Below the pieces are notes generated by a model. The model saw only the letters and a program-made list of their open reading frames with translations. It had not been told where the DNA came from and did not search any database. Both the position numbers and the translations under genes were made by a program. 35,916 nt of DNA, from positions 1 to 35,916 of the forward strand of contig JAAZPS010000148.1 of NCBI GenBank assembly GCA_012797095.1, written 5' to 3'. Below, piece after piece: positions 1 through 35,916 of this stretch (the stretch's first letter is position 1; each line of letters begins with the position of its first letter). The DNA comes from Bacillota bacterium. GTDB taxonomy: Bacteria; Bacillota; Dethiobacteria; DTU022.

Positions 1-22
1 AACTGCGGAAAAAAGATAATCC

Positions 23-70
23 AAAGCCCCCTGGGGAAGTTATTGCTCTAGTATCTCAGGGGGCTTTTTT
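23..70 (+). terminator. Rho-independent terminator of an upstream gene
   Basis: Inverted repeat aaagccccctg ... cagggggctttttt followed by a T run. Confidence 0.8.
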
Positions 71-249
71 GTCCAAACATCCCGTCAAACCAGAGACATT
101 TAACACCGTCTACCTCTTGACAGTAAGCATTAGTAGCTACAGTATACAAAAGCATCGAGGATCAGCTGAGTCAGGTTAGCGTTGAATTAAAAAGGCTGTC
201 CAGTAGTGAAAGGGTAGATCTGAATTACGGTTTTGACAGTAAAATCTCT

Positions 250-1347
250 TTGGACATTGGTTGGTCTTCCCTCAAGAGATCGGTTCTGAATTGTAGTGAG
301 ACCCTGTTTAGCCTGGCCAATGCGCTGGATGTTGTTTTAAAACAGATTGCCGATAATGATGAGAGTTTCCTGGACAGCGTCCTTTATATTCAGGGTAGCA
401 GATATGTAGGCATTTGCAATAATTGGGCAGAAATACTTTGTGATTGTTTTGAACAGGGAAAGAATGATTGCTGCTATCACGTGAAGCACAATGATAAAGG
501 AAGCAAAGTAGAATGGGAATTTATCGTGACCCCATTGCAGGTGTCTGAACTATTTTATGAAAAAGTGACTGAAAATGCTGACTCAATAATTCTGACATCT
601 GCCACGCTGGCCGAGAACAAAACCTACGATCGGATTAAAAAAAGCCTTGGTTTTGGTCATTTAGAAAATAGGGTGCAGTGCATCGGTCCGCTGAAACAGA
701 TATTCGACTATAAAAACAACTGCGTGTTGGCCGTGCCTACAGATTCACCGGGGTATCGAAAAGAAGATGAATTTACAACTTTTATGGCCGATGCTATATG
801 CAAGGTAGCACTGCTCCTGGGCGGCAAAACACTTGTTTTGTTTACCAGTCTAAGAAGAAGGGATGAAGTTTGCAAGAAAGTTGAAGCTGATTTGAGCAAA
901 GCTGGAATCAGGATACTATCCGGTTCTTCCCGGGGGATGGTGGAACAATTTAAGGAGGGGAGTGCTGTGCTTTTCGGTTCCCGTGGTTTTTCTGAAGGAA
1001 TTGATATAAAAGGGCCGGCCTTAAGCTGCGTGATTATAGATAAGCTTTCTTTCCCATATCAACACGAACCGGTCAGAAAGGCTCGGTACAATCTAGCGGA
1101 AAATGGTTTTAGGGATATATATTTATCGGAAGTGATTTTGACACTACGTCAGCAATTTGGAAGGCTGATTCGTCATGAAAGCGATAAGGGTTTTGTTGTG
1201 GTGATGGATCAGTTAAACGTGGGGAAAGGGTATTGTGCCAATATAATAGCGAACCTTCCGGAAGCTGAGTATATTCAAGATACTCTTGATGGATTGATTA
1301 AGCATATGCTGAACCAATATATTCTATGGGGGATGCTGGATTTTTGA
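250..1347 (+). pseudogene. DinG/Rad3-family helicase, C-terminal fragment
   Basis: Contains TSATLAE, GSRGFSEGIDIKGPALSCVIIDKLSFPYQHEP and QQFGRLIRHESDKGFVVVMD (late DinG motifs) but no Walker A or DEAH. The frame stays open upstream only to a stop at about 124-126; the start at 250 is TTG. Confidence 0.7.
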
Positions 1348-1691
1348 TTGGGGTTTGCCGACTGTAGTTGATTTTGAAATATGTCCGGGACGGCTGCTAT
1401 GCAATGTTGTGGTGATTTAGCAACTGTAGCGGTGCTCTCTGCATAAGCGAAACGGAACACCTGAGACGGAATGCGTACAACAAGCGGTTTTATTAAGCGG
1501 TTTTATTGCCACCTGTATCGTCTTTAAAAGCATACAGGTGTAATAACCTTACAGTTGCCGAAAAAAACGATTTGGGGGCGGGTAGGGGCTTCCATTAAAT
1601 GGGGTGTAGGCATATGTTTAGTCATGCCGTGATCTGGTCGATAATATCTCCGTTGGTGAAATCGGCAAACGAAAAAAAATGCAAAAAAGGC

Positions 1692-1727
1692 TTGACAGAT
1701 AAATTTGACTTATGTTACAATTGTAAC
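1692..1727 (+). promoter_or_regulatory. Sigma-A-like promoter with operator-like palindrome overlapping the -10
   Basis: TTGACA (1692-1697), 18-bp spacer, TACAAT (1716-1721); perfect palindrome GTTACAATTGTAAC (1714-1727). Confidence 0.5.
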
Positions 1728-2050
1728 GAAGCCTGGAAAAGGCTGAGTTGTATCATTTTATTTGCCCTCACTGCGGTCTCTCCGTGTGTCATCGCAGTGC
1801 CATCTGCACGGGGGATGGTCGGGGATTGCTTGGAGGAAATTATATTCCGAGCGGGTCTGTATAGACTTAGTAGTTAAATTGCACGGCACATGATGCTGTG
1901 ATGCTTAGCCCGGTTGCCTGCTTTCTGGCAGGTGAGGGGAGTGCGATTGCATCCCCGGCCTCGACCTTACTTAAAGAGCGAAAATACCCATCCATGCGAA
2001 TGGGGAAAGCTGGCGAGGCAAGCTCCTTGGCGAAGCTGTATGCTTTTTTA

Positions 2051-2070
2051 ATGTGTACGCGCGTACACAT
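2051..2070. repeat. 20-bp perfect palindrome ATGTGTACGCGCGTACACAT
   Basis: The sequence equals its own reverse complement; possible operator or dyad. Confidence 0.85.
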
Positions 2071-2138
2071 TCAGTATTTTACCTTGAATTGGTAGTGGAT
2101 GGAAACCAGGATTTCTTGGAAATTTTGACGTATGGCAG

Positions 2139-2170
2139 CAGGAAAGGGGACCAACTCCTTTCCTGTTTTT
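2139..2170 (+). terminator. Rho-independent terminator
   Basis: caggaaagg - ggaccaact - cctttcctg followed by TTTTT. Confidence 0.75.
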
Positions 2171-2290
2171 ATTTGGAGAAATTATAATCACGGCAAAATC
2201 TATTGGGGCCGTGAAGGTGTTTTTTGAAATCATTTGATCTTTTTTAATAACACAAGATATTTAGGTGAATTTCTTTGAAGTTGAAAATAC

Positions 2291-2325
2291 AGGTGGCCTT
2301 GTTTGAGAAACAGGCCGCCTTTTTG
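2291..2325 (+). terminator. Rho-independent terminator
   Basis: aggtggccttgttt gag aaacaggccgcct followed by a T run; near-perfect long stem. Confidence 0.7.
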
Positions 2326-2470
2326 CTGCAATTTATGGCCATTGTTTTCTTGGTGGTATGCCTTTGTCATTGCTACAGATTTTTAATCTTGGAGAAACGC
2401 TTTCGCGTTTTATGTAATTGTGTGCAATCTAATTTTTGCACCTTTCCATTTATTTATGCATTGCTATAAA

Positions 2471-2487
2471 ACGCCAGAGACTGGCGT
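2471..2487. repeat. Inverted repeat just upstream of the excisionase-like gene
   Basis: acgccag-aga-ctggcgt, perfect 7-bp arms. Confidence 0.6.
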
Positions 2488-2511
2488 CAAATATTATTGG
2501 AGGTTATCGAA

Positions 2512-2763
2512 ATGCAACTATTAAGGCCTAAAGAAGTGATGATCAAGTTGGCTGTCAGCAGGGGGAAAGTTTATCAGATGATTCGGGACGGCATAATTCC
2601 GTCGGTTAATATCGACGGATGTTTGAGAGTACCGGAAGAATCATTACATGAATTTATACGTGAACAGCTTGACCAGGCAGGTAAAACAGCTGCACCAGCA
2701 GAAAGAGTATATGTTCTTTTTGGCGGTAAGGCGGAAAGGAGCCGTGTTGAAAATGGCTCGTAA
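2512..2763 (+). CDS. Excisionase-like / HTH DNA-binding protein
   Basis: MQLLRPKEVMIKLAVSRGKVYQMIRDGIIPSVNIDGCLRVPEESLHEFI is a MerR/Xis-type HTH_17 pattern; SD ggagg at about 2499-2503; immediately upstream of and overlapping the integrase. Confidence 0.75.
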   Translation: MQLLRPKEVMIKLAVSRGKVYQMIRDGIIPSVNIDGCLRVPEESLHEFIREQLDQAGKTAAPAERVYVLFGGKAERSRVENGS

Positions 2764-4183
2764 ACCGCGCGATATCGCTATAGGGTACCTCGAACCCATT
2801 AAGAATAAAAATGGGAGGCAGGTGGTGCATCCGGAGAAAGGTTTAAAGTGGAGAATTAGAGTTGAGTTGCCGCGACGTGGCTCAAAAAGGGAACGGCAAA
2901 GGAGGTACCGTACCATTCATGGTTCGGAACGCCAAGCCATGATTCAGATGAACAAGCTAATTGCAGAAATCAACCACAATCTTTCTACAGACTTTATACC
3001 TAATAGAGTAGACGTGGACATTGTGAATATATCCTTTGGAAAAGCTCTGGAGGAGTGGTTGGAAGTAAGCCGTGATAATGGAGACTTAGCCAGATTAACG
3101 TGGGAGAAATATACAGGCATGGCTAAAAACCATATCATTCCCTGTCTTGGCCATATTGGTTTGCAAGAGATGTCGCATTTTCACATATCTCGTTATATAG
3201 AGATCAAGCTTGGCAGAGGTCAGAGACTTGATGGCGGTAGATTAGCACCGGCGACGGTTAATAGACATGTAGCCATAATAAGTGCTGTTCTGCAAAACGC
3301 AGTGGAAAACAAAAGGATTATTTCAGTTAATCCTGCTCGGATGGTTTCAAAAGCTAAGGAAAAAGAGAACAATAAAAGAGCGTACAATTGTTTAACTGCG
3401 GTAGAGCTTGATGATTTGTTAACGAAGTTACATGAGCTATACTCGTTACGAGGTGCAGACAAGTCAGTAAAGGTGAAGATGGGGAAAACGTTGAAAACTT
3501 TGGGCTTTTCGGATAGGGAGATAGCTTCGCCCAAAGCCTTGTATAAATTCAAGGTTGTGCAGCTTTATCCTATTGTTTACCTGGCAGCTATGACTGGAAT
3601 GCGTTTGAGCGAACTACTTGCACTAAAGTGGGACAACATAGATTTTCTTCAGAAAAGGATAATCAGGGTTTACCAAAGTTCACATTATGGGACTAAAGAG
3701 GATGGGGAGAAAAGTTCTCATCACATCAATTCAACCAAAGAAAAAAAGGTTAAACCCTATATCGATCTGTCATCTGAAGATGTGGCTTTCCTGAAACACT
3801 ATCGCCAGGAACAGTTGAAAAGAAGGCTGCGTTATCAAGGCAGTTATACTGACAACAATCTAGTGTTTGCCAAGAATGATGGAAGCCATCTTCGAAATGA
3901 TACCGTAAGTTCGGAGTTTTCAGCTTTTGCCCGTAGCGTTGGTATCCCAGTTACTTTCCATGGGTTACGGCATACCCATATCACCTTACTGCTGGGTTCG
4001 GGGATTCCGGACATGTATGTTTCACGCCGTGTTGGGCACCAGAGAATTTCGACGACTACTGATAATTATGCTCATGTAGATAGGACGACAGGACCTAATC
4101 TGGGGGCAGCTTTTCAAGCTGTTTTGGCCGGGGTTAGATCAAGGCAAATTCAAGCTATCTACCCTAAATCGAGAGACCAGTAG
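2753..4183 (+). CDS. Tyrosine-type site-specific recombinase/integrase
   Basis: Tyrosine recombinase motifs: AAMTGMRLSELLALKW (Arg), HGLRHTHITLLLGSGI (HxxR), VGHQRISTTTDNYAHV (catalytic Tyr). Start at MARKPRD overlaps the upstream ORF. Confidence 0.92.
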   Translation: MARKPRDIAIGYLEPIKNKNGRQVVHPEKGLKWRIRVELPRRGSKRERQRRYRTIHGSERQAMIQMNKLIAEINHNLSTDFIPNRVDVDIVNISFGKALEEWLEVSRDNGDLARLTWEKYTGMAKNHIIPCLGHIGLQEMSHFHISRYIEIKLGRGQRLDGGRLAPATVNRHVAIISAVLQNAVENKRIISVNPARMVSKAKEKENNKRAYNCLTAVELDDLLTKLHELYSLRGADKSVKVKMGKTLKTLGFSDREIASPKALYKFKVVQLYPIVYLAAMTGMRLSELLALKWDNIDFLQKRIIRVYQSSHYGTKEDGEKSSHHINSTKEKKVKPYIDLSSEDVAFLKHYRQEQLKRRLRYQGSYTDNNLVFAKNDGSHLRNDTVSSEFSAFARSVGIPVTFHGLRHTHITLLLGSGIPDMYVSRRVGHQRISTTTDNYAHVDRTTGPNLGAAFQAVLAGVRSRQIQAIYPKSRDQ

Positions 4184-4212
4184 ACTGAAATTTGGCGACT
4201 TTGGGATCGTAC

Positions 4213-4260
4213 GGTCTACTTTCGGGCTACTTTTGGTCTACAAAATGATTTTTGGTAGTT
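4213..4260 (+). repeat. Short direct repeats between integrase and tRNA (candidate integrase arm-type sites)
   Basis: GGTCTAC 4213, GGGCTAC 4224, GGTCTAC 4235 (11-bp spacing) and a weaker GGTAGTT 4254. Confidence 0.45.
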
Positions 4261-4345
4261 TTTAACGGCTAGATGTAATGGAATGTAAAATCCCGAAATG
4301 CCTGGCGGTACAAGGGTTTTCGGGGTGTCGACTTCACAATAATAA

Positions 4346-4421
4346 TGGCGCGCCTGGGAGGATTCGAACCCCCGGCCAGTAGATTAGAAGTCTACTGCTC
4401 TATCCCCTGAGCTACAGGCGC
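4346..4421 (-). tRNA. tRNA-Arg (anticodon TCT), CCA encoded
   Basis: Minus strand GCGCCTGTAGCTCAGGGGATAGAGCAGTAGACTTCTAATCTACTGGCCGGGGGTTCGAATCCTCCCAGGCGCGCCA folds as a cloverleaf: acceptor GCGCCTG/CAGGCGC, anticodon loop CTTCTAA, T-loop GGTTCGAATCC. Confidence 0.95.
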
Positions 4422-4586
4422 GCGCATCATTATCTTACCCCGAAAGGAGTCAAAAATCAATACTGGGGTAAAATGGGTTTGAGTAAAGTGCTTGCGGTAA
4501 CAGGGCGGTTGCGGGCAAGGTTGCGGTGTTACTGCAGGCATGTTTTCGAAGAGCAAAAGTCCGGAAGATACCGTAAAAATGAGAAA

Positions 4587-4622
4587 AAGATGCGTTCGGA
4601 CACGGACGTCCGAACGCATCTT
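4587..4622 (-). terminator. Rho-independent terminator for the lipase-like gene
   Basis: aagatgcgttcggac-acggac-gtccgaacgcatctt, 15-bp perfect stem; T tract on the minus strand. Confidence 0.8.
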
Positions 4623-4638
4623 GATCAGGTTCTTTCTG

Positions 4639-6159
4639 TTAATGTTGTGTTTCCACCTTTTCAAGCCATGCTCCCAGTTTCTCAAACATTCCACCTTTTG
4701 CGGGCATCTCCAGGCCCATGGCCAGATCGAAATGGCCGGAACCTTCTACGCCATACTGTTCATCATATTTTGTTTTGGTTTTTTTCTCCATGAGGAAATT
4801 CTTGGTTTCATCAAAGCTGACCAGGGAACCGGTACCGTTGGAGAAGACAATTGCCGGGACGGACATGCGAGCCATGTTATCATTATCGCTGTAGTAGTAA
4901 TAACCGTCCTTTGGCCTGGGTCCGGCGACGCCGGCAATCAGTTTGGGTGACAGGTAGTTCTCCTTGCCGTTCAGATAGTGCTCGCGAAGAGTGTAGTTCA
5001 AGCCCATATCCATGTAGTGGCCGAAACCGCGTATGGGGGCGCTGCCGACGGCGTAGCGGACCGTCCAGTCTTCCAGGCAGGGATCCATATTCTCCACCAC
5101 CCAGAAGTTGAGGTAGCCGAAGAAATTGTTGATTATTGAATTACCGCTGGAAGCCAGATTGACCAGGCCGAAGAGCCCTTCCACTATCCCGACCAGAGGC
5201 TTGCTCGGAAAGAGCTGGATCAGATTGTCGGAAACGCTGTCCAGCGGCAGAAACAGTCTGGAGCCAACCAGGGTCCAGAAAGGTGTGGTGTTCAGGAGAG
5301 TTACCGGCAGATCGGGTACTCCTGCCGGGTCGATCCCGATAAAGCCCTTGATCATATTGTTTCTTTCAACGGCCAGATCACTGCTGGCCTTGACATGGGG
5401 CATAAAGCCCAGAGCATAGCACAGCCGGTAGTACGCTTCTTTGGCCCGGTCTGTTTTGGCGCTGCCGCTGTCCATGTAGGCGCCCTGCAGGTAGTCGTAG
5501 CAGACCAGACCGCCGGTGCTGTGGCCGCCGATATACATATTTTTACCAGTTACCTGATGCACTTTGGCAATGGCCGCTGGGGTGTCCTGGGTGGCCCAGG
5601 TATCCAGGGTGGTGATGCCGTCGGGATTGGTCCCCTTGCTCTGGACCAGGCCGCGGCCTGTTCCCCGGTAATTGACGAACCAGGGGTCGTAACCCTCCAG
5701 CCAGAGATAGTGGGCCAGGCTGTAGTAGCGCATCTTATCTTCCTTGATATAGGGTTCGTAGTCTTTTTTATTTTTGGTCAAAGCCCAGGCCGGCGCGTCT
5801 TTGACCGGCGGAACGTAGACGTCGCGGTACGCGCGCTCCATCCCGGGGGGGGTGCAGGAGAGATACTGGTTCATATTCATGGTGATGCCGGTGAAAAGAA
5901 CAATGGGAGTGCCGTTGGTTCTGAATTCCGGTTTCCCCTTCGGATTGTACGGGGCATAACGGTACAGGAAGATGGTGCTGCCATCATCGGCTTTTGCTTC
6001 ATGGATACCGTCCTTATTCAGGGGAACGGTGGAAGTGAGCGGTGCAACTTTGACACTGGGTTTGAACAGTCTTCCCAGCAGGCTGGCTTCGGCAGATTGG
6101 TTCAGCGGCAGCAGAACAACCAACAGAACCACAATGGGGAGAAAAATTTTTTTAAGCAA
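4639..6159 (-). CDS. Secreted lipase-like alpha/beta hydrolase
   Basis: Signal-peptide-like N-terminus LLKKIFLPIVVLLVVLLPLNQSAEA; GHSTGG nucleophile elbow; TTG start at 6159 with SD aaggagg. Confidence 0.7.
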   Translation of the reverse strand: MLKKIFLPIVVLLVVLLPLNQSAEASLLGRLFKPSVKVAPLTSTVPLNKDGIHEAKADDGSTIFLYRYAPYNPKGKPEFRTNGTPIVLFTGITMNMNQYLSCTPPGMERAYRDVYVPPVKDAPAWALTKNKKDYEPYIKEDKMRYYSLAHYLWLEGYDPWFVNYRGTGRGLVQSKGTNPDGITTLDTWATQDTPAAIAKVHQVTGKNMYIGGHSTGGLVCYDYLQGAYMDSGSAKTDRAKEAYYRLCYALGFMPHVKASSDLAVERNNMIKGFIGIDPAGVPDLPVTLLNTTPFWTLVGSRLFLPLDSVSDNLIQLFPSKPLVGIVEGLFGLVNLASSGNSIINNFFGYLNFWVVENMDPCLEDWTVRYAVGSAPIRGFGHYMDMGLNYTLREHYLNGKENYLSPKLIAGVAGPRPKDGYYYYSDNDNMARMSVPAIVFSNGTGSLVSFDETKNFLMEKKTKTKYDEQYGVEGSGHFDLAMGLEMPAKGGMFEKLGAWLEKVETQH

Positions 6160-6455
6160 GCAGGCGACCTCCTTTATGGAAAGGTATTTTCCCAATAGTA
6201 ACAACATTCTGCAGCGGTGTCAAACGCATATTTCCTCTTGATTTTCATTGCGGGCGAAGCACCCTTGAACAATGTCGAGGTTTGTCCTGCAAATGCGCGC
6301 TACGGGCCAAGTTCCTTCCGGAAGGAGTAAGCCAAACAATCAAGAAATAGATAGTACCAGGGATGGCGGCAGAGCGGCAGGATCGGTGACCGGTCAAACC
6401 CGCCGGAGCGCTGCTTTTGAAAAATATCAAAAGATACCCGAGGAGGTTTACGATC

Positions 6456-7211
6456 ATGAAAGGCGCAATTTTGCCAGGGGCGGAGCCTTTTAACTTTCCG
6501 GGAGGTGACGTCGGCTGTCTGCTGATCCACGGTTTTACCGGAAATCCCTCGAGCATGCGGCCGATGGGTGAAGCCCTGTCCAGACAGAGCTTCACTGCAG
6601 TGGGGCCGCGGCTCAAGGGCCACGGGACAAGGGTGGAGGATATGCTTGATAACCGCTATCAGGAGTGGATCGCCTCGGCGGAGGCAGGATTGGCCGAGAT
6701 CGGCAAGCAGTGCCGCACGGTTTTCGTTGCCGGGCTCTCCATGGGAGCAACGCTGGCAATGCATCTGGCCTGCAAACATCCCGGCAAGGTGAAAGGGGTC
6801 GTGCCGATCTGCGGACCGGTCTTCATGAAAGATTTCAAGATGATCTTCTTACCGCTGCTGCGACTATTCGTAAAAACCGTACCCGGAATCGGCAGCGATA
6901 TCAAGGATCCCGCGGTTGCGGAGCTTTCCTACGATCGCGTGCCTCTGCGGGCTTTGGGTGAGTTGCTGCAGTTATGCCGCCTGGTGAAGGAGGAGCTGCC
7001 CCGGATCAGGCAGCCGGCGCTCATCTTTGCGGCGCGGGAGGATCATGTGGTCCATCCCTCCAACGCCCCCTATATTCTTGAGCAGATCGGTTCGTCCGAA
7101 AAGGAGCTGATCTGGTTGGAAAACTCCTACCATGTGGCCACGCTAGATTATGACAGAGAATTGATTTTCGAGAAGACGGCACAGTTCATGCAGCAGCATT
7201 CCCGGCCTTGA
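6456..7211 (+). CDS. Carboxylesterase / monoacylglycerol-lipase-like alpha/beta hydrolase
   Basis: LLIHGFTGNPSSMRPMGEAL and GLSMGATLA (GxSxG); DHVVHP and SYHVATLD acid/His regions; SD aggagg. Confidence 0.8.
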   Translation: MKGAILPGAEPFNFPGGDVGCLLIHGFTGNPSSMRPMGEALSRQSFTAVGPRLKGHGTRVEDMLDNRYQEWIASAEAGLAEIGKQCRTVFVAGLSMGATLAMHLACKHPGKVKGVVPICGPVFMKDFKMIFLPLLRLFVKTVPGIGSDIKDPAVAELSYDRVPLRALGELLQLCRLVKEELPRIRQPALIFAAREDHVVHPSNAPYILEQIGSSEKELIWLENSYHVATLDYDRELIFEKTAQFMQQHSRP

Positions 7212-7224
7212 GGAGGCGATCTTG

Positions 7225-8724
7225 ATGACAGCACGGATTCTTTCCATCGATCAGGGGACCACCGGGACCACGGCGATGCTCTGGGATGAGCAGGGGCTGC
7301 CGCTGGGGCGGGCGGCCCGGGAGCACCGCCAGTATTACCCGCAGCCGGGCTGGGTGGAGCATGATCCTGAAGAGATCTGGGCTGCTACCCTGGCCGTGGT
7401 CGAGGAAGTTTTGCAGGAGGCGGGGCTCGAACCTTCCGCGCTCACCGCGATCGGGATCACCAATCAGCGGGAGACGGTGGTCTTCTGGGACCGCTCTACC
7501 GGCAAACCGCTGACAAAGGCAATTGTCTGGCAGTGCCGCCGGACGGCACCGCTTTGCCGTGAGCTGAAAGCGGCCGGCCGGGAGGAACTTTTTCGGGAGA
7601 AGAGCGGTCTGGTGCTGGATCCTTACTTTTCCGGGACCAAGATCCGCTGGGCTTTGGAGCAGCTCCCCGCAGTACAGGAGGCGGCCCGCAGGGGAGAGCT
7701 GGCCTGCGGGACCATCGACAGCTACCTGCTTTACCGGCTCACCGGGGGCCGGGTTCACGCCACCGACTATTCCAATGCTTCGCGTACCCTGCTGTTCAAT
7801 ATTCATACGCTGCAATGGGACCGGCAGCTGCTGGAGATCCTGGAGGTCCCCGAAAAGATCCTGCCCCGGGTCATGCCGAGCAGTGCTGTTTTCGGCGAAA
7901 CCGATCCCGCCGCTTTTTTGGGGGTGCGGCTGCCGGTCAGCGGGATCGCCGGCGATCAGCAGGCCGCTCTTTTCGGCCAGGCCTGCTTCGAGCCGGGGAT
8001 GGTAAAAAACACCTACGGTACCGGTTCCTTTCTCCTGATGAATACCGGAGAAAGGGCGATCCGTTCGGAAGCGGGGCTGCTGACGACGATCGCCTGGGGG
8101 ATTGACGGTGCCGTCGATTACGCTCTGGAAGGGAGTATCTTTATCACCGGAGCGGCGATCCAGTGGCTGCGCGACGGCTTGCAGATAATCGGGCATGCTT
8201 CCGAAACCGGCCCGCTGGCGGCACAGGTTGAGGACAGCGGCGGCGTCTACCTGGTGCCGGCCTTCGTGGGCTTGGGCGCGCCCTACTGGGATCCCTATGC
8301 CCGCGGGCTGCTCATCGGGATCACCCGGGGCACGACCCGGGCTCATCTGGCCCGGGCTGCGGTCGAGGCGATGGCCTACCAGACCTGCGATGTGCTGGCG
8401 ATCATGAGCCGTGAGGCCGGGCTCTCCATCGGTGAGCTGCGGATCGACGGCGGGGCCGGGGTGATGGATCTGCTGCTGCAATTTCAGGCCGATCTGGCCG
8501 GTACAGTGGTGCGCCGCCCGGCCACCCTGGAGACGACCGCTCTGGGGGCGGCCTATCTGGCCGGCCTGGCGGTGGGGGTTTGGCCTCACCGGGCGGTGCT
8601 GGCGGAGAGGTGGCGCGAGGAGGGCTCTTTCCGGCCGCAGATGGCCGCGGCGAAGCGCGATGCCCTTTACCACAACTGGCACCGGGCGGTGGAGAGGTCG
8701 CGCGGCTGGATCGAGGAGGGTTAG
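7225..8724 (+). CDS. glpK: Glycerol kinase
   Basis: ILSIDQGTTGTTAMLWDEQG, PGWVEHDPEEIW, GITNQRETVVFWDRSTGKP, YGTGSFLLMNTG; SD aggagg. Confidence 0.93.
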   Translation: MTARILSIDQGTTGTTAMLWDEQGLPLGRAAREHRQYYPQPGWVEHDPEEIWAATLAVVEEVLQEAGLEPSALTAIGITNQRETVVFWDRSTGKPLTKAIVWQCRRTAPLCRELKAAGREELFREKSGLVLDPYFSGTKIRWALEQLPAVQEAARRGELACGTIDSYLLYRLTGGRVHATDYSNASRTLLFNIHTLQWDRQLLEILEVPEKILPRVMPSSAVFGETDPAAFLGVRLPVSGIAGDQQAALFGQACFEPGMVKNTYGTGSFLLMNTGERAIRSEAGLLTTIAWGIDGAVDYALEGSIFITGAAIQWLRDGLQIIGHASETGPLAAQVEDSGGVYLVPAFVGLGAPYWDPYARGLLIGITRGTTRAHLARAAVEAMAYQTCDVLAIMSREAGLSIGELRIDGGAGVMDLLLQFQADLAGTVVRRPATLETTALGAAYLAGLAVGVWPHRAVLAERWREEGSFRPQMAAAKRDALYHNWHRAVERSRGWIEEG

Positions 8725-8774
8725 GACTTTAGCGTTGGGATCGTTGCAGTGACTATTTGGCAGGAGGTTGGAAG

Positions 8775-9896
8775 ATGGTTTTGAAGATATTCCATACCGC
8801 TGATCTGCACCTGGGGATGACCTTTGGCAATCGCAATTATCCTGAAGCGGTGCGGCAGCAGCTGGTGGAGGCGCGCTATCAAACCCTGGAGCTGCTGGTG
8901 GAGCTGGCCAATGAGGCAAAGTGCCGTCTGTTCCTGGTAGCGGGAGATCTTTTTCACCGGGTGCAGATGCCTGCCCAAACGATTGCCCGGGTGGTGCAGA
9001 TATTTTCACGTTTTCAGGGTGATTGTGTCGCGGTCTTGCCGGGCAACCACGATTATTACGACGGTTACGGAAGCCTCTGGCAGGAGATGAGGGAGCTTTC
9101 TACCGATTCACTGCTTCTTCTGACCGAGACAAGCCCCTATCACCTTCAAGATTACGGTATCGATGCGGTGCTCTATCCGGCTCCCTGCCACCGGAAGCGC
9201 TCCGGGACAAACCGGCTGGGCTGGATCGGCCGGCTGGCGGAACGGCCCGCTGCCCGCTGGCAGATCGGGGTAGCCCACGGGACGGTGCGGGGGATCTCGC
9301 CCGATCTGGAGGAGCAGTACTTTCCGATGGATCAAGCCGAGCTGACCGTGCTCGGCCTGCATCACTGGTGCCTCGGGCACACCCACGTGCCCTATCCGGC
9401 CCAGGAGCAGGTGGAGGAAGCCTCGTTCTGCTTCAGCGGCACCCCCGAGCCGGACGGTTTCGATTGCCGGCACGGAGGCAGCGCCTGGGTGACCACGCTG
9501 GACGAGACCGGTCGGGTGAGCAGCCGCGCTGTCCCCACGGGAAGGTTCCGTTTCATGGAGATTGCCCGGGAAATACACGATCCGGGCGAACTGGAGCAGC
9601 TGCAGGAGCAGCTGCTCCAGGCCGGCGAGCGAGCCCTGGTGAAATTGAGCCTGAGCGGTTTTTTGCCCGAAGAAGCGTACCGCTCCCGCCGCCGCTGGTT
9701 CGAGGGACTGCGCTCGGGGCTGCTCTATCTGGAGGAAAGCGACAGCACCCTGGCAATGGAACTTTCGGCAGAGCTGATCGAAACCCATTTTCCTGCCGGA
9801 TCCTTTCCGCAGCGGCTGCTGTCCCGTCTGGCGGAAAAAGATGACCCGGCGGCGCTGCAGCTGGCCTACCGGCTGATCGATGAGGTGAAAAGATGA
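8775..9896 (+). CDS. DNA repair exonuclease, SbcD/YhaO-like metallophosphoesterase
   Basis: FHTADLHLG, VAGDLFH, LPGNHDYYDG, GLGHTHVPYP-type calcineurin phosphoesterase motifs. Confidence 0.85.
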   Translation: MVLKIFHTADLHLGMTFGNRNYPEAVRQQLVEARYQTLELLVELANEAKCRLFLVAGDLFHRVQMPAQTIARVVQIFSRFQGDCVAVLPGNHDYYDGYGSLWQEMRELSTDSLLLLTETSPYHLQDYGIDAVLYPAPCHRKRSGTNRLGWIGRLAERPAARWQIGVAHGTVRGISPDLEEQYFPMDQAELTVLGLHHWCLGHTHVPYPAQEQVEEASFCFSGTPEPDGFDCRHGGSAWVTTLDETGRVSSRAVPTGRFRFMEIAREIHDPGELEQLQEQLLQAGERALVKLSLSGFLPEEAYRSRRRWFEGLRSGLLYLEESDSTLAMELSAELIETHFPAGSFPQRLLSRLAEKDDPAALQLAYRLIDEVKR

Positions 9897-12316
9897 TCAT
9901 TGAAGAGCTGACGCTTGATCCGTTCAGCGGGGTCAAGGAGGGCTGTTACCGTTTTCTGCCGGGATTGAATGTGCTTCTGGGGCCCAACGAGGCGGGCAAA
10001 AGTACCCTGGTCAATGCTCTTTTTGCGGTTCTATTTTTGCCTCCGGACCTGCGAAAGAGCTCCGGAGATTGGAAAAATTTCATGGTCAGATCTCTCCCCC
10101 ATCCCGGCGGTGATACCGCCCGGGTCTGCTTGCGCTACCGCAGTGCTGCCGGGGAGCGCTGCACCTACCGCTGCTCCTGGGGGGAGCTCAGGGAGAGCCG
10201 TCTGCTGCTGGAGAGCGGTGCCGAGATCAACAACCCCGCCGGGATCAGGGAGCGGCTGCTGCAGGCACTTTGTTACGGTCGGGGAACCTACGAGTCGATC
10301 CTTTTCGCCCGGCAGGACGAGATGGAGCGGACCCTGGAGAAACTGCGCGATGATGATGAGGCCTCGCGAACCGTATCGGGGATCTTGCGACGGGCGGTGA
10401 TCGAAGCCGGCGGGGTCTCCCTGGAGGAGCTGGAAGGAGCTATTGCGGGCGCTGCCGAGGAGCTGCTCGGCAACTGGGATCTGGAGCGGGATGGCCCCAA
10501 GAATGATCGGGGTATCGACAATCCCTACCAGCGCGGGGTTGGCGAGCTGCTGGCAGCGTACTACGAAAGTGAAAGACTGCGCCGCCGGGTGCGGCAGACA
10601 GGCGCGCTGGAAAAACGGGTCGATGAACTGGCCGGAGAGCTGGCGAAGACGGCAAAAGAACGGGACAGCATAATGGAGCAGCTGGCGAAGGCGGTGATTC
10701 TGGAAAAAGATATCCGCCGCCGCATTATCCTTAAACCAGAGCTGGAGGCACAGGAGATTGAAGCGGGGAGATTGCGAAAGGTGATCCTGGCCTGGCCCGA
10801 AGCGGTGGGCCGGGTGGAGGAGCTGGTCAGGAGTGGGGAAAAAGATCGGGAGAAGCTTGCCGCTCTGCAAGGGGAGCTGACTGCAGCGAAAGAGCAGCAG
10901 GGCGCGCGGAGCAGGCGGCAGCTGCTGGAGAGGGCCCGGCCGCTGCAGACTGAAGCGGTTAAAAAGGGGAAAGAGCTGGCCGGAATGGGTGAAATCGGCA
11001 AAGGTGATCTGCGAGAGCTGAAACAATGGCAGAAAAAAGCGGGGGAGCTGAGGGCGACGGTCGGCGCGATGAAGCTGCAGGTTCGGCTGGTTACGCGCAA
11101 GCCTCTCGAATTAAAGATCACGCCGGGGCTGGAGCCTGCTGCGGTCAAACAGATTGCAGCGGAAGGCCGCTTTGAGGGGGCAGGACGGCTGCTGCTGGAA
11201 ACTGCCGATTGGCTGCTCGAGGTGCAATCAGGGGAGGGTGATGTCGAGAGCCTGCTTCAGAAGATCGTGGAGCTGGAAAGACGCAGTGCGGCAAAACTTG
11301 CAGCGCTGGGGGCGGCGGATCTTGCTGCTGCTGAAACAGCTTTCAACAGGCGCGAAAGTCTGGAACGGGAGCTGGCCGGTCTGCGGGCCACGCTGGAAGG
11401 TCTTCTGGGAGAGATCGCTTATGAAGTGCTGGAAGAAGAGATCTCCCAGCTGCCGGAAGAGAAAGAGGTGCGTGATCCGCAGCTGATCCAGGAAGAGATC
11501 ACCGCGCTCAACCGGAGCGCCGCGGCAGACGAAAATATGCTTCTCCAGAAGAGGCAGGAGATCGATAAATGGGCTGCGGAGCACGGCAGCCCGGAAAAAT
11601 TGGCTGAAAAACTTGGTGAGTTGGAGAGAAGATCCGGGGAGATCCAGGCGGAGCTGAAGGCCCTGGCGCCCCTGCCGGACGGCTACAGTTCGGCCGATCA
11701 GTTCATGGATGCTCTGGACAGATGGCGCGGGCAGAAAGATCGCCTGCAGGAGGCAGCCTCTTCGCTGAAATATGAACTGAGCAGGGCCCGCAGCGAGCTG
11801 CCGGAAGAGTCGACGGAAGAGCTGACCGAGGCGTTGGCGATCAGTGAAGGTCACTTCGAGCGGCTCAAGGAAGAGGCCCGGGCGCTCAGCGTGGTGGCGG
11901 CAGAATTTCAGGCTTTGAAAGATGAGCTGGACGGCGAAACCTTTGAACCGCTGGCCCGCTCCTTTGCCCGTTACCTCGGTCCGGTGACCGGGGGACGCTA
12001 TACTGCTGCCGAGCTTGACGGTGTCGTTCCCGGCAACATCATCCGGGCAGAGGGAGGGCCGCTGCCCGTGGAGCTGCTCTCCACCGGAACGGCCGGCGGG
12101 GTCGCCCTGGCGCTGCGGCTGGCCGTGGCTGAATACCTCCTCGAGGATGCCGCCGGCTTCATGGTCATGGATGATCCCCTGGTCTATCTGGATCCGGAAA
12201 GGAAAGCGCAGGCTGCGGCAGTGCTGCAGGATTTTGCCCGCCAGAAGCAGCTGATCATCACCACCTGTGATCCGGTTACAGCAGAGCTGCTGGGAGGAAA
12301 TATCATGATGCTGTAG
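9893..12316 (+). CDS. AAA ATPase, SbcC/YhaN-like
   Basis: Walker A GPNEAGKST, long coiled coil, STGTAGGVALALRLA signature, Walker B FMVMDDPLVYLDPERK; overlaps the preceding CDS by 4 bp. Confidence 0.88.
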   Translation: MIIEELTLDPFSGVKEGCYRFLPGLNVLLGPNEAGKSTLVNALFAVLFLPPDLRKSSGDWKNFMVRSLPHPGGDTARVCLRYRSAAGERCTYRCSWGELRESRLLLESGAEINNPAGIRERLLQALCYGRGTYESILFARQDEMERTLEKLRDDDEASRTVSGILRRAVIEAGGVSLEELEGAIAGAAEELLGNWDLERDGPKNDRGIDNPYQRGVGELLAAYYESERLRRRVRQTGALEKRVDELAGELAKTAKERDSIMEQLAKAVILEKDIRRRIILKPELEAQEIEAGRLRKVILAWPEAVGRVEELVRSGEKDREKLAALQGELTAAKEQQGARSRRQLLERARPLQTEAVKKGKELAGMGEIGKGDLRELKQWQKKAGELRATVGAMKLQVRLVTRKPLELKITPGLEPAAVKQIAAEGRFEGAGRLLLETADWLLEVQSGEGDVESLLQKIVELERRSAAKLAALGAADLAAAETAFNRRESLERELAGLRATLEGLLGEIAYEVLEEEISQLPEEKEVRDPQLIQEEITALNRSAAADENMLLQKRQEIDKWAAEHGSPEKLAEKLGELERRSGEIQAELKALAPLPDGYSSADQFMDALDRWRGQKDRLQEAASSLKYELSRARSELPEESTEELTEALAISEGHFERLKEEARALSVVAAEFQALKDELDGETFEPLARSFARYLGPVTGGRYTAAELDGVVPGNIIRAEGGPLPVELLSTGTAGGVALALRLAVAEYLLEDAAGFMVMDDPLVYLDPERKAQAAAVLQDFARQKQLIITTCDPVTAELLGGNIMML

Positions 12317-12335
12317 TCGAGAGAGATGAACTTGA

Positions 12336-12378
12336 TCGAAAAACCCACTTCGCGCAACCTGACTGAAGTGGGTTTTCG
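12336..12378. terminator. Bidirectional convergent terminator
   Basis: tcgaaaaacccacttc ... gaagtgggttttcga between convergent genes. Confidence 0.8.
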
Positions 12379-12411
12379 AATTCAGAAGCGCCCTTGCCCC
12401 GCTGCACCGGG

Positions 12412-14190
12412 CTAGCCGTTACGAGCCGGCTTCAGCTCAACAAAGAGATAGAATTCCAGAAAATCGATATGGATTTCGCCGGTAGTACCCTTCTCCCAGC
12501 CGTTGATCGCCTTGAAAAGATACTGCAGGGTCAGCCCTTCATTTTCTTCAACAAAGGTCAGCTCTTCTTTTGAAAGCTGCTCTCGATCCTTTACCGGACT
12601 GCTCCGGAACAGTTTGACGGCGATATCGCCGACATTTTCGGTATAATCCGGCCGATCCGGGAAGATGATCTTCAATTCATGGTTTGCCGGTGAATAGATC
12701 GCCTCGAAGTCATCGGTCCGGTAATGCTGCCCGGAGGAAGAGAACTGCATGAGATAGTCGATACCGGAAAGTTTCCACCAGTTTTCCTGCTCGTCCATGA
12801 AGAGATGGAAATAGGCAGCAGCATCTTTGGGGGGACCGTATTCCGGATAGAGGGGAAAGCCGAAAAGGGCTTCCATCCCGTCAGTACTGAACCCTTCAGG
12901 CAGCGCCCGGAGCCGCTCCAGGCCGTGGTAGCGGTCAAAATAGAGGACGATGGAGCTGATCTCCTGCCGGGTTTTATCCGGTACGGCCGCAGCGGGTTTG
13001 ACGATCTTTCCTTCCTGAAGCAATCCGTATTCCAGAGCAATCTTTTCAAAGCGGTGATTCTGGCTGCGTACCGAGACAGCATAAGCGCTCCACGGGCCGC
13101 AGATCGCCAGAGCTGCCACCAGGGCCAGTGAAGCGGGCAAGAATATATTGCGCGGTTTCCTTGATATGATCAGATAGAGCATCGAGCCGGTGACCCACAA
13201 TCCTGCAACGAGCACAAAGTAGCGATTTTCGGTAAGGCCGTAGGCGCTGATCCGCACGCCCATGGCTGCAAACATCGTCACCAGCAGCGGCAGGAGCAGG
13301 ATAGGGAAATAGGCGGTAAACGATCGGATCCACCGGTTGCTCTGTCGCAGGGGGTAGACGCAGAAGAGCACCAGCGTGCTGATCAGGGCATACCAGAGCA
13401 CCAGATGCGAGACCATCACCTCGGGCCACTGCTGTGTAATCAGTATCTTGATCGAGTAAAGGTAGAGGATGGCGCTGTAAGCCAGGATCAAGGGGATCAT
13501 GATATAGCTCAACAGCATCTCGAGTACCTGGGGATAGCTTTTAACGATCGGCCGCTCTTTCGAGGGGATATCTGCCAGGAAAAAGGCCGGGGCGAAGATC
13601 CCTCCCACGATCAGCCAGAGATCGAGAAAGATCTTTTCGGAGATGTGGGCTGAAAAAAGGTAGTTGATCGTTCCCAGGATGGCGGCAAGACCGCCGAAAA
13701 GAACGGAGGCAAACAGGTAAGTAATCAGAAAACTGACGAACAGCCCGATCATGGAGTGCTCGTAGTTCTGCCGGCGATAAAAGTAGGGGATCACGGTAAA
13801 AGAAAGATAGAGAGCAAGGCTGATCGCCACATATCTGGAGATGGCGATCATATTGAACTCTTGCAGCAGGAAAAAATAGTAGAGTGTGAGGGCGGCTGCG
13901 GCAGCGGTATAGAGCAGGATCTTGAATCCTGTCTGCAGGGTTGGTTTTCTTTCAAAGAAAACCTTGATAGAGAGAGAAAGGGGTATCCCCAGGGCCAGCA
14001 CTGCAGCCAGCCGCATCAGGTATTCGCCGGGTTCCCCGGCAGTGTTGTCAAAGCCGTGGTTCAGCATGATCAGGACTATTACCGTGGCGGTACAGACAAG
14101 CAGGGTTTCCGGGAAACGCTGCAAGCTGGTACCAAGCTTCGCCAGAAGGTTTTTGCCGAACAGGATAAAGCGCTCACGTTTGCTGGTCAT
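12412..14190 (-). CDS. DUF4153-type multi-pass membrane protein
   Basis: About 10 hydrophobic segments; N-terminal layout and C-terminal soluble domain resemble DUF4153 proteins. Confidence 0.6.
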   Translation of the reverse strand: MTSKRERFILFGKNLLAKLGTSLQRFPETLLVCTATVIVLIMLNHGFDNTAGEPGEYLMRLAAVLALGIPLSLSIKVFFERKPTLQTGFKILLYTAAAAALTLYYFFLLQEFNMIAISRYVAISLALYLSFTVIPYFYRRQNYEHSMIGLFVSFLITYLFASVLFGGLAAILGTINYLFSAHISEKIFLDLWLIVGGIFAPAFFLADIPSKERPIVKSYPQVLEMLLSYIMIPLILAYSAILYLYSIKILITQQWPEVMVSHLVLWYALISTLVLFCVYPLRQSNRWIRSFTAYFPILLLPLLVTMFAAMGVRISAYGLTENRYFVLVAGLWVTGSMLYLIISRKPRNIFLPASLALVAALAICGPWSAYAVSVRSQNHRFEKIALEYGLLQEGKIVKPAAAVPDKTRQEISSIVLYFDRYHGLERLRALPEGFSTDGMEALFGFPLYPEYGPPKDAAAYFHLFMDEQENWWKLSGIDYLMQFSSSGQHYRTDDFEAIYSPANHELKIIFPDRPDYTENVGDIAVKLFRSSPVKDREQLSKEELTFVEENEGLTLQYLFKAINGWEKGTTGEIHIDFLEFYLFVELKPARNG

Positions 14191-14362
14191 GGCTCACACC
14201 CCCATGTTCTAGATTCACTCTCCATCTAATATAACACGGGAAAGAAAAACTGTAAGCAAAAATCTTAACCCGGAGCGTATGGCTGCAAATTGGCAGTGCC
14301 ACCGGGATCTATCCCGCAGAGGGTTTTACGAAGGGGATCTTACCAGGAGTGTTGACTTGAAC

Positions 14363-14431
14363 GGATGATAGGACAGCAGGTCGGTCTTTGATGCTTGCAC
14401 CAACCTGCTGTCGCATTTTTGTGGATGATAG
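14363..14431. repeat. Hairpin flanked by 9-bp direct repeats
   Basis: ggatgatag at 14363-14371 and 14423-14431 flank gacagcaggt (14372-14381) / acctgctgtc (14403-14412). Confidence 0.6.
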
Positions 14432-14456
14432 TGAACCTATTACTTTGACGACCTCT

Positions 14457-15692
14457 TTACTCTTTACCGAAAATATGCACCGCTGCAGCAGCCTCTTCAG
14501 TGCCGATAAACCCACCACCATTTTCGGTCAGGGCAATTTTGGCGCCCTCCACTTGTCTGGCTCCCGCTTCACCGCGAAGCTGGGTGATCACTTCGTAGAC
14601 CATGGCCAGACCGGAGGCGCCAATGGGGTGACCGCGGCATTCCAGCCCTCCGGATACATTTACCGGAATCCTGCCGCCCAAACGTGTTGCTCCCTCCTCG
14701 GCAAGCTGACCGCCCTTTCCTTCCGGGCAGAACCCCAGCACTTCGGTTTGCAGCAATTCCCCAAAGGCGGTGGCATCATGCACTTCGGCCACATCGATAT
14801 CTTCCGGCTCAACCCCGGCGATGGCGTAGGCTTTGCGGGATACGATCTTCCCGATATGATCTGTTTCCATCGGCCTCTCACGCCCGGTTCCGAGAACGGA
14901 GGCCATTATTTTTACAGCACGGTTTTTGCCTGCTTTGGCAAGATATCTTTCGGAGCAGATTACCGCTGCCGCTGCCCCGTCACCCACCGGCGAACACATT
15001 GACCGGGTAAAGGGATAGGCGATCGGTTTATCCTGGAGAACCTGATCAACGCTCATCTTTTTGCGGTACTGGGCATAAGGATTGAGGGCGCCGTGGTCAT
15101 GGTTTTTTGAAGAGATTATGGCTAACTGACGTTGGGTGCTTCCGTATTGACTCATATGCCAACGGGCGCCGAGGGCGTATATATCCATAAAAATACTGCG
15201 GCCCCCATCTGTTTCTGCTTCTTTTGGTATCTCCAGAGGTAAGCTATCGACCATCTGCATCAATTCCCCGATCTTTTTGGGGAACTCCTCGACATCCAGG
15301 CAGGAGGCGTAAGAGCGGAACGAAAGCATCTTGTCGGTATGGCTGATCTTCTCTGCGCCCAGCGCCAGAACAAGATCGTATTGCCCAGCCTTGACGGCCG
15401 TGTAGGCCAGGTTGAGCGCGGTTGAGGCACCCGCACAGGCATTTTCCGTATTGACAATCGGGATCTCCGTAATGCCGAGAGGGTGAAGCATCACCTGGCC
15501 GCGGATAGAATGCTGCTCACTGAACATGCCCCAGAAGGAATTGGAGACGTACGCAGCCTCCAGATTCTTGCTTTCTATTCCGGCATCTTCTAGGGCCTTC
15601 TCAAAAGCTTCCGCAGCAAGCTCCTTGACGGAACCTTCCAGGAATTTGCCGAACCTGGTCATCCCTACACCAATCACGTATACATTGCTCAT
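14457..15692 (-). CDS. Thiolase family protein (SCP-x / lipid-transfer type)
   Basis: NTENACAGASTALNLAY (nucleophile Cys), EVHDATAFGELLQTE, GGLECRGHPIGASG. Confidence 0.88.
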   Translation of the reverse strand: MSNVYVIGVGMTRFGKFLEGSVKELAAEAFEKALEDAGIESKNLEAAYVSNSFWGMFSEQHSIRGQVMLHPLGITEIPIVNTENACAGASTALNLAYTAVKAGQYDLVLALGAEKISHTDKMLSFRSYASCLDVEEFPKKIGELMQMVDSLPLEIPKEAETDGGRSIFMDIYALGARWHMSQYGSTQRQLAIISSKNHDHGALNPYAQYRKKMSVDQVLQDKPIAYPFTRSMCSPVGDGAAAAVICSERYLAKAGKNRAVKIMASVLGTGRERPMETDHIGKIVSRKAYAIAGVEPEDIDVAEVHDATAFGELLQTEVLGFCPEGKGGQLAEEGATRLGGRIPVNVSGGLECRGHPIGASGLAMVYEVITQLRGEAGARQVEGAKIALTENGGGFIGTEEAAAAVHIFGKE

Positions 15693-15715
15693 CTACTATC
15701 CCTCCGACAAATAAA

Positions 15716-16936
15716 TTATAGTTTTTCGCTGGCAAAAATAGCTAGGCTGTCGTTGGAACCGTCTTCGATCATGGAAGCACGCGCGTCACGGAAAAGTTTC
15801 TCAATGACATATTCCTTGGTTACGCCGTTGCCACCGAATATCTGAACAGCATCGCTGGCAATCTGGAAGGCAGCTTCGGTACAGAATATCTTGGCGACAA
15901 CGGAGTATTCAGTGGCCGGTGGTACGTTGGAAAGGTTGTAGTTGAGCGCTGCCCGTGAAAGGGCCCGGCAGGCTTCGATTGTCTTGAACATGTTAAAGAG
16001 CTTGAAGCGTACATGCTGATGTTCAAACAGAATCTTGCCCCCCTGGATCCTTTCCTTGGAGTATTTCAGGGCTTCCTCGTAAGCAGCCCGGGCTGCTCCG
16101 GTAAAGGTGGCGGCCATGTAGGCGTTGCAGGTCGCCAGGGTAATGTCGGTTATCGCTTCGTAGCTCTCCTGATCGATAAACATATATTCCTCAGGCACCC
16201 GGACGTTGTCAAAATAGATTTCGCCCTGATTCAGTTCTCTTTGGCCCATTTTGTTAAGAGGTTTCCCCCGGGAAACACCTGGTAGGTCAAGGGGGACCAG
16301 ACAGATCCCTCCACCGGACATGCCCATGGAAGGATCGATGGTCAGATAGACCATCGCATGGGTGGCGATGGTGCCGAGGGAGACCCAGGCCGCCTTTTGA
16401 CCGTTGATCACCCATTCCTCGCCTTCCCGGTGCGCTCTGCACATACCAGCGATACGGGGATCCTTGAACTGAGCGCTGCCTACGGCGAGGGCGTCTGAAC
16501 CATGATCCGGTTCGGTAATCGCCCAGCAGCCGATGATCTTTGCGTCGGTGTCCTCGCAAAAGGGAACCAACAGGTTCTCGATAAGGGTGTCGCTGGGCAC
16601 CAGCGAACCCAGGTAGGCAGGGAACTGGGCCAGCCCCAGGGCAATGCTAAGACCGGATGAACCATAGCCCAGCTCTTCCACGACGATGCTCACCTCAAGG
16701 GGAGAAAGACCCAGACCACCGTATTCTTCCGGGACCAGGGTCTTGTGCAGGCCCAGAGCGTACGCTTTTTTCAATGTATCCCATAAAATAGAGTCCGGGG
16801 CGATGACCTCTTCCGGGCTCAGTTCATCCAGCTTGATGCTGGCCGGTCGCAAGGTTTCAATGGCAAATCTGCGGACGGAATCTCTGAACATGATCTGTTC
16901 TTCGGTAACATTGGCATCCAATTCGAGATAGCTCAT
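15716..16936 (-). CDS. Acyl-CoA dehydrogenase
   Basis: LVPEEYGGLGLSPLEVSIVVEELGYG, GCWAITEPDHGSDA, QIFGGNGVTKEYVIEKLFRDARASMIEDGSND. Confidence 0.93.
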   Translation of the reverse strand: MSYLELDANVTEEQIMFRDSVRRFAIETLRPASIKLDELSPEEVIAPDSILWDTLKKAYALGLHKTLVPEEYGGLGLSPLEVSIVVEELGYGSSGLSIALGLAQFPAYLGSLVPSDTLIENLLVPFCEDTDAKIIGCWAITEPDHGSDALAVGSAQFKDPRIAGMCRAHREGEEWVINGQKAAWVSLGTIATHAMVYLTIDPSMGMSGGGICLVPLDLPGVSRGKPLNKMGQRELNQGEIYFDNVRVPEEYMFIDQESYEAITDITLATCNAYMAATFTGAARAAYEEALKYSKERIQGGKILFEHQHVRFKLFNMFKTIEACRALSRAALNYNLSNVPPATEYSVVAKIFCTEAAFQIASDAVQIFGGNGVTKEYVIEKLFRDARASMIEDGSNDSLAIFASEKL

Positions 16937-17020
16937 GATCTTTTATTCACTCCCAATTTAAAATGATGAAAAGCTCAGGGGAACAACAAATTAGCCTGTA
17001 GTTCTGGGGACTTCCCATGC

Positions 17021-17048
17021 TTCCGGGGAAAAAGGGTTTTGCCCGGAA
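17021..17048. repeat. Intra-operon hairpin between acyl-CoA synthetase and dehydrogenase genes
   Basis: ttccggg ... cccggaa in the 139-bp gap; no clear T run on the minus strand. Confidence 0.4.
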
Positions 17049-17075
17049 AGATTAGATTCAAGATCCTGCCGGGGA

Positions 17076-18686
17076 TCAAATGTAGTCCTTCACTGCGAAT
17101 ATTTCCCCCTTGCCTTGATTGAACATATCTCTTAAAACCCTTTCCAAAGGTTTTTCGGATATCGTTTTCGGCAGATCATCGAGCACCTGAAGATAGGAGG
17201 GGATAAAATTAGCGGTAAGCTCTTTTTTGCACTTTTCGTAGATTGAAGTGGGGTCGATTGTTTTATCCTTGAACGGGCTGATTGCGGCGACAATATCACT
17301 TTCTCCGGGAGCTCCGGAAGCAGCTGGAATACCGTAGACGCATACTTCGCTAACATCAGGGTGCTCTCCGATGATCTTTTCGATGTAATCCGGTTGGATG
17401 AAATCACCGGCCCGGCGTAGTTCAGTACCCTTTCGGTGATCGAAGTAGAACCACCCTTTTTCATCCCGGTGGACCATGTCACCGGTTCTGAGCCAGCCGC
17501 CTGCTGTCTTTTCCTTGGACTCTTCTGGCAGGCCCAGATAATCAACCTTTGTTTCCCCCCGGAGCATTCTGAAGATCAGCTCACCGGTAACCCCCGGATC
17601 AACCTCGTTGTCGTTCTCATCAACTACTTTCAGCTCCATGACGCCGGGTATCCCCTTGCCGAAAGAACCGATCGGCCCTTTGCCGGGAGGTTTGTACGCA
17701 AACCCGCCCTCAACCGAACCGTACCACTCAAGGATCTGAACAGCGAAACGTTCCTCAAAGGATTCCCAGATTGCTTTGGGGGTTCCGGCGCTGATCACGG
17801 TTTTGACAGGATTTTCGCTGTCATCGGGCCTGGATGGTTCGTTATAGATCGCAGCCATCATACCCCCGAGCAAAGAGAATGAAGTGCAGCCGTATTTGCG
17901 GCAGATATCCCAGATTCTACTTTTGGTGAACCGCTGGCTGAAAACTGCTGTGGTATCCGAGTACAGCGCAGGAAAAAGCGTCACTGCCTGGGCATTGCCA
18001 TGAGAAAACGAAAGCCCCGAATAAAGGATATCTTTCGGGCGGTATTTCCATACTATCTGAGTTAGAACGGAATAAAGACCGGTGCGGTTATTGCGGATCA
18101 TGACACCCTTGGGATCTCCTGTAGTCCCGGAGGTGTAGATGATCTGCATCGGATGACGGACATCCATGATCTTCTGTTCAACTTTATCCCAGTTATCCTG
18201 CTCTAAAATCTCGTTTAGAATCTCATATTTGGGTGACTGCTGGATCTCCTGTTCAGGAAAATAGGAAACAGCGATTGCCTTTACCTGGGTTAATTCGCTG
18301 GCGACCTCCTCCAGATCAGCAAGACATTCCCCGGAGCAGATCACTGCTTTGGCGGAGCTGTGGTTGATGATGAACTTTAGACGGTCCCCCTTGTAGCGGG
18401 GGTCTACGGGTACAGCGATTGCTCCAATGACGATACCGCCAAGCAGGGCATAGATAAATTCGGGGTGATTGCGCATATAAATGGCAAAATGATCCCCTTT
18501 GCCAATTCCCTGCTCGATCAACCAGCGGGCAATCTTGTTTGATCTTTCGTGAAGATCCTGGTAGGTGATCAGATCTTCTCCATATTCGCCCTTCTCAAAG
18601 ATGAAGATCGGTTTGTCTGGCGTCTGGTTTGCTTTTATCTCCACAAAATGAGAGGCGATGACCTGGTTCAGGTGGGCCTTAGCCAT
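17076..18686 (-). CDS. AMP-dependent acyl-CoA synthetase/ligase
   Basis: IIYTSGTTGDPKGVMIRN, EWYGSVEGGF, GWLRTGDMVHRDEKGWFYFDHRKG. Confidence 0.92.
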   Translation of the reverse strand: MAKAHLNQVIASHFVEIKANQTPDKPIFIFEKGEYGEDLITYQDLHERSNKIARWLIEQGIGKGDHFAIYMRNHPEFIYALLGGIVIGAIAVPVDPRYKGDRLKFIINHSSAKAVICSGECLADLEEVASELTQVKAIAVSYFPEQEIQQSPKYEILNEILEQDNWDKVEQKIMDVRHPMQIIYTSGTTGDPKGVMIRNNRTGLYSVLTQIVWKYRPKDILYSGLSFSHGNAQAVTLFPALYSDTTAVFSQRFTKSRIWDICRKYGCTSFSLLGGMMAAIYNEPSRPDDSENPVKTVISAGTPKAIWESFEERFAVQILEWYGSVEGGFAYKPPGKGPIGSFGKGIPGVMELKVVDENDNEVDPGVTGELIFRMLRGETKVDYLGLPEESKEKTAGGWLRTGDMVHRDEKGWFYFDHRKGTELRRAGDFIQPDYIEKIIGEHPDVSEVCVYGIPAASGAPGESDIVAAISPFKDKTIDPTSIYEKCKKELTANFIPSYLQVLDDLPKTISEKPLERVLRDMFNQGKGEIFAVKDYI

Positions 18687-18710
18687 TTAAATCCTCCTTT
18701 TGTACCTTGC

Positions 18711-19361
18711 TCAGTCCTCGATGGCCCCGATAAAACCTCTGGTGTATGTGGGAAACTCCTTTTCAAAGATCTCATCCCAGTACTCATCGGTCCAGAACTG
18801 GTGACGATCAAAATAGGGGTCTCTTTTCGCGGCACTTACGGATAAAGTGACAACTATATCAACATCCTCGATGACCTCCAAAGCGCGAGCGCCAAAAGCC
18901 AGGGTGCTAAAAACACGGCTGTACAATCCCAGACGGTAGGCTGCGGCAGCAGCTGCGTTGGCAGCTATGTTCAGATTAAGGTTTTTGAACTGGCAGCTGG
19001 GCCCTTCCGCCATCAGCGATTCTGTTGGCTCGGCTAGATTAAGCTCTTTGCAGGTGCGGAAACCGCAGGCGCCACAATTGTAATTGAAGGGCGACTTGCG
19101 GGTGTCTCCAAAAATGATAAGGGCGCTTGGTTCTTTAATCAGCTCCATCACATGACGCCCGTCCCTTGCTGCCAAGGGGGACATATCGGCCATGGAATAG
19201 CCAAACTGGGCGATCTCTTCCATCTCTTCCTTGCCGGCTACAACGATCTTCAATGTATTTCGTCCTTCAAACCGGTAGCTGTTGTGGGCGGCCAGTACGA
19301 TTAGCTCTATAGCGCGGTCAAATCCCCTCTGGACCAGCTCTTCCATCTCCAAGATGGCCAT
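18711..19361 (-). CDS. DUF2148 (ferredoxin-domain) protein
   Basis: CGACGFRTCKELN...GPSCQFKNLNLNIAANAAAAAAYRLGL: CxxCGxxxC plus distal Cys, one-cluster motif. Confidence 0.75.
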   Translation of the reverse strand: MAILEMEELVQRGFDRAIELIVLAAHNSYRFEGRNTLKIVVAGKEEMEEIAQFGYSMADMSPLAARDGRHVMELIKEPSALIIFGDTRKSPFNYNCGACGFRTCKELNLAEPTESLMAEGPSCQFKNLNLNIAANAAAAAAYRLGLYSRVFSTLAFGARALEVIEDVDIVVTLSVSAAKRDPYFDRHQFWTDEYWDEIFEKEFPTYTRGFIGAIED

Positions 19362-19394
19362 GATTTACCTCCTTTACCGGATAAGTTTATTCGG

Positions 19395-20066
19395 TTAACT
19401 GTAGATCGACCTGAATTGCGGCCAGAGACGCTTGATGATCCGATCAGTCATGGTCCGTTCATTTATTTCATCATATTTTTTGGGGATATCCCGGAATGGG
19501 CTTTTTTCAGTGATCGAGATAGCAACCGCCAGAGCCAGGCCGGTCTCCCGGGGGAGCAGCCTCATCCTCATGGCTGCTGCACCGGCCGACCAGAAAACAC
19601 CGTAGTCAATCCCCAGATTCCTGGCCAGTGTGATAACTCCGTCCAATGCGTAGGCAATATTGTTTGCCCGGAAAATACAGAGAGGGCCAGGGAAAGCGAT
19701 CCTGTTATCACTCGGCAGCCTTTCTGCTTCCCGCAAATTATCGCAAACCAGATGACCGCACATGTTACAGTTAATGTCTGACGGATCGTTTTTGCTGCGT
19801 AGAGAAGTGATCAGCAGCAGAGCATCGGCATCTCGCATCATCATGGCGTCCCGTTTGAAAAACCCCCAGCCTTCATTATCCCCGGCCATATCCTCCACGG
19901 CCTGGCAGAGATCCTCGATCTCACATTCATCATCGATGATATGGACGGTGCACTCACCAACTCCACCAACCCGTGGGGTGGTGGTCGCTGAAGCCAACAG
20001 TAGCCTGGCGGCAATCTTGGCCGCTTCCTTGCGGTCCTTTTCGAACTGTTTCAAAGGCCTTTCCAT
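19395..20066 (-). CDS. DUF2148 (ferredoxin-domain) protein, paralog of neighbour
   Basis: CNMCGHLVCDNLREAERL...GPLCIFRANNIAYALDG: same CxxCGxxxC...C layout. Confidence 0.75.
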   Translation of the reverse strand: MERPLKQFEKDRKEAAKIAARLLLASATTTPRVGGVGECTVHIIDDECEIEDLCQAVEDMAGDNEGWGFFKRDAMMMRDADALLLITSLRSKNDPSDINCNMCGHLVCDNLREAERLPSDNRIAFPGPLCIFRANNIAYALDGVITLARNLGIDYGVFWSAGAAAMRMRLLPRETGLALAVAISITEKSPFRDIPKKYDEINERTMTDRIIKRLWPQFRSIYS

Positions 20067-20096
20067 ATCAATTGGTCTCCTTTATAGTCATGTGAT

Positions 20097-20486
20097 CTAC
20101 AAAATGCCGTGTTTTTTTGCAATATCGGGGTATATTTCGTAGGCAGGCTTGAGCAAGGGCAGCAGATTTAGCACCTTTGGCATGGGACCTTTTGCCTTGA
20201 TCGCTCTTTTGGCCAGGGCTACCGGCATTTTGATCTTCTGCAGCCAGAATTGATGGCAGGTATCTCCGCTTAAAGTCATCTCCACGGTGGGTTTATCATC
20301 GTGTTCCCCGCAGACAATCTGACCGTCGCTGCATAGCCAGATATAACCTTCCGGATCGCTTATATTGAATTTGATGGTAATTCCTGATTCGAGGTATTTT
20401 GGCCCCACATCGGGGTTATCGAGCAGAGCATGAAAAAGATCACCGAGAACCTCGTACATTTTTTGCGTGCTTTCAAAGATAGCCAT
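20097..20486 (-). CDS. SCP2 sterol-binding-domain protein
   Basis: 129 aa; SGITIKFNISDPEGYIWLCSDGQIVCGEHDDKPTVEMTLSGDTCHQFWLQKIKMPVALAKRAIKAKGPMPKVLNLLP fits an SCP2 fold. Confidence 0.8.
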   Translation of the reverse strand: MAIFESTQKMYEVLGDLFHALLDNPDVGPKYLESGITIKFNISDPEGYIWLCSDGQIVCGEHDDKPTVEMTLSGDTCHQFWLQKIKMPVALAKRAIKAKGPMPKVLNLLPLLKPAYEIYPDIAKKHGIL

Positions 20487-20690
20487 TTTTTTCTCCCTTC
20501 AGTTATAATTAAAGTGATTCTAGGCGAGGGCGCGGGCGTTGGTAAACAGTGTGTATGAGCACCTCCTTCCGGGATAATTTGAGAACAATACTTTTAAAAA
20601 TCAATCTCAATTGTCTGGCTCTGGATATTACAACAAGTACTGCTCCTGTAATATTTATTAGACATCCGGCTGAAGATTCCTGCATTTCTG

Positions 20691-20921
20691 AATAGATCAA
20701 ACTGGTCAAACATTGCACCGCAGTGGATCGAGTCGAAATTATTCAGCAAAAATGGTTTTCAGGAAAGTGTAGCGAGCTGCAACGGTGCGATCAGCATTTA
20801 TTTGGCTACAAAAGCATTACATGCGGCAAGAACGGGGCGACAATGTACCGGTCAGGCAGAAGGAATTGCTTTTCTTGGAGTCGAAGAGATGCATTCGAAG
20901 TCAAAGGTAAAAAGTTGGTGA
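20691..20921 (+). pseudogene. Possible TetR-type regulator remnant
   Basis: Frame reads IESKLFSKNGFQESVASCNGAISIYLATKALHAARTG, resembling the TetR HTH (LFxxxGFxxxSV...GxxYxYFxxKxxL) with a short deletion; no obvious start. Confidence 0.3.
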
Positions 20922-21021
20922 AAGGATTTATTGGGATTCTGCTGTTTCGGGACCGGGAATATCTGGCAGAGCAGATCGTGCAAGGCAAAATTGAGTTGCC
21001 TTTGCGGAAAAAGGTGCAGCC

Positions 21022-23088
21022 ATGGGCAAGCAGCCTGGATCGGTGGGAATGAGATCTGGCTTTAACAGGGAATGGCGCCGACTGATATCCCCTGATATCG
21101 GAATCTGTGATCTCTGTGCGGCAGAGATTGCCGACAGGAGCAGCAGGCGCTACCGGTACGCTTTCACCAGCTGTCCGGATTGCGGTGCGCGCTTTACGCT
21201 TGCCGGCGAAGGAACGTGCGGCTGCGGGGAAACCGGCCCCGGACCGGTTCAGTGTCCTGATTGTCGGCGGGAGTATGCGGATCCTTCCAGCAGGCGGTTC
21301 CGGTGGCCATTCAGCTCCTGTCCTGTTTGCGGGCCGCAGCTTGCCTTTTACAGGGCCGGAGAGAAGCAATGCGGAGATCCCCTGGCGTTGTTCGATCAGC
21401 TGATCCGGGAAGGTGGAATTGTCGCGGTCAAGGGACTGGGGGGGTATCATCTGGCCGGCGATGCCCGGAACGAGGCGACAGTAGCAAGGTTGAGGAAAAA
21501 CAAGCTGCGCTATGAGAAACCCTTTGCCGTGATGATGCGCGATATCGAGACGGTTAAGCGGTTCTGCCGGCTGGACGCTGCCGAGGAAGCTCTTCTCCGA
21601 TGCGCCGAAAAACCGATCGTGCTCCTTCAAAAGAGGGAGAGCTGCGCGGTAGCCCGGGAGACTGCACCGGGCTGTACCAGGTTGGGGGTGATGCTTCCGT
21701 ACACGCCGCTTCACTGCCTGATCATGGAAAAAAATGATCTGCTGATCATGACAAGCGCCAATCGATGCGATTGCCCGACGATCTATGACGATGACGAGGC
21801 GATGGCCACTCTTTTTGATCTGGCGGAGGCGGTGTTGACACACGACCGGAAGATCGTTCGCCGGATGGATGACAGCGTCTGCCTGGTCGGGGCAGGAAGG
21901 AGGCGGCTGATCAGGCGGGCGCGGGGGTATACCCCGGTGCCGCTGCCCCTGAAAGGCGGCAGCGGGGTGGTGCTGGCCCTGGGGGCGCAGCAAAAAAACA
22001 CCTTCTGCCTGGCCATGGGGGAAAAGGCTTTCCTGAGCGCTCATCTGGGCGATCTGGATGAGCCGGAAAATGAAAGATTCCATGAATCGGAGATACAGTC
22101 GTATCTGCGGTTGTTTGACGCCAGGCCGGAGGCGATTGTCCGGGATCTGCATCCCGACTATGTTTCTACGAGGATTGCCGGTCGTTTCAAAAACAGGCTA
22201 CCGATATATCAGATCCAGCATCACCATGCGCATTTCGCCTCTGTCCTGGCGGAGCATCAGCTGACCGGGAACGCCATTGGGTTGATCTTCGACGGCACCG
22301 GATATGGCGAGGACGGTACCCTGTGGGGCGGTGAAGCCCTCTGGGGGGATATCACCGGGACCGAACGGTTCGGGCATATGCTCCAGGCACCGCTTCTGGG
22401 CGGCGAAGCCGCCATTCGCGAGCCCTGGCGGATGGCCCTGGCGATGCTCAGCATCTCCTGCGGGAAAGCCGCCGCAATGGATCATTTTCAGGAATACGGT
22501 GATCAGGCGGGGCTGTTGCTGCAAGCGGGTGAGCGGAGAATCAATGCGCCGCTGACATCGGGGGCGGGGCGATTATTTGATGCTGTGGCTGCCCTTACCG
22601 GCGTCCGGACCGAGACAACATATGAAGGGCAGGCGGCTATTGAACTCGAGCAGGTGATCGATGATGGAGCAGGGGGAAGCTACGGTTTTGAGATCATCCG
22701 GGAAGAAGGAAGGCTCATCTTTGATTGGCGCCAGCTGATCCGCGATCTCGTTCGCGACCTCGGCAAAGGCTGCAGCAGGGGCGCAATGGCGGCCAGGTTT
22801 CACCGCGCCGTGGTGCAGCTGCTGGTGGATCTTTCACTTCTGGCCAGAAAGGAATATGCTTGCAGCAGGGTTGTCCTTTCCGGGGGTGTCTTTCAGAATG
22901 CGTATCTGCTCGACCATGGGTTTGCCGGACTGCAGAGAAAGGGCTTTACCGTTTATGCCAATGAAAAGGTTCCGGCAAATGATGGGGGGATATCTTACGG
23001 CCAGGCTGCGGCGGTGTCGCGGTTGATCGGGATGAATCATGATCCTTTGAGGGTCAGGAACCGGGAAATGGATGGAGGTGACCGGTAA
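21022..23088 (+). CDS. hypF: Carbamoyltransferase HypF, apparently without N-terminal acylphosphatase domain
   Basis: Zn-finger CDLCAAEI...CPDCGARF...CPDCRREYADPSSRRFRWPFSSCPVCGP, YrdC-like GGIVAVKGLGGYHLAGDA, Kae1-like HHHAHFASVLAEH and VVLSGGVFQN. Confidence 0.92.
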   Translation: MGKQPGSVGMRSGFNREWRRLISPDIGICDLCAAEIADRSSRRYRYAFTSCPDCGARFTLAGEGTCGCGETGPGPVQCPDCRREYADPSSRRFRWPFSSCPVCGPQLAFYRAGEKQCGDPLALFDQLIREGGIVAVKGLGGYHLAGDARNEATVARLRKNKLRYEKPFAVMMRDIETVKRFCRLDAAEEALLRCAEKPIVLLQKRESCAVARETAPGCTRLGVMLPYTPLHCLIMEKNDLLIMTSANRCDCPTIYDDDEAMATLFDLAEAVLTHDRKIVRRMDDSVCLVGAGRRRLIRRARGYTPVPLPLKGGSGVVLALGAQQKNTFCLAMGEKAFLSAHLGDLDEPENERFHESEIQSYLRLFDARPEAIVRDLHPDYVSTRIAGRFKNRLPIYQIQHHHAHFASVLAEHQLTGNAIGLIFDGTGYGEDGTLWGGEALWGDITGTERFGHMLQAPLLGGEAAIREPWRMALAMLSISCGKAAAMDHFQEYGDQAGLLLQAGERRINAPLTSGAGRLFDAVAALTGVRTETTYEGQAAIELEQVIDDGAGGSYGFEIIREEGRLIFDWRQLIRDLVRDLGKGCSRGAMAARFHRAVVQLLVDLSLLARKEYACSRVVLSGGVFQNAYLLDHGFAGLQRKGFTVYANEKVPANDGGISYGQAAAVSRLIGMNHDPLRVRNREMDGGDR

Positions 23089-23306
23089 TGTGCCTGGCCA
23101 TACCGGGGCGAATTATCGGGATCAAGGACGGCTTCGCCGAGATAGATTACAGCGGTGTATCCAGGAGGGCCAGCTTGAGGCTGATGGAATCCGCGGCAGT
23201 GGGTGACTTTGTGCTCGTGCACGCCGGCTTTGTCATCCAGGTTCTCGATGAGGATGCCGGCCTGGAGCTCGAACAGCTGATCGAGGAAATGATCAATGAA
23301 ATCTAG
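23088..23306 (+). CDS. hypC: Hydrogenase assembly chaperone HypC
   Basis: MCLAIPGRIIGI N-terminus, 72 aa, in hyp cluster. Confidence 0.95.
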   Translation: MCLAIPGRIIGIKDGFAEIDYSGVSRRASLRLMESAAVGDFVLVHAGFVIQVLDEDAGLELEQLIEEMINEI

Positions 23307-24381
23307 AGGAGCTGCGATCAAGGAAAGGCTGGCCAGGCTGGCAGAAGCCGTGGGTCAGGTCACGATCATGGAGGTATGCGGCACCCATACGGCCAATATC
23401 CGCAGGTTCGGGATCCCGGATCTTCTTCCCGATACTATCAGGCTGATATCCGGTCCCGGCTGCCCTGTATGTGTGACCCCGCAGCAGGATATTGCTGCAG
23501 CGCTTTTCCTGGCAGAGCGGAAGGGGATTATCTTTACTACCTTCGGAGATATGATGCGGGTGCCCTGCGGCGAGAGAAGTCTCTATTCACTCTACGAGCA
23601 GGGGAAAGATCTACGCATCGTCACATCGCCCCTGGATGCTTTGCGCATGGCGCGGGAGAATCCGCAGGCGCAGGTGGTCTATTTCGGGATCGGCTTTGAA
23701 ACAACGGCTCCGCTGACCGCTGCTCTGGTGGAGGCGGCAGATGAATGCGGGGTGCAGAATCTGAGCGTATTGTCGGTGCACAAAACTGTACCGCAAGCGC
23801 TGAGACAGCTCCTGAAAAGCGGCAGCAAGATCGATGCGCTGCTCTGCCCGGGGCATGTTGCCGCAATCATCGGGGCAAGGGGATTCTCCTTTGTGCCGGA
23901 TCAGCTGATGCTGCCCGCGGTTGTGGCCGGGTTCGAGGCCGATGATATTGTGGCGGCGCTTTTTGGCATCATTCAGCTGCTGCGTAAGGGCGAAACCAGA
24001 TGTGTCAATATGTATCCGCGCGCGGTGACAGAGGCCGGGAACAGGGAAGCGCTGTCGCTCCTGAACAAGGTGTTCGAACCCTGCGATGCCAGGTGGCGCG
24101 GGCTCGGGGAGATCGAGGGGAGCGGACTTCGCCTGAAAGGACGCTACAAACAGTTTGATGCCGCCCTCAGGTTCGAAATCAAGGCAGACGAGATCGAAGA
24201 AGCAAAAAATTGTATCTGCGGCCGGATCCTGTGCGGCGAGAGGGTACCGGCGGATTGCCTGAATTTCGGTACGGCCTGTACCCCGGATCGGCCGTTGGGT
24301 GCGTGTATGGTCTCAGCGGAGGGCACCTGTGCAGCCCACTATCGTTACGGAGGCGACAATAACGGATGCAAAGAAGAATAA
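23296..24381 (+). CDS. hypD: Hydrogenase formation protein HypD
   Basis: MEVCGTHTANIRRFGIPDLLPDTIRLISGPGCPVCVTP, YFGIGFETTAP, CPGHVAAIIG. Confidence 0.96.
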   Translation: MKSRGAAIKERLARLAEAVGQVTIMEVCGTHTANIRRFGIPDLLPDTIRLISGPGCPVCVTPQQDIAAALFLAERKGIIFTTFGDMMRVPCGERSLYSLYEQGKDLRIVTSPLDALRMARENPQAQVVYFGIGFETTAPLTAALVEAADECGVQNLSVLSVHKTVPQALRQLLKSGSKIDALLCPGHVAAIIGARGFSFVPDQLMLPAVVAGFEADDIVAALFGIIQLLRKGETRCVNMYPRAVTEAGNREALSLLNKVFEPCDARWRGLGEIEGSGLRLKGRYKQFDAALRFEIKADEIEEAKNCICGRILCGERVPADCLNFGTACTPDRPLGACMVSAEGTCAAHYRYGGDNNGCKEE

Positions 24382-25364
24382 CGCTTGCTCATGGTTCGGG
24401 TGGGGAAGCGCAGGAAGAGCTGATCCGGGAGCTGTTTTTGCCGGCGTACTCCAATGAGATGCTCCGGCCCCTGACCGATTCGGCCATCTGCCGTGCGGGT
24501 GAGAAGATTGCGATGACCACCGACAGCTTTGTTGTCAAACCGCTATTCTTTCCCGGGGGCGATATCGGCAGACTCAGCATCAGCGGAACGGTAAACGATC
24601 TTGCCGTCAGCGGGGCCTGCCCAAGGTATATCTCGGTCGGGATGATCATCGAAGCGGGTTTCCGGATGGACAGCCTTGCGCGGATAGTCGAATCAATGGC
24701 CGGGACAGCAAAAGAGGCCGGTGTTTATATCGTCACCGGCGATACCAAAGTGGTCGAGGGGGGGGCAGCCGACGGTATCTTCATCAATACGGCCGGAATC
24801 GGTCTGTTTACAGACGGGAGGGAGCCCCTTGCTCAAAAGATAGCTCCGGGAGATCGGATCATCGTCAGCGGAGCCATCGCTTCACACGGGATGGCGGTTA
24901 TGGCGGCGCGCGAAAATCTGGATTTCAAACCGCCCATTGAAAGCGATGTCGCCCCTGTTGCGGCAATGGTGGAAAAAGTATTGCAGCAAGATGGTGTGAT
25001 CAATGCAATGCGCGATCCCACGCGGGGTGGAGTGGCGGCCACTTTGAATGAATGGGTTGGCCCGGATACCGATATCATTATTGATGGGCAGTCATTGCCG
25101 GTACGGGCAGATGTGGCTGCAGCGTGCGCTATTCTGGGAATGGATCCGCTGTACATTGCCAACGAGGGGGCCGTGCTTTTATCCGTACCCCACCGATACG
25201 CGGATACGGTGTTGCAGGCGCTGCACTCCGCTGACCTTGGCAGAAGTGCAGCAATTATCGGGGAGGTCAAGAAAGGCCGCGGCAACCTGTATCTTCTCAC
25301 GGAATACGGCACACATAGAAAGATCACGATGCCGCGGGGGGAACTTCTCCCGAGAATCTGCTGA
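24366..25364 (+). CDS. hypE: Carbamoyl dehydratase HypE
   Basis: LAHGSGGEAQEELI, MTTDSFVVKPLFFPGGDIG, DPTRGGVAATLNE, C-terminal PRIC. Confidence 0.96.
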   Translation: MQRRITLAHGSGGEAQEELIRELFLPAYSNEMLRPLTDSAICRAGEKIAMTTDSFVVKPLFFPGGDIGRLSISGTVNDLAVSGACPRYISVGMIIEAGFRMDSLARIVESMAGTAKEAGVYIVTGDTKVVEGGAADGIFINTAGIGLFTDGREPLAQKIAPGDRIIVSGAIASHGMAVMAARENLDFKPPIESDVAPVAAMVEKVLQQDGVINAMRDPTRGGVAATLNEWVGPDTDIIIDGQSLPVRADVAAACAILGMDPLYIANEGAVLLSVPHRYADTVLQALHSADLGRSAAIIGEVKKGRGNLYLLTEYGTHRKITMPRGELLPRIC

Positions 25365-25894
25365 ACGGGAAGGAATAATTCCGGGGTTTGAAGAATTAAT
25401 ATTATCAGAGAGTTTTTCGGCGAACAAATACGGCTTGACATTCCGGTTTGGTTGGAGTAATTTAGGTAAGTAAGGGTTGCACCGAATCTACGGGCCCCTT
25501 TCATTCGAGGATTATGGTTAAAATTCTTCGAAGCAGTTGTAGCTATTCACGATTCCTTGTTCAAACATGACAACATTGCCCTTGCAGAAATTGTTGGAGC
25601 CCCGGCCTGAAAAGCTGGCGGATCATCTTTGCTGCGTTCTTTGAGGCCGATCTGCCAACGAGAAGCTGTCAGGCCATGTGGTTGGCCAGAAGCCGGATCG
25701 GTTTGCCCGGTTTTTCTGCGGGGTGATCGGGTGCCGGTAAAAAAGGAGATGATCAGGCAAAAAAGCCCACAGATGAATTACTGTTGAAGTTTTATCACCG
25801 GCCGACCAGCTGAGAAGAAGCAACCTAGACTAAGGCTGATTCCCGCTGTGAGGATTGTAATCGCTCGCGTATCAAGCTTTAGGGTGGGGGATAA

Positions 25895-27307
25895 ATGGAA
25901 AGCAGTATCATGCTCATATGCATTTGTGTTCCGTTGTTCGGTGCTTTTCTTCTTCCGGTTTTAGGCTTGATCAATACAAATTTAAGAAACCTGGCTGCGC
26001 TGGCTTTCACGGCTACCGCTTTTTTATGCGCAGCGCTTGCTTTGCCCGAGGTGCTTGCCGGATCGCCTCTCTTCCTTCATTATGAATTGCCCCTGGGTCT
26101 GAGTTTCGGTTTTTACGCAGATTCCCTTGCCGTATTTATGGCCTTGACCTCCTCCCTTGTAGCCACCGTTATCGTGATCTATTCATTTGAATATATCATG
26201 GAGTACGGCAATCAAAACGAATACTACATGATGGTCTGCCTCTTTATCGGTGCGATGATGGGACTGGTCTTTTGCACAAATCTTATCTTCATCTATATAT
26301 TCTGGGAGATATCTGCGATCTGCTGCTGGAGACTGATCGGTTTTTATCGCGAGGAGATCACGGTAAGCCGGGCCAACAAGGCTTTTATCGTAACGGTTGT
26401 CGGGGCGCTGATCATGCTGATCGGGTTTGTCGGGATCTATGGACAAACGGGTACCTTTGATCTGGTTGCGATGAAAGGCACCCATATCCCCGTATGGATG
26501 GTTGTCCTGATCTTGTTCGGGATACTGTCGAAATCTGCAACCTTTCCCCTGCATAACTGGTTGCCCGATGCAGGGGTGGCCCCCTCGCCGGTAACTTCGC
26601 TTCTGCACGCAGCGGTGCTTGTGAAGATCGGTGTTTATATGTATGCGCGGCTATTTGTCATCAATCTGAATGTCGATACTGTCTTCACCGTTGCCGTGCC
26701 GGTTATTGCTGCGGTCAGCGCTCTGGTCAGTGCGGGGGTAGCCTTGAGCTCGAATGATATCAAGCGGATCATCGCTTATTCCACCATCAGTCAACTGGCC
26801 TTTATTCTACTGGGGCTGTCCTGCGGCAGCAAGATCGGAGTCCTCGGGGCGATGCTCTATATTCTGATGCACAGCGTGGCCAAGGGCGGTCTCTTTCTCT
26901 GCGCGGGCATTGTCGAGCATAACCTGCACACCAAGGATATCACCAAGATGGGCGGATTATACAAACAGATGCCCGTGACAGCTTTTGCCTTTGCCTTCTG
27001 CGCTTTCTCGGTGATGGGGATCCCCCCGTTTGGCGGTTTCTTTGCCAAATATCTGGTGATCAATGGGATTGTATCTGCGGGCAATGTTGCGCTTGCCGCT
27101 GTTTTTATCATCGGCGCGATCATGACGATCCTCTATCTGCTCAGGCTTTTCGTGAAGGTATTTCTGGGCCAAACCGTCTCCGAAGTCAGGGAGGGGACCC
27201 CGCTGATGGTCGGATCGGTGCTGCTGCTTGCGCTGCTCTCCGCTGCCCTGGGGATATTTATCAATATGCCGTCGGGTTTTGCATCGCTGATCGGGGGGGG
27301 TATTTAA
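25895..27307 (+). CDS. Antiporter-like proton-translocating subunit (NuoL/M/N / MrpD family) of group 4 hydrogenase
   Basis: FWEISAICCW, KSATFPLHNWLPDAGVAPSPVTSLLHAAVLVKIGVY, IKRIIAYSTISQLAFI. Confidence 0.88.
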   Translation: MESSIMLICICVPLFGAFLLPVLGLINTNLRNLAALAFTATAFLCAALALPEVLAGSPLFLHYELPLGLSFGFYADSLAVFMALTSSLVATVIVIYSFEYIMEYGNQNEYYMMVCLFIGAMMGLVFCTNLIFIYIFWEISAICCWRLIGFYREEITVSRANKAFIVTVVGALIMLIGFVGIYGQTGTFDLVAMKGTHIPVWMVVLILFGILSKSATFPLHNWLPDAGVAPSPVTSLLHAAVLVKIGVYMYARLFVINLNVDTVFTVAVPVIAAVSALVSAGVALSSNDIKRIIAYSTISQLAFILLGLSCGSKIGVLGAMLYILMHSVAKGGLFLCAGIVEHNLHTKDITKMGGLYKQMPVTAFAFAFCAFSVMGIPPFGGFFAKYLVINGIVSAGNVALAAVFIIGAIMTILYLLRLFVKVFLGQTVSEVREGTPLMVGSVLLLALLSAALGIFINMPSGFASLIGGGI

Positions 27308-29173
27308 ATGCTGAACTCCATCTTTCTATTTCTGGGCAGCGGGGCAAATATCATCTGGTTTCTGGTCGTATTGCCTGCTGCTGTTGGAATTGTTCTGCGC
27401 CTTTTCAACAGGTCCTACCTTCCGGGAATGCTTTTGGCCCTGCTGTCCGCGGTGTTCAATCTTCTGCTGGCGGTAAGTCTTTACCGATCGGAAGGAATCG
27501 AGCTGCTATTTCCCTTCTCCTCGGGCGGCCTGGATATTGCCCTGAGGATCGATGGGTTCTCCTCGATGTTCCTGCTGTTTGTCGCCGCCGGTTTTTTGCT
27601 GATAACCCTGTACAGCGTTGTCTTTTTGAAAGGGAAAGGTTACAGCGGCATCTTCATGCTCTATATGTTCATCAGCCTGGCGATGATCAATGGTGCGCTG
27701 ATGTCGGATAATCTGGGGGTAATGCTCTTTTTCTGGGAGGGCCTTCTGTGCACCCTTTTCGGAATCCTGCTGATCAACAATATGCACAGTCCCAAAGCTG
27801 CAGTAAAAGCGCTCACCCTGGCCGGCACAGCCGATCTTTTGCTGATGCTGGGGATCATCGTCACTGCAACCCAGTCCGGCACCCTTTATATGAGCCAGAT
27901 GCAGAAGCTGCCCGTTACCGGCATATCCGCCGTCGGGTTTATCTGTATGGTGCTGGGCGCTGTCGGCAAGGCCGGCAGCATGCCTTTCCACAGCTGGATC
28001 CCCAATGCGGCGGACGATGCTCCGACTCCCTTCATGGTTGCATTCCCCGCAGCCCTGGAAAAATTCCTGGGAATCTATCTGGTGGCGCGTATCGTTCTGG
28101 AGATCTACGACCTTCGGCCGGGGAGCGGGGCAAGTGTTGCCGTGATGACCATCGGAACGCTCACCATCGTTCTGGCGGTGGCGATGGCCTTGATCCAGAA
28201 AGATATGAAACGGCTGCTTTCCTACCATGCCATCAGCCAGGTTGGCTATATGGTTCTGGGTCTGGGCACGGCGCTGCCTGTGGGTATCGTCGGCGGACTG
28301 TTCCATATGCTCAATCATGTGATCTACAAAAGCTGCCTTTTCATGACGGCGGGCAGCGTGGAGATACAGACCGGGACGACAGACCTTCGAAAAATTGGCG
28401 GGTTGGGCAGAAAGATGCCCCTTACCATGGTCTGTTTCATCATCAGCGCCCTGGCTATTTCGGGGGTGCCGCCTTTGAACGGATTCTTTTCCAAGGAGCT
28501 TGTTTTTGATGCGGCACTGGAAAGCAACGTCATCTTCTATCTGGGCGCTCTGCTCGGTGCGTTCCTGACCGCCATCTCATTCCTCAAACTGGGTCGGGCG
28601 GCATTCAGCGGAGAGATGCAGTTTCCACCGGAGAAAAAAGATCTTCATGAATCAAGCACCGGCATCCTGTTGCCGATGGGTGTTCTGGCGGTATTGTGTG
28701 TCCTTTTCGGGGTGGTCAACCGGTTGCCGCTGGATCGCATTCTGGGTCCGGCGCTGGGCGATGGGGGAATTTACTCGGGATGGCCGCACTCCACCGTGCT
28801 GGTGGTGATCTCCGTTGCTGTGCTGCTGCTTTCCCTGGGCGATCATCTTTACGGAAACAAAAGATCCGGAAGCGCCCTCGGCGCAGCCGATCATATTCAT
28901 TATGCTCCGGTGCTGAAAGAGATCTATCAGGCAGCCGAAAGGAAGCTGTTCGATCCCTACAACTGGCTGATCTCTGCAGCGAAGGGTCTGTCTGCTCTGG
29001 CTGTCTCTATCGAGAACGGGATAACCTGGCTCTATGACGACGGCGTTGTGGCGGTGGTAAAGGGAGCAGGCAATATGATGCAGCGCTTCAGCGACGGGAA
29101 CCTGTCGCGTTATCTGATCGTGGCCCTGACCGGTGTCGTGGGGCTGATCATCCTTTTTCTGATAGCTGTCTAA
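27308..29173 (+). CDS. NuoL-like antiporter subunit of group 4 hydrogenase
   Basis: FFWEGLLCTLFGIL, GKAGSMPFHSWIPNAADDAPTPFMVAFPAALEKFLGIYL, MKRLLSYHAISQVGYMVLGLG; C-terminal extension with final TM segment. Confidence 0.88.
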   Translation: MLNSIFLFLGSGANIIWFLVVLPAAVGIVLRLFNRSYLPGMLLALLSAVFNLLLAVSLYRSEGIELLFPFSSGGLDIALRIDGFSSMFLLFVAAGFLLITLYSVVFLKGKGYSGIFMLYMFISLAMINGALMSDNLGVMLFFWEGLLCTLFGILLINNMHSPKAAVKALTLAGTADLLLMLGIIVTATQSGTLYMSQMQKLPVTGISAVGFICMVLGAVGKAGSMPFHSWIPNAADDAPTPFMVAFPAALEKFLGIYLVARIVLEIYDLRPGSGASVAVMTIGTLTIVLAVAMALIQKDMKRLLSYHAISQVGYMVLGLGTALPVGIVGGLFHMLNHVIYKSCLFMTAGSVEIQTGTTDLRKIGGLGRKMPLTMVCFIISALAISGVPPLNGFFSKELVFDAALESNVIFYLGALLGAFLTAISFLKLGRAAFSGEMQFPPEKKDLHESSTGILLPMGVLAVLCVLFGVVNRLPLDRILGPALGDGGIYSGWPHSTVLVVISVAVLLLSLGDHLYGNKRSGSALGAADHIHYAPVLKEIYQAAERKLFDPYNWLISAAKGLSALAVSIENGITWLYDDGVVAVVKGAGNMMQRFSDGNLSRYLIVALTGVVGLIILFLIAV

Positions 29174-29195
29174 AGGAAGGAGGAATCATCGTTCA

Positions 29196-30659
29196 ATGGG
29201 AGTTCTCGAGTACAGCGCAGCCCTATTTTTCTTCATCCCCCTGGCGGTCGTTCTGGTAAACACGTTATCCTCCAGACTGTCGGCCGAGAAAGTGAGCATG
29301 CCCCTGGCCGGCGGGGCGGCGACCGTTCAGATTGCCGCCGCTGCAGCATCCCTTGCGGTGCTTTCGTGCAATCACCTGAGGGGATACGGGTTTTGCCTTT
29401 TTCAGAATATGGCCGGTGCCGGCTCGGTGCACCTGGCGGTAAATACCTTTTCGCTGATCATCCTGCTCTGTATCGGGCTGGTTTCACTGGCCTCTGTTCT
29501 GGTGGCCAACCGGACCGTGGATAAAAAAAGAGCGTCATACGTCAATTTGCTGATGATGTTGATCCTGGGGATGAACGGGATGGTCATGGTGACCGATCTC
29601 TTTTCGCTGTATGTTTTTCTGGAGATCATCGGCATATCCAGCTTTGTTTTGATCGCCATGTTTAAAACGGATCTCGGGCTTGAAGGCGCGTTCAAATATC
29701 TGGTGATGTCTGTCCTGGCCAGCATCATGATCCTGACCGGGCTTTCGTTCATCTTCATGCAGACCGGGAGCCTGCAGTACGCGCAGCTGGGGCTGCATGT
29801 TCCCGCCGGACCGGGCGGGGCCCAATTGTTCTTTATCTATGCAGCCCTGATCCTGATGATCGCCGGCTTTGCCATAAAAACAGGAGTGGTTCCTTTTCAC
29901 AGCTGGTTGCCGGACGCGCATCAAAGTGCAAATACAGCCGTGTCCGTACTTTTGAGCGGTATCGTGATCAAGGTGGCCGGCGTGTACGGTTTCATTGTCT
30001 TGACCGGATTGTTCCACGAGCTGCCTGCCATCGGGATCACTTTGGCTGTGATGGGGACTGTCTCTATTATTATCGGTGCCCTGTTTGCCCTGCGGCAAAA
30101 CCATTTCAAGCGTATTGTGGCCTACTCGAGCGTGAGCCAGATGGGGTACGTTCTGCTCGGTCTGAGCACAGGCAGCACTCTCGGGCTGCTGGGGGCCGTA
30201 ATTCATGTGTTCAACCATGCCACCTTCAAAAGCACGTTGTTTACCAACGCCGCCGCAGTGAAAGAGCAAACGGGGACATACGATCTTGACGAACTGGGTG
30301 GGCTGGAAGAGAGGATGCCGGTAACAGGTTTTTCAACCCTGGCCGCATTCATGTCCACGGCGGGGATCCCGCCTTTTGCCGGGTTCTGGAGCAAGCTATT
30401 GATCATTATCGCCCTGTGGAGCAGCGGTTTGCAATCATTTGCGGCAATTGCTCTTTTCGCCAGCATTCTCACTGCCGCTTATTTCCTGCGGCTGCACAAG
30501 AAGGTGTTCTTCGGCAAGGTGCTCGATAAATTTACGGAATTGTCCGAGATTGGCGGCAGCATAAAAATTGCCCAGCTCATGCTTACTGTCGTCACGATTG
30601 CAACGGGACTGTTCTTCCCGGTAGTGCTTCTCTTTCTCAGAAAAATCGGAATACTTTAG
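29196..30659 (+). CDS. Third antiporter-like subunit (NuoN/M / MrpD-like) of group 4 hydrogenase
   Basis: YVFLEIIGISSFVLI, KTGVVPFHSWLPDAHQSANTAVSVLLSGIVIKVAGVYG, FKRIVAYSSVSQMGYVLLGLS. Confidence 0.88.
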   Translation: MGVLEYSAALFFFIPLAVVLVNTLSSRLSAEKVSMPLAGGAATVQIAAAAASLAVLSCNHLRGYGFCLFQNMAGAGSVHLAVNTFSLIILLCIGLVSLASVLVANRTVDKKRASYVNLLMMLILGMNGMVMVTDLFSLYVFLEIIGISSFVLIAMFKTDLGLEGAFKYLVMSVLASIMILTGLSFIFMQTGSLQYAQLGLHVPAGPGGAQLFFIYAALILMIAGFAIKTGVVPFHSWLPDAHQSANTAVSVLLSGIVIKVAGVYGFIVLTGLFHELPAIGITLAVMGTVSIIIGALFALRQNHFKRIVAYSSVSQMGYVLLGLSTGSTLGLLGAVIHVFNHATFKSTLFTNAAAVKEQTGTYDLDELGGLEERMPVTGFSTLAAFMSTAGIPPFAGFWSKLLIIIALWSSGLQSFAAIALFASILTAAYFLRLHKKVFFGKVLDKFTELSEIGGSIKIAQLMLTVVTIATGLFFPVVLLFLRKIGIL

Positions 30660-30673
30660 AGGAGGGCGGGGCT

Positions 30674-31162
30674 GTGGATGCCGTTGTCTCTATTTGCCTG
30701 GGTCTGATGTTTATCTTCGGCGTTTGGGCGGTTATCTCTCGCAGCATGCTGAAATCCGCCATCGCTCTGGCCGTTGCCAGTGCGGTGCTCGCCGTTATAA
30801 TGTACCAGCTTGATTCTATCTGGGCGGCAATGTTCGAGCTTTCGGTCTGCTCGGGACTGATCACGGTTATCTTTATCAGTGCCATCAGCCTGTCCCGGAC
30901 AGACAAGGAGGAGCTGGAGGAACTTTACGAGAACAAGAAACGGATGGCTTATTTGCCTGCAGTTCTGATCATCAGCGGGGTTGTGCTGATGTTGGTGGTA
31001 ACTTCACAGAATTTTTCCATGCCGGCAGCTGTCCCTGCGGTGGTCGGGGATACCTTCCGTGAAGTATTGTGGACCCACCGTCAGGCAGATCTCTGGGGCC
31101 AGATCATCGTGGTCATCACCGGTGCGCTTACCGTCGTGGCCCTATTCAAGGAGCGTGAGTGA
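30674..31162 (+). CDS. NuoJ/MnhB-like membrane subunit
   Basis: Multi-TM; MFELSVCSGLITVIFISAISL and DLWGQIIVVITGALTVVALFKERE resemble NuoJ/MnhB-like proteins; position before the NuoK-like gene. Confidence 0.6.
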   Translation: MDAVVSICLGLMFIFGVWAVISRSMLKSAIALAVASAVLAVIMYQLDSIWAAMFELSVCSGLITVIFISAISLSRTDKEELEELYENKKRMAYLPAVLIISGVVLMLVVTSQNFSMPAAVPAVVGDTFREVLWTHRQADLWGQIIVVITGALTVVALFKERE

Positions 31163-31475
31163 TTTGAACCCATTCGTCGAGACGAGCGTACTCGTGGTGG
31201 GGTTGATGTTGATCGTGGCCGGCTGTTATTGCCTCATCCGGACATATCATCTGCTGAAGATCATCATCGGTATAGAGGTGGCGATGAAGGCGGTCTCCAT
31301 GTTCATCATTCTCGCCGGGTTTATTAACGGACAGAACGCTCTTGCACAGACATTTGTCATTACGGTGATCGTCATCGAGGTGGTCCTGGCCGTGGTTGCG
31401 GTGGGGATAGCGATCAATCTTTACCGTAATTACGGAGATATGGATATCCGCAATCTGAGAAAATTGAAAGGATAA
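31155..31475 (+). CDS. NuoK/MnhC-like membrane subunit
   Basis: LLKIIIGIEVAMKAVSMFIIL and QTFVITVIVIEVVLAVVAVGIAINLYR, with conserved Glu in TM2 and TM3. Confidence 0.75.
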   Translation: MSDLNPFVETSVLVVGLMLIVAGCYCLIRTYHLLKIIIGIEVAMKAVSMFIILAGFINGQNALAQTFVITVIVIEVVLAVVAVGIAINLYRNYGDMDIRNLRKLKG

Positions 31476-31487
31476 GGGTGCTGACCG

Positions 31488-31808
31488 ATGAGCGAACTGA
31501 TCTACTCGCCCCCCATTGTATTTCTGATCTTCATGGTTATCTCGCTGGCCCTCTCCCGGCTGTTTTCGCTATATTCCTATCAAAACCCGCAAAGGGATCA
31601 TGGGTTGGACGCCTATGCCTGCGGTGAGCGCAATGTGCGGCATTATATCAATCCTGATTACAGCCAGTTTTTCCCCTTCGCCTTTTTTTTCACGATCATG
31701 CATGTTCTGGCCCTGGTGGTGGCAACAGCACCTTACGAAGCGCTGCTGCTGCCCCTTGGCTATGTTGCTGCCGGGGTGCTGGCGATGGTCATCATATTCA
31801 AAAATTGA
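31488..31808 (+). CDS. NuoA-like membrane subunit
   Basis: 106 aa, three TM segments, loop DHGLDAYACGERN resembling NuoA YECG loop. Confidence 0.6.
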   Translation: MSELIYSPPIVFLIFMVISLALSRLFSLYSYQNPQRDHGLDAYACGERNVRHYINPDYSQFFPFAFFFTIMHVLALVVATAPYEALLLPLGYVAAGVLAMVIIFKN

Positions 31809-31860
31809 GTGAAAAAAGGCGAAGTTATCAGTAAATAAATTATCAAGGGGTGGTAATGCT

Positions 31861-32322
31861 TTGAGCCTTTTAAGAAAGGCAATTGACTGGGGAACCCGGA
31901 AGTCGCCCTGGATCATACACTTTAACGCCGGTTCTTGCAATGGCTGCGATATCGAGATCGTGGACGCATTGACGCCCCGGTTTGACCTTGAACGGCTGGG
32001 CATCCTGCAGAGGGGCACGCCGCGCCATGCCGATATTCTGGTCTGCACCGGAGCGGTCACGCTGCAGACAAAGGACCGGCTCAGGCAGATCTACGAACAG
32101 ATGCCTGAACCGAAGTTTGTCATCGCTACGGGTACCTGCGCCTGCTCCGGGGGGGTCTTCAGCGGTTGCTACTGCGTCATGGGCGGTATTGACAGTGTGA
32201 TCCCGGTGGATATCTATATTCCAGGCTGCGCGGTACGTCCGGAGGTGCTGATCAGTGCGGTGGTAAAACTGTTGGGCGCCCTGGAGGCTCAGCAAAAAGA
32301 GGGGGATCAGGATGCAGGCTGA
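31861..32322 (+). CDS. [NiFe] hydrogenase small subunit, NuoB/EchC-like
   Basis: NAGSCNGCDIEIVDALTPRFD, GTCACSGGVFSGCY, YIPGCAVRPEVL. Confidence 0.9.
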   Translation: MSLLRKAIDWGTRKSPWIIHFNAGSCNGCDIEIVDALTPRFDLERLGILQRGTPRHADILVCTGAVTLQTKDRLRQIYEQMPEPKFVIATGTCACSGGVFSGCYCVMGGIDSVIPVDIYIPGCAVRPEVLISAVVKLLGALEAQQKEGDQDAG

Positions 32323-32830
32323 AAAAGAGATCGTTCGCCGGCTGTGCCAGAAATTCAAATTCCTGAAGGATAAAGTCTTTGTCCAGAGGGAGAGGCGTAT
32401 CTTCAGCGAGCTCCTTCCCCGGGAAGAGTTCGAGCAGGTCGTCCGTTATCTGCATGATGAGGCGGGCTTCAACCGGGCCAGCCATGTTGTCGGCACTGAC
32501 GAAGGTGACGATCTGGGATTCATCTATCTTTTGACCAACGACGGGGGGATCATCCTGGCGCTAAAGGAGAAAGCGCCCAAAACCGATCCCGGGATCGGCT
32601 CCCTTTCAATAATGTATCCCTCCCTGGAATTTCATGAACGCGAACTGGTCAGCCTTTTTGGGGCCGATGTTCAGGGACTGCCAGATGGACCGACCTACCC
32701 CCTTCCGGATGGCTGGCCGGAGGGGAACTATCCTTTACGGAAGGACTGGAATCCGGACTATTTCGATCGAGATACCATGACCTACAATCCGCCAACAGCG
32801 GATCAGGAGAAGGAGGGTGGCGAAAATTGA
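32312..32830 (+). CDS. NuoC/EchD-like subunit
   Basis: YPSLEFHERELVSLFGADVQGLPDGPTYPLPDGWPEGNYPLRKDW. Confidence 0.85.
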   Translation: MQAEKEIVRRLCQKFKFLKDKVFVQRERRIFSELLPREEFEQVVRYLHDEAGFNRASHVVGTDEGDDLGFIYLLTNDGGIILALKEKAPKTDPGIGSLSIMYPSLEFHERELVSLFGADVQGLPDGPTYPLPDGWPEGNYPLRKDWNPDYFDRDTMTYNPPTADQEKEGGEN

Positions 32831-34053
32831 GCGAATATAACCGCGTCGTTATCCCCATCGGCCCGCAGCATCCTTCATTGAAAGAGCCGGCCTGCTTCAC
32901 CGTTACCCTGGAGGGTGAAAGAATTTACGATGTCGTTGTCGGAATCGGCTATAACCACAGGGGAATGGAGAAGGCCTGCGAGAGCAGGAATTACACCCAG
33001 ATCATCTACCTGCTGGAGCGTATCTGCGGGATCTGTTCACATACCCATACCACCGCATTCTGTCAGGGAGTTGAAGAGCTTGCCGGAGTGGTCATTCCCA
33101 GGCGGGCTGCCTATATCCGGGTGATTGTCGCCGAGATCGAGCGGCTGCACAGCCACCTGCTCTGGCTCGGTATTGCCGCTCACGAAATAGGATTTGATAC
33201 CATGTTCATGTATGTCTGGCGCGATCGCGAGGCGGTGCTGGATATACTGGCAGAGGTGGGCGGTAACCGGGTGAACTATGCGATCAATACTATCGGCGGT
33301 GTGCGCAGGGATATCGATGACCGGATAAGGCCGGTGATCTTGAAAACAATGGACGGTCTGGAGGAACAGCTGAAATATTATCGTGACCTGGCCCTGACCG
33401 ATACAACGCTTGCCGTCCGGCTGGCCGGAATCGGGACACTTTCCCGGGAAGACGCCCTCAAGTACGGTGCCGTCGGGCCGGTCATACGTGCTTCCGGAAT
33501 CGACTTTGACGTCCGGGCTGCAGATCCCTACGCGATCTACTCGGAGATTCCGTTCAACGTCGTTACCGATACCCATGCCGACGTCTTCGGGCGGACAGTG
33601 GTGCGCATACTGGAGATGCTCGAAAGTATCGCGATAATCCGCGCCTGTATCGAGAATATGCCTGAAGGCGATATCGTGGTCAAAGCGCCGCGGCGAATTC
33701 CGGCCGGTGAAGTGATCAGCAGGACGGAAGCGCCCCGCGGCGAGGATATCCACTATATCCGGTCAAACGGAACAGATAAGCCGGACCGGGTCCGCGTGCG
33801 GGCACCCTCGGAGGCCAACTGGCACGCCATGAGACATATGCTGATCGGCAACTACCTGGCCGACGTCCCCATTACCATTGCGGCAATCGATCCCTGCTAT
33901 TCATGTACCGACCGGGCCATTGTTGTCAATTCCGGGAAGGGGACAGCAGTTTACGACTGGCCGCAGCTGAGGCAGTACAGCCTAGACTGGTACAAAGACA
34001 GGGGTGTTGATATCGGCGCCATCAAGATGGCGCCGCGTAAACGGTATTTTTGA
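32827..34053 (+). CDS. [NiFe] hydrogenase large subunit, NuoD/EchE-like
   Basis: RICGICSHTHTTAFCQGVE (N-terminal CxxC) and DPCYSCTDR (C-terminal CxxC); GPQHPS start. Confidence 0.93.
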   Translation: MSEYNRVVIPIGPQHPSLKEPACFTVTLEGERIYDVVVGIGYNHRGMEKACESRNYTQIIYLLERICGICSHTHTTAFCQGVEELAGVVIPRRAAYIRVIVAEIERLHSHLLWLGIAAHEIGFDTMFMYVWRDREAVLDILAEVGGNRVNYAINTIGGVRRDIDDRIRPVILKTMDGLEEQLKYYRDLALTDTTLAVRLAGIGTLSREDALKYGAVGPVIRASGIDFDVRAADPYAIYSEIPFNVVTDTHADVFGRTVVRILEMLESIAIIRACIENMPEGDIVVKAPRRIPAGEVISRTEAPRGEDIHYIRSNGTDKPDRVRVRAPSEANWHAMRHMLIGNYLADVPITIAAIDPCYSCTDRAIVVNSGKGTAVYDWPQLRQYSLDWYKDRGVDIGAIKMAPRKRYF

Positions 34054-34122
34054 AGGTCGCTCGCGAAGTTGTTGGCAGAAGCTGTTGAAAGCTTTCATAT
34101 TTTAATGTAAAGGGGCGGGGGA

Positions 34123-35061
34123 ATGCTTACGGGACTGTTGAAGATATTAGTATTCCCGGGATTTATCTTCCTAACGGGATATGGACTGCTCTTCGAGTAC
34201 CTCGATCGGAAGGTCCATGCGCGCCTGCAAAATCGAATCGGGCCGCCATGGTACCAACCGCTGGCCGATCTTCTGAAGCTGGTCGGTAAAGAGACGATCA
34301 TTCCGACAGAAGCAAACAGGACTATCTTTTCAATCTTGCCGGTGATCTCCCTATCCGCGGTGGCAGCATCATTTATCTATATACCTGTTTTCGGTAAAAC
34401 CTCCATCGCATCGCTGGAGGGAGATCTGATCATTGTCCTCTATTTCTTGTTGATCCCCACCATCTGCCTGTTTTTGGCAGGATGGTATTCCAGGGGTGTT
34501 TATTCCACCCTGGGCTCGGTGCGTACGCTTACCCAGTTGTTTTCCTACGAGGTGCCCCTGTTCATGGCACTGCTGGCGCCTGCACTGATCGCCAAATCAT
34601 GGTCGATCACCGGGATAACGGCTTTCTATTCGGAGAGACCCCTTTATATACTCATAAATATCCCCGCCTTTCTGGTTGCCCTGATCTCCAGTCAGGGTAA
34701 ACTGGAGCGGGTTCCCTTTGATACCCCCGAAGCCGATACCGAAATCGTCTCCGGACCGCTGGTGGAGTACAGCGGCAGATTGCTGGCGCTTTTCAGGATA
34801 GCGGTCGACTGCGAGCTTGTGCTGGTGGCCTCGCTCGTATCGGCAATCTTTCTTCCCTTCATGAGCGGCAGCCCCCTGCTGGATTTTGTGCTCTATCTGC
34901 TGAAGACAATTGCCGTGCTTCTTTTTCTGGCCCTGATGCGTTCAGTGATGGCGCGGGTTAGAATTGATCAGATGGTCAATTTTTACTGGAAATATCTCAC
35001 CCCCATCGCCATCCTTCAGATAATGGTGAACCTACTAGTGAGGAGTGGATTGGCGCTATGA
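34123..35061 (+). CDS. NuoH/EchB-like membrane subunit
   Basis: YLDRKVHARLQNRIGPPWYQPLADLLKLVGKE, FDTPEADTEIVSGPLVEYSG. Confidence 0.92.
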   Translation: MLTGLLKILVFPGFIFLTGYGLLFEYLDRKVHARLQNRIGPPWYQPLADLLKLVGKETIIPTEANRTIFSILPVISLSAVAASFIYIPVFGKTSIASLEGDLIIVLYFLLIPTICLFLAGWYSRGVYSTLGSVRTLTQLFSYEVPLFMALLAPALIAKSWSITGITAFYSERPLYILINIPAFLVALISSQGKLERVPFDTPEADTEIVSGPLVEYSGRLLALFRIAVDCELVLVASLVSAIFLPFMSGSPLLDFVLYLLKTIAVLLFLALMRSVMARVRIDQMVNFYWKYLTPIAILQIMVNLLVRSGLAL

Positions 35062-35420
35062 TCAAAAATGCACCCGGTATCATCACCAATATGGCGGTCA
35101 AACATCTTTTCAAAAAACCGGCGACCATCTCTTACCCCCGGGGTGAGCTCCATATAGTCGATAATTATCGGGGGAAGCTGAGTTACGATCCGACAGAGTG
35201 CAACGGCTGTCGAATCTGTATGCGTTACTGCCCCTCCGGGGCGATAAAAGTGGTCAACGTGGGGACCAAGGAAGAAAAAGAGATCGAGGTCTCGCTGGAG
35301 ATTTCGCGGTGCATCTTCTGCTGCCAGTGTGTGGACTCCTGCCCCAGGAACTGTCTCTCCTACACCCAGGAGATCGATCTTTCAACGATGAACAAGGATG
35401 ACCTTACGGTGCAGCTTTGA
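35058..35420 (+). CDS. 2x[4Fe-4S] ferredoxin subunit, NuoI/EchF-like
   Basis: CNGCRICMRYCPSGA and CIFCCQCVDSCPRN. Confidence 0.9.
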   Translation: MIKNAPGIITNMAVKHLFKKPATISYPRGELHIVDNYRGKLSYDPTECNGCRICMRYCPSGAIKVVNVGTKEEKEIEVSLEISRCIFCCQCVDSCPRNCLSYTQEIDLSTMNKDDLTVQL

Positions 35421-35905
35421 TCGAGATAGAAGAATACCTGAAAGCAAGGATCAGGCCGGGCCAGAAATTTGCCGTGCTCGGGGTCGGATCGACCCTTCGT
35501 TCGGACGACGCCGCCGGGATGTACTTCATCGAGCGGCTGAGCAGCCTGCTTGAAAAGGATAATATCCTTTTGATCGCCGGATCGACAGCACCCGAAAATT
35601 TCACCGGAGAGATAAAAAAATTTGCCCCTGATCGGCTGTTTATCGTTGATGCCGCCTATATGGGGCTTTCACCCGGCGAGGCCAAGGTGATCCCCGCCGC
35701 TGCGATCAACGGCGTTTCCTTCTCCACGCATATGCTGCCGCTGCCGATAATGCTGCAGTATCTTGAAAAGGAGGCGCCCTGCGAGGTAACCCTCATCGGC
35801 ATACAGCCGCGCCACATTGATCAGGGCTTCTCGATGAGCGATGCGGTGAGAAAGGGAACAGAGCAACTGGTCGATCTTTTCTTCAGATTGTTCAAAGAAG
35901 TGTGA
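35417..35905 (+). CDS. Hydrogenase maturation endopeptidase (HycI/HyaD family)
   Basis: FAVLGVGSTLRSDDAAGMYFIERL, DAAYMGLSPGEAKVI, THMLPLPIMLQYLE, IGIQPRHID. Confidence 0.9.
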   Translation: MIEIEEYLKARIRPGQKFAVLGVGSTLRSDDAAGMYFIERLSSLLEKDNILLIAGSTAPENFTGEIKKFAPDRLFIVDAAYMGLSPGEAKVIPAAAINGVSFSTHMLPLPIMLQYLEKEAPCEVTLIGIQPRHIDQGFSMSDAVRKGTEQLVDLFFRLFKEV

Positions 35906-35916
35906 GCCCGGGCGGC

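Follow-up and report, generated by a model that had tools for sequence, protein, structure and literature searches.

Described systems close to the locus reported here include the ACAD-ETF-DUF224 butyrate route of Syntrophomonas wolfei (PMC3582634), where ACAD denotes acyl-CoA dehydrogenase, and, for its last gene, the thiolase-like aldolases Sal and Ltp2 (PMC12329534). The window analysed, a stretch of 35,916 nucleotides from a Bacillota bacterium of the Dethiobacteria, carries an acyl-CoA operon that includes two tandem genes for DUF2148 proteins. No mention of DUF2148 or COG4739 was found in the literature searched.

Gene content and conservation of the operon

Six intact ORFs occupy positions 14457 to 20486 of the window on the minus strand, in the order SCP2, DUF2148a, DUF2148b, acyl-CoA synthetase, ACAD and thiolase (Table 1). 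A ribosome-binding site (GAAGGGAG) lies 5′ of the SCP2 gene and, following the direction of transcription, successive genes are separated by 30, 33, 24, 139 and 23 bp. The initial annotation, which had described six co-directional genes with short gaps, was thus accurate, as was its statement that the window lacks genes for ETF, enoyl-CoA hydratase and 3-hydroxyacyl-CoA dehydrogenase, none of which is found among the 30 ORFs scanned. Because the latter two enzymes are missing from these ORFs, the cluster does not constitute a complete beta-oxidation operon. A search with defence-system models yielded no match.

Table 1. Positions of the operon genes and of selected sites in the window
Feature	Coordinates	Strand	Evidence
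SCP2-domain protein, 129 aa, operon gene 1, likely lipid/acyl binding	20097..20486	-	PF02036 E 6e-5, just above cut-off
DUF2148a, 223 aa, with a predicted nitroreductase fold and an Fe-S motif insertion	19395..20066	-	PF09918 E 1.7e-18, AF2, Foldseek, hhalign
DUF2148a four-cysteine motif (C100, C103, C108, C130), predicted [4Fe-4S] site	19677..19769	-	Invariance and spacing
DUF2148b, 216 aa, second predicted nitroreductase-fold/Fe-S protein, without RSxR/RSxK N-terminus	18711..19361	-	PF09918 E 4.6e-18, AF2, Foldseek, hhalign
DUF2148b four-cysteine motif (C96, C99, C104, C123), predicted [4Fe-4S] site	18993..19076	-	Invariance; PF04060 sub-threshold
AMP-forming acyl-CoA synthetase, 536 aa	17076..18686	-	PF00501 E 8e-70, PF13193
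Acyl-CoA dehydrogenase, 406 aa	15716..16936	-	PF02771/PF02770/PF00441 (N, middle and C domains all found)
ACAD catalytic-base position, Asp392 (IEDG)	15761..15763	-	Alignment; MCAD-type has Glu (IYEG)
SCP2-thiolase-like thiolase, 411 aa	14457..15692	-	PF22691 E 3e-39, PF00108
Thiolase position 307, Ala in HDAT	14772..14774	-	Alignment; SCP2-thiolases have HDCF Cys

A nearly unchanged version of this cluster recurs in at least six bacterial phyla. Of 54 loci that are long enough, 49 retain the full six-gene order, and 58 of 60 long loci retain the order of the first five genes, with six phyla represented in each case. Because the same order is retained in so many loci across six phyla, the arrangement is not due to chance, and the candidate module that the initial annotation regarded as undescribed is indeed a recurrent one. 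In related loci, an SCP2 orthologue (52-81% identical) immediately precedes DUF2148a, and 38 of 74 have an SDR gene after the operon; an extended form of the operon adds both TetR and SDR genes. Desulfosarcina widdelii PP31, a species available in culture, also has the complete operon (locus L071).

Besides gene content and conserved order, co-inheritance of the operon genes is shown. Every member of the six-gene set has a distance matrix correlated with the others (r 0.58-0.88), exceeding all permutations, with the strongest correlation between DUF2148a and DUF2148b (0.88). The DUF2148 proteins co-vary more closely with the synthetase (0.83-0.86) than with the ACAD (0.62-0.64). DUF2148a is the most conserved member, with a median identity of 72% versus 58% for the ACAD and 59% for the thiolase, which suits an enzyme under constraint.

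An unselected sample of 148 Desulfobacterota genomes contains 20 tandem DUF2148 pairs, and most of those with adequate flanks adjoin ACAD and/or thiolase genes. The neighbourhood survey that the initial annotation had called for thus finds DUF2148 pairs recurrently linked to ACADs, rather than the lack of linkage that it had named as counting against its proposal. Several pairs, however, accompany thiolase/DUF35 or AOR genes without an ACAD, and divergent pairs have thiolase, DUF35, SDR, AOR or PaaK-like ligase genes as neighbours, with the ACAD missing in some. Unlike the tandem pairs, single DUF2148 genes show no consistent association with ACADs. Their neighbours include TrpB-like and purine genes, and the ACADs present in five loci lie a few kb away and are ordinary IYEG enzymes; the attempt to read a function for single-copy DUF2148 from such neighbours was therefore abandoned.

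Two further candidates were set aside. A suspected DUF2148b-SDR gene fusion (locus L194) was no more than an open frame lying 5′ of the gene. The other candidate was a downstream group 4-type hydrogenase complex as a possible partner for ferredoxin; in L032, L034 and L035, the three further genomes compared whose upstream flank is long, that side carries other genes.

Fe-S motif and predicted fold of the DUF2148 pair

Although DUF2148a and DUF2148b are only 24% identical, both are clear members of the DUF2148 family (PF09918), with scores of 65.4 and 66.8 bits against a Pfam gathering cut-off of 25 bits. The CxxCGxxxC...C arrangement reported in the initial annotation is present in both proteins as C-x2-C-G-x3-C followed by G-P-x-C. 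Spacing to the fourth cysteine (x21 in DUF2148a, x18 in DUF2148b) is near-constant over about 70 homologues of each. All four cysteines are invariant in 55 DUF2148 sequences at the DUF2148a site, and are likewise invariant for DUF2148b. Both proteins therefore have the four cysteines of a PF04060-type [4Fe-4S] site (C-x2-C-x4-C-xn-C). The suggested likeness to the Fe-S domains of CODH/ACS and RnfB is borne out by a single-copy DUF2148 protein that exceeds the PF04060 cut-off, while DUF2148b falls below it (E 0.001).

A sequence search of solved structures with DUF2148 gave no meaningful match. The AF2 models of DUF2148a (pLDDT 88, pTM 0.85) and DUF2148b (pLDDT 88, pTM 0.82) were compared with known structures by using Foldseek. 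Every top match for DUF2148a has a nitroreductase fold and the best match for DUF2148b is the nitroreductase 3gfa, at moderate TM-scores of about 0.4-0.6. Profile alignment with hhalign also matched nitroreductases to DUF2148a (probability 90%, E 1.7e-6) and DUF2148b (83%), versus 0.1% for a negative control, and a divergent DUF2148 relative gives a weak direct match to PF00881. From these models and profiles, both proteins are predicted to adopt an FMN nitroreductase fold into which a PF04060-type four-cysteine motif is inserted. Nitroreductase folds typically catalyse flavin redox chemistry.

The FMN-binding motifs are incomplete. In the nitroreductase references, R10, S12 and R14 are invariant and N41 is nearly so. 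The N-terminus of DUF2148a (RPLKQF/RSxKQF) resembles the nitroreductase FMN-phosphate motif, and RSxK is present in most DUF2148a sequences, with Ala or Lys replacing the motif Arg in some type-1 members. DUF2148b and single-copy members carry no such N-terminal motif, and neither the full RRSxR nor the FMN-contact Asn is conserved in DUF2148.

Companion enzymes with altered catalytic positions

The synthetase, which attains no NCBIfam equivalog, has FATP2, oxalyl-CoA synthetase and FadD5 as solved relatives. The catalytic positions of the other two enzymes are altered family-wide. The best solved relatives of the ACAD are 1ukw and MCAD, but Asp replaces the MCAD-type catalytic Glu, giving IEDG in 64 of 72 aligned ACADs; five of the remainder are ordinary IYEG enzymes from contigs with a single DUF2148 gene. 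We considered whether this Asp is a signature unique to DUF2148 operons and rejected the idea, because the same genome encodes an IPDG ACAD and a second IEDG-type ACAD, the latter adjoining an enoyl-CoA hydratase gene on a 6-kb contig that carries no DUF2148 gene. Retention of the GGLGL segment, part of the MCAD ETF-docking patch, varies within the family, and this feature was set aside.

The thiolase scores below every NCBIfam cut-off, and its best solved relatives are SCP2-thiolase 6hsj, archaeal acetoacetyl-CoA thiolase 6esq and BbsB 7pxp. It retains the nucleophile Cys86 and the GHP His355. However, the acid/base Cys of the HDCF motif that is characteristic of SCP2-thiolases is changed to Ala (HDAT) in 58 of 60 aligned thiolases. 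A retained nucleophile Cys combined with a missing HDCF Cys sets the operon enzyme apart from SCP2-thiolases and also from Sal and Ltp2 (PMC12329534).

Proposed role, alternatives and relation to known systems

The explanation that we favour, with slightly less than even confidence, is that the operon spreads horizontally as a cassette whose products break down bulky or branched acyl-CoA anaerobically, with a heterodimeric Fe-S/(flavin) DUF2148 oxidoreductase adding a redox step. Breakdown would be the main role, with remodelling of acyl-CoA possible instead. SCP2 may bind a hydrophobic acid or its CoA ester, and the synthetase would activate the acid; kinship of SCP2 and the thiolase suggests a bulky or branched substrate, possibly an isoprenoid or sterol. 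The ACAD and the thiolase-like enzyme would perform beta-oxidation-type chemistry, with the hydroxyacyl step provided by SDR dehydrogenases, whose genes adjoin the operon in other genomes. The two DUF2148 proteins would most likely assemble into a [4Fe-4S] heterodimer with a nitroreductase fold, probably with a flavin, putatively FMN, at the DUF2148a site. This pair may carry out an extra redox step, linked to ferredoxin, in which the substrate or its CoA thioester is the target, while ACAD electrons would still go to ETF.

A broader and more tentative proposal is that DUF2148 pairs represent a new class of heterodimeric nitroreductase-fold Fe-S/flavin oxidoreductases, which might use acyl-CoA intermediates directly as substrates or accept electrons from Asp-type ACADs, within an undescribed anaerobic lipid pathway common to sulfate reducers, syntrophs, Dehalococcoidia, spirochaetes and acidobacteria.

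The initial annotation had instead placed the pair in the position of ETF, as the dedicated acceptor for the ACAD whose [4Fe-4S] clusters pass electrons to ferredoxin or another carrier. Strict linkage to the ACAD in the type-1 operon, the absence of an ETF gene from it, the lack of a detectable ETF in two of 47 operon carriers and the predicted Fe-S and likely flavin centres are all consistent with this idea, but we consider it unlikely. The genome encodes one ETF pair, clustered with genes for HdrA-like and cysteine-rich Fe-S proteins, and ETF is detected in 45 of 47 operon carriers, the other two being draft genomes of unknown completeness. Because of these ETFs, the pairs that occur without an ACAD and the stronger co-variation with the synthetase, replacement of ETF is unsupported; the second IEDG-type ACAD, with no DUF2148 gene nearby, also argues against it. 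A redox role as such remains plausible, and is strengthened by the predicted nitroreductase fold.

It is similarly improbable that the pair is itself a cycle enzyme with a non-canonical reaction (e.g. enoyl-CoA hydration/dehydration, isomerisation or reduction), in which its Fe-S cluster would act as Lewis acid or radical centre and the altered ACAD and thiolase would serve a different C-C cleavage sequence. The operon without an enoyl-CoA hydratase, the high conservation of DUF2148a and a thiolase that keeps its nucleophile while losing the HDCF Cys would fit such chemistry. However, the genome has seven enoyl-CoA hydratase matches elsewhere, and flavin redox chemistry is the norm for nitroreductase folds. 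Least probable is a beta-oxidation cluster of the ordinary kind, with the pair as an accessory for cofactor insertion, regulation or redox sensing: the housekeeping neighbourhoods of single-copy DUF2148 genes do indicate that the fold is not confined to lipid chemistry, but the pair is invariant, fixed in order and highly conserved over six phyla.

With its predicted flavin-enzyme shape, the DUF2148 pair points to an undescribed redox step. DUF2148 thereby becomes the subject of a testable hypothesis, in which a nitroreductase fold and an Fe-S cluster are combined, paired and fixed in an acyl-CoA operon, and D. widdelii PP31 offers a cultured carrier for such tests. Should the pair indeed catalyse a novel redox reaction of bulky acyl-CoAs, this would help to explain how recalcitrant lipids, among them isoprenoid, branched and sterol-derived acids, are oxidised anaerobically in sediments and digesters.

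Among known systems, ETF (PF01012) is analogous to the proposed heterodimeric redox protein near an ACAD, but DUF2148 has a different predicted fold and no PF01012 match, and coexists with a genuine ETF. The S. wolfei route shares the syntrophic Bacillota context and the clustering of ETF genes with Fe-S oxidoreductase genes, but, as described, it has neither a DUF2148 pair nor SCP2 nor a thiolase of the SCP2 type (PMC3582634). SCP2-thiolase, BbsB, Ltp2 and Sal are the closest solved kin of the operon thiolase, which keeps the nucleophile Cys and GHP His; the operon enzyme differs in its HDCF position and in having no DUF35 partner in the operon. The FMN nitroreductase superfamily (PF00881; 3gfa, IYD, BluB and the FbiB C-terminal domain) shares the predicted fold of both DUF2148 proteins, with the AP(S/R) loop and C-terminal half in register in profile alignments and an RSxK-like N-terminus in DUF2148a. 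Unlike these enzymes, the DUF2148 proteins fall below the Pfam cut-off, have incomplete FMN-binding motifs, probably form a heterodimer and contain the inserted four-cysteine motif. That motif matches the C-x2-C-G-x3-C-xn-C layout of the PF04060 domain, which in CODH/ACS and RnfB sits in a ferredoxin-chain or corrinoid protein, whereas in DUF2148 it lies inside a predicted nitroreductase fold.

Recurrence of the six-gene operon

ORF reading and Pfam searches reveal that all six genes of the operon, including the two tandem DUF2148 genes (DUF2148a and DUF2148b), are intact, with intergenic gaps of 30, 33, 24, 139 and 23 bp in gene order. Promoter-like and terminator-like sites in this region are no more frequent than in shuffled sequence. 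As the initial annotation stated, none of the 30 ORFs scanned in the window was identified as an ETF, an enoyl-CoA hydratase or a hydroxyacyl-CoA dehydrogenase. The host is a draft genome (2.16 Mb; completeness 94%, contamination 5.1%) whose nearest named relatives are MAGs of Bacillota, Clostridia and Syntrophomonadaceae, and the operon's two DUF2148 genes are its only ones. Elsewhere in the window, the phage integrase region is likely a mobile element, because it lies beside a helicase fragment in a stretch of 42-43% G+C, versus 50-63% elsewhere.

Features of the window and of related loci (G000, host genome)
Feature	Location	Strand	Content
Six-gene operon	14457-20486	-	SCP2, DUF2148a, DUF2148b, AMP-forming acyl-CoA synthetase, acyl-CoA dehydrogenase (ACAD), thiolase
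Tyrosine-type phage integrase	2648-4183	+	
hypF-hypD-hypE-like genes	21022-25364	+	HypF frame begins at profile position 92, without the N-terminal acylphosphatase part
Energy-converting Mbh/Ech-like membrane [NiFe] hydrogenase-type complex	25895-35905	+	Three Mrp antiporter-like, MbhD-like, NuoK-, NuoB-, NuoC-, NuoD/NiFe- and NuoH-like subunits, 4Fe-4S protein, HycI protease
EtfBA cluster	L206 (G000:C61)		HdrA-like, MvhD-like, further Fe-S subunits, GlpC/HdrD-like cysteine-rich protein (by inspection)
Second IEDG-type ACAD of host	L208 (G000:C367), 1288-3885		53% identical to operon ACAD; divergent from enoyl-CoA hydratase gene
Divergent version of the module, one gene run	L036, 7917-17856		PaaK-like ligase, DUF2148 pair, SCP2, PurM/AIRS-like protein, ACAD, SDR, DUF35, thiolase, ferredoxin, aldehyde:ferredoxin oxidoreductase N-terminal-domain protein

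Across 60 relatives, DUF2148 is mostly found as one short gene. Tandem pairs (~220 aa each) with the identical six-gene order are present in genomes G001, G013 and G042, and G007 retains this order as far as the contig end, where the ACAD gene is interrupted. Divergent pairs in G042 and G003 also have SCP2, ACAD, thiolase and a PaaK-like ligase alongside. When the DUF2148a alignment was used to query GTDB genomes, 74 loci were found; where the flanks are sufficient, all six genes occur in order at 49 of 54 loci and the first five at 58 of 60. A TetR gene lies upstream at 34 of the 74 loci, an SDR downstream at 38 and an epimerase-like SDR downstream at 22.

Carriers, as named, come from Bacillota, Desulfobacterota (including the isolate Desulfosarcina widdelii PP31), Spirochaetota, Chloroflexota/Dehalococcoidia, Acidobacteriota and Actinomycetota, though a few of these names may stem from misbinned contigs. 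In the majority of the phyla, DUF2148a shares 67-79% identity with its counterpart in the window (51-53% for Actinomycetota), which suggests that the operon spread horizontally.

Genomic settings of DUF2148 pairs

To escape the bias of the DUF2148a query, the whole family was searched in 148 Desulfobacterota genomes. DUF2148 is present in 37 of these, with 20 tandem pairs: seven in the full operon, one in a rearranged operon (L193) and 12 others, which are longer. ACAD is near four of the longer pairs (L195, L196, L199, L203) and thiolase near six (L198, L199, L200, L202, L204, L205), several also with DUF35; L201 has synthetase-like and AOR-like neighbours, and the contigs of L194 and L197 are short. 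No ACAD lies within ~7 kb or more on either side of L198, L201 and L205. Single-copy DUF2148 genes adjoin TrpB-like and purine genes. From these neighbourhoods, DUF2148 pairs are tied to CoA-thioester metabolism; the recurrent linkage to ACADs expected earlier is thus frequent, at operon loci and four longer pairs, but not constant. One 8.9 Mb Desulfobacterota genome (G181) holds six divergent pairs (L198-L203) in differing thiolase/DUF35/SDR/AOR/PaaK settings, a natural set for function assignment.

Predicted fold and possible role of the DUF2148 pair

From alignments built here, AlphaFold2 modelled both proteins at pLDDT 88, with pTM 0.85 for DUF2148a and 0.82 for DUF2148b. FMN-dependent nitroreductase-fold entries are the best Foldseek matches of DUF2148b and make up the matches listed for DUF2148a. 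Independent support comes from hhalign against nitroreductases of related genomes (DUF2148a-centred profile: 160 columns, probability 90%, E 1.7e-6; DUF2148b: 83%; ACAD as negative control: 0.1%). The four-cysteine motif interrupts the nitroreductase fold between its second strand and its long helix. The proposed kinship of this motif with CODH/ACS- and RnfB-type domains agrees with an above-cut-off PF04060 Fe-S domain in a single-copy member. The DUF2148a N-terminus, RSxKQ(F/Y)E, resembles the nitroreductase RSxR motif; DUF2148b and single-copy members lack it, which makes a single flavin per heterodimer a reasonable guess. As far as the literature searched shows, the conserved cassette and this nitroreductase/Fe-S assignment are undescribed.

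Our leading, still tentative, reading is that DUF2148a/b would form a heterodimeric Fe-S/flavin oxidoreductase adding a redox step on a bulky acyl or acyl-CoA substrate, while ETF would take the ACAD electrons. The initial annotation had instead suggested that the pair could stand in for ETF. Several findings argue, though not decisively, against such replacement: the host has a single ETF pair, ETF is found in 45 of 47 operon carriers, co-variation of DUF2148 is stronger for the synthetase (r 0.83-0.86) than for ACAD (0.62-0.64), and some pairs are ACAD-free. A dedicated ACAD electron acceptor is unlikely. Equally improbable is a non-canonical catalyst of the missing step, and an accessory role is less probable still.

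Comparison with known enzymes

In the host, the ETF genes lie together with genes for HdrA-like and cysteine-rich Fe-S proteins, named by sequence inspection, an arrangement of a similar kind to the ETF-DUF224 route known from Syntrophomonas wolfei (PMC3582634). The products could form an ETF-Hdr complex of bifurcating or confurcating type.

Apart from DUF2148, the operon enzymes come from known families and show changes at catalytic positions. By alignment, Asp392 of the operon ACAD occupies the catalytic-Glu position of MCAD-type enzymes, and IEDG is conserved in 64 of 72 aligned ACADs. ACADs adjoining divergent pairs likewise carry Asp where the motif is legible, and those on single-DUF2148 contigs carry IYEG. 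Asp-type ACADs are not exclusive to DUF2148 operons, since the host's second IEDG enzyme adjoins an enoyl-CoA hydratase gene without DUF2148. The operon thiolase retains the nucleophile Cys86 and the GHP His355, and HDAT replaces HDCF in 58 of 60 aligned thiolases. In SCP2-thiolases, the HDCF cysteine is the proposed proton donor to the acyl-CoA enolate; in aldolases such as Sal it is the nucleophile cysteine that is missing (PMC12329534). Having kept the latter residue and lost the former, the operon thiolase fits neither pattern.
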